This document shows positions 1-64,000 of a DNA stretch of 64,000 nt, one piece after another. Numbering within the stretch: the stretch's first letter is position 1; the number at the start of each line of letters is the position of its first letter. Under the pieces are notes generated by a model. It was not told where the DNA came from and ran no database searches. It saw only the letters and a list, made by a program, of their open reading frames with translations. The stretch covers positions 241,554 to 305,553 of the forward strand of contig NZ_JAVCAP010000014.1 of assembly GCF_030769565.1 (NCBI RefSeq). The letters are read 5' to 3'. The stretch is from Methylophilus aquaticus (GTDB taxonomy: Bacteria; Pseudomonadota; Gammaproteobacteria; Burkholderiales; Methylophilaceae). The translations under genes were made by a program, and so were the position numbers.

Positions 1-347
1 AGAAGATTGAAGGCTATTTCAGGGTGTGTCAGGCGCTGGGCTTGAATGGCGAGCAGGGCGTGATTATTCCCAAGCGTAACCAGCGGCATCTGGTGCTGGA
101 TGATAGTGTGGTACAGGCGGTGAATAATGGCATGTTCAGGATTATTGCCATTGACCATGTGCTGGAGGGCATCGCCCATTTGACCGACATTGAAGCCGGG
201 GTGCAAAGTGTGGATGGTACCTATCAGGGGGATAGCCTGATGGCACGTGCGCAAACCGTTCTCGCGAGCTATCGTCATACGCTGGAACGCAATCAGGCAC
301 GTATGGCCTATATTCAGCAGCAAGCAGATGCCAGCAAACCTTTTTAA
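1..347 (+). CDS. Lon-related ATP-dependent protease, C-terminal end (partial)
   Basis: Only the last ~115 codons are present; the reading frame enters from the left edge at base 3. The segment has the G-x-x-GEQGVIIPK-x-N pattern found at the end of the proteolytic domain of the Lon-related 'putative ATP-dependent protease' family (AAA_32 plus Lon protease domain), followed by the usual helical tail rich in Gln, Arg and Ala. The catalytic Ser lies outside the window, so activity cannot be judged. In this family the protein is a soluble cytoplasmic peptidase distinct from classical Lon. It is followed after 14 bases by hslR on the same strand, which suggests cotranscription of two protein/ribosome quality-control genes. 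The family call is confident; the exact name is less so. Confidence 0.75.
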   Translation, partial: KIEGYFRVCQALGLNGEQGVIIPKRNQRHLVLDDSVVQAVNNGMFRIIAIDHVLEGIAHLTDIEAGVQSVDGTYQGDSLMARAQTVLASYRHTLERNQARMAYIQQQADASKPF

Positions 348-361
348 TTCTATTTCGAAGC

Positions 362-793
362 ATGGCCAGAACCCACCATAAAAAACAACCCACCCAGGCA
401 CAGGAAGGCGAGGACGACAGCTGCCGTCTGGATAAGTGGTTATGGGCTGCGCGTTTTTTCAAAACGCGCAGCCTGGCAGCTGAAGCGGTGGATAGTGGTA
501 AGGTCCGTGTCGATGGTGACCGCGCTAAAAACGCAAAAGTCATGAAGCCCGGTATGCGTGTCAGCATTAAAAATAAGGATATGCAGATAGAAGTTGAAGT
601 GCTTGCCTTGAGCAATGCGCGGCGGGGTGCACCAGAAGCCGCGCTACTTTACCGTGAAACAGAAGAAAGCGTGCAGTTGCGCTTGCAAGTCAAAGGCACG
701 GGGGCCGATTTATTTGCCTTGCGTGAGCGCGGCGCCGGCCGGCCGACCAAACGGCAAATGCGCGATATCCAGCGCTTTACCGGGCGCGAATAG
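362..793 (+). CDS. hslR: Ribosome-associated heat shock protein Hsp15 (S4 domain)
   Basis: This 143-residue basic protein has an S4 RNA-binding domain from about residue 22 (CRLDKWLWAARFFKTRSLA, then G-K-V-R-V-D-G) and a long positively charged C-terminal helix ending in a PTK-R motif. Both the length and the arrangement are those of Hsp15. In the family, Hsp15 binds free 50S subunits carrying a stalled nascent chain with peptidyl-tRNA and returns them to translation. The ATG at 362 fits the family start. The gene runs on from the Lon-like gene and converges with the epsA-type regulator, with only 16 bases between the stops. Confidence 0.93.
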   Translation: MARTHHKKQPTQAQEGEDDSCRLDKWLWAARFFKTRSLAAEAVDSGKVRVDGDRAKNAKVMKPGMRVSIKNKDMQIEVEVLALSNARRGAPEAALLYRETEESVQLRLQVKGTGADLFALRERGAGRPTKRQMRDIQRFTGRE

Positions 794-809
794 CTGCCTG
801 CTCTACACC

Positions 810-1589
810 CTAGTTAGGTTTGTGCGGGCTACCGTGAATCCCCATTTTTGCTGCCGCCTGCGCACGACATGAAACATCCAGCTTCTGGAAAATCCGTTTT
901 AAATGGTTTTTGACGGTATTCGCACTGATATTCAAAATCAGCCCGATTTCAAGATTGGTTTTGCCACTGCGCACCCAGTGCAATATCTCGTGTTCGCGGC
1001 CAGACAAAGAACCCTGCGTCATGCTGTCGAGCAGGTCTTCATCCTTGACTGGTGGCTCAAGGGTCGCAATCCGGCGCATCGCAGCGTCCAGGTGTGGCAT
1101 GATCATACCCATTAACTGGTCCGGTACACTGAACTCGCGCGAGCGATCAAAAAACACATAAATACAATCAGACTTGCCGCGGGTATCACGCACGCCATAG
1201 ACCAGCAAGGTGTGCATTTTCATCAATTGCCGGGTAAATGGATTTGGCGATTGTGCGTGCATGCCGCTGGCATCAAACCTGTTAATCACAAACCATTTGT
1301 CTCCGTTGTCTACCCAGCGTTTGTAAAGGTTGCACACCAGATAATTGACAATGGCTGAGTCTTCTTGCAAGCGCTGTGTAGATAACTCCGGTAATTGTGA
1401 GGACACGTCAAAGCGCAAGTCACCACTGCTGAAGTCTCCCCATGCCGCCAACAGGGCATCATGCCGCATCAGTGGATGAATGTCGTTTTTCAACCAATTG
1501 AAAAAATCCAGGTGCCGGTTAATGGCATATGAATGTTGTATGGCCAGGAGGATACTTTCCCAATGAGCTTCTTTTTTTTGTGCCAGCAT
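810..1589 (-). CDS. epsA: LuxR-type transcriptional regulator, EpsA-like (XrtB/PEP-CTERM associated)
   Basis: The product is 259 residues from the ATG at 1589, which has an AAAGG stretch at ribosome-binding distance; the frame stays open upstream but without such a site. Residues ~195-250 form a LuxR/GerE helix-turn-helix (LSGREHEILHWVRSGKTNLEI ending short, then SANTVKNHL). The N-terminal ~190 residues lack a response-regulator receiver Asp pocket and resemble the sensory half of the EpsA family (TIGR03020), which accompanies exosortase B loci. By family knowledge it should control exopolysaccharide genes. It is odd in lying more than 50 kb from the epsL-epsI operon, while in Methylobacillus the gene is inside the eps cluster. 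Assignment as a LuxR-type DNA-binding protein is firm; as EpsA, good. Confidence 0.8.
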   Translation of the reverse strand: MLAQKKEAHWESILLAIQHSYAINRHLDFFNWLKNDIHPLMRHDALLAAWGDFSSGDLRFDVSSQLPELSTQRLQEDSAIVNYLVCNLYKRWVDNGDKWFVINRFDASGMHAQSPNPFTRQLMKMHTLLVYGVRDTRGKSDCIYVFFDRSREFSVPDQLMGMIMPHLDAAMRRIATLEPPVKDEDLLDSMTQGSLSGREHEILHWVRSGKTNLEIGLILNISANTVKNHLKRIFQKLDVSCRAQAAAKMGIHGSPHKPN

Positions 1590-1610
1590 GGAGTTACCTT
1601 TATTAAAATG

Positions 1611-1629
1611 CAGGACAGCAATAGTCCTG
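1611..1629. promoter_or_regulatory. Inverted repeat in the epsA leader
   Basis: The perfect 6-bp arms CAGGAC and GTCCTG flank a 7-base centre, about 20 bases upstream of the epsA start codon. The size and symmetry suit a LuxR-family operator and hence autoregulation, or a small leader hairpin. The function is inference; only the symmetry is seen. Confidence 0.35.
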
Positions 1630-1802
1630 ACAATATTCATGGTTAAGTTATTTACGGCTGAAATGCGCAAGTCTTTAATAGAGGTGTGCTGGAAATTCGG
1701 ATATTTGATGGCCAGGATGAACGAGGGATATAAACAGGCGGGCACATGTCGTAACGCATGGGGATGGTGAGTTAAAATGGGAAAAACACAGGGAGGATGC
1801 AG

Positions 1803-2138
1803 ATGGGTTTATTAAATAAATTGCCAGGTGGCATACGTTACCCAAGCCATAGAGAGTGGCAGCTCTTGAAAAAGCTGCCAAAATGGTGGCTGCTGGGAAG
1901 CGTTGTGTTTGCAGCACCGCTGATATATGCCTGGTGGAAAAATGTGGATGTGTTGAGCCAGGATCTGGAGCATTTGGCCATTTTTTTTGGGCTGCTGTTT
2001 ACTTTCTGGTTTTTTATCGGCGCCATGACCATCGGCCTGATTGTCGTTATTATCATGAAAGGGCCGGGGTATGTGGCCGATCCTTATTACCTGCCCAAGG
2101 AAGATAAAAGCCTTGAAAATAAGCCTGGGCAGCAATAA
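1803..2138 (+). CDS. Small inner-membrane protein, unknown function
   Basis: The product is 111 residues with two hydrophobic segments: about residues 29-46 (after KLPKWW) and about 60-88 (FFGLLFTFWFFIGAMTIG...). The short, basic N-terminus and a hydrophilic, Lys/Glu-rich C-terminal tail suggest both ends are cytoplasmic. The ATG at 1803 is preferred over the ATG at 1797 because GGAGG (1792-1796) lies six bases before it. No family was recognised. It stands alone between the divergent regulator and the rpsF promoter, and no operon partner is evident. Confidence 0.6.
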   Translation: MGLLNKLPGGIRYPSHREWQLLKKLPKWWLLGSVVFAAPLIYAWWKNVDVLSQDLEHLAIFFGLLFTFWFFIGAMTIGLIVVIIMKGPGYVADPYYLPKEDKSLENKPGQQ

Positions 2139-2141
2139 ACC

Positions 2142-2171
2142 TTGAGTGCAGCATGAAAAGCAGTGTATAAT
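2142..2171 (+). promoter_or_regulatory. Sigma-70 promoter of the rpsF operon
   Basis: A perfect -10 box TATAAT (2166-2171) and a -35-like TTGAGT (2142-2147) are separated by 18 bases and followed by GCGCG, a GC-rich discriminator region typical of ribosomal promoters under stringent control. It lies about 80 bases upstream of rpsF. The assignment is by consensus match only. Confidence 0.6.
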
Positions 2172-2249
2172 CGCGTGCTTTGCAACCTTGCCACACTTTG
2201 ACCTGCCATTTGGCTGATCTGAAGGTGGCTTAAACCATAAGGAAATCTC

Positions 2250-2627
2250 ATGCGACACTATGAAATCGTGTTTATTGTTCACCCTGACCAGAGTGAACAA
2301 GTGCCTGCAATGATTGAGCGCTACCGCGCCCAGATCACAGGTAATGGCGGCAACATCCACCGTCTGGAAGACTGGGGCCGTCGTCAACTTGCCTATCCAA
2401 TTCAAAAAGTACACAAAGCGCATTATGTGTTGATGAACATCGAGTGCAGCCAGGCCGTGCTTGAAGAGTTGGAGCATGGCTTCAAATTTAACGATGCTGT
2501 ATTGCGTCACTTGACAGTCGCGACAAAAACAGCGGTGACTGCGCCTAGCCCAATGATGAAAGAGGAAAAATCCAAAACCATCGTGGGTGATGCACCAGCC
2601 GCAGCCACTACTGAGGCCGCAGCCTAA
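2250..2627 (+). CDS. rpsF: 30S ribosomal protein S6
   Basis: This 125-residue protein begins [18 protein letters not shown], the S6 signature, and has the central R[13 protein letters not shown] motif (around residues 40-55). It binds 16S rRNA together with S18, encoded two genes downstream. The C-terminus is an Ala/Glu-rich extension as seen in other proteobacteria. An AAGGAAA ribosome-binding site precedes the ATG. It is first in the rpsF-priB-rpsR-rplI operon. Confidence 0.98.
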
Positions 2628-2632
2628 TTGTT

Positions 2633-2944
2633 GTGAATACGCTGGTGATTGCCGCAACGGTGCAAGCAATTGAGCCGTTAGGCTATACACCCGCAGGATT
2701 ACCCTTGTTACGATTGCAGTTGCAACATGATTCGGAGCAGCTGGAAGCGGGCCTGAATCGTAAAGTGCAGTGTGTGCTGCCAGCAGTATTGATCGGTGAA
2801 AAAGCCAGATTAACCCTGCAGACGGGTGACCAGATTAAAGCTAAAGGCTTTCTGTCACGGCGCAGCGCAAAAAGTACACAAGTGGTGATGCATATACAAG
2901 AGATACAGCTGATACAGCAACTACAAATATTGAAGGAGTTTTAA
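2633..2944 (+). CDS. priB: Primosomal replication protein N (PriB)
   Basis: The product is 103 residues with a single OB-fold. In the family, PriB is a dimeric single-stranded DNA-binding protein that bridges PriA and DnaT during replication restart. It starts at GTG 2633, five bases after the rpsF stop, and the stop touches the rpsR start. Its place between the S6 and S18 genes is the classic order, which supports the call despite the low sequence conservation of this small family. Confidence 0.93.
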   Translation: MNTLVIAATVQAIEPLGYTPAGLPLLRLQLQHDSEQLEAGLNRKVQCVLPAVLIGEKARLTLQTGDQIKAKGFLSRRSAKSTQVVMHIQEIQLIQQLQILKEF

Positions 2945-3178
2945 ATGGCAAGAGATATGTACAAACGTCGCCGTTACTGCCGTTTTAGTGCAGAAGGCAT
3001 CAAAGAAGTAGATTACAAAGACGTAGATCTGTTGAAAGATTTCGTTTCAGAAAACTTCAAAATCATTCCAGCCCGTATGACTGGCACCAAGGCTAAATAT
3101 CAACGTCAACTGACAACCGCTGTTAAACGCGCGCGTTTCCTGGCACTGATGCCTTACACAGACAAACACCCAGGTTAA
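2945..3178 (+). CDS. rpsR: 30S ribosomal protein S18
   Basis: This 77-residue basic protein has the S18 core: R-R-R-Y-C-R-F near residues 8-14, then the DYKDV-x-L-L-x-x-F segment, and the R[12 protein letters not shown] motif. It binds 16S rRNA as a heterodimer with S6. Its ATG directly follows the priB stop codon, consistent with translational coupling. Confidence 0.98.
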
Positions 3179-3199
3179 TTGGCGGCTTAGGAGAACAAG

Positions 3200-3649
3200 A
3201 TGCAAGTGATTTTATTGGAAAAAGTAGCAAACCTGGGCTCTCTGGGTGATGTGGTTAAAGTGAAAGACGGTTACGGCCGCAACTTCCTGATTCCACAAGG
3301 CAAGGCAAAACGTGCCACTGAAGCAAACAAGGCAGTATTTGCAGCACAACGTGCCGAGCTGGAAAAACAACAGGCTGATTTGCTGGTTCTGGCTCAGGCC
3401 CGTGGTGAGAAACTGGCTGGTTTCAACCTGAGCGTGGCTCAAAAAGCAGGTGTTGATGGTCGTTTGTTTGGTTCTGTGACCAACATGGATATCGCTGAAG
3501 GCTTGCAAGCACAGGGTCACGACGTGAAAAAATCTGAAGTGCGTTTGCCTAATGGCCCACTGAAAAATATCGGTGAATTTGCTGTGAGCGTTGCATTGCA
3601 TCACGACGTCGTCGTTGATATCACTGTGACTGTGACTGCAGAAGCTTAA
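3200..3649 (+). CDS. rplI: 50S ribosomal protein L9
   Basis: The product is 149 residues with the L9 two-domain layout. The N-terminal 23S rRNA-binding domain has [19 protein letters not shown] and [13 protein letters not shown] (about residues 25-37). A long helix follows, and then a C-terminal domain with G-R-L-F-G-S-V-T. It is the last gene of the S6 operon, with an AGGAGAA ribosome-binding site, and is followed closely by a strong terminator. Confidence 0.98.
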
Positions 3650-3669
3650 TACCGCGTCTGCAAGCATCA

Positions 3670-3700
3670 AAAAAGGCTACTCCGGTAGCCTTTTTGTTTT
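3670..3700 (+). terminator. Rho-independent terminator after rplI
   Basis: An 11-bp stem (AAAAAGGCTAC / GTAGCCTTTTT, 3670-3680 and 3685-3695) closes a TCCG loop and runs into a T-rich tract. It lies 21 bases after the rplI stop and separates the ribosomal operon from dnaB. Confidence 0.93.
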
Positions 3701-3774
3701 TCTATGACCTGTTTTCAGAAAGTGATTTTCAAACTCTTTTCAATTCTGGAATCAATGTCACTCCGGCTTTTCGG

Positions 3775-3787
3775 TATAATCGCAGGA
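3775..3787 (+). promoter_or_regulatory. Candidate -10 box immediately before dnaB
   Basis: A perfect TATAAT (3775-3780) lies only six bases before the dnaB start codon at 3787. No good -35 hexamer is visible at 16-18 bases upstream. If the box is used, transcription would begin at or very near the ATG and give a leaderless or near-leaderless dnaB message. Confidence 0.4.
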
Positions 3788-5169
3788 TGGCAGACGAACA
3801 ACTAGAATACTTAAAACTCCCCCCGCATTCCATAGAAGCCGAGCAGTCGGTACTGGGCGGCTTGTTGCTCGACAACGAAGCATTGGACAAGATCGCCGAT
3901 ATTTTATCGGCGCAAGACTTTTATCAGCACGACCACAAACTCATTTATCAGCATATCACCAAGCTGATTGAGCGCAGTCAACCGGCAGACATTGTGACCG
4001 TTGCCGAATCGCTCGAGAACTCGGCGGAGCTGACCACGGTAGGCGGGGTGGCGTACCTCGGCGCCCTGGCACAGAATACCCCGACTGCGGCCAACATCCG
4101 GCGTTATGCTGAAATTGTGCATGAACGCTTTGTCATGCGTCAGTTGGTCACTGTCGGGACAGATATTGCCGAAAGCGCCTACCAGCCTAACGGGCGCGAT
4201 GCCCAGCAGTTGCTCGATGAAGCCGAAGCCAAGATTTTCCAGATTGCCGAAGGTGGCAACCGCAAGGCTCAGGGCTTTTTAGGCATGCAAGTCCTGTTGC
4301 CGCAGGTCGCTGACCGTATTGATTATTTATATTCTCGCGACAACCATTCTGATGTGACCGGTATTCCTACCGGTTTCGGGGATCTGGACTCGATGACTTC
4401 CGGCCTGCAAGGCGGTGACATGGTGATTATTGCCGGACGCCCCTCCATGGGTAAAACTGCTTTTGCGATTAACATCGCCGAAAATGTGGCGCTGGATACA
4501 CAACTGCCGGTGGCTATTTTTTCGATGGAGATGGGCGCCACACAGTTGACTACCCGTATGATCGGTTCGGTAGGGCGTCTGGATCAGCACAAAATGCGCA
4601 ACGGTAACCTTGAAGACGAGGATTGGGAAAAACTCACCACGGCATTGGGAAAACTTAACGAGGCACCTATTTATATCGATGAAGGAGCAGGCTTGAGCAG
4701 TTTCGACGTGCGTGCCCGTGCACGCCGCTTGCACAGGCAAACTGGCAAGCTCGGCTTGATCGTCATCGACTATTTGCAATTGATGACCTCGCCATCAGGC
4801 AAAGCCGGTGAAAACCGCGCCACAGAAATTTCTGAAATATCACGTTCGCTCAAAGCGCTGGCCAAAGAACTGGATGTGCCGGTGATTGCCATTTCCCAGC
4901 TTAACCGTGGGGTGGACCAGCGCCCTGATAAACGCCCGGTCATGAGTGACCTGCGTGAATCGGGCGCGATTGAGCAGGATGCTGACTTGATCATGTTTGT
5001 GTATCGTGATGAGTACTACAACCCCGACAGTGCCGAAAAAGGGACTGCCGAGATTATTATCGCCAAACAGCGTAACGGCCCGATTGGTCGTGTACGGCTG
5101 ACCTTTATGGGCGCACATACCCGCTTTGAGAACTATGCCAATGCGGCGTACATGCCGGATGAGTATTAA
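3787..5169 (+). CDS. dnaB: Replicative DNA helicase DnaB
   Basis: The product is 460 residues, close to the family length. The N-terminal DnaG-interacting helical domain starts at PPHSIEAEQSVLGGLL. The RecA-like motor has Walker A GRPSMGKT (about 217-224), Walker B in LIVIDYLQL, and the EISRSLKALAKEL and QLNRGVDQR motifs with the arginine finger region. It forms the hexameric helicase that unwinds DNA at the fork. The ATG at 3787 is chosen because the preceding ~30 open codons do not resemble DnaB. It is followed by alr after 17 bases. Confidence 0.98.
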   Translation: MADEQLEYLKLPPHSIEAEQSVLGGLLLDNEALDKIADILSAQDFYQHDHKLIYQHITKLIERSQPADIVTVAESLENSAELTTVGGVAYLGALAQNTPTAANIRRYAEIVHERFVMRQLVTVGTDIAESAYQPNGRDAQQLLDEAEAKIFQIAEGGNRKAQGFLGMQVLLPQVADRIDYLYSRDNHSDVTGIPTGFGDLDSMTSGLQGGDMVIIAGRPSMGKTAFAINIAENVALDTQLPVAIFSMEMGATQLTTRMIGSVGRLDQHKMRNGNLEDEDWEKLTTALGKLNEAPIYIDEGAGLSSFDVRARARRLHRQTGKLGLIVIDYLQLMTSPSGKAGENRATEISEISRSLKALAKELDVPVIAISQLNRGVDQRPDKRPVMSDLRESGAIEQDADLIMFVYRDEYYNPDSAEKGTAEIIIAKQRNGPIGRVRLTFMGAHTRFENYANAAYMPDEY

Positions 5170-5186
5170 GCGGCCTGGTGACTACT

Positions 5187-6251
5187 ATGCGTCCACTTGT
5201 TGCTCATATTGAAGAATCTGCACTGGCCCACAACCTGGCGCAAGTCAGACGTTATGCGCCACGCTCCAAAGTGATTGCAGTGGTTAAGGCCAACGCCTAT
5301 GGCCATGGATTGCTGAACGCGGCGCGTGGCCTCAAAGAAACGGATGCTTTTGCAGTCCTTAATGTCAGTGAAGCGATTGCCTTGCGGGATGCCGGTTACC
5401 AGCAGCCTGTGTTGTTGCTGGAAGGGGTGTTTTCAGCGGATGAAATGACGCTGGTGGATCGCTATCACCTGGATACGGTGGTTTCTCATCAGGCCCAGTT
5501 ATCATGGGTGCTTGATAGTGCGCCAAATATTCCACTGCGGGTTTACCTCAAACTGGATAGCGGTATGCATCGCCTGGGTTTTCAGCCGCGTGAATACGCG
5601 CATGCCTTGCAGCAGTTGACCAGCTCAGCGAATGTGCGTGAGCTGATTCTGATGACGCATTTCGCCAACGCCGATGTGGCCGATGGCACTGCTGCTGCCA
5701 TGCAAGTGGTGGCGCAAGTGATGCCTGCGTCCTATGCACGCTCGCTGGCTAACTCCGCGGCCATTGTGCAGCAGGCACATACGCATGCAGATTGGGTACG
5801 CCCAGGCATTATGCTGTATGGCGCCACGCCGGTGGCTGAAAAATCGGCCAGTAGCCTTGGTTTGAAGCCGGTGATGACCTTGCAGTCGGGACTTATTGCG
5901 GTGCAGCAGATTGCCGCCGGTGATAGTGTAGGCTATGGCAGCCTGTTTACCGCCGACAAACCCAAGCGCGTGGGAATTGTGGCTTGCGGGTATGCTGATG
6001 GTTATCCTCGGCATGCACCAACGGGCACGCCGATTGCCGTCGCTGGTCACTTAACCCGCACATTAGGGCGGGTTTCCATGGATATGCTGGCCGCCGATAT
6101 TACCGATATTCCACAAGCCGCTATTGGCAGTACCGTTGAGCTGTGGGGTGAGCAAGTGCCGGTAGACGATGTGGCGCAGGCCGCTGGCACCATAGGCTAC
6201 GAATTGTTATGTGCAGTGACTGCAAGAGTGCCTATGATCGTTACTTCATAA
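5187..6251 (+). CDS. alr: Alanine racemase
   Basis: This 354-residue PLP enzyme of fold type III interconverts L- and D-alanine for peptidoglycan. The PLP lysine is Lys34 in VVKANAYGHG. The second catalytic base is the Tyr in S-V-G-Y-G-S-L-F, and the C-terminal beta domain has GRVSMDML. The start could be GTG 5178 or ATG 5187; neither has a good ribosome-binding site, and the ATG is taken. Its position 17 bases after dnaB is a common proteobacterial pairing. Confidence 0.96.
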   Translation: MRPLVAHIEESALAHNLAQVRRYAPRSKVIAVVKANAYGHGLLNAARGLKETDAFAVLNVSEAIALRDAGYQQPVLLLEGVFSADEMTLVDRYHLDTVVSHQAQLSWVLDSAPNIPLRVYLKLDSGMHRLGFQPREYAHALQQLTSSANVRELILMTHFANADVADGTAAAMQVVAQVMPASYARSLANSAAIVQQAHTHADWVRPGIMLYGATPVAEKSASSLGLKPVMTLQSGLIAVQQIAAGDSVGYGSLFTADKPKRVGIVACGYADGYPRHAPTGTPIAVAGHLTRTLGRVSMDMLAADITDIPQAAIGSTVELWGEQVPVDDVAQAAGTIGYELLCAVTARVPMIVTS

Positions 6252-6299
6252 AAGATAGCTGAATTTTCCACTAACTAGGTTGATAACTTTCCAGTTCAT

Positions 6300-6312
6300 T
6301 GAGGAAACCTCA
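6300..6312 (+). promoter_or_regulatory. Small hairpin covering a ribosome-binding site
   Basis: TGAGG-AAA-CCTCA forms a 5-bp stem that contains the GAGG ribosome-binding site of the gene at 6312 and ends on the first base of its ATG. Such a fold could restrict translation. The structure is seen; the role is inference. Confidence 0.3.
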
Positions 6313-6788
6313 TGCAGCAAAACGATAATAAAGTATCTCAGCAAAGTATTAGCGCTTGGTCGGATCTAAATGTGCAAACATTTACAACGCCGGAGCAGTT
6401 GACACTGTTTAATTTTGTTGTTGATTGGCCAAAAATCTCAGGCACATTTCAAATCAAACTTGATGCGTTTGCGTTAGCTGAGAGTTTTAGTTTTGCTATT
6501 GATCAATCTGGTAAGGCCAACTTTTATTTACCGATGTTTCATTCCCCATTAGGCGTGCCAGCCAGCTATGCATCAGTAAAGTTTACTGATGAAACCAGTT
6601 GCGCCATCTTGAAGGGGTTGCGTAGTGTCTTACCAAGACTGAGGGGGCTGGGTGTGGATTCGGTTACAGGACTGGAGATTACCTATAGCACCCCAATCCA
6701 CGATCGAATCATAGATAAAGATGTTTTTGATGCGGCGAAATTAAACTTGTCGAGATCAGATTTCAACGTGACTATACAACTGAGCTAG
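6312..6788 (+). CDS. Hypothetical protein, first of an unknown gene pair
   Basis: This 158-residue protein has no signal peptide or membrane segment and no family I recognise. The composition is mixed alpha/beta with an acidic Asp/Ser-rich N-terminus, a central aromatic strand region (FNFVVDWPK, FQIKLDAFAL) and a C-terminal D-x-x-V-F-D-A-A-K-L-N-L-S-R-S-D stretch. It lies 22 bases before a second unknown gene on the same strand, and the pair interrupts the housekeeping run between alr and radA. Base use is more AT-rich than in either flank, which suggests a later acquisition. It has a plausible GAGG ribosome-binding site inside a small hairpin. Confidence 0.6.
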   Translation: MQQNDNKVSQQSISAWSDLNVQTFTTPEQLTLFNFVVDWPKISGTFQIKLDAFALAESFSFAIDQSGKANFYLPMFHSPLGVPASYASVKFTDETSCAILKGLRSVLPRLRGLGVDSVTGLEITYSTPIHDRIIDKDVFDAAKLNLSRSDFNVTIQLS

Positions 6789-6810
6789 CGCATCTGATAG
6801 AAGATAAAGC

Positions 6811-7374
6811 ATGAAGAGTGTTATGGAACTTTTAAGCGAAGAAAAATTAAAAGAATTTTTGAAAACAATAATACCTGATCAAAAGGTTGACTATCCCAAC
6901 AACATAAGCGATCTTAAAAAGGGTATTGAATATGTGTATATCCTCACCGTGAATGATGAGGCAATCGTAGTCGGGCGTGGCAAAAAAAACCGTGCGAAAG
7001 TGATTTTTGATACCCGAGATACACTACCTACTCAAGGTCATATTAAGTCTATGTTGGTCAGACTCTACCACATCTATGGTGGCCAAAATTTAGAGTTTAA
7101 ACGCTATTTGATTCCATGCGACTCAGTTGGAAGAGCTGAGGAAATTGAAAAGAAAATACATAAAAAATTTGGAGGTAATAAAACTAGCTTGCCAAAAAGT
7201 ATTGAAGAAAAACTCTTTCAAGGTCTTGACGAGGATTTCGTAACGAAATTCGTTTTAAATGCGGCCCTTTGCTCCTCTTATAGTGGTATAAGCGATTTAA
7301 GAAAGTGGAGAAATGCAAAGTTACTTAATGATCAAACATGGAAAATTATCTGTGAGAAACTTTGTATCCTTTAG
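6811..7374 (+). CDS. Hypothetical protein with a possible divergent GIY-YIG-like domain
   Basis: This 187-residue, Lys-rich soluble protein includes residues ~38-60 reading EYVYILTVNDEAIVVGRG and then KKNRAKVIFD. The order strand-YVYIL, strand-VVGRG, Arg-bearing helix resembles the GIY-YIG nuclease core, with VVGRG in place of YIG. A Glu-rich helix AEEIEKKIHKKF (~110-121) could supply the metal-binding Glu. This is a weak structural analogy, not a firm family call. The gene follows another unknown gene by 22 bases and shares its AT-rich base use. A defence or mobile-element origin is possible but unproven. Confidence 0.5.
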   Translation: MKSVMELLSEEKLKEFLKTIIPDQKVDYPNNISDLKKGIEYVYILTVNDEAIVVGRGKKNRAKVIFDTRDTLPTQGHIKSMLVRLYHIYGGQNLEFKRYLIPCDSVGRAEEIEKKIHKKFGGNKTSLPKSIEEKLFQGLDEDFVTKFVLNAALCSSYSGISDLRKWRNAKLLNDQTWKIICEKLCIL

Positions 7375-7463
7375 ATAGGAATTATTCACTTACATGCTTG
7401 AGATTGTTGGCCTCTTAAGAGAGTGTCTTCAGCGTATGAACCTGTCATTTACTCCATTACTTT

Positions 7464-8828
7464 ATGGCTAAAGCAAAAACACAATATACCTGCACCGAAT
7501 GTGGTGCGTCTGAGCCTAAGTGGCAAGGCCAGTGCCCGAGTTGCCAGGCTTGGAATACCTTGGTCGAAACCGTGCCCGAGGCGGCCACGCAAAGCCGGTT
7601 TGCCAGTCTGGCACCGACGGCGCAATTGCAAAAGCTGGCCGATGTTGAGGCGCAGGATGTGTCGCGACAGGCGACCGGCATTGCCGAATTTGACCGTGTA
7701 TTGGGCGGCGGCCTGGTCGCGGGCGGCGTGGTGCTGATTGGGGGCGATCCTGGCATTGGTAAATCAACCTTATTGTTACAAACCGTGTGCAAAATATCGC
7801 AATCACTGAAGTCGTTTTACATCAGTGGTGAAGAGTCCGCCCAGCAGATCGCCATGCGTGCCAAACGACTGGGGCTGAATGCCAGCCAGGTCGATGTGCT
7901 GGCAGAAATTAATCTGGAAAAAATCAGTCAGGTACTACAACAGCACCAGCCAGATCTGGTGATCATTGACTCTATCCAGACTGTATACTCAGAAGCTTTG
8001 CAGTCTGCTCCGGGTTCAGTGGCACAGGTTCGGGAGTGTAGTGCCCAATTGACGCGGATTGCCAAGCAGTTGGGCATCAGCATGATTCTGGTCGGACATG
8101 TCACCAAAGAAGGCTCGCTGGCCGGGCCTCGTGTACTTGAGCATATTGTCGACAGTGTGCTTTATTTTGAAGGAGATCAGAACTCCAGCTTTCGCCTGAT
8201 CAGGGCCATTAAGAACCGTTTTGGTGCGGTCAACGAGCTGGGTGTATTTGCCATGACCGAAAAAGGTCTGCGCGAGGTGAGTAATCCATCGGCTTTGTTT
8301 TTGTCGCAACATGATGCGCCCGTTCCGGGGTCTTGCATTACCGTGACGCAAGAGGGCACCCGGCCATTACTGGTTGAAATACAGGCCTTGGTGGATACCG
8401 CCCATGCGCCCAATCCCAAACGCTTGTGTGTCGGGTTGGAGCAAAACCGTTTGGCCATGTTGCTGGCGGTATTGCATCGTCATGCAGGAGTGGCTTGCTA
8501 CGATCAGGATGTATTTATCAATGCAGTAGGCGGGGTCAAGATTAGCGAGCCAGCCGTTGATCTGGCGGTATTGCTTGCTATTGTTTCTTCATTTAAAAAC
8601 AAACCATTACAAGCGAAATTGATTGTATTTGGTGAAGTCGGGCTGGCGGGAGAGGTACGCCCTGTGCAGCGTGGGCAGGAGCGCTTGAAAGAGGCTGCCA
8701 AGCTGGGCTTTACCCATGCCATCATCCCTAAAGCCAATGCCCCTAAAATGCCGATTGTCGGCTTGCAGGTTGAAGCGGTTGACCGCCTGGAGCAGGCCAT
8801 AGATTACTTGCGGCATGCGACAGTATGA
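7464..8828 (+). CDS. radA: DNA repair protein RadA
   Basis: This 454-residue protein has all RadA parts in order. An N-terminal zinc finger CTECG...CPSC lies at residues 10-28. A RecA-like ATPase has Walker A GGDPGIGKST (~93-102) and Walker B in LVIIDSIQT. The RadA-specific KNRFG motif follows, and then a C-terminal Lon-protease-like domain. In the family it drives branch migration of recombination intermediates as a hexameric helicase. The ATG at 7464 gives the canonical MAKAKTQYTC start. It stands alone, transcribed away from the unknown pair. Confidence 0.97.
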   Translation: MAKAKTQYTCTECGASEPKWQGQCPSCQAWNTLVETVPEAATQSRFASLAPTAQLQKLADVEAQDVSRQATGIAEFDRVLGGGLVAGGVVLIGGDPGIGKSTLLLQTVCKISQSLKSFYISGEESAQQIAMRAKRLGLNASQVDVLAEINLEKISQVLQQHQPDLVIIDSIQTVYSEALQSAPGSVAQVRECSAQLTRIAKQLGISMILVGHVTKEGSLAGPRVLEHIVDSVLYFEGDQNSSFRLIRAIKNRFGAVNELGVFAMTEKGLREVSNPSALFLSQHDAPVPGSCITVTQEGTRPLLVEIQALVDTAHAPNPKRLCVGLEQNRLAMLLAVLHRHAGVACYDQDVFINAVGGVKISEPAVDLAVLLAIVSSFKNKPLQAKLIVFGEVGLAGEVRPVQRGQERLKEAAKLGFTHAIIPKANAPKMPIVGLQVEAVDRLEQAIDYLRHATV

Positions 8829-8982
8829 TGCCGTTATTGTAATGGCTGATGGTATGCCTGTTTTTTCATAAAAAGTTCACGCAACTCATTAAAAAAATCA
8901 TTGCCTAAAATTTCAGATGCGCTAACACATCAGTGTGACAAAAAGATGAAATTCCCGAGAATATTAAAAAGGAGACCGGGTG

Positions 8983-9255
8983 ATGAAAAAAATAAGTTGC
9001 TTGCTTCCATTTTTACTCAGTGCCTGTGCCGGTATTCAGGCCACACCCTACACCACTCATAGTGGAAACGCTGGATACCAGTTGACATGCAGCGAGTTCA
9101 ATACCACGCTGGAAAAATGTAAAGCCAAAGCCAGTGAACTATGTGGACATGGTTTTGATGTCGACAAGACACTTTCCTACCGCGAAACGTTTGCTGATAG
9201 TGGTGATGGGATTTATATGCCAGCCAGACAGCATTTAGCGGTCATTTGTCATTAG
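8983..9255 (+). CDS. Small cysteine-rich lipoprotein, unknown function
   Basis: The product is 90 residues. A signal peptide MKKISCLLPFLLSAC ends in a lipobox (L-L-S-A-C, lipidated Cys about residue 15), so it should be exported and anchored in a membrane. The mature part has further Cys in the spacing C-x8-C-x7-C and a final Cys near the end, allowing two disulfides. The ATG at 8983 has GGAG nine bases upstream; the GTG just before it is less likely. The C...C...A...C..G pattern occurs in small proteobacterial periplasmic lipoproteins without known function. It is probably monocistronic. Confidence 0.6.
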   Translation: MKKISCLLPFLLSACAGIQATPYTTHSGNAGYQLTCSEFNTTLEKCKAKASELCGHGFDVDKTLSYRETFADSGDGIYMPARQHLAVICH

Positions 9256-9304
9256 TCTGCGCCGTAATATTTTTCCAGATGTGCGCGTTGAGCAGGGTAT
9301 TCAT

Positions 9305-9604
9305 TTACATTTCTGGCAGATTGTATTGATTGCTCTCCACACCGTTACCCGGACGCGCGGAGCGGTCTGGATGACCACCAGCTTGTGGTGGTTTGGGTCT
9401 ACAGGCACGTAAGCTATTTTCATCCTGCGCAGCTTCGACGCAAGTCAGTTCAGTCTTCAGTCTTAATAATGTGTCCTGTTTCATCCTGGTAAAGTCTGGT
9501 TTGCTGCGTGGTGGCGGCTCTGCGAGCGAGAGGCTGGTGATTGCGAGCAGGCAAATACTGACCAATAGTGCGACATACAATTGTGCTTTTTTACGTTCTG
9601 ACAT
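9305..9604 (-). CDS. Small exported protein, unknown function
   Basis: The product is 99 residues. A positively charged start (MSERKKAQ) and a hydrophobic segment LYVALLVSICLLAITSLSLA form a signal peptide that could be cleaved after LSLA, or a signal anchor. The rest is Pro/Arg-rich with two Cys and no recognised domain. It is on the same strand as hpnE but upstream gene spacing and promoter signals do not define an operon. It is a real gene only by virtue of start, signal peptide and open frame; no homologue was recognised. Confidence 0.45.
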   Translation of the reverse strand: MSERKKAQLYVALLVSICLLAITSLSLAEPPPRSKPDFTRMKQDTLLRLKTELTCVEAAQDENSLRACRPKPPQAGGHPDRSARPGNGVESNQYNLPEM

Positions 9605-9730
9605 CACCCATCATCCTGTGCATGCTGAATAAAGGGTCATTATAAAAAATCAAAACGTTTGAGTCAGTGACAAATCAGTGCGTTTTGTAGCCATGTGTAG
9701 CGAAGCAGATACATTAAATATGGGGGGTAC

Positions 9731-11059
9731 TTAATGCGCTAAACAATATTCCGCTGCTTGCATGCCACTGCGCACGGCCCCTTCGATGGTGGCTGGATAG
9801 TCGCCTGCTACATAGTCACCTGCAATAAATAGCTGAGGATAGCCAAGATCACTGGCGGGGCGCTCTAGCCCCTTATTACAGCTAAAAGTGGCCCGTTTTT
9901 CAGTGATGATTTGGGACCAGGCAGGGGTTTCTGGTAACTGCATGCCATAAGTTTTTAATGACAGATTGAGCGCAGTGATACATTGCTGGATGAGTGTCGC
10001 TTTATCTGAAGGCAATGAGTCGTGCGCGCTGATCACAAAAGCCAGTAGCCCTGGCTGAGCACAACATTGGCCGCGGTCAAACACCCATTGTGCCAGACCG
10101 TGACACAGGCCCATGACTGGATACGGCAAGCGGAAATCTGCAGAAAACTGCATGTATATCGTGGTAATTGGCTGATAGCTAAAGTGGCTAAGCTGCGGCA
10201 ACCGCGGCATCTCGATGGTTTTTAGCTGATGTGGCCCGACAGCGACAATCACGGCGTCGAAAGTGGTCATGTCATTCGCGGTATACACCTGCGCACCCTC
10301 GCCATAGGGTGCTATCTTGCTGACAGTGGCATGCAGCTGGCATTGGCCGCCCGCACGTATGATGTGCTGCAAGAGTGGTTGTATCAACCCGCTGGTTAAA
10401 TCTTGCCGGACAATTAAAAAATCACTGTCGCTGCGGCGATACTGAAAGCTGTCGCGCAATACATGCAGAAACACTTGGCCGCTGGCTTGTGTGATCGGCG
10501 TGTTTAATGCCGCCAGACATAAGGGTTCCCATAGCCAGCGGATGCTTTGCGCCGTTTGTTTGGCATCCGTCAGCAAGTCAGCGACTGTCATGTCCTGCTG
10601 CAGTTGAAAGTGCTTTCGCCTGAGTTGCAGCATCCAGCTTAATGCACGCCATTTACTCTTGCCTGACAGGCCTTGCGCAGTGCACAGTCCCCACACCAGA
10701 TGTAAGGGCGCCGGTAAGTAGCGTGATGTCACCAGTGACATGCGTTGTGCGCCATCATGCATATACAGCGCCAGTGGCAAGCGCAAAAACACGCCCTGTT
10801 CGGTCAGTCCGGCTTGGGCCAGCAGCTGCAAGGTTGCCTGATAGGCGCCCAGACACAAGTGTTGACCGTTATCCAGCATGGCATGCGTCATGGATACGCC
10901 GCGTGCGCGGCCGCCAGCCTGCGGGGCAGCCTCGTAGAGGGTGACGTGATGGCCGTGTTTGATTAAATGCAGTGCCGCCGAGAGTCCGGCCAATCCTGCA
11001 CCGACTACCGCCACACTGCGCGGAGAATGCGTTTGTGCGTGCATGTGTTGCTGTGACAT
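9731..11059 (-). CDS. hpnE: Hydroxysqualene dehydroxylase HpnE
   Basis: This FAD-dependent amine-oxidase-fold protein of 442 residues has the N-terminal dinucleotide-binding motif VAVVGAGLAGLSAALHL, the second FAD motif Y-E-A-x-x-x-x-GGRARG, and a C-terminal FAD motif LFIAGDY. In the HpnCDE pathway it reduces hydroxysqualene to squalene. The ATG at 11059 is chosen; the frame is also open to a GTG at 11092. Either start overlaps the end of hpnD, so the genes are coupled as hpnC-hpnD-hpnE. Confidence 0.93.
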   Translation of the reverse strand: MSQQHMHAQTHSPRSVAVVGAGLAGLSAALHLIKHGHHVTLYEAAPQAGGRARGVSMTHAMLDNGQHLCLGAYQATLQLLAQAGLTEQGVFLRLPLALYMHDGAQRMSLVTSRYLPAPLHLVWGLCTAQGLSGKSKWRALSWMLQLRRKHFQLQQDMTVADLLTDAKQTAQSIRWLWEPLCLAALNTPITQASGQVFLHVLRDSFQYRRSDSDFLIVRQDLTSGLIQPLLQHIIRAGGQCQLHATVSKIAPYGEGAQVYTANDMTTFDAVIVAVGPHQLKTIEMPRLPQLSHFSYQPITTIYMQFSADFRLPYPVMGLCHGLAQWVFDRGQCCAQPGLLAFVISAHDSLPSDKATLIQQCITALNLSLKTYGMQLPETPAWSQIITEKRATFSCNKGLERPASDLGYPQLFIAGDYVAGDYPATIEGAVRSGMQAAEYCLAH

Positions 11060-11070
11060 GTGGCAGGCCG

Positions 11071-11910
11071 TTACCAGCGGTATTTTAACCACGCGCCCAA
11101 TGCCAGCGTCAGTTTTCTAAAAGGCGGCAGCGCGACTTTATGCGTCAGGACCAGATTAGGGTCTTGCCGGATTTCGCGCAGCAAGGTGCGGTAAATGGCG
11201 GCCATTAATAAACCGGGCAGCTGACTTTTATAATCCGTTTTCGGCAGTTGTGACAAGGCTTTGTTGTAAAACTCCTCGGCACGTTCAATTTGCGTCATTA
11301 GCATGGCCTGCGTGTGCTGGCTGCTTTTGCTATGCAGCAATTGCTCTTCAGTCACCTCAGCTTGCGCCAGTTCATCCAGCGGTAAATAAATACGGCCACG
11401 TCGGGCATCTTCCCCTACATCACGGATAATATTAGTCAGTTGAAAGGCAATACCCAGGTCATGCGCATATTTAAGGGTGGCGCGGTCGCTGTAGCCAAAA
11501 ATCTGAGCAGAGAGCAGCCCGACCACACTGGCCACACGGTAGCAATAGAGTTGCAACTGCTTGAATTCGGCATAGCGGTTGTACTGCGTGTCCATCTGCA
11601 TGCCATCGATGATTTCGATAAAGTGTGCTTCTTCCAGGCCATACTGTGCGATCACTGGCTTGAGGGCTTGAGTGACCGGATGTTGCGGTGTTTCGTGAAA
11701 CAGCCGTTGTACTTCCTGTTTCCACCAGGCCAGCTTGGTTTGAGCGATCTGGTAGTCCGAGCATTCGTCCACCACGTCGTCAACTTCGCGGCAGAACGCA
11801 TAGAGGGCAGTCATTGCCTCACGTTTGGCTTTGGGTAAAAACAGAAAGCTTAGGGTGAAGCTGGAGCCACTTTCACGGGTTTTTTGTTGGCAATATTGTT
11901 GCGGCGTCAT
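11071..11910 (-). CDS. hpnD: Presqualene diphosphate synthase HpnD
   Basis: This 279-residue all-alpha prenyl synthase joins two farnesyl diphosphates into presqualene diphosphate. The first Asp-rich motif REVDDVVDE lies at about 41-49, and the second is NIIRDVGEDARRGRIYLP. There is no membrane segment, as expected for a bacterial soluble enzyme. Its ATGA start overlaps the hpnC stop by four bases, showing tight translational coupling. Confidence 0.95.
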   Translation of the reverse strand: MTPQQYCQQKTRESGSSFTLSFLFLPKAKREAMTALYAFCREVDDVVDECSDYQIAQTKLAWWKQEVQRLFHETPQHPVTQALKPVIAQYGLEEAHFIEIIDGMQMDTQYNRYAEFKQLQLYCYRVASVVGLLSAQIFGYSDRATLKYAHDLGIAFQLTNIIRDVGEDARRGRIYLPLDELAQAEVTEEQLLHSKSSQHTQAMLMTQIERAEEFYNKALSQLPKTDYKSQLPGLLMAAIYRTLLREIRQDPNLVLTHKVALPPFRKLTLALGAWLKYRW

Positions 11911-12779
11911 TGTTTACATAGTGCTTTCAGCAAAATCACGGGCCAATCCAGTTTGGTCAGGGTAGGGCGCCGACGGTAAATGTCACCTCGGCAGCGTTTG
12001 AGTTTATATAGGATACGCTCGCCGCCTGCAACGATCATGCGCAGTTCCAGGCCAATTCTGCCAGGCAGATGGTGCCCGAGCGGTTTGCCTGCCAGTAACA
12101 GTTGCTCGGCGCGTTGCACGTTTTGCATGAAAAAAGCCTGCCACACAGTGTCACAGCGCTGGTTGCGCAAATCCTGCTCGCTGATCCCGGCCTGCTGCAT
12201 TTCATCAGCACATAAATAAATACGTCCGGTCTCGCCATGCTTTTGCAAGTCAATGGCAACGTCCTGATAAAAGTTAATCAGCTGCAAGGCGGTGCAAATC
12301 TGGTCGGCCCACTTGCGATGCTGCGTTGAGTCATGCTGATACAGTTGTAGCATCAGTCTGCCCACCGGGTTGGCTGAGCGCTGGCAATAATTCAGTACTT
12401 CGGCAAAGGTGGCATAACGGGTTTTGACCACATCCTGTTTGAATGCACTGATTAAATCCAGTAAAGGCTGCACTTCAATGTGATGATCGCGCACTACCTG
12501 TTGCAAGCTGATAAACAACGGCTGCTCGGGCTGAATATAGGCTTGTACCAGCCGTAATTCATCCTCGTAACGCTGCAGGGCCTGCAACCGTTCTTGCTGG
12601 CTTGCATGGCCTTCGTCGGCAATATCATCTGCCTCGCGCGCAATACGATAAATCACGGCTACTGCATGACGTAAACGTTTGGGCAATAGCAGGGAGGCCA
12701 CCGGAAAATTCTCGTAATGTTTGCGCGCCAGTGCCAAGCTTTGTCGGGTGGCTTCAGCAGGTCGGGAAAAAACGAACAT
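11907..12779 (-). CDS. hpnC: Hydroxysqualene synthase HpnC
   Basis: This 290-residue squalene-synthase-fold protein is paralogous to HpnD. It has the motifs READDIADE (~48-56) and NFYQDVAIDLQKHGETGRIYL. In the pathway it converts presqualene diphosphate to hydroxysqualene. It is the first gene of the hpnCDE unit, divergent from the phosphorylase gene across a ~67-base spacer. Squalene normally feeds hopanoid synthesis, but no squalene-hopene cyclase or other hopanoid gene is in this window. Confidence 0.94.
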   Translation of the reverse strand: MFVFSRPAEATRQSLALARKHYENFPVASLLLPKRLRHAVAVIYRIAREADDIADEGHASQQERLQALQRYEDELRLVQAYIQPEQPLFISLQQVVRDHHIEVQPLLDLISAFKQDVVKTRYATFAEVLNYCQRSANPVGRLMLQLYQHDSTQHRKWADQICTALQLINFYQDVAIDLQKHGETGRIYLCADEMQQAGISEQDLRNQRCDTVWQAFFMQNVQRAEQLLLAGKPLGHHLPGRIGLELRMIVAGGERILYKLKRCRGDIYRRRPTLTKLDWPVILLKALCKQ

Positions 12780-12846
12780 GGCTTAAGTATGCCATAAATC
12801 CATGATACGCTTACGCTTTGAAAATCAACTACTGGTAAAGAGCATT

Positions 12847-13602
12847 ATGTTAGGCATTATTGGGGGCACCGGGCTGACAGAGTTAGCCAACCTGAATATT
12901 TCAAAACGATTAATCGTACGTACACCTTATGGTGAACCTTCCCAGCCACTGGTCTTTGGTGAAATTAACGGTAAAGAAGTCGTCTTTCTGGCGCGTCATG
13001 GCGGTGGCCATACCATTCCGCCGCATGCCGTGAATTATCGCGCCAATGTTTGGGCCTTGCATTCTGTGGGCGTCTGTCACTTATTGTCTGTTGCGACTGT
13101 GGGCGGCATTACGCGAAACCTGATTCCCGGGGATATCGTCTTGCCCAATCAGATTATGGATTACACCTACGGACGGAATAACACCTATCACGATGGCATA
13201 GAGTTGCCCGTACGGCATATTGATTTTACCCATCCATACTCGCCAACCATGCGCGCACAATGTTTATTGGCGGCGCAACGCGTTAATGCATCCATAGTCG
13301 ACGGTGGTGTTTACGCTTGCGTGCAGGGCCCACGTCTGGAAACCGCTGCGGAAATTGATCGTTACGAGCGTGATGGCGCCACCCTGGTAGGCATGACGGG
13401 CATGCCGGAAGCCGTGTTGGCGCGTGAACTGGGCGTTGAATATGCGGCGATTTGCCCAGTGGCCAACTTTGCGGCCGGTCGTGGTGACAGCGCCAACGCG
13501 ATCCAGTTTGAGCAAGTCATGCCACTGTTGCAACAAACCATGGATAAAGTGCGCATCATTATTGCGCAGTATTTATCCGAGAACACTTGCGAAGTCAGTT
13601 AA
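12847..13602 (+). CDS. S-methyl-5'-thioinosine phosphorylase (purine nucleoside phosphorylase family)
   Basis: This 251-residue protein has the MTAP/PNP-2 family core: [12 protein letters not shown] at the start, [21 protein letters not shown] (shown shortened: RHGGGH, then NYRAN), the [13 protein letters not shown] motif and [12 protein letters not shown] near 180-192. The G-M-T-G-M-P-E-A form and overall length match the thioinosine phosphorylase described in Pseudomonas rather than MTA phosphorylase. It would split methylthioinosine in the recycling of the by-product of polyamine and quorum-signal synthesis. The ATG at 12847 fits the family start; a 15-codon upstream extension is unlikely. 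Confidence 0.87.
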
Positions 13603-13604
13603 GC

Positions 13605-14138
13605 ATGGCCATCCAGCCAGTATTGAAAATGGGTGATCCGCTGCTGTTTCAAACTGCACTCAGGGTTACCCAATTGGATACGCCTGAACTGCACGCGCTG
13701 ATTCAGGACATGCACGACACCATGACACACATGCACGGTGCAGGCATCGCAGCCCCGCAAATTGGCGTGAGCCTGCAAGTGGTCATGTTCGGGGTTGGCA
13801 AAAATCCGCGTTACCCAGATGCCGAAGAAGTCCCGTTTACCATACTGATCAATCCTGAGCTGACGCCCGTTGGCAACGAGGAAGAAGAGGGCTGGGAAGG
13901 CTGTCTCTCCGTGCCGGGCATGCGCGGTCTGGTACCAAGGTATCAACAGTTGCATTATTGTGGTGTTGACCCCCACGGAAATGTAATAGAGCGTACAGTC
14001 AGCGGCTTTCACGCACGCGTCGTACAACACGAATGCGACCACCTTTTTGGCGTGTTATACCCCATGCGTATCCGAGATATGACTAAATTTGGCTTTAATG
14101 ATGTACTTTTTCCAGGTCAAATGCTTCCAGATGACTAA
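13605..14138 (+). CDS. def: Peptide deformylase
   Basis: This 177-residue metallo-hydrolase removes the N-formyl group from new proteins. All three motifs are intact: [10 protein letters not shown] (45-54), EGCLSVPG with the metal Cys at about 100, and QHECDH (141-146) with the two metal His and the catalytic Glu. It starts two bases after the phosphorylase stop, so the two are probably cotranscribed. A long acidic loop (N-E-E-E-E-G-W) precedes the second motif. Confidence 0.97.
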
Positions 14139-14146
14139 TTCTTTGC

Positions 14147-14152
14147 TATAAT
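14147..14152 (+). promoter_or_regulatory. -10 box of the tRNA-Ser promoter
   Basis: TATAAT followed by a GCGCGC discriminator lies 11 bases before the mature tRNA 5' end. A weak TTCCAG sits 16 bases upstream as a possible -35. The GC-rich discriminator is typical of stable RNA promoters. Confidence 0.6.
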
Positions 14153-14163
14153 GCGCGCTTTCC

Positions 14164-14253
14164 GGAAGAGTGGCAGAGCGGTTTAATGCAACAGTCTTGA
14201 AAACTGTCGAGGGTTCACGCCCTCCGTGAGTTCGAATCTCACCTCTTCCGCCA
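14164..14253 (+). tRNA. tRNA-Ser (anticodon UGA)
   Basis: The acceptor stem GGAAGAG / CTCTTCC is followed by discriminator G and an encoded CCA. The anticodon stem ACAGT / ACTGT holds the loop CTTGAAA with anticodon TGA at 14198-14200. A long variable arm (GAGGG...CCCTC), the hallmark of class II serine tRNAs, and the T arm GTGAGTTCGAATCTCAC complete it. It lies between def and the cupin gene, a short distance before the AT-rich exopolysaccharide region. Confidence 0.97.
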
Positions 14254-14323
14254 GACATGGATGCCGCAGGTTTGCGGCATTTTCATTTGCAGGTTTTATT
14301 CATTACACTCTTAAGGAAAAGTC

Positions 14324-14599
14324 ATGACTCAAATCATCATCGACCACAACCCATCTCAAGAAAAACTGAAAGAACTGGGCGTATCCAGCTGGAACATCTG
14401 GGATTGCGCACCCTCCAAATTTCCCCTGGACTTCACCATGACTGAAAAAGCCTACGTGCTACAAGGCGAATTCACTGTGACACCACAAGGTGGCGAAAAA
14501 GTAACGATCAAGGCTGGTGACTATGTTGAGTTTCCAAAAGGCTTGAAATCACAATGGGAAGTGGTCAAGCAATTGAAAAAACACTACAAACACTTCTAA
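14324..14599 (+). CDS. Small cupin-domain protein
   Basis: The product is 91 residues, a single cupin_3 (DUF861-like) barrel. Visible features are TEKAYVLQGEFTVTP and K-A-G-D-Y-V-E-F-P-K-G. The usual metal His of cupin motif 1 are largely absent, with Glu and Tyr in their place, as in other DUF861 proteins; these resemble the C-terminal half of ureidoglycolate hydrolase-type proteins but have no settled function when alone. The ribosome-binding site AAGGAAA is good. A strong terminator follows. Confidence 0.8.
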   Translation: MTQIIIDHNPSQEKLKELGVSSWNIWDCAPSKFPLDFTMTEKAYVLQGEFTVTPQGGEKVTIKAGDYVEFPKGLKSQWEVVKQLKKHYKHF

Positions 14600-14619
14600 T
14601 TGAAGTTGCTTTAAAAACA

Positions 14620-14648
14620 AAAAGCCTGTCATTTCGGCAGGTTTTTTT
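14620..14648. terminator. Bidirectional rho-independent terminator
   Basis: AAAAGCCTGTC-ATTTC-GGCAGGTTTTTTT forms a stem with G:U pairs flanked by A/T runs on both sides. It can end transcription of the cupin gene (+) and of the epsI-xrtB-epsD unit reading towards it (-), and it marks the edge between the housekeeping part and the exopolysaccharide region. Confidence 0.85.
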
Positions 14649-14752
14649 ATTCAATGAATTTACACATTTCGTTGAAACAGTACTGCTCAGCGAGTAGAGG
14701 CTGCAGCTACAAACTGTACGCAGGGTTTTGCCCGTAGTTTTTAATATGTGAC

Positions 14753-15460
14753 TTAATTCGTATGTAAGCCAGCTAATCTTTTGCGATCACTCATTTGAAT
14801 TGCTGTCATCATGTCATTAATAAATATTTCTTCTGAAGCATACGCCTGATTGATATTAGTGTTTTCAATAGATACTCTAAAAAGTAATCCATCAGTGATG
14901 TATCCTCTTAGCCCATATTTGACTTGCTCAAATTTAAGTTGCCATGAGTTGGTTACAACTTTGGTGCCAACCATTGCCCAGTAGCTTACGCTTTCAATTC
15001 TGCCAGGTTTCTCAGCGATGAATTGATTAACAGGAATAGGGCCAAATTTCGTTATTAATTGAGATTTGCTTTTATGTTTTTTTACTTGATAGCCCTGTGC
15101 TGGATAGCAAATTTCTGGCATGTGAATTGTACTTTTATTGGATTGATTTTCAGTATAGGCAACTGAGAGCATGATTGGTGGGTGATTGTTTTTGACGTAC
15201 AGGCGTGATAACACCTGGTCATAGGTCTTGCTAAGCGTATCGTTCAGTTCTGGGTTGACTATATAATTAGCTTTTGTGTTTATTTCATGCCAGCCATTAA
15301 ATTCCCTTGGTATCATTTTTTCAATGTCAACAGGCGATAGTTTGGAACTCAACTCAACATAGGGTTTAAAATACGTTGCCATGAGCATGGCAACGATCAT
15401 TAATGACATTGTAGAAATGTAAAGTAGTTTGCCAGATCTTGAGCTTGCCTTCGAGGTCAT
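14753..15460 (-). CDS. epsI: Exosortase-associated protein EpsI, B type (copy 1)
   Basis: The product is 235 residues. A single N-terminal membrane anchor (LLYISTMSLMIVAMLMA) leads to a periplasmic EpsI domain, with the characteristic PREFNGW motif, the conserved Cys in PEICYPAQG, and YWAMVG. EpsI proteins always accompany exosortases and are presumed partners, but their biochemistry is unknown. The ATG at 15460 starts four bases after the xrtB stop. It is clearly homologous to the second copy at 60826 (PEVCYPAQG, Y-G-F/L-x-G-x-x-x-D-G-x-L-x-R-V-S) but much diverged, arguing for an old duplication or separate acquisition. Confidence 0.88.
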   Translation of the reverse strand: MTSKASSRSGKLLYISTMSLMIVAMLMATYFKPYVELSSKLSPVDIEKMIPREFNGWHEINTKANYIVNPELNDTLSKTYDQVLSRLYVKNNHPPIMLSVAYTENQSNKSTIHMPEICYPAQGYQVKKHKSKSQLITKFGPIPVNQFIAEKPGRIESVSYWAMVGTKVVTNSWQLKFEQVKYGLRGYITDGLLFRVSIENTNINQAYASEEIFINDMMTAIQMSDRKRLAGLHTN

Positions 15461-15464
15461 ATTT

Positions 15465-16325
15465 TCAATATCGTTTTTGAATGAACTGATCAATTGCCAT
15501 AATGAGTGACAATGCAATTAAAAACAGAGTTAGCCCAGAAAATTTATGCATAAAGCCTTGTCCGATATGATCACCAAAATGGTAAGTTAGAAGTGCAAGA
15601 ATAATGACTCTTATTAAGTTTGAAATGAAGGAAATCGGAATGATCAATAAGCCAAGAACAATATTTCTTTTCCACGAATCATGTTTTACCAAATTAAGGT
15701 AGAGTAAGCCCATAGCCTCCAATGATACTAATGTTTTCATCCCCGCACATGCATCTGCAACCAGAAGTTGGTAATTTCCAATTTGTAGAATCACACCATT
15801 TCGACCGATGGGATAGTCAGCATAAAATAGAATTAGTTCGGTAGTGTAAGAAATCGCAAGCTTGAGTGGTAATGTGATGGCATCTAAAATTTGAGCAGGT
15901 AATGGAATTGTAAAGATTAAGAAAAAAAGTGGAAACCAAAAGTGTTTCGCTGTCTGAATACCTCTAAATTGAGTGATTAGAGCAGATATAACCAAGATTT
16001 GTGATCCAACAGAAAGCGCTGGTATTGATTGTGAACGGCCGAACACGTACATAATAATGCCGATAAGTAATGTTATCTGCGCAATGATGCTATATTTTTG
16101 TATGCATTCAGGGTCATCGTTTTGATTAAAAAAAATATGTTTCTCTTGCCAAAATAAATAGCCTGAAATGAATATCACTAACCAAGCATAAGATTGAGAT
16201 TCAAGCAGTGTGCTATCTGAAAAGTAATCCCAATAAACGGGTATGTACATCGATAGGAATGTGATGAAAAGACTAATGTTCCAGGAGGAAGGTCGTTGAT
16301 TAAATGATAAAAGAGTTTTTCGCAT
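15465..16325 (-). CDS. xrtB: Exosortase B (copy 1)
   Basis: This 286-residue polytopic membrane protein has about eight hydrophobic segments. The exosortase catalytic triad is intact: Cys193 in VADACAGM, Arg239 in NLIRV and His260 in QGFMHKF. In the family it recognises the C-terminal PEP-CTERM tail and cleaves it, probably transferring the protein to a cell-surface acceptor. Compared with copy 2 (59959) it lacks the conserved His-Gly near the end of the first periplasmic loop (AHGP there, SYAW here). It is cotranscribed with epsD upstream and epsI downstream and has no sugar genes in its unit. Confidence 0.93.
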   Translation of the reverse strand: MRKTLLSFNQRPSSWNISLFITFLSMYIPVYWDYFSDSTLLESQSYAWLVIFISGYLFWQEKHIFFNQNDDPECIQKYSIIAQITLLIGIIMYVFGRSQSIPALSVGSQILVISALITQFRGIQTAKHFWFPLFFLIFTIPLPAQILDAITLPLKLAISYTTELILFYADYPIGRNGVILQIGNYQLLVADACAGMKTLVSLEAMGLLYLNLVKHDSWKRNIVLGLLIIPISFISNLIRVIILALLTYHFGDHIGQGFMHKFSGLTLFLIALSLIMAIDQFIQKRY

Positions 16326-16341
16326 TTTTGCCCTAGAGCAT

Positions 16342-17178
16342 CTACTTTACTGTCTGTGTGTACTCTATATTTGAAATGGTTCTAAGACGTGTGATTTCTT
16401 GAGTGCGTATTCTGGAAGTAATTTCTGAAGTTAATTTTTCGAAAAGCAATTTTGTATATAGACTTTCCGTCATAACCGAATCATTTATTTCTATAATTCC
16501 ACATAATTCAGGATGATTGTCAATTGCTGAATATAAAAATTGGTTTGTTTGCAATTTGTTGCCATATTTTCTATAGAAACTGTCCTGCATATGCTCAGCA
16601 GGAACTTCAGCAGTTGTTACTACGAAGTTTAAATTCTCATCGATGAGCGACTGTTTCACATCATTAAACGTTTTTAAATTGAATACTATTCTATCAATCA
16701 ATGGCAGGCTGACTGAGTTCGTGATTTTGATCGTTTCAATTTTGTAAGTTTTATGGTTTAAAAAAATATCAGGACGTTGAGTCTTAATTTCCTCAATAAT
16801 TTCATTATCGTCTAAAGATACTTTTGATCGTAACTCATTCAGATAAACTTTCGCATATATTCTGGCTTTTTCATCTTCAAGCTCTTGAATCACTTCTGGT
16901 TTACGATTGGTGTTTAATTTGAGTGATTGATTTACAAGAAGTTGCCTGTTTATCAAATCCTCGATTGTCTCATTGACGTTTTTGACTATGTTATGATCAA
17001 GGTTATATTTGATTTCACTATTGAGCTGATGGGCAGTAATTTCAACCCCATCAACCGTGGCAATAATCTGGGATGGATAAATATCTTCCTGGCTACAACC
17101 TGATAATATTGCTGCGAATGATAAGCATCTTGCTAAAATAATATAATTCTTAAAAAAAATTTGCGTATGCATAATCAC
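16342..17178 (-). CDS. epsD: EpsD-like peptidyl-prolyl isomerase family lipoprotein (copy 1)
   Basis: The product is 278 residues with a lipoprotein signal ending L-S-G-C (Cys about 28). The SurA/PrsA-type N-terminal chaperone region follows (A-T-V-D-G-V-E-I-T, L-I-N-R-Q-L-L-V), and then a region corresponding to the parvulin domain but hardly conserved, so isomerase activity is doubtful. The EpsD family (PEP-CTERM-associated) probably helps fold or deliver exported proteins. Copy 2 at 55639 shares NRQLLV/DRQLLVQ and the E-V-I/V-Q motif. It is first in the epsD-xrtB-epsI unit, divergent from the TPR lipoprotein gene. Confidence 0.78.
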   Translation of the reverse strand: MIMHTQIFFKNYIILARCLSFAAILSGCSQEDIYPSQIIATVDGVEITAHQLNSEIKYNLDHNIVKNVNETIEDLINRQLLVNQSLKLNTNRKPEVIQELEDEKARIYAKVYLNELRSKVSLDDNEIIEEIKTQRPDIFLNHKTYKIETIKITNSVSLPLIDRIVFNLKTFNDVKQSLIDENLNFVVTTAEVPAEHMQDSFYRKYGNKLQTNQFLYSAIDNHPELCGIIEINDSVMTESLYTKLLFEKLTSEITSRIRTQEITRLRTISNIEYTQTVK

Positions 17179-17253
17179 CGAGAATAATAGTTATACCTAG
17201 TCTTATTTTACAAGTTTGTTTATCTGAATGATACAAGCGACTATTTAAAGTTG

Positions 17254-17284
17254 ATTATGTGCCTTTTACTAAGCACCGCATAAT
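17254..17284 (+). promoter_or_regulatory. Leader hairpin between the divergent epsD and TPR genes
   Basis: ATTATGTGC pairs with GCAC-CGC-ATAAT (a 9-bp stem with a 3-base bulge, loop CTTTTACTAA) and is followed by seven T. It lies in the leader of the TPR gene. It could act as an attenuator or simply be part of the divergent promoter region. Confidence 0.3.
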
Positions 17285-17330
17285 TTTTTTAGCTATTCTG
17301 TGAGAGTTTGTTTTGCCTTCAAAAACATTT

Positions 17331-19712
17331 ATGAAAATTAAAAACCTGATAGTTCTGATTATTGCCTTGATTAGCGTAGGGTGCATGTCGCCTGAGAATG
17401 AAGCTAGCAGCCTAGTGGAGGATGGTAATGAAATTTTAAAAGAAGGTGATATTTCAAAAGCAGTTCAAAAGTTTAAACAAGCTCTTCAGATTGAAGATAA
17501 AAATATCGAGGCTATGTGGGGACTAACGCTCGCCTATGAGAAGCTCGGCGATTTCAAACAGATGTTTGAGTTGTGCAAGCAAGTTGCGATTATGCAACCT
17601 CACAATATAGCCGCTAACTTAAAATTGGCTAACTTATATTTGGTTGTTAACGACCGTAAGTCTGTTGATCAGCAACTGACTGTGCTTGACATGTATGGAA
17701 AAAATAATCCAGATGTGATCGCATTTAAATCGGAAGTAGCATTTAAATATGGGCACTTTGAAGAAGCCAATCAACTGGCGATGGCTGCTTTAAGTCTGGA
17801 TAAGAAAAACAGCTTTGCCTTCATGACGCTGGCCAAGATTGCCGGATCTTCCGGTGACTACCCGAAGGCAATAAACTATATTGACAAAGCAATCTCTCTC
17901 AATCCTAATAATACAAGTCTATATTTGGCAAAACTATCATTGCATCAGGACAGTCATGCAATTAATGAAATTCCAGATGTGTATAAAAAGTTAATAGCAA
18001 TTAATCCTCAAAATTTTGAATTTAAAAGGGATCTTGCCTTATTTTACGTTTCCAATTCGGACTATCAGCAAGCTGAAGTTTTGTTAAATGATGTGCTGAA
18101 GAAGTTTCCTGAAAATATTGGCACTCAAATTGGTCTTGTGAAGTTATATTACAAAACAAAAGGAAAGCAACGTGCCCTTGATCTACTCGACAAATTTAAT
18201 AGGGCGCTACCTGACAACGTTCCATTGATGTTTGCATCCTATGAGTTTCTTGAGGAAATCGGGGAGTATGAGCGGTCTAGAGCGATCATTAAAGCCATTA
18301 TCGCCAATTCTAAAGATCTGGACAGTAGATTGCGAGCCATGGCTTTTATGGCAGACGATTTTCTTGATCGTGGTTATCGAGAAGAGGCGGAAAGTTTAAT
18401 CTCACAAGTCTTATATAAAGATGCTAACAATAAAAATGCTTTGTTGATCAAAGCCAAGCTTAATATGTTTGATCAGGATTTTAATGCTGCCATTTCTGTA
18501 TACAGAAATATTCTGGATGATTATCCCAATGATATTTCTACTATGATTGGTCTTGGTCAGGCATATCGTGCTTCAGGCGCAATAGAGCTAGCCAATGAAA
18601 TTTTTTATCAGGCATACAAGTTGGGTGGAAGTATCAATGAAGTCAAAGACGGCTATATTGAGTTTCTTGTAAAACATAATAAGTCCGGCAGAGCTGTTGA
18701 GTTGCTAGAAGATGCTTCTAGAAAGTCTCCTGGGAATATTGTGCTTTTAAATCAATTGGTACTTTTAAAGGCTTTAAATGGGGACTCTAAAGGCGCAAAT
18801 GCAATCATGGATAAAATGATTAAGAGTCCAATAACCGCACCTATTGCATATCAGCTTCAAGCGGAAATTTTTGAGAAAGATAATCAGCTTGATGCAGCTT
18901 TGCAAGCATATATGATGGCATTCAAATTAGATCCAAAACAAAATTTAAATGTCTCTAGTATCGTAAGAGTTTACGCTAAAAAAAATGACTTTCAGCATGC
19001 GCTGATTTTTTTAAGAGAAATCCTAGAAAAGACACCTAATAACTATGAGTATGCGTTACTTAATGCAGTTACACTATCCAAAGTAAATAGTGAAAAAGGT
19101 GTTGAAAGTCTCGAATTGCTCGTGAAGCAAGTGCCAAACAGAGAAGAAGGGTATGTTGAATTAGCAAACGGACTCATTTTAAAAAATGACATTGAATCTG
19201 CCAAGCGCTTACTAATAGAGGCGAGTGGGCATTTTCCTGATAGTATTTTAATAAAAACAAGTCTTGCTGATTGTTTGATGAAGCTTAAAGCTTTTGATCA
19301 AGCAATAAATATATTTCAAGACTTGGTCAATAAATACCCTTCTCAAGTCATTTTTAGAAATAATCTGGCAGGGTTGCTGCTGGATTATGCAAATAGTGAA
19401 AAGGATCTGAAGCGAGCATATAACCTTACAGATACCTTTGTTAATGCTGATTTGCCTGTTTTGAAAGATACAGTCGCATGGTCGATGTTTAAGCAAGGAA
19501 GGTATGAGATAGCTGCTAAAAAAATAAACGAAGCTATAGAAGAGTTGCCAGATCAGATTATTTTTTACTATCACGCATATCAAATATATACGGAAACAGG
19601 GCAAACAAAATTAGCGAACAATGCTCTTATTAAGGCATTTAAGCTCCCTTTAAATGATGTGGCATATATACCGGCGTCCTTTGAACAATTGCTTAAACAA
19701 AAAAAGGTATGA
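17331..19712 (+). CDS. prsT: PEP-CTERM-system TPR-repeat lipoprotein (PrsT-like)
   Basis: The product is 793 residues. A signal peptide with lipobox ISVGC puts the Cys at about 18. The remainder is an almost continuous array of tetratricopeptide repeats (for example AVQKFKQALQIEDKNIEAMWGL, shown in part: AVQKFKQAL; later AINYIDKAISLNPNN, AISVYRNILDDYP). This length and layout match the large TPR lipoprotein family tied to exosortase loci (PrsT). The role is probably as an outer-membrane or periplasmic scaffold for sorting or polymer export; this is inference. A paralogue of similar size is at 46043, next to xrtD. The ATG at 17331 is taken over an upstream TTG because the signal peptide starts there. 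Confidence 0.87.
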   Translation: MKIKNLIVLIIALISVGCMSPENEASSLVEDGNEILKEGDISKAVQKFKQALQIEDKNIEAMWGLTLAYEKLGDFKQMFELCKQVAIMQPHNIAANLKLANLYLVVNDRKSVDQQLTVLDMYGKNNPDVIAFKSEVAFKYGHFEEANQLAMAALSLDKKNSFAFMTLAKIAGSSGDYPKAINYIDKAISLNPNNTSLYLAKLSLHQDSHAINEIPDVYKKLIAINPQNFEFKRDLALFYVSNSDYQQAEVLLNDVLKKFPENIGTQIGLVKLYYKTKGKQRALDLLDKFNRALPDNVPLMFASYEFLEEIGEYERSRAIIKAIIANSKDLDSRLRAMAFMADDFLDRGYREEAESLISQVLYKDANNKNALLIKAKLNMFDQDFNAAISVYRNILDDYPNDISTMIGLGQAYRASGAIELANEIFYQAYKLGGSINEVKDGYIEFLVKHNKSGRAVELLEDASRKSPGNIVLLNQLVLLKALNGDSKGANAIMDKMIKSPITAPIAYQLQAEIFEKDNQLDAALQAYMMAFKLDPKQNLNVSSIVRVYAKKNDFQHALIFLREILEKTPNNYEYALLNAVTLSKVNSEKGVESLELLVKQVPNREEGYVELANGLILKNDIESAKRLLIEASGHFPDSILIKTSLADCLMKLKAFDQAINIFQDLVNKYPSQVIFRNNLAGLLLDYANSEKDLKRAYNLTDTFVNADLPVLKDTVAWSMFKQGRYEIAAKKINEAIEELPDQIIFYYHAYQIYTETGQTKLANNALIKAFKLPLNDVAYIPASFEQLLKQKKV

Positions 19713-19810
19713 CAAATGTTTAAATTTTGTTAGTCCAAATGGGCTATTGGCTTAATATATAGATATGTCATCATGTTCGTGTACAAAGAAGAAGAATTAA
19801 AGCAAATATA

Positions 19811-19859
19811 AATATAAGTCAAATTGCTTACTCGCAATTATTCAAAATTGACTTATATT
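19811..19859 (+). promoter_or_regulatory. Long inverted repeat before the PEP-CTERM gene
   Basis: Perfect 12-bp arms AATATAAGTCAA (19811-19822) and TTGACTTATATT (19848-19859) enclose a second, inner stem AATTGC / GCAATT with a 6-base loop. Together they form a long hairpin with one 8-base bulge, ending 49 bases before the ATG. There is no T run, so it is not a normal terminator. It could be an operator or a stabilising leader structure. Confidence 0.5.
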
Positions 19860-19908
19860 GTGAATTGTGTTCAAATTAGTTAAATATTTTAAATCGAGGA
19901 GAAGTGTA

Positions 19909-20589
19909 ATGAAGATTCCAGAAAGCATTAACACTACAAACAAATATGCTTACGGTACTCTTTTGAGTCTGGGGGCATTTTTTGTATCAGGTAACGTAGA
20001 TGCTGCAGTGGTCACTAGTTCGTCGTCATCCACGTTGACTGGCGCTGGGACATTAAACGTTACTAATGGCGTTGCTGTCGTTAATTCCGTAAGTAATAAT
20101 GGTAAGGCAAGCTATTCTGGTTCAGTAAAGCTTGATTCACCTACTGGTTTTGTAACAACAAAGTTGAGTGCTGGAACTGTAATTGGTGCATTTATGGATC
20201 CTGTCTTCTCTTCTTCTAATACAATTTACGCACAGTCAAAATCTGGAAAAAGTGCTTCTACGGTGACCACCGGATCTACCGGTGCCGGTATTTATGGTTT
20301 TAGTTTTGTAAACGGTGGTCAAACTAATTATGGTTGGGCTAATATCAGTGTTTCAGATAACGGTTCTCGCGATTCTTACGCATCATTAGTCGCAACAATT
20401 AATTCTTTTGCCTATACAACAGCTGGCGAAATGATTCGTGCTGGTACCAATCACGTATATGTTGCTGCTGTACCTGAGGCTGATACCTTAGCAATGCTTG
20501 CAGCTGGCATTGGGTTGGTGGGGTTTAGCGCCAAACGACGTCGTGAGAAGTTTTTAAATATCAAGCAATCAAATTTGCAAGCTGCTTAA
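19909..20589 (+). CDS. PEP-CTERM sorting-domain protein
   Basis: The product is 226 residues. An N-terminal signal segment (YGTLLSLGAFFVSGNVDAA) leads to a Ser/Thr/Gly-rich beta domain. The tail has the complete sorting signal VPEADTLAML, then a hydrophobic helix AAGIGLVGF and a basic cluster AKRRRE. The P-E-A-D-T form is the variant common in exosortase B organisms, so the adjacent xrtB is the likely processing enzyme. The mature protein should be a surface or matrix protein; the N-terminal domain matches no family I know. An unusual 16-residue extension follows the basic cluster. GAGGAGAA gives a strong ribosome-binding site before ATG 19909. Confidence 0.88.
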   Translation: MKIPESINTTNKYAYGTLLSLGAFFVSGNVDAAVVTSSSSSTLTGAGTLNVTNGVAVVNSVSNNGKASYSGSVKLDSPTGFVTTKLSAGTVIGAFMDPVFSSSNTIYAQSKSGKSASTVTTGSTGAGIYGFSFVNGGQTNYGWANISVSDNGSRDSYASLVATINSFAYTTAGEMIRAGTNHVYVAAVPEADTLAMLAAGIGLVGFSAKRRREKFLNIKQSNLQAA

Positions 20590-20604
20590 ATAGTGGTTTT
20601 TTGA

Positions 20605-21495
20605 ATGACGCAGCAGGTTGAGTATTCTGTCAGACCTGCTGCTCCTCATGAGTGGCGACACTGTCTATCATTTATCCCCGAAGTTTTAACCTCTTCTAAC
20701 CTGCCTGAAGTTTTCTTTATTGCTGAAAAGTCGTCAACGAATAATATTATTGGCGTAGCATGCATAGTACCGCACCTTAGGGATGTTGAATTTCCTGGGT
20801 TTCCATGTTTTATAAGAGTCCTGAATGAATACTGTAGGTTAGGTATTGGGCGAGCGCTTGTAAAGGAAATTGCAAAACATGTTTCAGAATGGGATGTCCC
20901 CTATGTTTTAAGTTGGCAATCCTATCCAATTTTATCTCAACAACATTATTTTTTATCAAAAGCTGGCTTTGAACCATACTTGAGTTTGTATAGTTTTGAG
21001 GTTGATAGGGCGTCTGCTCATATTTTATTGCGTTTGCTAGATAAATATTTAAGTCGAAAGAATGATAATACTCAATATACTTTAGTGGCAGTCAAACCCA
21101 CAGCTATGAGTGAAGAGGTCAAATTATATAGTCAACACTTCTTAGTTTCCTATGATGAATCCTATCGTAAACTTGAAGCAATGTTGAAAGCAGAAAAAAC
21201 CTCCCAGCTGTCTGCAAGTATTTATCTGGCAGATCGTTGTTTAGGATTTATTGTCGGAATTCTAGATCAGGATGGGATTCCAAAAGTTGACTTTTGGGTA
21301 ACACAAAAAAACATCGTTCATACCCCGGTTGCACTCATATTGCTTAGCTATTTTGTAAAGAATGCATATGATATGGGCTATTTACATGCAAGATTTGAAT
21401 GTAATGATAAAGCTCGCTCAACGCTCAATGTGGCTAAAAGGTTGAATGCTCGAACAATTTTGCACTCGCAATCCTTTGCTCTTCCAACTCTATGA
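20605..21495 (+). CDS. Tandem GNAT-family acyltransferase
   Basis: This 296-residue cytoplasmic protein has residues ~8-130 forming a GNAT domain with the acyl-CoA loop E-Y-C-R-L-G-I-G-R-A-L-V and motif B ...HYFLSKAGFEPY. The second half (~150-296) has a similar secondary-structure pattern but no clear R-x-x-G-x-G/A loop, so it looks like a degenerate second GNAT unit. The substrate is unknown. The gene lies 15 bases after the PEP-CTERM gene and overlaps the next gene by four bases (ATGA), so the three probably form one operon and act together on the surface protein, its glycan or a signal. Confidence 0.7.
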   Translation: MTQQVEYSVRPAAPHEWRHCLSFIPEVLTSSNLPEVFFIAEKSSTNNIIGVACIVPHLRDVEFPGFPCFIRVLNEYCRLGIGRALVKEIAKHVSEWDVPYVLSWQSYPILSQQHYFLSKAGFEPYLSLYSFEVDRASAHILLRLLDKYLSRKNDNTQYTLVAVKPTAMSEEVKLYSQHFLVSYDESYRKLEAMLKAEKTSQLSASIYLADRCLGFIVGILDQDGIPKVDFWVTQKNIVHTPVALILLSYFVKNAYDMGYLHARFECNDKARSTLNVAKRLNARTILHSQSFALPTL

Positions 21496-23390
21496 GTGCC
21501 CAGTCTAAAGTAATCCTGCTAGGCATTGATCAGCTCGATTGGAGGTGTCTGCAAGTTTTTTTAGATCGAGGGTTTCTGCCTAATTTTGAGCGGTTAATGA
21601 ATATTAGCTCGTCTGGACCTTTTGTATCCGATCCATACCTGTCTAAAAGTTCGGTTTGGACAACAATCCTTACTGGCTATACGCCGTCATTTCATGGCGT
21701 ATTAAGTGATCTTCAGTATGGGCCTGGAGGTTTGTCAGCACAAGAAGTTACCAATCGTCAAGTGCGTGTGCCAAGAGTATGGGATTATGCTTCTCAGCGA
21801 AACTTAAAATCCAATATTATGGGTTGGCCAGCATTGTCGCCAGCATCGAGTAATCATGGATTAACAGTTGTGAATGGTATTCAGCATATTGATTCTGCAG
21901 CGATTGATATTTGGCCGTTATCTCCGAATGCAGTAAGTCCAAAATCATGGAGAGGCAATGTGCTGGATAATCGAGTGTTTGCTGATGACATTCCCGCTGA
22001 ATATATTCAGCAGTTGCTCAAATATCTGTCAGAAGAAGAGAAGAGTGCAATTAAGGCGCCTGCGCGATTACTTTTTTCACAGCTGTTAAGTCTGCATAGT
22101 ATAGGTATGAAGCTAGGTGAAGATGAGGACAATCCTTGGCAGTTATTGGCATTGCGTTTTGATACTCTTGATTATGTTTCAAATCTACCCAGTCAATTAA
22201 ATTTTAATGGAAATACACTAAGTTATCTCCTTGGGTGGTATCAATTTATTGATGCTATGCTGGCTAAGTATTTAAGTTATAAGTGTGAAGAAGATTATTT
22301 AGTTCTTGTTTCGGATTGTGGTGTTAATCCTGCACTCATTGGTTACCCAACTGGACTTGCGAGCAAAGCTATGCCGGGGGTATTGTTTTTCGTTGGTCCA
22401 GATATACCACAAGACAAGCCACTGGACACAGTCTCAATTCTTGATATTGCCCCAACTATATTAGCGATGTTGGGTATTGAGCATGGAGATATGCGCGGAA
22501 ACACTCTGTTTGATCTTAAATCAAAACATTCTGTGCGATTATTCGTGGATACGCCGCCAATTGAAGAGATTGATGCTGAGCAACTAAAACCTTTATACAG
22601 ACGTTCAAACTTATATACTAGTCAAAGCAGTTATGAGAGTGCGGTAGTCGGAGTTGATCTCTCAAGTTTAGAGAGGGTTAGCGACATGCTCTACTCTGAG
22701 TTGCTAAGTATTTTAGCTGAAGTGAAATTCCAACAGGGTCATCTGGGACAATGCGTTGATTTGTGTGAAAAGTCACTACAGATTCGTCCCGATATAATTA
22801 ATGTACTTATTTTGTTATGCCGAGCCTATGCAATTTTAGGTGATTTTAAAACTGCTCGGCAAATTATCGATAAATACCGTCACATTGCCATACACCCCAT
22901 TTGGGAAAATATCATTGAAGGCTTTTACGCATATGCGGCTGGAGATTGGAAAAGTGCAACTAGCGCATTTAATAAGCTTGCATTAATTGAGCACGTACCA
23001 ATTAATGCACAATTATGGCTGGCTGAAGTGCTAATTAAACAAGAAAACTATTCGGCGGCTGTTAAACATCTGGAGTTGGCAGTAAAAAGCAGTATTGAGT
23101 TGGCCGTTGCGTTAGAGAGAATGGCTTTCGTGAAAATTGCGGTGGGTGATTTTCCTCAGGCATTAGAGGTTTTGAATTTGGCTATTAGTTACAATCCTGA
23201 CAAAGCTCAGTTGTTTGTATTGAGATTTGAAGTTCAAGCTGCTTTGGGCGATTTTAATCGAGCCAAAGGAGATCTGTTCAGGGCGCTGAAGTTGCAACCT
23301 GGGGTGATTACTGAAAAGCAAGCTAACAAAATATTGATGTTGCGGCAGGGTGTTAAAAATCAAGCGCATTTTGAATTAATAAAGTTTTAA
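21492..23390 (+). CDS. Alkaline-phosphatase-superfamily pseudoenzyme with TPR repeats
   Basis: The product is 632 residues. The N-terminal ~340 residues follow the type I phosphodiesterase/alkaline phosphatase fold seen in TPR-linked family members: LLGIDQLDW, VWTTILTGYTPSFHGV, GWPALSP, RFDTLDY and SILDIAPTILAMLGI. Key ligand positions are altered: the S-D-H-G motif reads SDCG, the D-H-x-x-H motif reads DYVSN, the H-R-x-x-G motif reads A-S-K-A-M-P-G, and the nucleophile region before VW is K-S-S. It is therefore probably catalytically dead or uses different chemistry. Residues ~390-610 are TPR repeats. There is no signal peptide, so it is cytoplasmic. It is last in the operon with the GNAT and PEP-CTERM genes. 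Confidence 0.75.
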   Translation: MSAQSKVILLGIDQLDWRCLQVFLDRGFLPNFERLMNISSSGPFVSDPYLSKSSVWTTILTGYTPSFHGVLSDLQYGPGGLSAQEVTNRQVRVPRVWDYASQRNLKSNIMGWPALSPASSNHGLTVVNGIQHIDSAAIDIWPLSPNAVSPKSWRGNVLDNRVFADDIPAEYIQQLLKYLSEEEKSAIKAPARLLFSQLLSLHSIGMKLGEDEDNPWQLLALRFDTLDYVSNLPSQLNFNGNTLSYLLGWYQFIDAMLAKYLSYKCEEDYLVLVSDCGVNPALIGYPTGLASKAMPGVLFFVGPDIPQDKPLDTVSILDIAPTILAMLGIEHGDMRGNTLFDLKSKHSVRLFVDTPPIEEIDAEQLKPLYRRSNLYTSQSSYESAVVGVDLSSLERVSDMLYSELLSILAEVKFQQGHLGQCVDLCEKSLQIRPDIINVLILLCRAYAILGDFKTARQIIDKYRHIAIHPIWENIIEGFYAYAAGDWKSATSAFNKLALIEHVPINAQLWLAEVLIKQENYSAAVKHLELAVKSSIELAVALERMAFVKIAVGDFPQALEVLNLAISYNPDKAQLFVLRFEVQAALGDFNRAKGDLFRALKLQPGVITEKQANKILMLRQGVKNQAHFELIKF

Positions 23391-23717
23391 ATGAGTTGTT
23401 GATTACTTCTCTAAACTATTAGTTTTATTCGGTTAATCAACACTTGATGTTTTTACATAACATTTCGTAAAACTATTTTGCTGCTGGATAAAAATCTAAC
23501 ACATTTTTCAATATAATGATAATATTGCATTAACTGAAAATGGCTTTATATTTAATGAATGTAATTATTCATACCCTACGTGTGATTCGACTTAATATTA
23601 GTACTTTCGGGCTATTGTTAAGAATAAAAAAAAATATATGATGGACACATGGTTTGAAGTTTAAGTTTCCTGGTTTTAGTAGTTCACTTTAATGTTTTAA
23701 TTTTTTTAGGAGAAGTT
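23391..23717 (+). other. AT-rich intergenic region before the VPLPA-CTERM gene
   Basis: No gene is visible in these 327 bases. The region holds an 8-bp inverted repeat GTTGATTA / TAATCAAC (23398-23405 and 23434-23441), a TATAAT at 23512 without a matching -35, and the 9-mer TTGTTAAGA (23615-23623), which recurs as one arm of the dyad before the wza-like gene. AGGAG (23708-23712) is the ribosome-binding site of the next gene. The promoter of that gene must lie here, but I cannot place it. Confidence 0.5.
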
Positions 23718-24215
23718 ATGAAAAAAGCTCTTGTTACAGCCTTGATGCTTTCTGGCTTGTTTGCAGCACAAGCGAATGCAGCATTTGTTACCGAAACCTC
23801 TGATGCAAGTTACAATCTGGGTACAACAGGTTCGATTTCTTTTATTGGATCTAGTTCCGATGAATTTTTTGATGTGAAAACTACAAACACACCAAAAACA
23901 TTCCTGTCTCTATCTATGTCAGGTATTAATGATTTGATTTTTGCAGTATATGTTAACTTAGCTACTCCTGGATCTGGTTCAGTATTGTTTGATGACTCTA
24001 GAGTTGTGTACACACGTACATTAACCAGCGTTAATCCAACATCAACCCTGAACTTTGTACCTGGTAACTGGGTAATCAAGCAATTGTCACAATTACCACC
24101 TTACTCAACTGTTGTGGCTTCTGTTCCAGTTCCTGCTGCAGCATGGTTGTTTGGTTCTGCTTTGGTTGGTGCAGGTGCTTTGCGCCGCAAGCAAAAAGTT
24201 GCCTTGGCAGTGTAA
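23718..24215 (+). CDS. VPLPA-CTERM (PEP-CTERM variant) sorting-domain protein
   Basis: The product is 165 residues. A clean signal peptide MKKALVTALMLSGLFAAQANA is given here by position: residues 1-21, cleavage after A-N-A. A beta-rich domain of ~110 residues follows with no family I recognise. The tail has the sorting signal VPVPAAAWLFGSAL, hydrophobic helix and L-R-R-K-Q-K basic end. The V-P-x-P-A-A-x-W-L-F form is the VPLPA-CTERM type, whose known partner is exosortase D, found at 44481. It is probably an abundant surface or matrix protein. It has its own promoter region and is closed by a strong terminator, so it is monocistronic. Confidence 0.88.
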   Translation: MKKALVTALMLSGLFAAQANAAFVTETSDASYNLGTTGSISFIGSSSDEFFDVKTTNTPKTFLSLSMSGINDLIFAVYVNLATPGSGSVLFDDSRVVYTRTLTSVNPTSTLNFVPGNWVIKQLSQLPPYSTVVASVPVPAAAWLFGSALVGAGALRRKQKVALAV

Positions 24216-24234
24216 TTAATACTTGTTTTGAAAG

Positions 24235-24262
24235 AAAAGGGACGTTTAAGTCCCTTTTTTTT
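24235..24262 (+). terminator. Rho-independent terminator after the VPLPA-CTERM gene
   Basis: The 9-bp stem AAAAGGGAC / GTCCCTTTT has a 6-base loop and a run of eight T. It lies 19 bases after the stop codon. Confidence 0.92.
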
Positions 24263-24282
24263 GTTTACGATTTCCCAATCGC

Positions 24283-24308
24283 TTGTTAAGATGCATTAGT
24301 CTTAACAA
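24283..24308 (+). promoter_or_regulatory. Perfect dyad at the head of the XrtD exopolysaccharide cluster
   Basis: TTGTTAAGA and TCTTAACAA (9-bp perfect arms, 8-base centre) end 13 bases before the ATG of the wza-like gene; the right arm abuts the AAAGGTGA ribosome-binding site. It may be a DNA operator for the cluster or an RNA hairpin that affects translation. The same 9-mer half-site occurs before the VPLPA-CTERM gene (23615), and its first eight bases occur in the wcaJ-epsL spacer (54170). Confidence 0.5.
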
Positions 24309-24321
24309 AAGGTGACCTTTT

Positions 24322-24909
24322 ATGCTAAAAAAAATTAGAATTTGCCTCTTTGTTTGTTTCTCACTCATTTTCTCTTTATTAGTGGTGGCGGATGAGCATG
24401 ACTCAGCTCCCACACAGGTAAGTTTGTTGTACAGAATTCAGCCTGGGGATGTGTTAAATATTTCCGTATGGGGTGAAGAAACCATGCAATATAAAGAGCT
24501 TCGCGTGTTGCCGGATGGTACTTTGAGTTATCCATTAACTGGTGTTATTGAAGTCAAAGGAAAAACCATAGGCGAAGTTTCGCAGCTGATTGCTGAAAAA
24601 CTCAAGGTATTTATTCCAGAGCCTAATGTAAATGTTATGGTGCATGCAGCGGAAGGCAATTTGGCTTATGTGATAGGTAAGGTGACAAAGTCTGGACCTA
24701 TTTCTCTATTGCAAGACACAACAGTACTACAAGCCCTGAGTTTGTCAGGCCCTTTCGATAAGTTTGCAGATAAGTCTGCGATTAAAATCATTCGCCTGCA
24801 TGGAGGCCAACAAGAGCTAATCAAGTTTGATTACGATGAGGTGTCCAAAGGTGATAACCTTAATAGTAATATTTTTCTCAAGCCTGGTGACACTATTGTT
24901 GTTCCTTAA
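24322..24909 (+). CDS. Polysaccharide export protein, Wza-like (outer membrane auxiliary)
   Basis: The product is 195 residues. A signal peptide (through L-L-V-V-A-D) leads to the Poly_export domain YRIQPGDVLNISVWGE and PDGTLSYPLTG, with one SLBB domain (AYVIGKVTKSGP) and the end motif LKPGDTIVVP. There is no clear lipobox Cys, and the short one-SLBB form lacks the membrane-spanning C-terminal helix of E. coli Wza, so the neighbouring beta-barrel protein may supply the channel. It is first in the XrtD-linked cluster. Confidence 0.9.
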   Translation: MLKKIRICLFVCFSLIFSLLVVADEHDSAPTQVSLLYRIQPGDVLNISVWGEETMQYKELRVLPDGTLSYPLTGVIEVKGKTIGEVSQLIAEKLKVFIPEPNVNVMVHAAEGNLAYVIGKVTKSGPISLLQDTTVLQALSLSGPFDKFADKSAIKIIRLHGGQQELIKFDYDEVSKGDNLNSNIFLKPGDTIVVP

Positions 24910-24930
24910 CGGTTAATTAACTGCACCAAA

Positions 24931-26085
24931 ATGACCATGCAAGCAATGCATACTAAAAATAACATTTATTCAATTCTTGCAATTGCTACGATGGCGAGTT
25001 CAATCAATGTTTTTGCTGAAGGAAACGTGTTAAAAACGATTAACAGTAAATCGATATACGATATATCATTAACTAACGAATCTAGATATGATAGTAACCC
25101 TTTGTTTTCAGAAAAAAAAACGGCCGTCTATCGCAACATTAGTAACGTAAAATTAGGTTCCAAAACAGTTTATGAAACATCGGAACTTTATTTGAATACT
25201 GGACTTCAACTAATCCGCTCATCTGAACCAGATATTTTCTTTAACCAAGAGTTGCCACAAGCTAGTGCTAACTGGATTAAGTCATGGGAAAAACAACGCC
25301 TAGATACACGGGCAGAATATAGAGAATCATCAGCAAGATCACAGGAGTTGACTGAAAATGGTTTGCTTTTTAGAGATAACACACTAGTTTACAAGTCTGT
25401 AAATGCTAAATACATAACTGAAATCACGCCAACAGCTACGTTGAGTGCTGATATCAGCTTCTCAAACACTGATTACAAAAAGTCGGTTGGCGGTTTAATT
25501 GGTAATGATGTTTTAAAAGCAGGATTAGGTGGTAGAAAAACCATTAACGAGTTCGTAACTGCATTGATTAACTATAATTACACTGATTTTAAGCCTGATA
25601 ATTTATCCTCTACAAAGTTAGAAGCTTATACAGCAGGCGTTGATTGGTGGATAAATGAAAACAATAACTTAATCGTGTCTCTGGGGCGCAATACATCTTC
25701 TGTGCAAAATAGCCCAACCGGCTCTATCTACTCACTGCAATATAATTATTCTGGCATTCAAACAACATATAATTTTGAATATACCCAATCAACTACTCCG
25801 TCCGCACTAGGATTTTTGCTACAAAATAACAGAATAGCATTAACTATCAATCACGAAATCAGTGCATTATGGAGTGCGAATCTTTCCTTGTCTCGTTCAC
25901 GTAATGAAAATACGAGTTTACTAGCGACTAGTAATGTATTTAATAATCTGAATTTAGGATTATCCAAGCAAGTTACACCAGACTTTAAAGTTAGTTTGAC
26001 AGCAGGGGTACAACAAGTCGAGCGTGATACAACCATTAACTCTCAATTGGTTGGAATAAATTTAATATACAACTTTTCAAGATAG
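24931..26085 (+). CDS. Outer-membrane beta-barrel protein of the exopolysaccharide system
   Basis: The product is 384 residues. A signal peptide ends around N-V-F-A. Amphipathic strands then alternate through the whole protein, it begins with the Y-D-S-N-P pattern seen in exosortase-associated barrel proteins, and it finishes with an aromatic final strand (GINLIYNFSR). It is probably the outer-membrane polysaccharide exit channel and the functional counterpart of EpsL at 54389. Three in-frame ATGs lie close together; the first (24931) is used. It is followed nine bases later by the chain-length gene. Confidence 0.75.
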   Translation: MTMQAMHTKNNIYSILAIATMASSINVFAEGNVLKTINSKSIYDISLTNESRYDSNPLFSEKKTAVYRNISNVKLGSKTVYETSELYLNTGLQLIRSSEPDIFFNQELPQASANWIKSWEKQRLDTRAEYRESSARSQELTENGLLFRDNTLVYKSVNAKYITEITPTATLSADISFSNTDYKKSVGGLIGNDVLKAGLGGRKTINEFVTALINYNYTDFKPDNLSSTKLEAYTAGVDWWINENNNLIVSLGRNTSSVQNSPTGSIYSLQYNYSGIQTTYNFEYTQSTTPSALGFLLQNNRIALTINHEISALWSANLSLSRSRNENTSLLATSNVFNNLNLGLSKQVTPDFKVSLTAGVQQVERDTTINSQLVGINLIYNFSR

Positions 26086-26094
26086 TAAAGGCCT

Positions 26095-27678
26095 ATGGAT
26101 ACCGATTTAAGTTTTAGAGATTATTTAGCCATGTTCAAGAGAAGATGGTTAGTGATGCTAGCCACCCTTATTCTTGTCTCGCTGTTTGCGGTTATCGCAG
26201 CCTTTGTTATGCCTCCAGTGTTTGAGTCCAAAGGCACGATATTGATCGAATCACAACAGATTCCTACTGAACTTATGAAAATCAATGTGAATCAGTTTGC
26301 TGATGAACGCATTGAAGCAATTAAGCAAAGAGTGATGACACGTGAAAATCTGCTTAAGCTAATCGAAACTCATCATTTGTTCGCCGATGAGCGCGATAAG
26401 CTTTCTGTCACTGAAATGGTTGATGCCGTCAAAAACAAAGTTTCAATCAATACCCTGTCCGCGAATAAAGGGGGGAGCAGGGGTGCTCAGGCTACGATCG
26501 CTTTTAGCGTAAGTTATGAAAGTAGCCGTCCCGACAGTGCATTTAAAATTACGAATGATGTAATTACACTTTTCCTATCTGAAAACGCAAAAGATCGTAC
26601 AACGAATGCTACCGAAACCACAGAGTTTTTTGAGAAAGAGGGCTTGCGATTAAAAACAGAGCTTGAAGAAATTGAGAAAAGAGTTGCAGAGTTCAAGCAA
26701 AGTAACGCAAATTCATTGCCAGAATATAAGGATATGAATTTATCAATGATTCAACGTCTTGATACCTCCATTCAAGATATTGATCGTGAAATAAAATCTG
26801 CTCAAGAAGAGTTGCGCTATCTTGATATTGAACTAACCGCAGCCAAAGCCGGCGTAGGCAGTACGTTAACGCCAGTGGCAGCGGCGGGGCAAAGTGATCT
26901 CGATAAAATCAAAGCTGAATACCTTAAGCTCAGCGTGGTGTACTCAGAGAGTCATCCAACCATTAAACGGCTTAAGGCCAAAATCGAAGCGTTAGAAAAG
27001 CTTGAGGTAACAGGCAGTAATTCGCAGGCTGAGGTTAAAGAGTCCAAAGATGTGATAGAAGCAAAATTACGCATTGAAAAGGTCGAGGCACAAATAAGTT
27101 CTGGTAAAAGTCGTATTGAATCATTGACTACTCAAAAGCAAAAAATGATGGCGGAAATGTCAACATTACAACAAAAGGTGCTGATGTCTCCACAAATTGA
27201 GCGTGAGTTGACGGCGCTAATGCGTGACTACGAAAATGCTAAAGCCAAGTACGACGAGGTCAAGTCAAAACAGTTGAACTCTAAAATGACCGTAACTCTA
27301 GAGCAGGAAAATAAAGGTGAGCGCTTTGTATTGATTGATCCGCCTACAATGCCAGAAAAACCAACCAAACCAGATAGGAAAAAGGTCATTGCTTTAGGCA
27401 TTGTAGCTGCATTTGCAATGGCAATAGCCATGATGATTGCACTGGAGTCTATAGACAAGCGTATTCGCACAGAAGAACAGTTAACATCCATTTTGAATAT
27501 AGAGCCTCTGGTAGTTATTCCATACATCAAAACCTTTGATGAAGTTGAGCGTAAGCGCAGATTTATGATTCTATTTATAGTGCTATCTGGTGCCCTAATA
27601 TTACTGGGGTTAGGCGTATTACATTTGTTTTATATGCCACTTGATATATTACTTGTTAAAGTAATAAGTAAATTCTAA
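26095..27678 (+). CDS. Polysaccharide co-polymerase (Wzz/Wzc-like chain length protein)
   Basis: The product is 527 residues. The N-terminal Wzz domain has a membrane helix at about 17-40, a large coiled-coil periplasmic part (~170-390, very rich in Glu and Lys), a GNVR-type region, and a second helix (IALGIVAAFAMAIAMMIAL, ~443-461). A third hydrophobic segment near the end (LFIVLSGALILLGLGVLHLF) leads to a short tail. There is no ATPase domain; the kinase is the separate next gene. It controls polymer length and couples Wzy to export. Confidence 0.9.
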   Translation: MDTDLSFRDYLAMFKRRWLVMLATLILVSLFAVIAAFVMPPVFESKGTILIESQQIPTELMKINVNQFADERIEAIKQRVMTRENLLKLIETHHLFADERDKLSVTEMVDAVKNKVSINTLSANKGGSRGAQATIAFSVSYESSRPDSAFKITNDVITLFLSENAKDRTTNATETTEFFEKEGLRLKTELEEIEKRVAEFKQSNANSLPEYKDMNLSMIQRLDTSIQDIDREIKSAQEELRYLDIELTAAKAGVGSTLTPVAAAGQSDLDKIKAEYLKLSVVYSESHPTIKRLKAKIEALEKLEVTGSNSQAEVKESKDVIEAKLRIEKVEAQISSGKSRIESLTTQKQKMMAEMSTLQQKVLMSPQIERELTALMRDYENAKAKYDEVKSKQLNSKMTVTLEQENKGERFVLIDPPTMPEKPTKPDRKKVIALGIVAAFAMAIAMMIALESIDKRIRTEEQLTSILNIEPLVVIPYIKTFDEVERKRRFMILFIVLSGALILLGLGVLHLFYMPLDILLVKVISKF

Positions 27679-27695
27679 TCTTGATAGAAGTTGCA

Positions 27696-28484
27696 ATGAC
27701 AAAACTAGAGCCCAGTTTAGGAAACAGTATGAATAGCCAACCTCCACTTAGACCTGATTTAGTCAACACCGATGATGCTGATGTGGTTTATACCCAGACA
27801 AAAACGGTTAATCTTGATCAGGCTTTGTTAGAAAACAACCGAATTCTTGCATTTAATAAAGCGAGAAAAGAAAGTGCATTGTTTGATCTACTTAGAACAC
27901 AAATTTTGCAAAAAATGGAAGAAAATAATTGGAAAAGTATTGCGGTTGTCTCACCTAGCCCAGAGTGTGGCAAAACTTTCATCTCCATCAACTTGGCTAT
28001 TAGTATTGCTCAACAACCGAACAAAAGTGCGTTGCTGGTTGATTTTGATCTGCGCAGGCCGAAAGTAGCAACCTATCTTGGCCTGAAAGAAACTTACTCA
28101 CTGAATGACTATTTCTCTGGAAAAAAGCAATTTAACGACATTTTAATAAACCCAGGCATTCCAAAGTTGGTAGTTGCTGCAACTAACAAATCTGTACTTA
28201 AATCCTCGGAATTGCTATCAACTGATAAGGCACGTCAGTTTATTCGGGAAGCACGCGACCGTTACGAATCGCGCATTTTAGTAGTTGATTTGCCACCAAT
28301 TTTGGCAGTAGATGATCCACTGGTTGTGTTGCCACAAATAGATTGTGTGCTATTGGTGATTGGTAGTGGCGTGAACAGCCGTAAAGAGATTCTGGAAGCA
28401 AAACGTAAATTGGCTAATTTTAATTTGATAGGCGTAGTTCTCAACAAAGCAGATACTGAAGATCAGGGATACTATTACTACTAA
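27696..28484 (+). CDS. Tyrosine-protein autokinase (CpsD/CapB type)
   Basis: This ~262-residue cytoplasmic BY-kinase-type ATPase has Walker A SPSPECGKT (the G-E-G of most family members is E-C-G, but G-K-T is intact), Walker A' LLVDFDLRRP, and Walker B ILVVDLPP. It ends in a tyrosine cluster YYYY, the autophosphorylation site typical of active kinases. It works with the preceding chain-length protein. The start could be ATG 27696 or ATG 27729; the latter has the stronger AGGA site, the former keeps an Asp-rich N-terminus. Confidence 0.9.
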   Translation: MTKLEPSLGNSMNSQPPLRPDLVNTDDADVVYTQTKTVNLDQALLENNRILAFNKARKESALFDLLRTQILQKMEENNWKSIAVVSPSPECGKTFISINLAISIAQQPNKSALLVDFDLRRPKVATYLGLKETYSLNDYFSGKKQFNDILINPGIPKLVVAATNKSVLKSSELLSTDKARQFIREARDRYESRILVVDLPPILAVDDPLVVLPQIDCVLLVIGSGVNSRKEILEAKRKLANFNLIGVVLNKADTEDQGYYYY

Positions 28485-28604
28485 AAACACATGTTTTTAA
28501 GTGTTTACTATTGAGTTGCAATGCATAACCACCCCTATGAGTCTCAACAGCTAGCTTATCGTTAAAACTTGCTCTAGTTGCATAAAAAAATTCATCACGA
28601 TGCC

Positions 28605-29963
28605 ATGGCTAGCCTAAAAAATAAAACTCTCTCTTCCGGACTCATCATTGCAACTTCCAATATTGCATCGCAAATATTCCGTTTAATGGGTAATCTGGTC
28701 TTAACCAGATTGCTCATGCCCGAAATTTTTGGACTGATGTCTGTAGCTTATACTATTCAGTTTGGTTTGAATTTATTTTCGGATATTGGACTCAGTCAAA
28801 ATCTAATTCAAAGCGGCCGTAGTCATGAAAAACGTTATATAAATACTTTATGGACGCTACAGGTGTTGCGTGGAGTGGTGATTACGCTGTTAGGTATCAT
28901 CGCAGCTTGCACTGTTTGGAGTCTAAACCAGTTTGATATATTTGATATACATACCGTTTATGCCAATCCTCAGCTTCCTTTAATTATTGTTTTAATTACA
29001 ATCAATCAGTTCATACTTGGTTTTCAGTCAACTAACGCTGCATTTGCTATTCGCAATCTGAACGTAATGCGAAAAACCATGCTCGACCTGTTGGGGCAGG
29101 TTTTATCACTCATCATTACGATTGCCATTACTTATTTTTGGCGAGATGTTTGGGCATTGATTATCGGCGGGATTATCAATAGCTTCTTCACAGTTTATGT
29201 GAGTCATCGATATTTGGGAGTTTCGGATAACCGCTTTGACTGGGATGTGACTGCAGTCAAAGACATTATAAAATTTGGAAAATGGGTATTTTTAAGTTCT
29301 GCGATTGGTTTTCTGTATATTTCCGGTGATCGATTTATGCTTGGAGGATTGGTGTCAGCGCGCACGCTGGGTTTGTATACGACAGCCTATTTTTTAAGCA
29401 ATGCTTTGATGGAGATGCTTAATAGGGTATTTAGTTTTGCTGCTTTTCCAGCACTTAGTGAAGTTTATCGAACTAAGCCTGAAAATTTAAGAAATATCTA
29501 TTATCGACTCAGGCTACCGGTAGATGTTTTATGTCTACTAACAGCTGGAGTGTTATACATCACAGGACATATTGTGATTGATGTGCTCTACGATGACCGT
29601 TATGCAGAGGCTGGCGTCATACTAGAGATACTAAGTCTTTCACTGGCAGTATCACGCTTCACGCTTGCGGAACAATGTTACTTAGCGATGGGCAAGCCTG
29701 AGTTACTGGTGCGTTTAAACTTACTACGCGCAATTGCAATTATAGTGATCATGCCAATTGTTTTAAGGATTTATGGTTTTCACGCAAGTTTGTATGTGAT
29801 TGCTTTAAATGGTGTTTTTAGTCTGCCTCTAGTATTTTTTAATAAAATGAGATGGCAATTGCTTAATGTTAAAAAAGAGCTATATGTCATCCCCGTTTTT
29901 TTTATTGGGCTTTTAATTGGTAAAGGGTTGGAATTTCTTTACAATTGTATAGGTCGACTTTGA
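28605..29963 (+). CDS. Lipid-linked oligosaccharide flippase (Wzx family)
   Basis: This 452-residue protein has about 12-14 membrane helices, and the polysaccharide-export (MATE-like) pattern starts at S-G-L-I-I-A-T-S-N-I. It shows the family features R-L-L-M-P-E-I-F-G-L and Y-D-D-R-Y-A-E-A-G. It would move undecaprenyl-linked repeat units across the inner membrane. ATG 28605 is used because it matches the usual family start; an in-frame TTG is 27 bases upstream. It is preceded by 120 bases with a weak AAACAC / GTGTTT hairpin after the kinase gene. Confidence 0.9.
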   Translation: MASLKNKTLSSGLIIATSNIASQIFRLMGNLVLTRLLMPEIFGLMSVAYTIQFGLNLFSDIGLSQNLIQSGRSHEKRYINTLWTLQVLRGVVITLLGIIAACTVWSLNQFDIFDIHTVYANPQLPLIIVLITINQFILGFQSTNAAFAIRNLNVMRKTMLDLLGQVLSLIITIAITYFWRDVWALIIGGIINSFFTVYVSHRYLGVSDNRFDWDVTAVKDIIKFGKWVFLSSAIGFLYISGDRFMLGGLVSARTLGLYTTAYFLSNALMEMLNRVFSFAAFPALSEVYRTKPENLRNIYYRLRLPVDVLCLLTAGVLYITGHIVIDVLYDDRYAEAGVILEILSLSLAVSRFTLAEQCYLAMGKPELLVRLNLLRAIAIIVIMPIVLRIYGFHASLYVIALNGVFSLPLVFFNKMRWQLLNVKKELYVIPVFFIGLLIGKGLEFLYNCIGRL

Positions 29964-30001
29964 TAAAACTCATATGTACAAAAGCTTAAGGCCGCCCAGC
30001 A

Positions 30002-31489
30002 ATGTTGCAAAATATTAAAACGCTCATAATTTTGCTAGCTATTTTTTTTGTTGCTTTTTTTATTTTAAAAAGGCTAGTGAAAGATATTTTATCAGCGGAA
30101 ATATTTAGTACTTTACAGCGTGCTTGGTATCAAATTACGGTAGCCGCATTTTTAAGTGTGAATTTCTGGATGTTTGCTTTTATTGCTACCGTTTGTGTGC
30201 ACCACATAAAGAAGCATATCAAAAACACCCCCGCTCTTTTCATATTTTTATTGTTTGCTATACCGACAGCTGGTGTCCCCATCTATGGTTTTGCAGGAAT
30301 TAATTATTTCCTTGTTTTTGATTTTTCAAAACTTTTATCATTAATGTTGTTATTTCCAGTCGCTTTTTCAATTTACACAAAAAGAAATGAAAAAAACAAA
30401 CAACCTTTACTGCTTGTCGAGAAACTGTTTTATTTACTGATTGTATTAAAAGTGATCCTTACGTTTAGGATAGCAACAACGACAGTTGGTATAAGAAGTA
30501 TTTTTATTATCTTTACAGATGTTTTTTTACCTTTTTATGTTTTTTCAAAATTGCAATCTTCAAGGCAAAGGCTTAAAGAGGTATTACTTGCCTTTTTAAT
30601 GGCAATGACGCTTCTATCCTTTGTTGGTATTGTAGAAACCGTTAAACACTGGTCTTTTTATCATGCCTTAACTGAATCACTTGGTTTCGTAAATGCAAAT
30701 GAGTTTTCTATTTCTCGTGACGGGATGCTACGTTCGGTTGCAACGTCGCAGCAACCCATTGTCCTCGGTTTTATGATTGCAGTTGCTTTTGGTCTTTTTT
30801 TTGCTGTGAAAAATATGTACTTTAATAACAACTTAATTCGAAAGTTTACACTGCTCGTACTTCTTTTTGGACTCATTGCACCTTTCTCCAGAGGTCCGTG
30901 GATGGGGGCAATTAGCATGTTAATTGTCTTGGGTTTGTTAGGTAAAACACCTGTCGTAACAATGATAAGAATTATGATTGGGACAACAGTCTTGCTAGGC
31001 TTGATGTCTGTATCCGAGTCGGGTAAGAAAATACTCAATATGCTTCCCCTTATTGGCAATACTGAGTCGGAAACATTTGACTATCGAAGTCGATTATTTG
31101 AAAGTGCGTTCAATGTGGCAAATAGAACCCCATTATTCGGTTCAGATAATTATCTGGAGCAACCAGAAATGGAAGTGATGCGACAGGGGCAAGGTATTGT
31201 TGATATTACTAATACCTATTTACAGGTTTTACTAGATAGCGGGTATGTAGGCCTTTTCTTATTTTCTGCATTAATACTTGGCACTATGGCAATGCTATAT
31301 AAAGCAATAAAATTAACCAATGATAATGAGCTGAGTTCTATCGGAAAAGGCCTACTTTCGGCGCTCGTTGGTGTTGCGTTGATGATAGCAGATGTTAGCA
31401 GTATTTCATTTGTGCCATGGATGTACTGGATTTTACTCGCAATTTCGGCAAGTTATATCAAGCTGGTAAAGCTTGAGAGTAATGCCTAG
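30002..31489 (+). CDS. O-antigen polymerase/ligase family membrane protein (Wzy-like)
   Basis: The product is 495 residues with about 11-12 hydrophobic helices and a large periplasmic loop at ~345-410. The Wzy_C/O-antigen ligase signature is P-F-S-R-G-P-W-M-G-A. It is placed directly after the flippase, so it most likely polymerises the XrtD-cluster repeat unit in the periplasm. A ligase role is the alternative. Confidence 0.85.
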   Translation: MLQNIKTLIILLAIFFVAFFILKRLVKDILSAEIFSTLQRAWYQITVAAFLSVNFWMFAFIATVCVHHIKKHIKNTPALFIFLLFAIPTAGVPIYGFAGINYFLVFDFSKLLSLMLLFPVAFSIYTKRNEKNKQPLLLVEKLFYLLIVLKVILTFRIATTTVGIRSIFIIFTDVFLPFYVFSKLQSSRQRLKEVLLAFLMAMTLLSFVGIVETVKHWSFYHALTESLGFVNANEFSISRDGMLRSVATSQQPIVLGFMIAVAFGLFFAVKNMYFNNNLIRKFTLLVLLFGLIAPFSRGPWMGAISMLIVLGLLGKTPVVTMIRIMIGTTVLLGLMSVSESGKKILNMLPLIGNTESETFDYRSRLFESAFNVANRTPLFGSDNYLEQPEMEVMRQGQGIVDITNTYLQVLLDSGYVGLFLFSALILGTMAMLYKAIKLTNDNELSSIGKGLLSALVGVALMIADVSSISFVPWMYWILLAISASYIKLVKLESNA

Positions 31490-31529
31490 TCCGCCACCAA
31501 TATATTTAATATATAAATAGGGAGCTTCC

Positions 31530-32600
31530 TTGAATTATAAACCTGAACTTGATGGAATTAGAGCGATATCAATATTGCTTGTCATCATCTCTCATGCTGG
31601 ATTTGGACATATCATTCCAGGAGGACTTGGGGTAACAATTTTTTTCTTTGTGAGTGGTTATTTAATCACTTCATTATTATTAGCCGAAGCTGATGCTAAT
31701 AAGCATATCGATTTATATCGGTTTTATATGAGGCGCTTCTGGCGGTTACTGCCACCATTGATTTTTTTTATATGCATCGCTATTACAACCGTTTTGTTTG
31801 TGAATCACCATATTAAATTGGCAGAAATATTTTCTGCATTTTTTTATTACGCAAACTATTACAAGATTTTTATTCATTACGATGCTTTAAACAGTTACCC
31901 CTCTCCATTTAATATTTTATGGAGCCTTGCTATCGAAGAGCACTTTTATATCTTATATGCACCTTTATTGGCCTATACATTTAGCACTGGCAGGTTTATC
32001 AAAGTGGTTGTCATCATGACCATTTTGCCTTTATGTATAAGATTACTCTCTGTTCAGTTGTACCCTGATTTGTTAGTAGATGGGGGCTACAATTATTCAG
32101 CGACTGAAACTAGAATCGACTCAATTGCAATGGGATGTCTGTTGGCTGTACTTTTTCATACAAAAAATATATATGAAAAATTTAAGTCATTTATTTTAAA
32201 TGATCGTATTGTTTATGCAGGATTGACCGTATTATTAATGACGCTGCTATATAGAAGCTTGTACTTTAGAGAAACATTTAGATATAGCATTCAAAATGTA
32301 GTCTTCTTTATGTTGGTTGCCAATTTACTATTTTCAAGCTCTCCAGTCATGAAGAGGGTAAGGGCAATCTTCTCTACACCTGTGATGACACATTTAGGTA
32401 GATTAAGCTACTCCTTATATTTATTTCATTGGTTAGCCATTATTTATGTAGATTTATTGGTTGGGGGAGATATGAAGCTAACATTAAAATGGCAATTATG
32501 CTATTGGCTGGCCACCATAGTGATGTCTTATGTATCTTACCTGTTGATTGAGGGTAGAACTAAAAGATATAGACTGATGTTTGGATCCAATGTTAAGTGA
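31530..32600 (+). CDS. Acyltransferase 3 family membrane protein (OafA/YrhL type), first
   Basis: This 356-residue protein has about ten membrane helices. It starts with P-E-L-D-G-I-R-A-I-S-I, carries the catalytic-type His in VIISHAGFG and the second motif M-R-R-F-W-R-L-L-P, and has S-L-A-I-E-E-H-F-Y. It would O-acylate sugars of the polysaccharide across the membrane. It starts at TTG 31530 with GGGAG upstream. Confidence 0.9.
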   Translation: MNYKPELDGIRAISILLVIISHAGFGHIIPGGLGVTIFFFVSGYLITSLLLAEADANKHIDLYRFYMRRFWRLLPPLIFFICIAITTVLFVNHHIKLAEIFSAFFYYANYYKIFIHYDALNSYPSPFNILWSLAIEEHFYILYAPLLAYTFSTGRFIKVVVIMTILPLCIRLLSVQLYPDLLVDGGYNYSATETRIDSIAMGCLLAVLFHTKNIYEKFKSFILNDRIVYAGLTVLLMTLLYRSLYFRETFRYSIQNVVFFMLVANLLFSSSPVMKRVRAIFSTPVMTHLGRLSYSLYLFHWLAIIYVDLLVGGDMKLTLKWQLCYWLATIVMSYVSYLLIEGRTKRYRLMFGSNVK

Positions 32601-32636
32601 TATGCCAATGAATTATAAAGACATAAGGTTTTAGTT

Positions 32637-33719
32637 ATGGCAATCACGTTTAGTAATAAAAAAAATATGCCTTCACACTTATCCTATTATTTAGATGCAG
32701 TCCGTTTTTTTTCTGCATTTATGGTGTTTTTATATCACATCAAAACTATTAGTTTAGGCCCACCTTCTGTTTTAAAGTTGATTCCAGACAAAGGGCATTT
32801 TTTTGTGATTTTGTTTTTTGTTCTGTCAGGATATGTCATTGCCTACAGTACTTATTTTAAGAATAAGGGGGCATTTTCTTACGTTGTCGATAGATTTGCC
32901 AGGGTCTTTAGTGTCGCTTTTCCTTCTCTAGTTTTATGCTGTTTGTTTGCTTTTTTTTATAGTGTATCTTTTAAGGATGAGTTAACCAATTTACTAACAA
33001 ATGTTTTATTTTTAGGTCAAGCTGGTACACTAGAACTCTATCCTTTTTGGAATCAACCCTATTGGTCGTTATGCTACGAGGTGATGTATTATATTTTGTT
33101 TGGTTGTTTTTTCTTTTTAAATGGGTGGAAAAGAATAGCCGCTATCACGGTAGCTTTTATAGCTTCAGGGCCAAAAGTAATACTGCTATTACCATGCTGG
33201 CTGTTTGGAGTATGGATTTACAATTATAGGGATGCCATTAAAGTTAACAAATATATTGCAATAACTCTAAGCTTCCTACTGCCTGCTGTAATTATTTTGA
33301 TCCTAGTAAAGTTTAACTTTATCTATGTTCTGAAAGAGAGTTCAGTCAGCATACTTGGTGTTTTTCATAATAAAGCTGGTTTTTCATCACACTTTTTGGT
33401 TGATTATGCCACTGCAATAATGTTTTCAGCTCACATATATTTTCTTCGTTTCTTTGAGTTTGAATGGTATGGCTTTTTCAAGAGTTTAATCAAAATAGGT
33501 TCAAAAGTCTCGTTTACGCTATACCTATTTCATCTCCCACTTCTCAAATTCCAAGAAGTCATTTTAGGACAATCTTCTCAATCTAAATTCTCTTTTCTAA
33601 TAGCTTTATTTGTAATACCAATTATTTGTTATTTGTTATCCATTTTCACTGATAACTTCCAGTCAACTCTAAAGTTATATCTGCGTAATTTTTCAGAGCG
33701 TAAAGTTAAAAATATATAA
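32637..33719 (+). CDS. Acyltransferase 3 family membrane protein, second
   Basis: This 360-residue protein has about ten helices, with Y-L-D-A-V-R-F-F-S-A-F, the His in VFLYHIKTI, V-D-R-F-A-R-V-F and W-S-L-C-Y-E-V-M-Y. It belongs to the same superfamily as its neighbour but to a distinct subgroup, so the two probably modify different positions. The coding sequence is very AT-rich with many T runs. Confidence 0.87.
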   Translation: MAITFSNKKNMPSHLSYYLDAVRFFSAFMVFLYHIKTISLGPPSVLKLIPDKGHFFVILFFVLSGYVIAYSTYFKNKGAFSYVVDRFARVFSVAFPSLVLCCLFAFFYSVSFKDELTNLLTNVLFLGQAGTLELYPFWNQPYWSLCYEVMYYILFGCFFFLNGWKRIAAITVAFIASGPKVILLLPCWLFGVWIYNYRDAIKVNKYIAITLSFLLPAVIILILVKFNFIYVLKESSVSILGVFHNKAGFSSHFLVDYATAIMFSAHIYFLRFFEFEWYGFFKSLIKIGSKVSFTLYLFHLPLLKFQEVILGQSSQSKFSFLIALFVIPIICYLLSIFTDNFQSTLKLYLRNFSERKVKNI

Positions 33720-33835
33720 AATGTGATAACTGATATGAAGGATAAGTCGTATCATTAAATTGATTAGTATTTTGTTTTGTGCAAAACATATATTAAGCAT
33801 ATTAAGAGCTAAATTTTAATTCGTTAAGGTTGCAA

Positions 33836-35047
33836 ATGAATATTATTTTGATAGCCCCTAATTTTTCAAAACAAAAGGGCGGAGAGGCAATGAAAGCCTT
33901 TCAAATTTTTACTAATTTAAAAAAGAGGTTGCCTCAAACTATTCAGATTACTCATGAGCGAAACTTGAACGAAGTAGTCAATGATTTAAAGGTCAAAGAT
34001 GTTTATTTTGTTAAAGATGATTTTGTGATGCTGTTCTTGTATCACTCAATTATTTTTAGGTTATTTTGTGATGCTTGGTTCTCATATAAATCTGTAAAAT
34101 TAGCTGAGCAGATTGCCTTAAAAAAAGGCTGGAATAATCAGCAACTGATTATTCATCAAACTGAGCCTAATTCACCTGTAAAACCAAGATGTCTATCCGG
34201 AAATTTTTTGAATGTATTTGGTCCAATCAATGGAAATATCTACTACCCAAGTTTTTTCTATCATAAAGAAAAGTTGGTCACCAAGTTTCGCCGTAAGACG
34301 CACTTTTTATTTCAGAAACTGAATTCAGTTTTACCGTTTGGAATTAAAAATGCTGATTTGATTTTAGTTGCTGGAGGAGACAGAACAAGTTCTTCATTAT
34401 ATAGCGCAGGCTGTAGAGAAAAGCAGATGTACCATACCTTGGACTGTGGTGTTGAAGAAACTGTATTAAGCCAACCACGTGTAAATCATATTGAAAATAA
34501 TTACAGGTTTGTACAATACGGCAGGGTTGTTTTTCATAAGTGTACTTTTCTTGTGATTGAAAGTTTAACCAAAACAAAAAATCGTATTATTTTTGATATC
34601 GTCGGTACAGGCCCTGAATTGGAGTATTGTAAAAATTTAGTTAAAGAACTGAAATTAGAGGATAGAGTAAACTTTATTCCTTGGTATCCAAGCCACCAGG
34701 ATCTTTTAAACTCACTTTCAAACTATCGCAGTTTAGTCTTTCCAAGTATTGAGGATGCGAATGGTATTGTTGTTCAAGAGGTTATGGCAATGGGAATTCC
34801 AGCAATATGTCTTGATTGGGGAGGGCCTCAATTACTGGTTGAGCACAATGTAGACGGTTTCCTTGTCACACCAGAGTCCCACGATCAAGTAGTGAGCGAT
34901 ATTGCAAAGTATATGGACGAACTTGCAGTTAATCCCGATTTAGCAGAAAAGTTCTCAATAAATGCTTATAACAAGGCCAAGTTATGGAGCTGGGACCTTT
35001 TAGTTGATGACTGGATTAATCAATACAAATCATTATTAAAAATGTGA
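33836..35047 (+). CDS. Glycosyltransferase family 4 (GT-B fold)
   Basis: The product is 403 residues. The N-terminal Rossmann half starts MNIILIAPNFSKQKGG. The C-terminal half has the G-T-G-P-E-L loop, SIEDANGIVVQEVMAMG (the E-x7-E region) and S-N-Y-R-S-L-V-F-P-S. It would transfer a sugar from a nucleotide donor to the lipid-linked repeat unit at the inner face of the membrane. ATG 33836 has TAAGG at six bases. Confidence 0.88.
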   Translation: MNIILIAPNFSKQKGGEAMKAFQIFTNLKKRLPQTIQITHERNLNEVVNDLKVKDVYFVKDDFVMLFLYHSIIFRLFCDAWFSYKSVKLAEQIALKKGWNNQQLIIHQTEPNSPVKPRCLSGNFLNVFGPINGNIYYPSFFYHKEKLVTKFRRKTHFLFQKLNSVLPFGIKNADLILVAGGDRTSSSLYSAGCREKQMYHTLDCGVEETVLSQPRVNHIENNYRFVQYGRVVFHKCTFLVIESLTKTKNRIIFDIVGTGPELEYCKNLVKELKLEDRVNFIPWYPSHQDLLNSLSNYRSLVFPSIEDANGIVVQEVMAMGIPAICLDWGGPQLLVEHNVDGFLVTPESHDQVVSDIAKYMDELAVNPDLAEKFSINAYNKAKLWSWDLLVDDWINQYKSLLKM

Positions 35048-35079
35048 GTTTGTAAATAATTGCTTACCATGGAGTCAAT

Positions 35080-36678
35080 ATGAAAAGACGTGCATTCGTA
35101 AAGTCCGGGATTGCAATTGCCGTGGCAGGCGCATTTCTATCTCGGCAGCCTATGTTTGCTTTTGGTAAAGCCTTGCTTAATCCCAATAAAGTCAAATTTG
35201 TATCTCCTGCAAGTATGGGGATTAACCTTGCTGCAATTTCATATTGGGGATCTGAGTTACCTTTTACGGATATTTTCAAAAGTGCAGGTGAGTGGGTAAG
35301 TAATGCGAAAGCAATGCAATGGGGTTCTGGCCCCAAGCTCGATATTGATGAGCATGGCTGGGTTAAAAGGCTCGATGCTGCTGGTTTTGCGACCAAGATG
35401 GTTGCTTTGGCTGGTTTATATCCAACTGGTATTTATACCATTTTATTTGATGGCGAAGGTGAAGTTCAGCTAGCTTTTAATGTTGGCAAAGTAATAAAAG
35501 CCTTACCTGGCAAGTTGGTGGTAAAAGTTAACTCCGCAAGTATGCCACTGGCTGTCAACCTTAACAAAACTAATCCCAAAAATTACGTCAGAAATATTCG
35601 CGTTTACTTGCCAGAATATCAAAGCTCTGAAGGTGTTACATACACAAATGAGTTTATAGATAGATGGGCCGGCATGGCTTGTATTCGGTTTATGGATTTT
35701 ATTGCTACAAATAACTCTAAAATTCAACATTGGTCTGATCGACCCATGCTGGAGGATGCATCATATAGTCTTAAAGGCGTTCCTTTGGAGCTAATGGTTG
35801 ATTTGGCTAACAAACTAGATGCTGATGCCTGGTTTTGTATTCCACATCTTGCAGATGATGATTATGTTGAAAAATATATTACATACATTGACCAGCATTT
35901 AAAACCAGGTCTTCGTGCTTGGATTGAATACTCAAATGAGGTGTGGAACTCTGTTTTTAACCAGTCAAAGTATTGCGTTGATATCGGGGTTAAAACGGCA
36001 CTTGCCCAATCTCCGAGGGACGCGGGCTTGTTAGCTTACGCAAGGCGTTGTAGAGATATATTCAAAATAGTTGCTAAAGTCTCTGACAATAAAAAAAGAT
36101 ATGTGTGCGTTGTTGCCTCACAAGCCGCTAATCCTTATGTGTCAGAAAAAATCCTTTCTTTTGAAGATTTAGTCGAATATGCTGATGCTTTGGCTATTGC
36201 ACCTTACTTTTCATTTAACGTGGCACCGAATGATGTGCTTAATGATAAGGAGGTAATGAATTGGAGTTTGGATAAGTTATTTGAATATCTTGAAACGGTT
36301 AAGCTCCCTGAAGCAAAAAAATGGATAGAAGATAGCAAAAAAGTAAGTGAACGTTATGGCCTTTCACTCGTTGCGTATGAGGCAGGCCAACATTTAACCG
36401 CATACAGGGGTGCTGAAAACAATACTCAACTTGTTGATTTGTTTTCTAAAGCGAATGCACACCCTCGCATGGGAAAGCTTTATAGTCGCTATTTAAAAGA
36501 TTGGGAGCAGTCTGGTGGTGGTTTGCTTTGCGCTTTCTCAAGTATGAGTGTATGGAGTAAATGGGGCAGTTGGGGGTTGCTGGAACGTCCAACTGATAAT
36601 CCAGAACAATCAGCCAAGTTTAAATCTGTGGTTGAGTGGGCGCAGTCTCATGGTCAATCAATAAAACTGAAAAAATAG
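35080..36678 (+). CDS. Tat-exported glycoside-hydrolase-like protein
   Basis: The product is 532 residues. The N-terminus MKRRAFVKSG is a twin-arginine motif (R-R-x-F-x-K) followed by a hydrophobic stretch, so it should be exported folded. The body resembles TIM-barrel glycosidases of clan GH-A and proteins labelled cellulose-binding. WIEYSNEVWN offers the Asn-Glu acid/base pair and LVAYEAGQHL a second Glu as nucleophile; S-W-G-L-L-E-R-P lies near the end. A periplasmic trimming or lysis enzyme for the polymer is plausible. Its place among glycosyltransferase genes supports this, but activity is unproven. Confidence 0.7.
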   Translation: MKRRAFVKSGIAIAVAGAFLSRQPMFAFGKALLNPNKVKFVSPASMGINLAAISYWGSELPFTDIFKSAGEWVSNAKAMQWGSGPKLDIDEHGWVKRLDAAGFATKMVALAGLYPTGIYTILFDGEGEVQLAFNVGKVIKALPGKLVVKVNSASMPLAVNLNKTNPKNYVRNIRVYLPEYQSSEGVTYTNEFIDRWAGMACIRFMDFIATNNSKIQHWSDRPMLEDASYSLKGVPLELMVDLANKLDADAWFCIPHLADDDYVEKYITYIDQHLKPGLRAWIEYSNEVWNSVFNQSKYCVDIGVKTALAQSPRDAGLLAYARRCRDIFKIVAKVSDNKKRYVCVVASQAANPYVSEKILSFEDLVEYADALAIAPYFSFNVAPNDVLNDKEVMNWSLDKLFEYLETVKLPEAKKWIEDSKKVSERYGLSLVAYEAGQHLTAYRGAENNTQLVDLFSKANAHPRMGKLYSRYLKDWEQSGGGLLCAFSSMSVWSKWGSWGLLERPTDNPEQSAKFKSVVEWAQSHGQSIKLKK

Positions 36679-36696
36679 AAATTCGGATTTTTATAA

Positions 36697-37317
36697 ATGA
36701 TAAAAAGATTAATAAAATACAATGCATTTAAACATGGCAGATTTATTAATCTATATAAAAGGCTATGTAAGCCTAGTAATGCGGAGTATGCAGCATTTTT
36801 AAAGGCGAGAAACACTTTTCATAGTATGGGAGAGTCTTGTTTAATAAATCTGGATGCGCACTTTACCGATCCACAATATGTACAAATAGGAAATAACGTT
36901 GTCTTGTCTGATTGTTATTTGATCGGTCATGATGGTGTGATTGCAATGTTAAATAATGCATTTAATGAAAAGTTAGATGCTGTGGGTAAAATTGTAATTG
37001 GAAATAATGTATTTATTGGTCATGGTGCAATTATTTTGCGAAATGTAAGTGTTGGAAATAATGTTGTGGTTGCAGCTGGGTCTGTTGTCGTTAAAGATAT
37101 TCCGGATAATTGTGTTGTAGGCGGTGTACCTGCCAAAGTGATCGGTGATACAAGCGCTTTACTTGAGAAGCTAAAAAGTGAAACGTTATCGTTGCCATGG
37201 TTTGATTTGATACAAAAGCGTGAAGGCGGTTTTGACCCTGAGATTGAGCCGCAGCTTGTAGAATTGAGAGTCAGGCATTTCTTTAAAAATAATAATACAA
37301 GTAACAGGAGTGCCTAG
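36697..37317 (+). CDS. Hexapeptide-repeat O-acetyltransferase
   Basis: The product is 206 residues, a left-handed beta-helix with repeats such as [22 protein letters not shown] and [10 protein letters not shown]. It ends with the typical [10 protein letters not shown]. It is a cytoplasmic trimer by family analogy, acetylating a sugar with acetyl-CoA. It sits between the glycosidase-like gene and a GT2 gene whose TTG start touches its stop. Confidence 0.87.
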
Positions 37318-38271
37318 TTGAAGGATTTATCAGTCATCTTAGTTAGTTACAATACGGCTGAGTTAAGCAAAAAAGTGCTTGACTTGCTTTTCACATCTAA
37401 CCTGCAGCGTGAGCGGTACGAAGTGTTTGTGATTGATAATGCCTCACAAGACGATTCTAATCAAATTCTTGAGTTTGAGTTTCCAAATATTACATTGATC
37501 AAAAACTCAGTGAATGTTGGATTTGGACGAGCTAATAATCAGGTACTAAACAATATTTCAGGTAGGTATGTATTATTGTTGAACACTGATGCTTTTGTTG
37601 AGCGTGATACGCTCGATAAAACGCTGCAATTCATGGACAACAATCCAGATACAGGGATTCTAGGGGTAAGGCTGGTTGGTCGGGACGGTATTCTACAACC
37701 GTCATGCCGATATTTTCCCACAGCTTGGAATTTGTTTGTTCAACGAGCAGGCTTACAGCGTTGGTTTAAATTAACCAAAATGGTTGATGATATGCATTGG
37801 GATCATGCAAGTGTTCGCCAATGCGACTGGGTGCCAGGTTGTTACTATTTGGTTAGAAAGGAGGTCATTGATCAAGTTGGTCTTTTTGACCCAAGATTTT
37901 TTTTATACTATGAAGAGGTAGACCATTGTTTAGCTGCAAAGAAGGCGGGCTGGCAAGTTACTTATTTCCCAGATGCAACAGTTGTTCATATCGGTGGAGA
38001 AAGTGCTAAAACCGATAACAAAATTTCTTCTGTCAGTAAACAAGTCAGTTTCTTGCAAATTGAAAGTGAAATACTATTTTTTCGAAAGAACAACAATTTT
38101 TCCGGTTTTCTAATTTATGTCTTTTTGTTTATTCTCGCTGATTTATTTGCGTTTTCTAAAACATCAATTAAATCAATAGTGTATGGGAGAAAATGTAAAC
38201 ACTTATTTGCCATACCACTTTTTATACATATTCTCATTAAAACCAGCTTCGGCATAAAACCGATACATTAA
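37318..38271 (+). CDS. Glycosyltransferase family 2 (rhamnosyltransferase-like)
   Basis: The product is 317 residues, a GT-A fold: L-S-V-I-L-V-S-Y-N-T-A at the start, V-I-D-N-A-S-Q-D-D, the D-x-D-like LLLNTDAFV, and W-V-P-G-C-Y-Y-L-V-R-K with YYEEVDHC. This WbbL-like pattern is common in rhamnosyltransferases. A C-terminal hydrophobic segment (FLIYVFLFILADLFAF) may anchor it. The TTG start at 37318 has AGGAG seven bases upstream. Confidence 0.88.
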   Translation: MKDLSVILVSYNTAELSKKVLDLLFTSNLQRERYEVFVIDNASQDDSNQILEFEFPNITLIKNSVNVGFGRANNQVLNNISGRYVLLLNTDAFVERDTLDKTLQFMDNNPDTGILGVRLVGRDGILQPSCRYFPTAWNLFVQRAGLQRWFKLTKMVDDMHWDHASVRQCDWVPGCYYLVRKEVIDQVGLFDPRFFLYYEEVDHCLAAKKAGWQVTYFPDATVVHIGGESAKTDNKISSVSKQVSFLQIESEILFFRKNNNFSGFLIYVFLFILADLFAFSKTSIKSIVYGRKCKHLFAIPLFIHILIKTSFGIKPIH

Positions 38272-38299
38272 TCCAATATAAGAACCAGGTTTGAATAGT

Positions 38300-39283
38300 A
38301 TGACAAAAAGAATAGATATTTTAGATGGTTGGCGTGGCATTAGTATATTGTTGGTTTTATGTGGTCATCTATTACCCTTGGGCCCTGCAAAATATCAACT
38401 TAATGTGAGTATAGCCGGCACAGGAATGGCATTGTTTTTTATTTTATCGGGCTTTTTAATCACCAGTATTTTGCAGAAAGACTTGAATATAAAGTCTTTT
38501 TTTATCAAGCGATTTTTACGTATTTTACCCCTTGCGTGGGTGGTGTTGCTCACTACACTCATCTACTTTAATGCTGAATCATGGAAGTACTTACCACATT
38601 TTTTCTTCTATGCAAATTGGCCACCAATGAGTTTACTTCCAAGTACTGGACACTTTTGGAGCTTGTGTGTTGAGATGCAGTTTTATGTAATGATTGGTTT
38701 ACTGGTTTGGATATTTAAGCGGTATGCCTTTTACTTGCTACCATTATTTTGTATTGCTGTATCCATTGCAAGATTTACTTATGACAAACCAATGGTGATT
38801 AATACTTATTTTAGAATTGATGAAATTTTGGCAGGGTGCTTACTCGCTATGTTAGTGAATGCGGATAAACCTCTATGGCTTAGAATCCAAGCTGTTGTTA
38901 GCAAGCTAAATCCACTGATCATGTTGCCCATATTGGTATTATCCGCGCACCCTGAATCAGGGGCACTTAATTATTTCAGACCATACATAGCTTTATTAAC
39001 AATTGGCTCGACAGTATTTAATTCAAATGCCCAGACGTTGTTTTTTCAAATCTTGAGAAGTCGTTTTTTAGCATATATTGCTCAAATATCTTATGCTTTA
39101 TATTTGATTCATGGCGTTTTGGCAGATACTTGGATTGGCCAAGGTGAAACAAAAGCTCAGAAGTACCTTAAAAGGCCATTGTTGTTTGGATTGACATTTT
39201 TGCTTGCACATATATCAACGTTCTATTACGAAAAGCGTTGGATTGCCCTTGGTCAGCGTTTAACTTCAAAGGTTAAAGGCTGA
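38300..39283 (+). CDS. Acyltransferase 3 family membrane protein, third
   Basis: This 327-residue protein has about ten helices. Family marks are I-D-I-L-D-G-W-R-G-I-S-I, the His in VLCGHLLPLG, I-K-R-F-L-R-I-L-P and H-F-W-S-L-C-V-E-M-Q-F. It is the third transmembrane acyltransferase in this cluster. ATG 38300 is taken, with AGG ten bases upstream; an in-frame TTG at 38291 is possible. Confidence 0.88.
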   Translation: MTKRIDILDGWRGISILLVLCGHLLPLGPAKYQLNVSIAGTGMALFFILSGFLITSILQKDLNIKSFFIKRFLRILPLAWVVLLTTLIYFNAESWKYLPHFFFYANWPPMSLLPSTGHFWSLCVEMQFYVMIGLLVWIFKRYAFYLLPLFCIAVSIARFTYDKPMVINTYFRIDEILAGCLLAMLVNADKPLWLRIQAVVSKLNPLIMLPILVLSAHPESGALNYFRPYIALLTIGSTVFNSNAQTLFFQILRSRFLAYIAQISYALYLIHGVLADTWIGQGETKAQKYLKRPLLFGLTFLLAHISTFYYEKRWIALGQRLTSKVKG

Positions 39284-39358
39284 CGACAACTATATTAAGT
39301 ATTTAGCTCGGTCATATTAGAATTTAGCGTATGGTGAATAATTTTTATTTAGAAAATA

Positions 39359-39865
39359 ATGTTTGATTACATCCGAAACGACTTAAATATATATAAAGGT
39401 AACTGGGCGGCCCAAGGCTTTTGGGTCATGCTGGTTTATCGCTTTGGCAGATGGCGTTATGGCGTCAGGATTAAACTTCTACGGAAACTGTGTTCGCTTA
39501 TTTACAAAGTACTTTATAAGCTTGTTCAGATTGTCACTGGCATTGAACTGCCATGCGAGGTTGAGGTAGGTGAGGGCTTTGTGATTGACCACTTTGGCGG
39601 TATTGTGATTAGTGGTTATGCTAGGTTTGGAACAAATTGCCGCATCAGAAATGGCGTGGTTGTAGGGTTGAAAAATGTTGAAGATGTGGTTGCGCCTGTA
39701 TTTGGTGATGACGTTGATATCGGCACAGGTGCTAAAGTGTTGGGTAATATAAAAATTGGTAGCAGAGTCATTATTGGCGCTAATGCGGTTGTGTTGACTG
39801 ATGTTCCTGACGACTCGATTGCTGTGGGAGTGCCCGCTATCATCAAATCTAGAAAGAAAGTATGA
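39359..39865 (+). CDS. Serine-acetyltransferase-like hexapeptide transferase
   Basis: The product is 168 residues with an N-terminal helical part (Q-G-F-W-V-M-L-V-Y-R-F-G-R-W) and then a left-handed beta-helix with the catalytic-type His in FVIDHFGGIVISG. It ends with the usual A-V-G-V-P-A-I-I-K-S. CysE-like proteins of this short type in polysaccharide clusters acetylate sugars rather than serine; this is inference. It overlaps the next gene by four bases (ATGA). Confidence 0.87.
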   Translation: MFDYIRNDLNIYKGNWAAQGFWVMLVYRFGRWRYGVRIKLLRKLCSLIYKVLYKLVQIVTGIELPCEVEVGEGFVIDHFGGIVISGYARFGTNCRIRNGVVVGLKNVEDVVAPVFGDDVDIGTGAKVLGNIKIGSRVIIGANAVVLTDVPDDSIAVGVPAIIKSRKKV

Positions 39866-40851
39866 GTATTACGCACTTCAACCAAATTGGTGTGGTTGTC
39901 ATTGGCCGAAATGAAGGTGACAGATTAGTAAAGTGTTTGAAGTCAATACAAAGTACAACAGATGCGATTGTTTATGTTGATTCAGCTTCTGTTGATAGTT
40001 CGGTTTTGAATGCAAGTAATTTGGGTGTGAATGTTCTAAACCTGAATATGCAGTTACCATTTACTGCAGCCAGAGCCCGTAATGCAGGTTTTGAACATTT
40101 GATGGCGCTTTACCCAGAAATCGTTTTTGTTCAATTTGTTGATGGTGATTGTGAGGTTGTCGATGGGTGGGTTCCAATTGCCGTTGATTTCTTAAGCAGT
40201 CACCAGGAGTTTGCAATTGTCTGTGGTAGGCGCAGGGAGCGTTTCCCTGGCAGTTCGGTCTATAATTTTCAATGTGATCTGGAGTGGAATACCTCTGTAG
40301 GTGAGACCAAAGCTTGTGGTGGCGATTTCTTGGCTAGAGTCGATCACTTTAAGGCCGTGGGAGGCTTTAATGATCAGTTAATTGCAGGAGAAGAGCCAGA
40401 GTTATGCGTGCGCTTGCGAAATGCAGGCTGGAAAATTCAGCGCATAAATGCCGATATGACTTGGCATGATGCCAACATATTACGCTTTGGTCAGTGGTGG
40501 AAACGTAATGTAAGAGCAGGGCATGCCTATGCCGAAGGATACGCATTACATGGTGCTAAGCCTGAGCAGCATAAAAAAAAGGAAGTATTGCGCGCGCTGT
40601 TGTGGGGAGGGGTGTTGCCATTTTCTTTTTTAGCTTTTGCTTTATTATCTTGCTGGTCAGTAGCCATTTTTTTGCTGCTCATTTATCTGGTTCAATTTTT
40701 TAGGTTACGTACCCGGTTTTCAGGCCATATTTTTGCTAATAGACTTGCTTTGCTAATGCTGCTTGCTAAATTTGCTGAGCTTCAAGGGGTCTTAATGTTT
40801 GGCAAGAATCGTTTATTCGGTAGAAAAGCAAGAATTATTGAGTATAAATAA
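39862..40851 (+). CDS. Glycosyltransferase family 2
   Basis: The product is 329 residues. The GT-A fold shows V-V-V-I-G-R-N-E-G-D-R-L, V-Y-V-D-S-A-S-V-D-S, the D-G-D metal motif in FVDGDCEV, and G-G-F-N-D-Q-L-I-A-G-E-E-P-E. The C-terminal ~90 residues hold two hydrophobic helices, so it is membrane-attached. It is translationally coupled to the acetyltransferase before it. Confidence 0.88.
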   Translation: MSITHFNQIGVVVIGRNEGDRLVKCLKSIQSTTDAIVYVDSASVDSSVLNASNLGVNVLNLNMQLPFTAARARNAGFEHLMALYPEIVFVQFVDGDCEVVDGWVPIAVDFLSSHQEFAIVCGRRRERFPGSSVYNFQCDLEWNTSVGETKACGGDFLARVDHFKAVGGFNDQLIAGEEPELCVRLRNAGWKIQRINADMTWHDANILRFGQWWKRNVRAGHAYAEGYALHGAKPEQHKKKEVLRALLWGGVLPFSFLAFALLSCWSVAIFLLLIYLVQFFRLRTRFSGHIFANRLALLMLLAKFAELQGVLMFGKNRLFGRKARIIEYK

Positions 40852-40901
40852 GCATGCCGTAAGAGCGATAAAAAAACTTTAAATAATCCTTAAATGCACA
40901 A

Positions 40902-40915
40902 GTGATTCATATCAC
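40902..40915. promoter_or_regulatory. CRP/FNR-family-like operator
   Basis: GTGA-TTCATA-TCAC is an exact match to the core GTGA-N6-TCAC of CRP-type sites, 51 bases before the ATG of the glycosyltransferase at 40966, in a 114-base spacer. No regulator gene of this family is in the window, so use is inference. Confidence 0.3.
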
Positions 40916-40965
40916 CTCCTACATGATCTAGACTTAATCATGCCAGTTTACTTGATTGACAAATA

Positions 40966-42171
40966 ATGAAAAAAATCGCTTATCTAGCACCTGAAATACC
41001 TTCATTCTCAGCCACTTTTGTGTTTAATGAAGTTATTGCTGTCAGGAGTGCTGGTTTTGAAGTTGTTTGTTATTCAGTACACAGGCCTGTCATTGTACAG
41101 CCGGAACTTACCTCTTTTTTTGTTGAAACTATATACCTTTACAATCGTAAGCTGTATTGGTTATCGCAAGCTTTACTATTCATACTTTCATCGCCTTTAT
41201 CCTTTTTAAAGGGATTTCGCTGTCTGGTTTCTGATGTTATTTTTGTCGGCTTGAATAAGCAGAGCATGAAGCTTGCTTTCCAGTTTCTAATGGCTGCAGG
41301 GCTTGCAAAGTCTTTGCTTGAAGAAGGGTGTGCGCATTTGCATATACATTTTGCACATGTACCAACACAAATTGGTATGTATGCTTCTGCATTGGCGGGC
41401 ATTCCTTTTTCTGTGATGGCGCATGCCAATGATATTTTTCAGCGTCCGTTATTGTTAAAGCAAAAAGCGGAGCGTAGCAAAGTGTTTTGTACGATTTCAG
41501 AATACAATCGTAATTACTTAATTTCGCAAGGACTGGATGAAAAAAAAATCCAGATTGTGCGTTGTGGTTTTGCTTTTTCACCGGTAGATGCACCTGCATT
41601 GTTTGGGTCAAAACCGCAATATACTTTGGGTACATTGGGTCGTTTTGTAGAAAAAAAGGGCATTGATGTGTTGATTAAGGCTTTGTATCGGTTGCATACT
41701 CTGCATCAAGGACGCTTTCGCTTGTTGATTGCCGGCAATGGGCCGGATCAATCACTACTTGAAAATTTGGTTGATCAATATAGTTTGCGCGGAGTAGTGA
41801 GTTTTATTGGTCCATTAAAGCATGCTGAAGTTTCAAGTTGGATGGCTGGCATTGATGCTTTTGTATTAGCTTGCAGGATAGACTCCAATGGGGATATGGA
41901 TGGTATTCCCGTCGTGTTGATGGAAGCTATGTCACAAAATGTGCCAGTTATTTCTACCAGAATTTCCGGCATTCCCGAGCTTGTGATAGATGGTATTACT
42001 GGTCTACTGGCTGATTCGGCTAATGAGATTGAGTTGGCAGAGAAGATATGTACGCTTTTTGAGAATCCGGAAAGCTTGAATCATTATGTCAGCCAAGCCA
42101 GAAAGCATGTAGAAAACGAATTTTCTCTTAAAAATAATACTGATCGTTTACTTGCATTTATTGATGCATGA
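40966..42171 (+). CDS. Glycosyltransferase family 4 (colanic-acid WcaL-like)
   Basis: This 401-residue GT-B protein has the N-terminal half with YLAPEIPSFSATFVFNEV and HIHFAHVPTQIG, and the C-terminal half with L-G-R-F-V-E-K-K-G-I-D-V-L, I-A-G-N-G-P-D and D-G-I-P-V-V-L-M-E-A-M (E-x7-E). The pattern agrees with WcaL/AmsK-like transferases. It starts a new stretch after a 114-base gap that holds a CRP-like site, so it may have its own promoter. Confidence 0.88.
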   Translation: MKKIAYLAPEIPSFSATFVFNEVIAVRSAGFEVVCYSVHRPVIVQPELTSFFVETIYLYNRKLYWLSQALLFILSSPLSFLKGFRCLVSDVIFVGLNKQSMKLAFQFLMAAGLAKSLLEEGCAHLHIHFAHVPTQIGMYASALAGIPFSVMAHANDIFQRPLLLKQKAERSKVFCTISEYNRNYLISQGLDEKKIQIVRCGFAFSPVDAPALFGSKPQYTLGTLGRFVEKKGIDVLIKALYRLHTLHQGRFRLLIAGNGPDQSLLENLVDQYSLRGVVSFIGPLKHAEVSSWMAGIDAFVLACRIDSNGDMDGIPVVLMEAMSQNVPVISTRISGIPELVIDGITGLLADSANEIELAEKICTLFENPESLNHYVSQARKHVENEFSLKNNTDRLLAFIDA

Positions 42172-42314
42172 TTACGAAATTACAATTGATTTATGTTTCT
42201 TATCGATGTTTAACCGTAACTTTTTTACGTCATAATTAAATTCAATTACCTTGACTTAGCTCTCACTCTAATCGATTTTAAGCCTATGTATGTGCAACGG
42301 TAACAATATAGTGG

Positions 42315-42366
42315 CTGAGATTGCTGTGCCAAATGCTATGGCAATGCAATCTCAGTATTGCCATAG
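42315..42366 (+). promoter_or_regulatory. Two mutually exclusive hairpins in a glycosyltransferase leader
   Basis: Hairpin A has outer arms CTGAGATTGC (42315-42324) and GCAATCTCAG (42346-42355), with inner TGCCA / TGGCA. Hairpin B has arms CTATGGCAAT (42336-42345) and ATTGCCATAG (42357-42366). All long arms are perfect 10-mers. The left arm of B lies inside A and the right arm of A is the loop of B, so only one can form. The element ends 33 bases before the ATG at 42400. No T run follows B. Layout resembles an attenuator or a switch acting on translation. Confidence 0.5.
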
Positions 42367-42399
42367 ATATTATAAAATTTATAAAAGCAGGTTTTTGCC

Positions 42400-43314
42400 A
42401 TGAAAAATAAATATGTTCTAATTTCTCCCTGCCGCAATGAGTCGAAATATATGCGACAAACACTTGATACGGTTATTGCTCAGTCAGTGCGGCCAACTTT
42501 ATGGGTGATCGTAGACGATGGATCTACTGATGAGACACCGCATATATTACTTGAGTATGCAAAGAAGCATGCCTGGATCAAGGTAGTGACCCGTAAAGAT
42601 CGTGGCAAGCGTTCGGTTGGGCCTGGCGTGATTGAGGCATTTAACGAGGGCTATGCTGCGATTAACCCAGACGAGTTCAAATACCTTTGCAAGCTCGACC
42701 TTGATTTGCGTATGCCGCCAAAATATTTTGAAATTATTATGCAAAGAATGGATGAAAACCCGCGCATAGCTACTGCAAGCGGTAAAGCCTATATTGAAAC
42801 TGATCATGGTCTTGAAAGTGAGCGCCATGGGGATGAAAACTCATTAGGGATGGTGAAGTTTTATCGAGTTGATTGCTTTAAAGAAATGGGGGGCTTTGTA
42901 CAGCAAGTCATGTGGGATGGTATCGATGGGCATTTATGTCGCATGCATGGTTGGATGGCAATGAGCTGGGAAGACCCTGAATTGCGTTTTGTGCATTTGC
43001 GGCCCATGGGTTCTAGTCAGCAAAGTATTTTTACTGGTCGTATGAGGCATGGGTTTGGACAATACTTCATGGGATCAAGTTTTTTGTGGATGCTACTTAC
43101 ATTTGTTTACAGGGTTCCGGAAAAACCATATGTTATCGGTGGTTTTTTTATTGTGCTTGGGTGGCTGAAGGCTTGGATTAAAGGTGAAGATCGCTATCAA
43201 AATACAGCTTTTAGAAAATTTTTGTCTGACTATCAATGGCGTGCAATGTTCATAGGGAAGAAAAAAGCAATCGAAGAAATTCATGAAAAATACGCCTCAA
43301 AATCAATTCTCTGA
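42400..43314 (+). CDS. Glycosyltransferase family 2 of the exosortase cluster
   Basis: The product is 304 residues. The GT-A fold has L-I-S-P-C-R-N-E-S-K-Y, V-I-V-D-D-G-S-T-D-E-T and the D-x-D in KLDLDLRMP, followed by M-W-D-G-I-D-G-H-L-C-R and a C-terminal hydrophobic segment around residue 230-260. AGG lies eight bases before the ATG. The 228-base leader carries the switch-like hairpin pair, unusual for a gene inside a long cluster. It precedes the WecG-STAS gene by eight bases. Confidence 0.88.
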   Translation: MKNKYVLISPCRNESKYMRQTLDTVIAQSVRPTLWVIVDDGSTDETPHILLEYAKKHAWIKVVTRKDRGKRSVGPGVIEAFNEGYAAINPDEFKYLCKLDLDLRMPPKYFEIIMQRMDENPRIATASGKAYIETDHGLESERHGDENSLGMVKFYRVDCFKEMGGFVQQVMWDGIDGHLCRMHGWMAMSWEDPELRFVHLRPMGSSQQSIFTGRMRHGFGQYFMGSSFLWMLLTFVYRVPEKPYVIGGFFIVLGWLKAWIKGEDRYQNTAFRKFLSDYQWRAMFIGKKKAIEEIHEKYASKSIL

Positions 43315-43322
43315 GTATACCT

Positions 43323-44450
43323 ATGTCGAGTGATACACCGCTTTTAGACTTTGATGATTGGGATCGTGACATTTTTTGCATGTTGGGATTGCCCTTTGAT
43401 GCAGAAAGCATGCAGTCTGCAGTGGATAAAATACGTTTATCGGTGACCGCGAAAAGAAAAGTATTTTTAACAACCCCAAATTTAAACTTTGTGGTTGGTT
43501 CATTACACGATGTAGCTCTCAGACAGTCCGTAATTAACAGTAATATGGTCGTTGTAGACGGAATGCCATTAGTTTTGGTAGCTAGGCTATTGGGTTTGCC
43601 AATTATGGAGAGGGTAGCCGGGGCTTCATTGTTTGAGCAGTTGTCGCAACCAGCTTCAAGTCTTGCAAAGCTGAAAGTCTTTTTTTTTGGTGGTATGCAA
43701 GGCGTTGCTAAAAGAGCTCATGATACTGTAAATAAGTTTTCCCTTGGCATGTCTTCGATTGGTTATCTTGACCCTGGATTTAAGTCTGTTGAAGAAATGT
43801 CCATTCCTGCCTACATTACCAAGATTAATCAGGCCGCGCCTGATTTTTTGGTTGTAGCGCTTGGCGCCCAAAAGGGGCAGCAGTGGATTGATAAAAACTT
43901 TCAGAGTTTATCGGTTCCTGTTGTCAGTCACTTGGGGGCGGTCATTAACTTTTCTGCCGGAACAGTTTCTCGTGCACCTAAGTTTATTCAGAAGCTAGGC
44001 CTTGAGTGGCTATGGCGTATTAAAGAAGAACCCTATCTATGGAGGCGTTATTATAAAGACGGCCTTCATTTCTTAAGGTTGATTGCTTTTAATGTATTGC
44101 CAATTGCTATATATAACCATTTTAAATACTACTCAATTAATAATAGCTCTAAAGGATTGATGACATTATCATTGCCAGAAACAGGTGGTGCCTTGTTGAT
44201 CTTGTCTGGAAACTTTCATGGCTCATTAGCTGATTACAACCGCCAGACGATGAAAAATGCTTTTCAAAAAAATATGGATGTCATGATTGATTTTACTCAC
44301 GCAGATTTTTTGGGGGCTGGGTTGATTGCCTATCTGTTGATTCTCCAGCAAAAATTAAAGCGTCAAAATAGGCGTCTCATCTTACTAAAGTTAAGTGCCA
44401 TGCATAAACGTCTGCTGAAGTGGCATTGCGTTAATTATTTATTGGATTAA
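43323..44450 (+). CDS. WecG/TagA/CpsF glycosyltransferase fused to a STAS domain
   Basis: The product is 375 residues. Residues ~15-245 are the GT26 family: TTPNLNFVVGS, V-V-D-G-M-P-L-V, F-F-F-G-G-M-Q-G-V, L-G-A-Q-K-G-Q-Q-W and V-S-H-L-G-A-V-I-N-F with the R-A-P-K-F-I-Q-K-L-G-L-E-W motif. Residues ~275-375 look like a STAS domain: T-L-S-L-P-E-T-G-G-A-L, V-M-I-D-F-T-H-A-D-F-L-G-A-G-L-I-A-Y, with Thr/His at the usual phospho-Ser region. The fusion suggests regulation of this membrane-associated transferase by a partner protein or lipid. It lies just before xrtD. Confidence 0.83.
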   Translation: MSSDTPLLDFDDWDRDIFCMLGLPFDAESMQSAVDKIRLSVTAKRKVFLTTPNLNFVVGSLHDVALRQSVINSNMVVVDGMPLVLVARLLGLPIMERVAGASLFEQLSQPASSLAKLKVFFFGGMQGVAKRAHDTVNKFSLGMSSIGYLDPGFKSVEEMSIPAYITKINQAAPDFLVVALGAQKGQQWIDKNFQSLSVPVVSHLGAVINFSAGTVSRAPKFIQKLGLEWLWRIKEEPYLWRRYYKDGLHFLRLIAFNVLPIAIYNHFKYYSINNSSKGLMTLSLPETGGALLILSGNFHGSLADYNRQTMKNAFQKNMDVMIDFTHADFLGAGLIAYLLILQQKLKRQNRRLILLKLSAMHKRLLKWHCVNYLLD

Positions 44451-44480
44451 CACAATTGAAAAAATTGAAAGGCAATAGCA

Positions 44481-46040
44481 TTGGGTGCTTATCTGCAAAA
44501 ATTATCGGCTATTAAAAATAATACAGCATTGCTGATAGCTGTTATTACACTCTTAATTGGACTGGTTTCTTATTGGGGGGGGCTGACTGAGTTACTTTTC
44601 CGCTGGAATAAACAGGAAGAGTACGGCCATGGTTACTTTATCCCGTTGATTACAATATGGTTTCTATGGGAGAGAAAAGCTGCACTCATTGCAGCTGTCA
44701 GCCAAGGATCTTACTGGGGCGTTGGGCTACTACTATTCGCATCATTTTTATTGCTTACTGGAGAGGTTACGGCTTTTTATCTCGCTATTCAGTTAGGTTT
44801 TATTCTATTTCTAATGAGTATAACCCTTGCCTATGGAGGCAGGTCACTCTTTAAATTGTGTTTTACACCCATTTTTTTTCTTGTCTTTTGTATCCCGCTG
44901 CCATATTTCATGGAGGCATTATTAACGGCTCGTTTGCAATTACTTTCATCTGAGTTTGGAGTGATGTTTTTACGCGCGATTGGTACGAGCGTTTATCTGG
45001 AAGGTAATGTGATTGATCTTGGCCAGTATCAACTGCAAGTAGTTGAGGCATGCAGTGGGCTTAGATATCTTTATCCATTGATGGGCATCGCCTTTTTGAT
45101 TGCGTATATGTATCAGGCAGCTATTTGGAAAAAAGGGCTGGTATTTATCAGTTCTATACCGATCACTGTAGTTATGAATAGTGTACGTATAGCTGTAGTG
45201 GGGGTGCTGGTTGATCATTGGGGGAGCGAGATGGCCGATGGTTTTCTACATTATTTTGAAGGCTGGATTGTATTCATGATTTGTTTGGGCATACTTGTCG
45301 CAGAGGTGTGGATTTTAGAGCGCATGGGTAGTGGGCGTAACCTGATGACAGCCATTGATACTCCCAAAGTTGGCGTGCCGTTGTTAGGCAGGTCGTCTTC
45401 CCTATCCTTAAAACCATTATGGGCAGCGTTTTTTTTCACTCTGATTACTTGTGGAATTACACTAGCGTTGAGTGATCGAGTGGAGATACAGCCGCCACAT
45501 AAACCACTAGATACATTTCCACTCAGCGTGAATGGTTGGGTGGGTGAGCAGGGGTCTCTAGGTAAAAATGAGCTTTCAATCTTAGGTTTGCAAGACTATT
45601 TGTTGGCAGATTACTTTCGGCCAGAGGAGAATAAAGTTGTTAATTATTATCTGGCTTACTATGCTTCACAGCGTAAAGGAGTTTCTCCGCATTCTCCACA
45701 AGTATGCATGCCTGGTGGTGGTTGGGTGATTGCATCGCTTGAAAGAATACCTATGATTGACTCTAAGGGTAAAAAGTTTACAGTTAATAAAGTATTAATT
45801 AAAAAGGGGCAGGACAAGCAAGTCGTCTATTACTGGTATCAGCAACGTGGCAGAAAAATAGCAAGCGAATATCTGATGAAGTTTTATTTGTTTAAAGATG
45901 CAATCTTTATGAATCGCACTGATGGTGCGTTGGTCAGATTAGTTACAAATGCTAATGATGATGTTGCGGCAGCAGATAAACGACTGTCTGACTTTATCAA
46001 GGTATCTTTGCCATTATTAAACGATTATATTCCAGAGTGA
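44481..46040 (+). CDS. xrtD: Exosortase D fused to an EpsI domain (VPLPA-CTERM specific)
   Basis: The product is 519 residues. The N-terminal half is an exosortase with about eight membrane helices and an intact triad: Cys191 in VEACSGLRY, Arg236 in NSVRIA, His257 in GFLHYFEG; the conserved G-H-G is at 49-51. The C-terminal ~210 residues are a periplasmic EpsI domain with its conserved Cys (409, in SPQVCMPGGGW). This fused layout defines the XrtD family, whose substrates carry VPLPA-CTERM tails like the protein at 23718. It starts at TTG 44481 with GAAAGG eight bases upstream; no in-frame alternative exists after the upstream stop. Confidence 0.93.
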   Translation: MGAYLQKLSAIKNNTALLIAVITLLIGLVSYWGGLTELLFRWNKQEEYGHGYFIPLITIWFLWERKAALIAAVSQGSYWGVGLLLFASFLLLTGEVTAFYLAIQLGFILFLMSITLAYGGRSLFKLCFTPIFFLVFCIPLPYFMEALLTARLQLLSSEFGVMFLRAIGTSVYLEGNVIDLGQYQLQVVEACSGLRYLYPLMGIAFLIAYMYQAAIWKKGLVFISSIPITVVMNSVRIAVVGVLVDHWGSEMADGFLHYFEGWIVFMICLGILVAEVWILERMGSGRNLMTAIDTPKVGVPLLGRSSSLSLKPLWAAFFFTLITCGITLALSDRVEIQPPHKPLDTFPLSVNGWVGEQGSLGKNELSILGLQDYLLADYFRPEENKVVNYYLAYYASQRKGVSPHSPQVCMPGGGWVIASLERIPMIDSKGKKFTVNKVLIKKGQDKQVVYYWYQQRGRKIASEYLMKFYLFKDAIFMNRTDGALVRLVTNANDDVAAADKRLSDFIKVSLPLLNDYIPE

Positions 46041-46042
46041 TT

Positions 46043-48454
46043 ATGAGAAAAAATTACGCCAACATATTCCTTAATGTTTTGATTAAGAGCGTTATGACAT
46101 TCTGTCTTGGGCTCTGGTTGTCTGCTTGCTCAACCCCCGAGGAGTCTGCGAAAAGCCATCTTGACAGCGCTAATGCATATTTGCGTGATGGAAATACTAA
46201 AAAGGCTGTACTTGAATTTAAAAATGTACTGCAGATACAGCCCAACTCCGTTCCGGCAATTTATGGAATGGCATTAGCGTTTCAGCACGATAATGATTGG
46301 GGTAAGGTATATCAATTTAGTTTGCGTGTGATCGAGCTTGAACCGAAACACATTGATGCTAATTTGAAATTGGCAACACTTTACATGGCGTCCAATGAAA
46401 TGGAAAAGGCCATGGATCGGTTGAGTCTCCTGGAAAGTCTTGCACCTGATAACGCTGAGTTTCTTGGCACAAAATCAGCTTTTCTTTTTAAGTCTGGTGA
46501 TGCCAAGGGCGCTGTTGATGTTGCGAGTCGGGCGCTAAAGCTGAACCCCAAGAATGCGCAAGCGATTATTATTCTCGCAAGTGAAAGTAACACGCGTGGA
46601 AGCTATGCTGAAACCTTGACTATCTTGGATGAAGGACTGAAAAATATCCCTGAAGATAATTCACTAAAGCTTTTGAGAATTGAAACATTGGAGAAGAATC
46701 AACAAATCGCTGACGCACAAAAAGAGTTGAAAAAGCTTATCAATCAATACCCTGATAATCTTGAGTATTTAAAACATCTTGCTTATCTGCATAACAAGCT
46801 TGGCCAAGTGGATCAAGCAGAAATTGTATTAAAAACAATTATTAAGCAAAAGCCTGATGAAAATGCAGCTATTTTTGATCTTATCAAATATATCCGGTCT
46901 ACTAAAGGAGATGTGCCTGCCCTTCAAGTTCTAGATGAGTTTATCGCAATTCAAAACGACAATGCAGAACTCAGTTTTTTTAAAGTATTTTTCTTAAATA
47001 GCGTAAATCGTAAAGAAGATGCAAAAAAATTGCTGGTGCAAATTGCACAAAACAGCAGCGATCTCGAGAGTGCTCACAAAGCCCAGTCGATGATGGCATT
47101 TAATGCATTTATTGCTGGAAATAAATCTGAAAGTATTAAGCTGATTACTCAGGTCTTGCGTGAGGACTCCAGACATGTCCAGGCTTTGTTACTGAAGGCT
47201 GCCATTGAAATGAATGACAGTGATTACAAGTCTGCTATTGCAGATTTACGTATCATATTAAAAGACTCGCCAGATAATGCGCCAGCATTGGTAGCGTTAG
47301 CCCAAGCTCATGAAACCGCTGGTGAAAAGGAGTTGTCTGAGAAGTATTTTAAACGTGCAGCAGATGTGTCAGTCACTAATACCAATTTTTCATTACCTTA
47401 TGTTGAGTATCTGATTAGAAACAATCAACTCGATCAGGCAAAAAGGGCTATTGAGCCTATTCTGGCCGCTAATCCCAAAGACCCTAAAGTGCTGAAATAT
47501 ATGGCAGCGATTAAAATTTCTAGTGGTGATTTGCTTGGTGCCGAGAGTATAGGAAAAGATATCAAGAGTATTGACACCCAGACCTCTGATCAGATTTTGG
47601 GCGCAGTGTATGTGAATCAAAAGAACTTTGATGAGGGAATCAGTGCTTTGGAGAGAAATTATGCATCTGACCCACAAAATTCTGAAGCATTATTGTCTTT
47701 GGTTAAATCGCTTGTAAACGCCGACCGTAAGGCAGAAGCAGCAAAAATGTTGCAGCAAATTGTCACTAACAATCCATCCAATATCAGACCGAAAATTATG
47801 TTGGCACAGGTATTGATCAAGATGCATGATAATAATGCTGCTATCAATCAATACCGGACAATTATTAAAGACCACCCCGATCAACTCGATGCTTATCAGC
47901 AACTGGGTGAGTTATTAGCTGACATCAATCGACTAGGCGAATCCAAAGAGGTTTTGAATGATGGCATTAAAAATGTTTCAAACGCGAAAACATTGCAGTT
48001 ATTATTAGCGAACGTTTATCAACGTGAGGGAAGTGTTGATAATGCGATTAATCTGTATGCTGAATTTCTAAAAATATATCCTGATTCTGTGGTTGCTAAA
48101 AATAACTATATTAGTCTGGTGACTGACTTTAAGACCGATTCTGTGTCTCTAAAGAAAGCTTATACCTTGTCACGTGAGCTGAAGGGCTCACCTTCACCAT
48201 ATATACAGGATACGATAGGCTGGATTGCATTTAAGGTCGGGCAGTACGATGAAGCAAGAATTGCCTTGCTTAAGGCTACAGATGCAAGTCCTAAGACTGC
48301 CATTTTCTTTTTCCATCTTGGAATGGCACAAGCATCACTTGCTGACAAAGATAATGCCATAATCTCATTAGAAACTGCACTGAAGTTGAAAAGTGCTAAT
48401 AATGTGATCCCCGTAGATGTCATCAACAAAAAAGTTAACGAGCTGAAAACATAG
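46043..48454 (+). CDS. prsT: PEP-CTERM-system TPR-repeat lipoprotein, second copy
   Basis: The product is 803 residues. The lipoprotein signal ends L-S-A-C-S (Cys about 29), and the rest is continuous TPR (for example AVLEFKNVLQIQPNS, AMDRLSLLESLAPDN, AINQYRTIIKDHPDQ). It is a clear paralogue of the TPR lipoprotein at 17331 (both have the D-G-N-x-x-K-A-V-x-x-F-K and D-A-N-L-K-L-A-x-L-Y patterns). The start is two bases after the xrtD stop, so it is coupled to exosortase D. The likely role is an envelope scaffold for the sorting or export machine; biochemistry is unknown. Confidence 0.88.
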   Translation: MRKNYANIFLNVLIKSVMTFCLGLWLSACSTPEESAKSHLDSANAYLRDGNTKKAVLEFKNVLQIQPNSVPAIYGMALAFQHDNDWGKVYQFSLRVIELEPKHIDANLKLATLYMASNEMEKAMDRLSLLESLAPDNAEFLGTKSAFLFKSGDAKGAVDVASRALKLNPKNAQAIIILASESNTRGSYAETLTILDEGLKNIPEDNSLKLLRIETLEKNQQIADAQKELKKLINQYPDNLEYLKHLAYLHNKLGQVDQAEIVLKTIIKQKPDENAAIFDLIKYIRSTKGDVPALQVLDEFIAIQNDNAELSFFKVFFLNSVNRKEDAKKLLVQIAQNSSDLESAHKAQSMMAFNAFIAGNKSESIKLITQVLREDSRHVQALLLKAAIEMNDSDYKSAIADLRIILKDSPDNAPALVALAQAHETAGEKELSEKYFKRAADVSVTNTNFSLPYVEYLIRNNQLDQAKRAIEPILAANPKDPKVLKYMAAIKISSGDLLGAESIGKDIKSIDTQTSDQILGAVYVNQKNFDEGISALERNYASDPQNSEALLSLVKSLVNADRKAEAAKMLQQIVTNNPSNIRPKIMLAQVLIKMHDNNAAINQYRTIIKDHPDQLDAYQQLGELLADINRLGESKEVLNDGIKNVSNAKTLQLLLANVYQREGSVDNAINLYAEFLKIYPDSVVAKNNYISLVTDFKTDSVSLKKAYTLSRELKGSPSPYIQDTIGWIAFKVGQYDEARIALLKATDASPKTAIFFFHLGMAQASLADKDNAIISLETALKLKSANNVIPVDVINKKVNELKT

Positions 48455-48493
48455 CCTCCAAGTATTGATTAAGTGGTGTAAAAGGATAAGAAA

Positions 48494-49906
48494 TTGAAAA
48501 TAGTACCTGTGATACTTTCCGGTGGTTCTGGAACCCGGCTATGGCCACTTTCCCGTGCGGTATTGCCAAAGCAATTATTACCGCTGGTTTCAGATAACAC
48601 AATGTTGCAAGAAACCTTGCTCAGGATTTCTGATTGGGCCGAAGTGGGTGAGCCAGTTATTGTATGCGGAAATGATCATCGCTTTCTGGTAGCAGAACAA
48701 TTAAGACAGATTAATATCAGCCCAAAGGCGATCATATTGGAGCCGGTTGCAAGAAATACCGCTCCTGCGATTGCCGCAGCCGCAATGACCTTGAAATCGG
48801 AGGATGTGTTGATGCTGGTGTTGCCGGCTGACCATGTGATCACAGATGTCACTGCGTTTGAGACGGCTATACGTAGTGCTAGCACGTGCGCAGAACAGGG
48901 CAAACTGGTGACCTTCGGTATTTCTCCAACCATTCCAGAAACCGGTTATGGTTATATCCAGTCTGGGCAATCGATGGGAGACGCTCAGGGGTGTTTTGAG
49001 GTTGCCCGTTTTGTAGAAAAGCCAGATGCTGTGACTGCACAACAATATCTGGATGCAGGCAACTTTTTCTGGAATAGTGGCATGTTCATATTCAAGCCTG
49101 CGGTATTTTTATCAGAGCTAACGGCCTATGCGCCAGCCATCGTATCAGCAGTGAATAATGCGGTCGCACAAAGTTATCAAGATCTGGATTTCCTGAGGCT
49201 GTTTGAAGATGCTTTCTCAAAATCCCCCTCAGATTCTATTGATTATGCCGTGATGGAAAAAACCAGTCTTGCCGCTGTTGTTCCTGCCAGTATTGGCTGG
49301 AACGATGTAGGTTCATGGACTGCGCTTAAAGATGTGCAGCCATGTGATGAGGATCGTAACGCGAGTCGCGGTGATGTTTATTTGAGAAATGTAAAAAATA
49401 CGCTTGTACGGGCGGAAAGTCGTTTTGTGGCTGCGCTGGGCGTCAGTGACTTGTTGATTGTTGAGACCAGTGATGCCGTATTGGTCGCGCATCGTGATTT
49501 TGCGCAAGATGTCAAAAGTATTGTGGATCATTTGAAATCAAGCGGACGTAGTGAGCACAAGGTGCATCCACGGGTGTATCGGCCATGGGGCTGGTATGAG
49601 GGCATTGATGTCGGTGAGCGTTTTCAGGTGAAGCGGATTATGGTCAAACCCAGTGAAAGATTATCATTGCAAATGCATCATCATCGTGCAGAACATTGGG
49701 TGGTCGTCAGTGGATCTGCCATGATTACGATTGATGGCGTTACCAAACTCTATACGGAAAATGAATCAACTTACATTCCGATCGGCTCAACACATCGTCT
49801 TGAAAATCCAGGAAAATTACCGTTGCACTTGATTGAAGTTCAATCAGGCAGCTATCTGGGTGAAGATGATATTGTGCGCTATGAGGATACGTATGGTCGT
49901 GCATAA
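48494..49906 (+). CDS. manC: Mannose-1-phosphate guanylyltransferase / mannose-6-phosphate isomerase
   Basis: This 470-residue bifunctional type II enzyme has the N-terminal nucleotidyltransferase domain with P-V-I-L-S-G-G-S-G-T-R-L-W-P-L and V-E-K-P-D, and the C-terminal cupin isomerase with R-L-S-L-Q-M-H-H-H-R-A-E-H-W. It makes GDP-mannose from mannose-1-phosphate and feeds the sugar supply of the polymers. It starts at TTG 48494 with AGGA at eight bases. The mutase gene follows. Confidence 0.95.
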   Translation: MKIVPVILSGGSGTRLWPLSRAVLPKQLLPLVSDNTMLQETLLRISDWAEVGEPVIVCGNDHRFLVAEQLRQINISPKAIILEPVARNTAPAIAAAAMTLKSEDVLMLVLPADHVITDVTAFETAIRSASTCAEQGKLVTFGISPTIPETGYGYIQSGQSMGDAQGCFEVARFVEKPDAVTAQQYLDAGNFFWNSGMFIFKPAVFLSELTAYAPAIVSAVNNAVAQSYQDLDFLRLFEDAFSKSPSDSIDYAVMEKTSLAAVVPASIGWNDVGSWTALKDVQPCDEDRNASRGDVYLRNVKNTLVRAESRFVAALGVSDLLIVETSDAVLVAHRDFAQDVKSIVDHLKSSGRSEHKVHPRVYRPWGWYEGIDVGERFQVKRIMVKPSERLSLQMHHHRAEHWVVVSGSAMITIDGVTKLYTENESTYIPIGSTHRLENPGKLPLHLIEVQSGSYLGEDDIVRYEDTYGRA

Positions 49907-49917
49907 GGTTGTTGTAA

Positions 49918-51351
49918 GTGAGTAAGTTAGCTAACTTGATGGAGAGCAGTGGTGTTGCTTTCGGTACCAGTGGCGCTCGCGGTCTAGTGTCCGCTATGAC
50001 TGACGAGGTTTGTTCTGCCTATACGCACGCTTTTATGTCAACAATGAGGCGGCAGGGCTTTGACTTCAAGCAGGTAGCGATTGCTATAGATTTAAGGCCT
50101 AGTAGCCCCCGTATTGCTGATGCTTGCGCAAATTTGCTACGAAAACTTGGGATAGATGTCATTTTTTGTGGCGCCATCCCCACACCAGCGTTGGCGCTAT
50201 TTTCACAACAATTGCAAATTCCTGGTTTGATGGTGACCGGTAGCCATATCCCTTTTGATCGCAACGGGCTTAAATTTTATCGGCCTAATGGCGAGATTAG
50301 TAAAGCGGATGAGGCGATGATGCTCAGTTGCGATGTTCCTCTATGCCCAAAGCAGGCGCCGAGCGCAGGCTTACCTGTTGAAGATTTGTCAGCCAAACTA
50401 GGGTATATGCAGCGCTATAAAGACTTGCTTGGTCGGCAAAGCCTGTTGGGGTTGCGACTGGCACTCTATCAGCACTCTAGTGTAGGGCGCGATTTGATGC
50501 TGCAGTTATTTACTGATCTTGGTGCAGAAGTGATATGTTTAGAGCGTTCAGACACCTTTGTTCCTATTGATACCGAAGCCGTATCAGAACGTGATGTGAA
50601 GCGTGGTTTGCAGTGGGCCAGAAATTATCAGGTGGATGCAATTGTTTCTACGGACGGTGATGGAGATAGGCCGCTTTTAAGCGATGAGAAAGGTCGCTGG
50701 TTACGCGGCGATATTGTTGGATTAATGACAGCAAGGGCTTTAAATATTCCCCATCTAGCAGTTCCTGTAAGTTGCAATAGTGCAATTGAAACCAGCGGCT
50801 TTTTTCAAACAGTCTTACGCACTCGAATTGGCTCACCCTACGTAATTTCCGGTATGGAGGCTTTGCAACAACAGGGGGCTTCGCAGGTGGCTGGTTTCGA
50901 AGCCAACGGCGGTTTCCTGCTAGGAAGTTATCTGGCGGATTTTCCGGCATTGAAGCCATTGCCAACTCGTGATGCACTATTGCCCGTCATTGTATTACTT
51001 GCTCAGATCAGGTTACAAAATAAACCACTGTCAACTATGGTATCTGATTTACCGTCAAGGTTTACTGCCAGTGACCGGGTACAAGATTTTCCGAGCAACA
51101 AAAGTCTTGCACTAATTGCACACTGGACATCGAATCCTGAGCAGATAATTGAAATATTCAAGTTGAATGATCAGATTACTAAGTTGGATAGCACGGATGG
51201 ACTGCGTGTTAGTTTGACGTCTGAAAGAGTTTTACATTTGCGACCATCAGGCAATGCACCGGAGTTCAGGTGTTATGTCGAAGCTTCTAGCCAGAAAGAT
51301 GCGTATCAATTTTTGTCGCATGTGATGCTTCAATTAGCAGATTGTATCTGA
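49918..51351 (+). CDS. manB: Phosphomannomutase (phosphohexomutase family)
   Basis: The product is 477 residues. It shows F-G-T-S-G-A-R-G, the phosphoserine loop as TGSHIPFDRNG (T-A-S-H-N-P in most relatives, catalytic Ser kept), the metal loop DGDGDRP and the sugar loop F-E-A-N-G-G-F, with the R-P-S-G-N-A-P phosphate loop near the end. It converts mannose-6- to mannose-1-phosphate for the preceding enzyme. The GTG start follows AAGG by nine bases. It converges with the TIGR03790 gene, with five bases between stops. Confidence 0.88.
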   Translation: MSKLANLMESSGVAFGTSGARGLVSAMTDEVCSAYTHAFMSTMRRQGFDFKQVAIAIDLRPSSPRIADACANLLRKLGIDVIFCGAIPTPALALFSQQLQIPGLMVTGSHIPFDRNGLKFYRPNGEISKADEAMMLSCDVPLCPKQAPSAGLPVEDLSAKLGYMQRYKDLLGRQSLLGLRLALYQHSSVGRDLMLQLFTDLGAEVICLERSDTFVPIDTEAVSERDVKRGLQWARNYQVDAIVSTDGDGDRPLLSDEKGRWLRGDIVGLMTARALNIPHLAVPVSCNSAIETSGFFQTVLRTRIGSPYVISGMEALQQQGASQVAGFEANGGFLLGSYLADFPALKPLPTRDALLPVIVLLAQIRLQNKPLSTMVSDLPSRFTASDRVQDFPSNKSLALIAHWTSNPEQIIEIFKLNDQITKLDSTDGLRVSLTSERVLHLRPSGNAPEFRCYVEASSQKDAYQFLSHVMLQLADCI

Positions 51352-51356
51352 TTTTA

Positions 51357-52601
51357 TTATCTGATTTCAAACTTAAAATAACCACCATTACCGCTAGTGA
51401 GTTCAGGTGGGATATTAATCTGGTTAATCCCACGCTTGATTTGAAACTCCGCAATTTTTGTGTAAGCGGTAGTAAGACTCTCAGTATAGTGTAAGAATAA
51501 TCTGGTTTGGTTTTCTGCAAACACTTTAACAGTGTACTGCTTATCATTTAGCTTGGAGAATACTGGTTTAAAAGGTGAGGATAATGGCTCACCAATAAAT
51601 AGTCCTTGACCAGGCCATGCAACACTTTTCCAGTAAGCTTCCAGCAGGCTATTGCCTTTAAGGTAGTAATACATTGCAGCAGCAGGATTGGGGAACTTCT
51701 GTAAATGATTACATGGTTCTACTACAGTGCCATAACTTGCTGTGGCACCAGCTTTTAACCAAGCAAGACTTACTGATTGCCCATGCTTGCCATATAGGTC
51801 ACCCCCAAAAGAGGTAAGATGATCTGCGATTGCCCCAGGCAGAAACTCAAGTTGTTCCAATCTGGTTACTTGAGGTGCTCCGATAAAGTAAAACAGAATG
51901 TTTTTACGTTTTAGGGGGCTCGTACTAACTTGTTTAGTAACATAGGTCAAAAAAACAGAATTAAAGTCTTCCCGAGTCAAGTTGTAATTGGCAGCACGTA
52001 CATCGTAGTTTCCACCATTACCTTTGATTAAATAGCTATTGCCCGAAGGAAAACTGGAGTCCGCGTGAATGCCGCGATCAATCAACTGTAGGACTTCCTG
52101 TACACTGTCGCCCGCTAGCATCATGCTAGGTCGAATTTTAAAATCATTGAATGGCGTAGTGGATGTAGTGTTGAAATAGGGGCTTTCACGTGTTGGATTA
52201 CAACCACCACAATAGGCTTGATCGAATCCGAAAGAGATCGCACTAGTCATTGACATGCAAACAACCCTATATGGTTTGGTCCAGCTAATGGCGTATCCCT
52301 GAATATGACTTTTAGTTTTTGCTTCAACTTCTTGTTTGATTGTGACAAAGTCTGCTTGGCTCATTTCGTTTTGAGCAGGGTTGAAATGAAGTTGTATGAG
52401 ATTTTCTGATGGAATACCTCTTTTTTTAGCATAGATTTTGGCTACCTCTACAGACTGAGAGTCATCTACATTAACCAAAATAGCGAGCTCGCTGGGAGTG
52501 ATTCCCACTCTGTCAAATTCGGCAAAGTAATCACCTGCCGAGACGTACGTGGCAATTAGAGTGAAAAAAAGGCCGCCGAAAAAGCTAAGCTTTACGTTCA
52601 T
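51357..52601 (-). CDS. TIGR03790 family exported protein (exosortase-associated, unknown function)
   Basis: The product is 414 residues from ATG 52601, which begins a signal peptide (MNVKLSFFGGLFFTLIATYVSAG, by position residues 1-23); the frame is open 11 codons further upstream but that adds a charged stretch before the signal. Conserved marks include V-N-V-D-D-S-Q-S-V-E-V-A, YAISWTKPYRV and R-P-S-M-M-L-A-G-D-S, agreeing with TIGR03790. That family is described as occurring only in genomes with exosortases; no activity is known. It is on the same strand as and upstream-adjacent to the wcaJ-type gene with a 114-base gap. Confidence 0.82.
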   Translation of the reverse strand: MNVKLSFFGGLFFTLIATYVSAGDYFAEFDRVGITPSELAILVNVDDSQSVEVAKIYAKKRGIPSENLIQLHFNPAQNEMSQADFVTIKQEVEAKTKSHIQGYAISWTKPYRVVCMSMTSAISFGFDQAYCGGCNPTRESPYFNTTSTTPFNDFKIRPSMMLAGDSVQEVLQLIDRGIHADSSFPSGNSYLIKGNGGNYDVRAANYNLTREDFNSVFLTYVTKQVSTSPLKRKNILFYFIGAPQVTRLEQLEFLPGAIADHLTSFGGDLYGKHGQSVSLAWLKAGATASYGTVVEPCNHLQKFPNPAAAMYYYLKGNSLLEAYWKSVAWPGQGLFIGEPLSSPFKPVFSKLNDKQYTVKVFAENQTRLFLHYTESLTTAYTKIAEFQIKRGINQINIPPELTSGNGGYFKFEIR

Positions 52602-52715
52602 TTTATGGAATATCTTTAACCATTTAATGGACATATCAGGCTTATAGCAAAACTATGTGCACATAACGGTTCAATATAATCACAGTATTCTCATTTTATG
52701 AATTAGCCATTGTTT

Positions 52716-54122
52716 TTAGAATGCGCTATCTTGCCCCACGATTGTTAACCAAATTGTTTTTGCCACAATTAACATATCTAGCCTTGGGCTCCAGTTGCGC
52801 AAGTATTCCAGATCGTAATGAACTCTCTGTTCCATTTTCTCGAGAGTATCGGTTTCACCACGAAAGCCGTTTACTTGCGCCCAACCTGTAATACCCGGTT
52901 TGACTTTGTGTCTGATCATATAGCCTTTAATCAGTTTACGGTATTGCTCGTTGTGGGCTACTGCATGCGGGCGTGGGCCTACGACACTCATCCGCCCTTG
53001 TAATACATTAATAAACTGCGGTAATTCATCGAGTGATGTTTTACGCAGAAAAGCACCTAAAGGCGTAATCCTCATATCGTTTTTAGTAGCTTGCGTCACT
53101 TTTCCGTCATCTTCGCACACTGTCATAGAGCGAAATTTGTACACAAGTATTTCTTGGCCATCCAAGCCATAGCGTCTCTGTTTGAATATTATTGGCCCAG
53201 GAGAGGTTACCTTTACTAACATCGCAATAATGAGTAAAACTGGAGAAATCAGTATCAGTATCACAAACGAAAATAATAAGTCAGCAGTCCGCTTGATAAA
53301 CCCATCCGTTCCAGTAAATGGCGTTTCGCAAACCGAGACTACGGGGATACCATTAACACTGGAAACTCGACCTTGAATCAAGTCTGTGACAAAAATATCG
53401 GGAACAAAGTAAATTGAAGCTGTGGTGTCTTTTAAGTCGTCAAGCAGTTTTAGTATACGCGGGTGACTTGACATTGGTAACGCAATATACATTTTATGTA
53501 CAAGTTCAGTTTTCAGATAATCGCTGAGTTGAGTTAATGTGCCGAGCAATGGATACTCTTGATTTACAGGCAAACGATCAGATGCGCGATCATCAAAAAA
53601 ACCTAATATATTAATACGTTGATAGGTGTCGCTATCAAGGTTTTTGGCGAGTAATAACGCTTGTTCATTCAAGCCAATAATCACTGTATTCTGCGGTGGA
53701 CCTTGCCATTCAATCAGTTTTGGACTGACTAATTTTAGTATCTGTAGCGCAATAATTTGTGCAACAGGTGTAGCAATCAACCAGATTAAAATCAATTCTT
53801 CACTATACAGCGTAATGTATCTGGTAATGTAGGCAAATGCCAATACTAGACTTGCCAGGAGTAACCATTCAACAATTACATCTCGGCATATTTTAAAAAA
53901 CCCTTTGCGGATTTTTGCGCCACTAGGAAAAGTAATCGAAAACAATATAATCGATGTTACAAAAATTGACATCGGGATGCGGTTTTCAGCGTTAATGAAA
54001 ACACCCCATAAAACAAATACCATCACTAAAGGTTCAAGTAGCGATTCTAGTAAATAGAGAGGACTGCTTACACCAGACTTAAAGCCTGATAGTGTTCTGA
54101 TTGGGGGGCTACTTGTTGCCAT
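52716..54122 (-). CDS. Undecaprenyl-phosphate glucose phosphotransferase (WcaJ/EpsB type)
   Basis: This 468-residue polyisoprenyl-phosphate hexose-1-phosphate transferase has four N-terminal membrane helices and a CoA-binding-like middle domain (V-I-I-G-L-N-E-Q-A). The C-terminal catalytic domain has K-R-T-A-D-L-L-F-S-F, Y-K-F-R-S-M, S-L-D-E-L-P-Q-F-I-N-V and V-G-P-R-P-H-A, and ends I-T-G-W-A-Q-V-N-G-F-R-G. It starts repeat-unit synthesis by placing a sugar phosphate on undecaprenyl phosphate. It is the only priming enzyme in the window and is divergent from epsL, as expected for EpsB. Confidence 0.94.
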   Translation of the reverse strand: MATSSPPIRTLSGFKSGVSSPLYLLESLLEPLVMVFVLWGVFINAENRIPMSIFVTSIILFSITFPSGAKIRKGFFKICRDVIVEWLLLASLVLAFAYITRYITLYSEELILIWLIATPVAQIIALQILKLVSPKLIEWQGPPQNTVIIGLNEQALLLAKNLDSDTYQRINILGFFDDRASDRLPVNQEYPLLGTLTQLSDYLKTELVHKMYIALPMSSHPRILKLLDDLKDTTASIYFVPDIFVTDLIQGRVSSVNGIPVVSVCETPFTGTDGFIKRTADLLFSFVILILISPVLLIIAMLVKVTSPGPIIFKQRRYGLDGQEILVYKFRSMTVCEDDGKVTQATKNDMRITPLGAFLRKTSLDELPQFINVLQGRMSVVGPRPHAVAHNEQYRKLIKGYMIRHKVKPGITGWAQVNGFRGETDTLEKMEQRVHYDLEYLRNWSPRLDMLIVAKTIWLTIVGQDSAF

Positions 54123-54388
54123 AAAGTGTTTGATATTAATAATTCTTTAAAGTGTAACGTAATTAAATGTTGTTAAGCAATTTATTAACAGCAAATATAG
54201 CAATATTTAAAGTGTTGTCTAGTCTGTATTTATTGCATTACCTGTCAAAAAACTGTCATCTTAAAATTGCATGATGTTGAATTGTTTTATATCTCTAAGA
54301 CTATAAACAAAAAAAATCGCAATTTTATTTATTAAATTTATCGTTTTTTAATAGTAAATCATTAAAAACGATAAAAAATGGGCTCCGA
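54123..54388. promoter_or_regulatory. Divergent promoter region of wcaJ-type gene and epsL
   Basis: This 266-base, strongly AT-rich spacer contains an imperfect inverted repeat TTTATCGTTTTTTAAT / ATTAAAAACGATAAA (54337-54352 and 54361-54375; one extra T in the left arm) that ends 13 bases before epsL. The 8-mer TTGTTAAG (54170-54177) is shared with the dyad before the wza-like gene. Promoters for both directions must lie here; no clear -35/-10 pair was identified. Confidence 0.5.
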
Positions 54389-55603
54389 ATGTCTTATCAC
54401 TTTCAGCAAAATTTTCAGAAGCCATCCTTCACACATATTTTCTTGTACTGTGTCTGCCCGCTATTTTTTTTCTGTAAGTTAACCTATGCTGACGAGTTCG
54501 ATTCTTTGCAATATTCGGCATCAGCGAATCATGCTTGGGATAGTAATCTCTTTCGTTCAAGCAATAATGAAACTTCTGACCAGATTACAACTTATAAAGC
54601 AGGAGTGCGTTTTGATAAAAAATATTCTTTGCAACATTTTGTGATTGATGTGAATTATGTTGACTATAAATATCAAAAAAGTGACTTTCTGAATTTTGAT
54701 GCAATTAACTACAGTGCCGCATGGCAATGGGCGCTATCTCCTGCATTAACCGGAACAATTTCAACCAGAAAAAACAAATCGCTACTTGGCTTTGCTGACT
54801 TCAGGACTTTGATTCAGAACATTCGCACTGATGAGTACAATATATTCCGTGCAGAATATTCACCTTATAAAGTCTGGAGTTTGATTGTTGGTTTTACCGA
54901 TACCAGCCTCAAAAACAGCCAAACATTTAATGCACAAAATGATTACGATGCCACGGCTTTTGATTATGGTGTCCGTTATAACTTTGTATCTGGAACATCT
55001 TTCACCATGCTTGGACACAAGCGTAATGGAAACTTCAAGCGTAGTCTCAATGCATCAAATATTGCCTTGTCATTTGATAATGGATTTAACGAAGACGAGT
55101 TTGAAGTGGATGTTTTGTTCAAAGCATCTGCCAAAAGTAATTTAAGCAGCAAGCTGGCTTATCTTTCTCGTGAGTACGACAATTTTTCTGTGCGTGATTA
55201 CGATGCTTGGTTGGGAAACCTGAAATACGACTTGCTGCTTACTGGTAAGTTAAAAACCAGCATGGATTTATCCCGGGCAGTAGGGACTTTTGAAACCCAA
55301 TACAGCACATATAGTATTACTGATGCAGTCAATATTGGAGCGACATACTTTTATTCAGATAAAGTCATCTTAGGTTTGAATGCTCGACTTTCACAAAGAG
55401 ACTTTGATGGCAGGGTTAATCCTGCTTTTCCCAATAGAGTAGATCATGAGCAAAGTATTAATGGGGCGTTAACATGGCAGCCGTTAAGAAATATTGGCTT
55501 GACACTCAGCAGCATCAAATCCAGTCGTAATGCAAACTCCGGTTACGATGCATTTGACTTTGACGATGTGACGACTAGTGTGACTGTAGACTTAAAAATC
55601 TGA
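54389..55603 (+). CDS. epsL: Exosortase-B-associated outer-membrane protein EpsL
   Basis: The product is 404 residues. A signal peptide ends near L-T-Y-A-D, then comes the family start LQYSASANHAWDSNLFR, followed by alternating amphipathic strands to the last residue (SVTVDLKI), as in a beta-barrel. EpsL (TIGR03014) is the presumed outer-membrane polysaccharide channel of XrtB-type eps operons. It is first in the operon epsL-D-E-F-G-xrtB-epsI and corresponds to the barrel protein at 24931 in the XrtD cluster. Confidence 0.9.
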   Translation: MSYHFQQNFQKPSFTHIFLYCVCPLFFFCKLTYADEFDSLQYSASANHAWDSNLFRSSNNETSDQITTYKAGVRFDKKYSLQHFVIDVNYVDYKYQKSDFLNFDAINYSAAWQWALSPALTGTISTRKNKSLLGFADFRTLIQNIRTDEYNIFRAEYSPYKVWSLIVGFTDTSLKNSQTFNAQNDYDATAFDYGVRYNFVSGTSFTMLGHKRNGNFKRSLNASNIALSFDNGFNEDEFEVDVLFKASAKSNLSSKLAYLSREYDNFSVRDYDAWLGNLKYDLLLTGKLKTSMDLSRAVGTFETQYSTYSITDAVNIGATYFYSDKVILGLNARLSQRDFDGRVNPAFPNRVDHEQSINGALTWQPLRNIGLTLSSIKSSRNANSGYDAFDFDDVTTSVTVDLKI

Positions 55604-55638
55604 CAGTTTTTGATTTTGATGACGTTTTGAATTAACAG

Positions 55639-56565
55639 ATGAAAGTTTTAATGAATAAATTCTTGTTTTATATTTTCCTAATGTTGGTTTTGGCTGGATG
55701 CCAAAACAAAGAAGCTAAAGAAACTGGCTCACAGGTACTTGCTAAAGTGAACGGTGATGAAATTACGATACATTTGCTGAATACTGAGCTTAAGCGTGTT
55801 CAGGGACCACAGTCGGGCGCGCAGGATATACAAAAAAAAATGCTTGGCAGTGTGATTGATCGTCAACTGCTTGTGCAAGAAGCAATCAAACTGAATTTAG
55901 ATAGAACCCCGGAAGTGGTTCAACTGCTGGATATCGCGAGAGCACAGATTTACGCACAAGCCTATTTGTCGAGAAAGTCTTCAACACTGGCATCTGCTAC
56001 CAAGCAGGAAATTCAACAATTTATGGCGGAGCACCCTGCGATTTTCAGTGATCGCAAGTTATTTACGACCAGTGATGTCATTTTTTTAAATGATACAGAA
56101 AAAGTTAATTATAACGAGTTGCAAACACTGTTCACGAACAATGGTGAGTTAAAAAAATGGCTAAACAATCATCAAATTAAGTTTGAAACAGTTGAAGAGC
56201 ATTTGCCAACTGAGGCACTTCCTGCAAAAGCATTGCCTCTTGCCAGCAATATCAAGCAGGGGGATCTATTGTTCATGCATGACGAGAACAGAATTGTAGC
56301 CCGAGAAGTGACAAATGTGACGGTGTTTCCACTGGCTCCTGAACAAGCCACGGCAATGGCTAGCAAAGCAATTAACGCGCGTAAACAACAGCAGTTAATA
56401 ATGGATGAGATTTTGCGTCTTAAAAAGCTGGCGAAAATTGAAATACTTAACGACTCACTCGCTCCTGATGATGCACTATCCATATCAACGGATGCTGGAT
56501 CTTCACTCTTAAACGAATCCGAAAAATCATCGACTGTAATTGAGCATGGATTAAAAGGACTTTAA
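55639..56565 (+). CDS. epsD: EpsD-type peptidyl-prolyl isomerase family lipoprotein (copy 2)
   Basis: The product is 308 residues. The lipobox L-A-G-C (Cys about 21) leads to a chaperone region with L-A-K-V-N-G-D-E-I-T, V-I-D-R-Q-L-L-V-Q-E and an Ala/Gln-rich helix, then a parvulin-like region (~140-235, with H-P-A-I-F and R-K-L-F), and a long Ser-rich tail. This is the canonical EpsD position between epsL and epsE. It likely assists the barrel proteins or the sorted proteins in the periplasm. Confidence 0.87.
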   Translation: MKVLMNKFLFYIFLMLVLAGCQNKEAKETGSQVLAKVNGDEITIHLLNTELKRVQGPQSGAQDIQKKMLGSVIDRQLLVQEAIKLNLDRTPEVVQLLDIARAQIYAQAYLSRKSSTLASATKQEIQQFMAEHPAIFSDRKLFTTSDVIFLNDTEKVNYNELQTLFTNNGELKKWLNNHQIKFETVEEHLPTEALPAKALPLASNIKQGDLLFMHDENRIVAREVTNVTVFPLAPEQATAMASKAINARKQQQLIMDEILRLKKLAKIEILNDSLAPDDALSISTDAGSSLLNESEKSSTVIEHGLKGL

Positions 56566-56623
56566 ATAGTCCTGCATGGTAAAAACCATTGAAAAGAGTA
56601 CATTTTAAATTGAGAGTACACCT

Positions 56624-57646
56624 ATGATATTTTTTAAACGTTTTCTTTTGCTGTTTTTTGTATTGTTGCCAGTTACAGCCTTTGCTGATTACACACTTGG
56701 GACTGGTGACTATGTGAAGGTCATTGTTTATGGTGATCCGGAGCTGACGCGTGAAGTCCGAGTAGCGGAAAACGGGATTCTCAGTTTTCCATTGATAGGC
56801 GAGGTGCAAGTCAATGGTTTGACCTCGGTGCAAACCGAAAGAAGGATTGCGGAAGAGCTTAAACGCGGCGGGTTTATAGCTAGTCCGCAGGTTTCAGTGG
56901 TCGTGCTTCAGTTTCTAAGCAAAACTGTGTCGATACTCGGTGGCGTCATGAAACCGGGCCGTTACCCTGTTACGCGAGCTTCAGACATTAAAGATATGAT
57001 TGCAGAGGCAGGTGGTTTTACGCCTGATGCCTCGGAAATTGTGACCGTAGTGACTGGTGATAAACGCACAGAATATGATTTGCGTGAAATCATTCAACAG
57101 CAAGTAAAAAGTGATGACCTCGCGGTGACTGGTGGTGAAACCATTTATGTGGGTATGCGCGATGTTGCTGTTGTTGGGCAATTCCTGCGCCCTGGAAAAT
57201 ATGGTATTCAGGGAGGGACGCGCAAAATTGCAGACTTTCTTTCTTTAGCTGGTGGTGTGAATGAAAATGCAGCCGAAGAGGTGTATTACACCACTTCCGT
57301 ATCTGGGTCGCCAGTCACAGAAAAGCTGAATATTGATGAGCTTTTTAAAGGGGTTTCTTCTGAAAAAAATAAAATGGTTTACCCAGGTGATGTGTTGTAT
57401 GTGCCGAAAGCTCCGCAACTCTATATTTATGGAGAAGTGCAGCGTCCGGGTATGTATAAAATTGATAAAAATATGACTGTGATGCAGGCAATAGCCAAAG
57501 CGAGTGGCTTAACTGTGCGCGGCACACAACGTAGCGTAAAACTGTATAGAAAAAATGCGCAGGGAGAAGTTGAAAAACAATCTCCTAATCTGACCACAGA
57601 TGTGCGCGATGAGGATGTATTGTTTATTGAGGAAAGCTTGCTCTGA
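56624..57646 (+). CDS. epsE: Polysaccharide export protein EpsE (Wza family)
   Basis: The product is 340 residues. The signal peptide ends at T-A-F-A, followed directly by the Poly_export domain YTLGTGDYVKVIVYGD and R-V-A-E-N-G-I-L-S-F-P-L-I-G. Three SLBB units follow (S-I-L-G-G-V-M-K-P-G-R-Y-P-V; V-V-G-Q-F-L-R-P-G-K-Y; I-Y-G-E-V-Q-R-P-G-M-Y). It lacks a lipobox. It is the periplasmic/outer-membrane conduit for the methanolan-like polymer and is longer than its XrtD-cluster counterpart at 24322. Confidence 0.93.
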   Translation: MIFFKRFLLLFFVLLPVTAFADYTLGTGDYVKVIVYGDPELTREVRVAENGILSFPLIGEVQVNGLTSVQTERRIAEELKRGGFIASPQVSVVVLQFLSKTVSILGGVMKPGRYPVTRASDIKDMIAEAGGFTPDASEIVTVVTGDKRTEYDLREIIQQQVKSDDLAVTGGETIYVGMRDVAVVGQFLRPGKYGIQGGTRKIADFLSLAGGVNENAAEEVYYTTSVSGSPVTEKLNIDELFKGVSSEKNKMVYPGDVLYVPKAPQLYIYGEVQRPGMYKIDKNMTVMQAIAKASGLTVRGTQRSVKLYRKNAQGEVEKQSPNLTTDVRDEDVLFIEESLL

Positions 57647-57683
57647 CCGCGTGTAAGCAATCATCTAATCTAGGATCATTACA

Positions 57684-59084
57684 ATGAATTTTTCGCAATT
57701 CCTGCTGATTATCAAAGCCAGATATAAAATAATCTTATGGACATTTTTTCTGGTGGTGGGCGTCACGCTGGCCCTTAGTCTTATTTTACCAAAATCGTAT
57801 ACAGCCACGACTTCACTGATTGTCAATTATAAAGGGGTAGACCCTGTCACTGGCATGGCAATGCCTGCACAACTCATGCCGGGCTATATGGCAACCCAAG
57901 TGGATATTATCAGTAGTCATGCTGTAGCGGTCAAAGTGGTGAAAAACCTTGGATTGACTAATAGTCCTGTCATTCAGCAACAATATCGGGATGAGTCGAA
58001 TGACCTGGTCAAGATAGATGACTGGCTGGCTGATCTCTTAATTAAAAAATTGGACGTCAAACCTTCACGTGAAAGCAGTATGCTGGATATCAGCTACTCC
58101 GGTGCTGACCCGCAATTCTCAGCTACCATTGCCAATGCCTTTGCTGAAGCCTACATGGAGGCCAGTTTGTATTTAAAAGTGGAGCCATCACGCAAGGCGG
58201 CGCAATATTTACTTTCTCAGGCCAAAGAATATCGAGAAAAACTCGAGACTGCACAAGTCAAGCTATCTCAATATCAGCAAGAAACCGGATTGACCAGTGT
58301 GATGGAAAATCTGGATGTTGAAAATGCCAAGCTGAACCAACTGGCCAATCAACTAATTATGGTGCAGGCGCAGGCTCTGGACTCCAGTGCCAGACAACGC
58401 AATGCAAATTCAGCCGGTGATGCATCACCCGATATTGCCTCGAATCCGGTCATACAAAATCTTAAAGTAGCAATTACTCAGGCATCATCCAAGCTCGCAG
58501 AGCTCGGTAATCGATTTGGTCGCAATCATCCACAATACCAGTCAGCGCAAGCAGAGCTGGACAAATTAAAAACGCAACTCACTATAGAGGTTACCCGTAT
58601 TGGCAGCAGTGTTGGAGGCAGCGCACGTATTTACCAACAAAACGAGGGCATGCTGAAGGCAGCCCTTGCCGCCCAAAAACAAAAAGTACTGGAACTAAAT
58701 CGCACAAGAGATCAGATGTCCGTGTTGCAACGAGATGTTGAAACTGCACAAGCTGCGTATAACTCTGTTTCACAACGTTTGAATCAAACCAGTATTGAAG
58801 GCAAGGCGAACGAAAGCGATATCTCGATCTTGAATCAGGCAATTCCGCCTTCCAAGCACTCCAGCCCCAAACTACTGCTGAATGTCATCCTGGCAATATT
58901 TTTAGGTGGCTTGCTTGGCATAAGCTTTGCCCTCTTGGCTGAAATGCAGAATCGTAAAGTGCGCAGTATGGAAGATATTTTTGAAATGGTGGAAATACCG
59001 GTATTGACTGTGATTGGCCAGCACGCTTCACTGAAAAAAATCAAAAATATGCCATTGCTGCAGTTCACATCAAAAGAGAGTTAA
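57684..59084 (+). CDS. epsF: Chain length determinant protein EpsF
   Basis: The product is 466 residues. Membrane helices lie at about 15-35 and 397-418 (LLNVILAIFLGGLLGISFALL), with a long coiled-coil periplasmic region between (rich in Gln and Ala; L-A-E-L-G-N-R-F-G-R-N-H-P-Q-Y is the family motif). It controls polymer length together with EpsG, whose start follows the stop after one base. Confidence 0.93.
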   Translation: MNFSQFLLIIKARYKIILWTFFLVVGVTLALSLILPKSYTATTSLIVNYKGVDPVTGMAMPAQLMPGYMATQVDIISSHAVAVKVVKNLGLTNSPVIQQQYRDESNDLVKIDDWLADLLIKKLDVKPSRESSMLDISYSGADPQFSATIANAFAEAYMEASLYLKVEPSRKAAQYLLSQAKEYREKLETAQVKLSQYQQETGLTSVMENLDVENAKLNQLANQLIMVQAQALDSSARQRNANSAGDASPDIASNPVIQNLKVAITQASSKLAELGNRFGRNHPQYQSAQAELDKLKTQLTIEVTRIGSSVGGSARIYQQNEGMLKAALAAQKQKVLELNRTRDQMSVLQRDVETAQAAYNSVSQRLNQTSIEGKANESDISILNQAIPPSKHSSPKLLLNVILAIFLGGLLGISFALLAEMQNRKVRSMEDIFEMVEIPVLTVIGQHASLKKIKNMPLLQFTSKES

Positions 59085-59085
59085 T

Positions 59086-59952
59086 ATGATCCAGTCTGTT
59101 ATTGATTCACGGTCCGACAAACCCTTTTCCAGCTTGGGGATGTTTTTGCTCGAAATGGGAAAAATTACCCCTGAGGACACTGAAAGAATTCTGCGCAAAC
59201 AAAAAGAAGACGGTCTTAAATTTGGAGATGCAGCCAAGGCGTTGGGGCTTATCACGGATATGGATTTGCAACAGGCGTTGTCGCGTCAGTTCGAGTACAC
59301 CTTCTTACCCGCAGACAATCAGCAGTACAGTCGCACCCTGATAGCAGCCTACGAACCGTTCTCACCAGAAGTAGAAAGTTTCAGGGTTTTACGTAGCCAA
59401 TTGCTATTTCGATGGCTGAGTGAAGGCTTTAAATCTTTCTCGGTGTGTAGTGCCAATGCCGGAGAAGGCGCTTCTTATATTGCCTCCAACCTGGCAGTAG
59501 TGTTTTCACAATTGGGTAAAAAAACCTTGTTGATTGATGGCAACCTGCGCGAGCCCAGCCTGCAAAAAATATTTAATTTGACTCAGAATTTTGGTTTGTC
59601 AGATATTCTGATTGACAGAACACCGCGGACAGAACTGTTAAACATCATGCCTGACATCCCCAATCTGACAGTACTGGGTGCCGGCACACTTCCCCCAAAC
59701 CCGCAAGAGCTACTCAGCCGGGATATGTTTTTACAACTGATCAAATATGCTGCCAGTATTTTTGATGTCATTATTATTGATACCCCGGCAATCGTGGCTG
59801 GTTCGGATGCACAAATTATTTCCTCCGTTACCAAAGGTGCTGTTTTGGTTTCCAGACTTCATCACACCACTATTGAAGATATGCGTTCTCTGAAAATGCA
59901 AATTCAGGGGGCAGGTGCCAGTGTAATCGGGGCTGTTGCCAACAGCTTTTAA
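59086..59952 (+). CDS. epsG: EpsG, chain-length tyrosine-kinase family with degenerate P-loop
   Basis: The product is 288 residues. The N-terminal ~70 residues form an MshEN-like domain (L-G-M-F-L-L-E-M-G-K-I-T ... L-G-L-I-T-D-M-D-L-Q-Q-A-L). The kinase-like part has SANAGEGASY where Walker A should read G-K-S/T, so the lysine is replaced by Ala. Walker A' is LLIDGNLREP with the second Asp as Asn. Walker B (V-I-I-I-D-T-P-A) is kept. The C-terminus has no tyrosine cluster. It may be a regulatory ATP-independent partner of EpsF rather than an active kinase. Confidence 0.9.
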   Translation: MIQSVIDSRSDKPFSSLGMFLLEMGKITPEDTERILRKQKEDGLKFGDAAKALGLITDMDLQQALSRQFEYTFLPADNQQYSRTLIAAYEPFSPEVESFRVLRSQLLFRWLSEGFKSFSVCSANAGEGASYIASNLAVVFSQLGKKTLLIDGNLREPSLQKIFNLTQNFGLSDILIDRTPRTELLNIMPDIPNLTVLGAGTLPPNPQELLSRDMFLQLIKYAASIFDVIIIDTPAIVAGSDAQIISSVTKGAVLVSRLHHTTIEDMRSLKMQIQGAGASVIGAVANSF

Positions 59953-59958
59953 GGTGCA

Positions 59959-60819
59959 ATGGTGATTAACTTTAATGCCGTCAGGCCATACCTTATCAAC
60001 TGGTGGCCGCTACTGCTTGGTTTTGCTGCATTAGTGCTTCCAACATATGCCAATTTGTTTACCAATATCTGGAATGAGGCAGATCAGGCACATGGGCCAT
60101 TGGTATTAATGGTTGTACTGTATCTCTTTTATGACAAAAGGCAGGCATTCAGCCAACCCTCAAGCCCAGCCCCGCGCGTTGGCTGGGTGATTTTTGCATT
60201 GAGTTTACTGATCTACATACTGGGACGTTCGCAAGACATTCTGATGCTGGATATGGGGGCGCAAACCCTGTTAATCGTCGCCCTGATTTTACAGTTCAAA
60301 GGCTGGACAACGCTAAAGGCAGTCTGGTTTCCACTTTTCTTCATGGTGTTCATGATCCCCTTGCCAGGATTTTTTGTGGACGCAGTCACTATGCCGATGA
60401 AAATAGCTGTTTCACAAGTCGCCGAGCATGTCCTGTATTGGTTTGATTATCCGATTGCCAGAAACGGCGTCATTCTGCAAATCGGGCAATACCAGTTACT
60501 GGTCGCAGATGCGTGTGCCGGCATGCATACCTTAATCTCGCTGGAAGCGTTAGGACTGTTATATTTAAATTTGGTCAAACATGACTCCCTGGCAAGAAAC
60601 GTAACACTTGCGCTGTTTATCGTTCCCATTTCATTCACTGCCAACACGATCCGTGTCATTGCCATCACACTGGTGACCTATTACTTTGGCGATGCAGTAG
60701 GGCAGGGCTTTGTCCATGGTTTTGCCGGTATGGTGTTATTTCTTGTTGCATTGCTCTTGATCATATTTATTGACTCAACCATTCAACGTTTGGTCAAGCT
60801 GAACAATGCAAAAGGATAA
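59959..60819 (+). CDS. xrtB: Exosortase B (copy 2, canonical eps operon)
   Basis: This 286-residue protein has about eight membrane helices and the catalytic triad Cys186 (VADACAGM), Arg232 (NTIRV) and His253 (GFVHGF). The early A-H-G-P motif (44-47) is present, unlike copy 1. It processes PEP-CTERM proteins linked to this polymer. It starts six bases after the epsG stop with AAGG upstream, and epsI follows six bases later. Confidence 0.96.
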   Translation: MVINFNAVRPYLINWWPLLLGFAALVLPTYANLFTNIWNEADQAHGPLVLMVVLYLFYDKRQAFSQPSSPAPRVGWVIFALSLLIYILGRSQDILMLDMGAQTLLIVALILQFKGWTTLKAVWFPLFFMVFMIPLPGFFVDAVTMPMKIAVSQVAEHVLYWFDYPIARNGVILQIGQYQLLVADACAGMHTLISLEALGLLYLNLVKHDSLARNVTLALFIVPISFTANTIRVIAITLVTYYFGDAVGQGFVHGFAGMVLFLVALLLIIFIDSTIQRLVKLNNAKG

Positions 60820-60825
60820 GTCGTC

Positions 60826-61512
60826 ATGACACTAAAAAAATATATCTTGATGCTGCTAATGATCGTTGCGTCAATAATCGCTTTTTCATTAAGGCCAACA
60901 CACAAGCTTGCAGCAGAAAGACAACATTTTGTGCTTGAACAGATCATCCCCCAACAGTTTGGCGATTGGCAAATGGATGAAAAAAGCATGCAATCTATCG
61001 TCAACCCTCAACAGACCGTATTGATCAACAAACTTTATCATCAAACACTGACCAGAAACTATGCCAATAGCCAAGGTGAGCATGTCATGCTGGTCATCGC
61101 ATATGGTGAAGATCAAAGTGACAATACGCAATTACATTACCCTGAAGTCTGTTACCCTGCGCAAGGTTTTCAAATCGTTTCAAAAGTAAATAACGTGGTT
61201 AAAACCCCATTAGGAGATATCCGCGTTAAACAATTGGTGGCAACGCTTTCCAATAGAGTGGAACCCATCACTTACTGGACTACCATCGGCGATAAAGTGG
61301 TTGTTGGTGCTAAAGAAACTAAACTCGAGAAGCTTAAATACGGATTTAAAGGGGATGTGCCTGACGGAATTCTATTGCGCGTGTCAACCATCAATCAGAC
61401 TTCACAGAATGCTTACGCTTTGCAAAGCGAATTCATCAATGCATTATTGTCAGCAGTTAACCACAACTATACAAAACAAATATTTGGCTTAAGTGATGTT
61501 GTCCATAATTAA
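60826..61512 (+). CDS. epsI: Exosortase-associated protein EpsI, B type (copy 2)
   Basis: The product is 228 residues. An N-terminal membrane anchor (LMLLMIVASIIAF) precedes the periplasmic EpsI domain with I-P-Q-Q-F-G-D-W, the conserved Cys in PEVCYPAQGF, and Y-W-T-T-I-G-D-K-V-V. It overlaps the start of the polymerase gene by 17 bases, which shows coupling. Confidence 0.92.
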   Translation: MTLKKYILMLLMIVASIIAFSLRPTHKLAAERQHFVLEQIIPQQFGDWQMDEKSMQSIVNPQQTVLINKLYHQTLTRNYANSQGEHVMLVIAYGEDQSDNTQLHYPEVCYPAQGFQIVSKVNNVVKTPLGDIRVKQLVATLSNRVEPITYWTTIGDKVVVGAKETKLEKLKYGFKGDVPDGILLRVSTINQTSQNAYALQSEFINALLSAVNHNYTKQIFGLSDVVHN

Positions 61513-62890
61513 TAAAAAAAGTGTTTTTTTACTGATTACAAGCCTCATATCCATACTCTGCGGATTTTTTGTTACCCTGTTTCCAACGCTGTTTGTTGTG
61601 AGTCTGATACTGCTTGTAATCTATATTTTTGTGGTGTATCAGTTCAATGTCACAGGTGTTTTTCTGTTTATTGTGCTTTCAATTTTGTCACCGGATTTAA
61701 AAATAGCCGATGTTTTATTTTTTATCACAGTAATCGTACTCTTGATTTCAAATTATCGACCTTCCGTGCAACGACCACACGAACAACGCTTGCATTTGGA
61801 CCGATTGATATTCATTAGTCTGATCACATTTTTCGGGTTTCTGATCGTTTCAACACTTATTGGCAAAATCGTTTTAAAACATCAATGGTCCTATTTGTAC
61901 AATGATTTCAGGCAGTTGATTTATTATGTCTGGATCCCAGTTTTTATATGGTTGCGCCACAAAAATCACTATTTCACCGTAATTAAAATCAATCGGTTGA
62001 TTCTAGCGGTCGCACTATTTATTGCAGTCACGGCTTTATTTCAGTTTTTTTCCGGCATACAAGTCGTCGCGCAAGGCCGGGTTGGCTATCTGTTAACTGA
62101 GGGCGCTGACCAATCAGATATTACACGTGTGCAGTTGCCTGGCTTTGTATTTGTCATGTACGCCATCATATTCGCTATTTTTCAACTGTTTGAAACAAAA
62201 GCCAATAAACTGCTTTGGCTGGCTTTTTTGACGTTGATGCTTGTCGCAGAGTACGTGAATTTTGGCAGAGCATTATGGTTATGGACTTTAATTTCCTTTG
62301 TGCTCATCCTGTTCTTCATCCATAAAAAAATGCTTTATGTAACGATGCTTTGCGCGGCTTTGACTACGAGCACTCTTGGGTTATGGATGATCAGTCCAGA
62401 TAAACTAGATACCATTCAAACTAGGCTTGTCAGTATTAAGTCAGAGGGGGGCGCGCGTACATCTTACGGATGGAGAAAAATTGAGAATGAATATGCCCTG
62501 AAACGCATTCAAGCATCCCCTGTACTAGGTGTTGCCATTGGCGGAGAGTATCGTCCATGGATGAGGGAAATCAGTAAATTTAAAGACCACACACGTTATA
62601 TTCATAATAGCTATTTGTTTATTGCCACCAAAACTGGCCTATTGTCACTCATGGCACTGCTGACCATTATTGTTGCAATTTGGTACAAAAATATAAAATC
62701 TCTGAAATCAGAAGTTGATTTAAAAGCTGATCATTATCCACGCAATACGATCGCAGTATTTTTGCCATCAATTCTTGGACTGTCATTGACACAGCCTGAA
62801 CTGGTCAATCCTTATGGTGCATTTCTAATCTCTTGTATTGTCAGCATGACATTGTTCTACAAGAAAGCTTTGAATGACAAAAATAACTAA
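61496..62890 (+). CDS. O-antigen ligase/polymerase family membrane protein
   Basis: The product is 464 residues with about 11-12 hydrophobic helices and a periplasmic loop around 300-375. The family signature is V-N-F-G-R-A-L-W-L-W, followed by S-P-V-L-G-V-A-I-G-G-E and Y-I-H-N-S-Y-L. It sits directly after epsI, the usual place of the methanolan polymerase, so a Wzy role is likely. It starts at ATG 61496 inside epsI and overlaps the next gene by 17 bases. Confidence 0.85.
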   Translation: MLSIINKKSVFLLITSLISILCGFFVTLFPTLFVVSLILLVIYIFVVYQFNVTGVFLFIVLSILSPDLKIADVLFFITVIVLLISNYRPSVQRPHEQRLHLDRLIFISLITFFGFLIVSTLIGKIVLKHQWSYLYNDFRQLIYYVWIPVFIWLRHKNHYFTVIKINRLILAVALFIAVTALFQFFSGIQVVAQGRVGYLLTEGADQSDITRVQLPGFVFVMYAIIFAIFQLFETKANKLLWLAFLTLMLVAEYVNFGRALWLWTLISFVLILFFIHKKMLYVTMLCAALTTSTLGLWMISPDKLDTIQTRLVSIKSEGGARTSYGWRKIENEYALKRIQASPVLGVAIGGEYRPWMREISKFKDHTRYIHNSYLFIATKTGLLSLMALLTIIVAIWYKNIKSLKSEVDLKADHYPRNTIAVFLPSILGLSLTQPELVNPYGAFLISCIVSMTLFYKKALNDKNN

Positions 62891-64000
62891 AAAAGTATTA
62901 ATTGTTAACCAGTCCGCTGAGTTGTACGGGTCTGACCGGTCTTTGCTTGACCTGCTCACTATATTGCCAACAAGCGGCTATCAACCTGTGGTTGTGCTGC
63001 CAGAACAGGGGCCACTTCTGGAGAAGATCCGCGCGCTTGGGATTGAAGTATATGTATTCGAGATTTTTAAATTATCCAGGTCTATTTTTAAACTCAGTAC
63101 GTTGGTTAAGATGCCTTTTACACTGTATCGTGTTTTTAAGGACTTGAGTCGATTAAACAGGCTGCACCAGTTTGATTTATCTTACACCAACACACTGGCC
63201 GTATTAGGTTTGCCATTATGGGCACGTATGCATCGCATCCCGCACATTTGGCATGTCAGGGAAATTATTGAAACGCCAAGGTTTGTCAGCAGTGTTTACA
63301 AAAAAATAGTGCCCCTTTTATCAGACCATATTGTATGCAACTCCAAAAATACTTTGGAGTGGCTTGAGCCACCTGACCATGTCTCATCACATGTGATTTG
63401 GAACGGCATAGAAGCCACTCGGCGCATATTTCGCAATCCCTATCAAACACTCTCTGCACCACTGCCTGTCGTGCTTCTTGCAGGAAGAATCAATCATTGG
63501 AAAGGCCAGGATTTATTATTGGCAGCCAGTGTTCAAAATTTTAAAAGCGGTAATTTATACAATCTTGTGTTTTTAGGCAGTGCAGCTGAAGGACAGGAGG
63601 CGTTGGTGAGTGCGCTCAGGGAAAGTATTAAACAATCAGGCTTTGAAAAATACATTCAGCATGTAGACTTTGTTAGCGATGCGACGCCTTACTATCAACA
63701 CGCTGATCTTGTGGTCGTTCCATCAACAAAGCCGGAGCCATTTGGGAGAGTGGCGATAGAAGCCATGGCTTGTGCAAAACCCGTGCTTGCAGCGAGTCAC
63801 GGTGGACTGATTGAAATTGTTCAGCATCAACGAACCGGGTTGCTGTTTACACCCAATAGCATTACAGAACTGGCAAATTGTCTGAAGGTGTTGGTCAGTG
63901 ATGCGCAAATGCGACTGGCTTTCGGCGAAGCGGGGCAAATAAGGCAAGCAGCGTATTTTTCTCTGCAGGCCTATCAATCAAAACTGCTTGCAGTTTTCGC
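62874..64000 (+). CDS. Glycosyltransferase family 4 (partial, cut by window end)
   Basis: At least 375 residues are read without a stop to the window edge. It starts at ATG 62874, overlapping the polymerase gene by 17 bases. The GT-B fold is shown by L-I-V-N-Q-S-A-E-L-Y-G-S-D-R-S-L-L-D near the start, L-L-A-G-R-I-N-H-W-K-G-Q-D-L-L (donor half) and E-P-F-G-R-V-A-I-E-A-M-A with G-G-L-I-E-I-V (E-x7-E type). It probably continues the repeat-unit assembly genes of the eps operon beyond the window. Confidence 0.85.
   Translation, partial: MTKITKKVLIVNQSAELYGSDRSLLDLLTILPTSGYQPVVVLPEQGPLLEKIRALGIEVYVFEIFKLSRSIFKLSTLVKMPFTLYRVFKDLSRLNRLHQFDLSYTNTLAVLGLPLWARMHRIPHIWHVREIIETPRFVSSVYKKIVPLLSDHIVCNSKNTLEWLEPPDHVSSHVIWNGIEATRRIFRNPYQTLSAPLPVVLLAGRINHWKGQDLLLAASVQNFKSGNLYNLVFLGSAAEGQEALVSALRESIKQSGFEKYIQHVDFVSDATPYYQHADLVVVPSTKPEPFGRVAIEAMACAKPVLAASHGGLIEIVQHQRTGLLFTPNSITELANCLKVLVSDAQMRLAFGEAGQIRQAAYFSLQAYQSKLLAVF

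Follow-up and report, generated by a model that had tools for sequence, protein, structure and literature searches.

Does an exosortase that lies beside a single PEP-CTERM gene, flanked in turn by genes for an acetyltransferase-like and a phosphatase-like protein, serve that one surface protein alone? The question is raised by a window of 64,000 nt from Methylophilus aquaticus (GCF_030769565.1, contig NZ_JAVCAP010000014.1, positions 241,554–305,553, forward strand). The original prediction saw here a self-contained, dedicated module without polysaccharide genes, in which copy 1 of the exosortase XrtB acts on one PEP-CTERM protein, while a GNAT protein and a pseudophosphatase act as specific maturation or control factors.

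Layout of the locus

The gene order and strands are as originally described. On the minus strand lie genes for a B-type EpsI (14753–15517; NF045609, 226.1 bits, cut-off 220), XrtB copy 1 (15465–16325; TIGR03113, 309.3 bits, cut-off 275) and a lipoprotein with lipobox LSGC (16342–17178) that is EpsD-like only, its 81.2 bits falling below the TIGR02925 cut-off of 108.9. Copy 1 shares about 49–53% identity with its closest relatives among the family loci fetched. Divergently, on the plus strand, a TPR lipoprotein (17313–19712; lipobox SVGC), at 205.8 bits only PrsT-like (TIGR02917, cut-off 312.2), precedes the PEP-CTERM protein PEP1 (19909–20589), the GNAT protein (20605–21495) and a protein with an alkaline phosphatase (AP) fold and a TPR region (21492–23390; PF01663 (Phosphodiest), 56.6 bits, cut-off 23). 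The longest reading frame of PEP1 opens at GTG 19867; ATG 19909 is the more likely start. The 15-bp spacing between the PEP1 and GNAT genes and the ATGA overlap between the GNAT and AP/TPR genes were likewise as predicted.

Is the trio divided, or controlled, by recognizable signals? An intrinsic terminator dividing it was considered and rejected: the region holds six matches against 6.7 expected, and one of them, a weak one, lies inside PEP1. A sigma-54/PrsR-type site ahead of PEP1 was also rejected; with the consensus that we take to describe such sites, none of the 67 matches (two or fewer mismatches) falls in 19713–19866. The 67 matches compare with 49.9 expected (s.d. 6.3), and that number was reached in two of 100 shuffles.

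The portrayal of the module as self-contained and free of polysaccharide genes does not hold. On the same strand, about 330 bp past the AP/TPR gene, begins a second PEP-CTERM gene, PEP2 (23718–24215; TIGR03370, 26.6 bits, cut-off 25.35). An exopolysaccharide (EPS) cluster (24322–44450) follows about 930 bp past the AP/TPR gene, outside the cassette; it comprises a polysaccharide export gene (24322; PF02563), a chain-length determinant, a tyrosine kinase, a flippase, a Wzy-type polymerase and glycosyltransferases. Beyond it lie a fused XrtD–EpsI exosortase (44481–46040, plus strand; TIGR04152, 518.4 bits, cut-off 400) and, farther downstream, another operon, which holds XrtB copy 2 (59959–60819, plus strand; TIGR03113, 393.6 bits) in an EPS operon arrangement that synteny also shows in the same genus. 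All three exosortase matches of the genome thus fall inside the window. A simple scan found no terminator between 23390 and 23718, so transcription from the trio may read through into the EPS cluster.

This proximity, 0.9 kb with no terminator-like site between, speaks for a reading in which the pair modifies the exopolysaccharide: the GNAT protein would acetylate sugars, and the pair would adjoin PEP1 on account of the EPS cluster. We consider that improbable, since a PEP-CTERM gene leads the trio in all three genomes in which we found it and, on inspection of the ORF lists, no EPS cluster was seen in the 20 kb around the trio in the other two.

Recurrence of the trio

If the GNAT and AP/TPR proteins belong to XrtB copy 1, do they accompany it elsewhere? 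The trio of PEP-CTERM, GNAT and AP/TPR genes was found in the window and in two further genomes, G793 and G1241, the three belonging to three families (f1, f53 and f199). The order is identical, the GNAT and AP/TPR genes overlap by 4 bp in all three, and the gaps between the PEP-CTERM and GNAT genes are 15, 19 and 12 bp. Pairwise BLASTP across the trios gives E values of 1e-74 to 2e-33 for GNAT, 1e-175 to 9e-59 for AP/TPR and 5e-18 to 3e-6 for the PEP-CTERM proteins. In both of these other genomes the exosortase matches lie on contigs separate from the trio, and are of type XrtA in one and XrtA plus XrtD in the other, with no XrtB. Conversely, the pair is absent from all 38 XrtB loci fetched from the family (about 10 kb of flank, in some cases less).

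That XrtB copy 1 has a sorting system of its own, with one surface protein and with the GNAT and AP/TPR proteins as sorting factors, is therefore very unlikely. The genes are physically close in the window, and copy 1 scores above its family cut-off; against this stand the two trios on contigs other than those of the exosortase matches, the 38 XrtB loci lacking the pair, and the tails considered below. The search for the pair beside xrtB in other genomes gave the kind of result that tells against the original prediction, if only in small numbers (two of two copies away from exosortase genes). No dedicated XrtB system is visible in the window. What stands of the earlier claim is the tie of the two factors to a PEP-CTERM gene (n = 3, with loss of AP residues shared); their link to XrtB copy 1 is not supported. 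The conserved arrangement supports a genuine pairing of the GNAT protein with the AP/TPR protein, tied to PEP1 (n = 3). Since the trio recurs without that exosortase alongside, it has the look of a small and hitherto unstudied cassette for protein modification, and we propose that xrtB, epsI and epsD, with the adjacent TPR lipoprotein gene, are general sorting parts outside it.

The GNAT protein

What might the GNAT protein acylate? The window protein passes the cut-offs of both PF13508 (28.3 bits, cut-off 27) and PF00583 (25.2 bits, cut-off 20.7), and its homologues in G793 and G1241 also score above the latter. In the alignment all three carry the string R-x-x-G-I-G, in the N-terminal GNAT domain of the window protein, which we take to be the acetyl-CoA motif. 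In the unassigned C-terminal half, where a tandem GNAT would carry its second domain, no GNAT was recognized by sequence: hhalign relates the two halves at 3.8% probability, and the best PDB match of the C-terminal profile (E = 0.62) is not a GNAT, one GNAT following at E = 1.1, both weak. The gene is rare, occurring in two of 370 genomes of the class and one of 187 of the family, the latter being the genome studied here. A plasmid-borne copy was sought as well, and 72,556 plasmid records gave no GNAT match at E ≤ 1e-5.

In the sequence search of the PDB, a probable acetyltransferase and aminoglycoside acetyltransferases outrank protein N-acetyltransferases, all as weak matches. The target could thus be a small molecule, or another protein, instead of PEP1. 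N-acyl amino acid synthases resemble GNAT proteins in fold. PMC7293339, with reference to Craig et al. 2011, states that their genes frequently adjoin PEP-CTERM and exosortase genes, much as a GNAT-type gene adjoins PEP1 here. One may accordingly imagine that the GNAT protein makes a small acylated molecule, which PEP1 and the AP/TPR protein handle or secrete. This precedent, and the small-molecule enzymes among the best, if weak, PDB matches, give the idea slightly more weight than a role in EPS, and we still regard it as unlikely; the NCBIfam matches of the three GNAT proteins (E up to 0.1 or 0.05) include no model of an N-acyl amino acid synthase or an exosortase-associated acyltransferase. 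The GNAT gene also has other partners than the synthases do, namely a single PEP-CTERM gene and the gene of an AP/TPR pseudoenzyme.

The AP/TPR protein

Does the AP domain retain its catalytic residues? Seven positions were located by conservation; we assume them to be the Ser/Thr nucleophile and six metal-ligand residues. Of 80 relatives, 79 have the full set intact; none of the three cassette members has, and their residues read D,K,D,N,D,C,A in the window, D,S,-,-,D,H,L in G793 and D,S,-,-,D,H,D in G1241. The second and the last His are lost in all three. The window protein has gone beyond the others in kind, losing also the nucleophile and the His of SDHG, so that the nucleophile and three His positions are gone and three Asp retained. 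With these residues the cassette proteins do not classify as active members of the alkaline phosphatase/NPP superfamily. Likewise, the P-loop pattern of sulfotransferases, present in 53 of the 80 relatives, occurs in none of the three. These residues mark the AP/TPR protein as a pseudoenzyme, conserved as such. With its three retained Asp, and a Ser on either side of the nucleophile column, the window protein may nevertheless have an altered activity.

Is the trio then simply decaying? It might be a degenerate remnant of the widespread pairing of AP/TPR/sulfotransferase proteins with YGW-domain proteins (below), functionless today in this genome. The heavier losses in the window AP domain and the solitary occurrence of the GNAT gene among the 187 family genomes point that way. 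However, the reading frames of all three genes are open, and for GNAT and AP/TPR alike G793 and G1241 are 42–46% identical to each other and 25–28% identical to the window. These identities, with the His losses common to all members, argue for an old, maintained divergence and not fresh decay; we give the remnant little credence, about as much as a role in EPS.

PEP1, its tail and its YGW domain

PEP1 consists of a signal helix, a domain that we have labelled YGW, and the tail VPEADTLAMLAAGIGLVGFSAKRRRE. It passes the PF07589 cut-off (24.7 bits, cut-off 20.7); the NCBIfam PEP_CTERM domain model, TIGR02595, is absent among its matches. Does the tail mark PEP1 as an exclusive substrate of XrtB copy 1? 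It carries no such mark: six of the 13 tails read in this genome are of the PEP1 class, five of them belonging to other proteins. The tail of PEP2, VPVPAAAWLFGS, is of the VPLPA (XrtD) type.

Profiles of the YGW domain were built from tail-trimmed sequences without PEP1; one from seven seeds finds PEP1 at E = 3.7e-9, and one from five seeds, omitting the two cassette members, at E = 1.5e-7. Among 15 PEP-CTERM loci examined in this genome, only that of PEP1, the same locus that adjoins the GNAT and AP/TPR genes, matches the profile; PEP2 does not. In the predicted structure (pLDDT 61.6) three long strands surround YGW, between the signal helix and a C-terminal helix.

A possible mode of action

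How might two apparently cytosolic proteins act on an exported one? A hydropathy scan detected a strong membrane segment in none of the GNAT and AP/TPR proteins; moderate hydrophobic peaks (1.67–1.74) occur in three of the six, one of them near the N-terminus of the G793 GNAT protein. Tentatively, and at somewhat less than an even chance, we suggest that 19909–23390 is a three-gene cassette in which a cytosolic GNAT protein, seated on a scaffold of TPR and dead AP domain, modifies PEP1 before export. The GNAT protein would be the catalytic subunit, acetylating or acylating PEP1 or its precursor ahead of Sec export. The AP/TPR protein, itself without catalysis, would use its TPR superhelix and dead AP domain to bind PEP1 and position it for the GNAT protein. 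After export the tail would be cut by whichever exosortase is present, XrtB or XrtD here, XrtA elsewhere.

N-terminal acetyltransferases of the NatA type consist of a GNAT subunit and a TPR scaffold. The cassette likewise pairs a GNAT with a TPR protein, an analogy of working and not of membership; unlike that of NatA, its TPR protein also bears a dead AP domain. The resemblance to the PEP-CTERM/exosortase (EpsH)–PrsT system is one of surroundings, the window containing a PEP-CTERM tail, XrtB, EpsI, and EpsD-like and TPR lipoproteins near EPS genes. Passages of PMC1569441 describe the association of PEP-CTERM, EpsH and PrsT with EPS genes, and passages of PMC9850573 a prsT beside a PEP-CTERM gene that is needed for floc formation in Aquincola. 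Unlike that system, the trio is also found remote from exosortase genes, and the main text of PMC1569441, searched by word, contains neither 'acetyltransferase' nor 'phosphatase'. The tail is what PEP-CTERM proteins are recognized by, and their treatment past sorting is a largely open field; one PEP-CTERM protein with a GNAT protein and a conserved pseudoenzyme would offer a specific example, accessible to experiment, of modification directed at a particular substrate.

The wider pairing of AP/TPR and YGW proteins

Is the association of AP/TPR with YGW peculiar to the trio? Relatives of the AP/TPR protein come from many phyla; the window AP query matches one of them, G088, at E = 1.9e-34. Of 78 loci, 50 encode a secreted YGW-domain protein no more than 3 kb away, and 28 gave no YGW match in that range; when only loci whose sequence extends 3 kb or more to either side are counted, the figure is 30 of 44. 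An exosortase is near in one of the 78. The window shows the same pairing, with a homologous AP domain, a TPR region and a YGW neighbour; unlike the widespread pairs it lacks the sulfotransferase P-loop and the full catalytic set, and one gene, that of the GNAT protein, lies in between. The cassette GNAT occurs in none of the 78 common loci. We recognized no paper describing either the trio or this pairing in open-licence PMC text.

The YGW neighbours often end in a PEP-CTERM-like tail. A tail pattern that was written after inspecting the tails also scores one other tail (L094) as PEP-like, and the count retains it. It is conceivable, though in our view rather doubtful, that across many phyla an AP/TPR(/sulfotransferase) machine acts in protein modification on exported YGW-domain proteins and recognizes the PEP-CTERM-like string P-x-x-G-x-LGLLALG-x-x-GL-x-x-WR, found either at the C-terminal end of the YGW protein itself or in a small soluble protein of its own, whose gene directly precedes that of the machine. 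The window trio would then be an offshoot that has diverged, its PEP-CTERM tail ordinary and its AP domain dead, in which the sulfotransferase has been lost and the GNAT protein provides the chemistry. If so, part of the presumed 'exosortase sorting tail' may also serve to dock a modifying complex in the cytosol. The wider pairing, in organisms with PEP-CTERM-like and other tails, would point to a common modification upstream of different surface-anchoring routes.

In two of the 78 loci (L043 and L044) the place of the GNAT is taken by another small protein, which gave no informative hhalign match with the N- or the C-terminal half of the GNAT protein and has a poor structure model (pLDDT 49.4).

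The trio in other genomes

Is the pair formed by the GNAT gene (20605–21495, +) and the AP/TPR gene (21492–23390, +) tied to exosortase XrtB, as the original prediction held? With the window GNAT as query, the only genome to match was its own, both among 300 genomes of the order and among 187 of the family. A two-sequence GNAT profile found the same genome and G1241 among 370 class genomes, and, among 147 genomes of G793's family, G793 alone; these samples overlap. An AP profile (E up to 1e-30), with which G793 was first detected, matched three of 398 phylum genomes. The others were our own and G513, where inspection of the AP-gene surroundings revealed flippase- and polymerase-like ORFs and no sign of the pair. 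Both G793 and G1241 have the gene order PEP-CTERM, GNAT, AP/TPR, with 4-bp GNAT/AP overlaps and PEP–GNAT gaps of 19 bp and 12 bp, respectively. The single exosortase match of G793 is of XrtA type and the two of G1241 are of XrtA and XrtD types, one and two contigs being involved, none of them the trio's. We conclude that this is a genuine and rare pair with no tie to XrtB; that the trio recurs (n = 3) and occurs away from XrtB we hold firmly.

All 18 XrtB loci retrieved from the same genus show the arrangement of XrtB copy 2, an EPS operon in which xrtB comes after a kinase gene. An xrtB match was present in the gene lists of 19 of 20 further family loci; its absence from L157 is perhaps an ORF-calling loss. 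Neither the GNAT nor the AP profile had a match in these 38 loci. The nearest relatives of XrtB copy 1 (15465–16325, −) among the fetched loci are about 49–53% identical.

Does copy 1 serve a single substrate? PF07589 gave 23 matches in the window's own genome at E up to 5, 11 of them over the cut-off. The 15 best of the 23 were examined and 13 tails read by script, L171 and L175 being left out. Six, including that of PEP1, are VPEP/VPEA; seven, including that of the second PEP-CTERM protein, PEP2, are VP(V/I/A)P of the VPLPA (XrtD) type. Since five of the other tails read share its class, PEP1 does not stand out as the sole XrtB-type substrate.

The AP/TPR protein and its wider family

The window AP domain, used as query in the order, found 2 of 300 genomes: its own and G088, whose sole exosortase match, XrtA, lies on another contig. 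A genome-contig scan led by the G088 domain returned 241 relatives, from which 78 distinct loci were kept; picked by likeness to that domain, they are biased to its branch, and one (L043) is the G088 locus itself. Seven catalytic positions, whose roles (nucleophile, ligand positions) we take to be those of the superfamily, are intact in 79 of the 80 AP proteins of these loci, the sole exception being without its N-terminal part in the ORF call used. None of the three cassette proteins has all seven. The second His and the last His are gone from all three, and the second Asp also from those of G793 and G1241; in the window protein the nucleophile is also lost (K, with Ser on both sides), as is the His of SDHG (C). 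A sulfotransferase P-loop pattern occurs in 53 of the 80 relatives and in none of the three cassette members; some relatives are truncated or carry it in a separate gene. The cassette AP/TPR protein is a conserved pseudoenzyme; its loss of AP catalytic residues we hold firmly.

With what, then, does the wider family associate? We built a profile of YGW, our label for the domain of PEP1-like secreted proteins, from seven PEP-CTERM proteins adjoining AP genes (two from G793 and G1241), with tails removed and the window excluded. It detects PEP1 at E = 3.7e-9. A five-seed profile excluding cassette members found, among 4,457 ORFs, PEP1 at 1.5e-7 (with a large HMMER composition-bias term, 15.3 against 29.3 bits), G793's protein at 1.1e-6 and G1241's at 5.5e-6. 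In 50 of the 78 loci the AP gene has a YGW protein no more than 3 kb away (in 46, no more than 1 kb); among the 44 loci whose sequence extends 3 kb or more in both directions, 30 have one. Of 84 YGW matches, 53 fall within 1 kb of an AP gene, a flank of 145,456 bases out of the 790,423 outside AP genes. As controls we took 53 loci (750,074 bases), namely the 38 XrtB loci of the family and 15 PEP-CTERM loci of the window's own genome, and there the profile matched PEP1 alone. In the flanks, which extend to 8 kb at most and often less, an exosortase-like gene occurs in one of the 78 AP loci. The wider AP/TPR family thus associates with the YGW domain, not with exosortase. The pairing is common, not universal: in 19 of the 78 loci, several short-flanked and others not, the 3-kb neighbourhood has no YGW protein and the small tag ORF described below is absent too. 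The tails of YGW proteins vary, being PEP-CTERM-like, IPTLNEWG-like or, in Bacteroidota, T9SS-like.

At L043:7157–7774 and L044:3549–4055 an unnamed protein of 168–205 aa stands between the YGW PEP-CTERM gene and the AP/TPR/sulfotransferase gene, the place of GNAT in the window. Neither has an NCBIfam match, that of L043/L009 is also without a Pfam match, and the structure model is of low confidence. Judged by pattern, an AP/TPR gene on a Planctomycetota contig (L046:1513–7521) is preceded by five PEP-CTERM-like genes in a row and, slightly further ahead, by one more.

A tail or a separate small protein

There are 32 occurrences of the pattern LG.LA.G..[GA][LIV]..WR in the 78 AP loci and none in the 53 control loci. 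Ten occurrences are at the ends of YGW-profile proteins. The other 22 are in ORFs upstream of the AP gene (among them L107:7659–7874, L073:7750–7983 and L058:7757–7990), 21 of which end within 242 bp of it or overlap it. Twenty are of 56–98 aa and one of 139 aa; the last, of 275 aa (L104:6956–7783), has the string fused to a sulfotransferase domain. These tag ORFs, just before AP/TPR(/sulfotransferase) genes, look soluble and carry the string PxEGxLGLLALGxxGLxxWR. Of the 22, five were scanned and stayed below every sorting-tail cut-off; PFE-CTERM came closest, with 17.5 bits against a cut-off of 24. Of the 50 YGW loci, 27 have a PEP-like tail without a tag ORF, 13 another tail with one, nine another tail without one, and one, a false tail call, both (Fisher p = 1.5e-5, with kinship ignored and the tail pattern written after the tails were seen). 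This distribution suggests that the tail and the small protein stand in for each other. The pattern matches neither the PEP1 tail nor anything else in the window, which counts against extending the alternative to the window.

A possible mechanism

What might the trio do? A hydropathy scan of the GNAT and AP/TPR proteins found no strong membrane segment (moderate peaks of 1.67–1.74 in three of six), and we take them as cytosolic. A GNAT with its motif present and a dead AP domain with TPR repeats, encoded behind one exported protein, suggest a catalytic subunit, a substrate holder and a substrate. In NatA a GNAT is paired with a TPR subunit, and the trio would resemble it in joining a GNAT catalytic part to a TPR partner. 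We think it possible, if somewhat short of probable, that GNAT would catalyse, AP/TPR hold, and the exported PEP-CTERM protein encoded first be the substrate. A PDB search with GNAT gave weak matches to aminoglycoside as well as protein N-acetyltransferases, which does not decide the substrate. No paper describing the trio or the AP/TPR–YGW pairing was found in open-licence PMC text. The trio can be read as a PEP-CTERM system with extra parts; the bolder reading, an AP/TPR machine modifying YGW-domain exported proteins, would if true be a system of its own.

Surroundings in the window

The coordinates, 15-bp gap and ATGA overlap originally reported were all correct. In family scans XrtB, EpsI type B, the PEP-CTERM tail, one GNAT domain and the AP-fold/TPR protein scored above curated cut-offs, but EpsD and PrsT fell below theirs. 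PEP1 (19909–20589, +) probably starts at ATG 19909, preceded by GAGGAG, rather than at GTG 19867. The supposed isolation from polysaccharide genes fails. Downstream on the same strand lie PEP2 (23718–24215, +), a polysaccharide export gene (PF02563) at 24322 (+), and then chain-length, kinase, flippase, polymerase and transferase genes as far as an XrtD–EpsI fusion at 44481. XrtB copy 2 (59959–60819, +) is in a second operon beyond the fusion. The 2.96-Mb assembly has three PF09721 (exosortase) matches, all inside the window.

Two XrtB and one XrtD exosortase, together with two EPS export/assembly sets, are packed into the roughly 49 kb of positions 14753–64000. GC falls from about 0.45–0.55 before 14 kb to about 0.32–0.41 at 14–48 kb, and the low-GC stretch (14000–48000) may mark an acquired EPS region. 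A 532-aa protein in the EPS cluster (35080–36678), without a Pfam match at E up to 1e-4, has a twin-arginine-like start (MKRRAF). Between the two EPS blocks lies a TIGR03790-family gene (51357–52634, −; 229.5 bits, cut-off 67), relatives of which are present in two other XrtB loci, L158 and L165.
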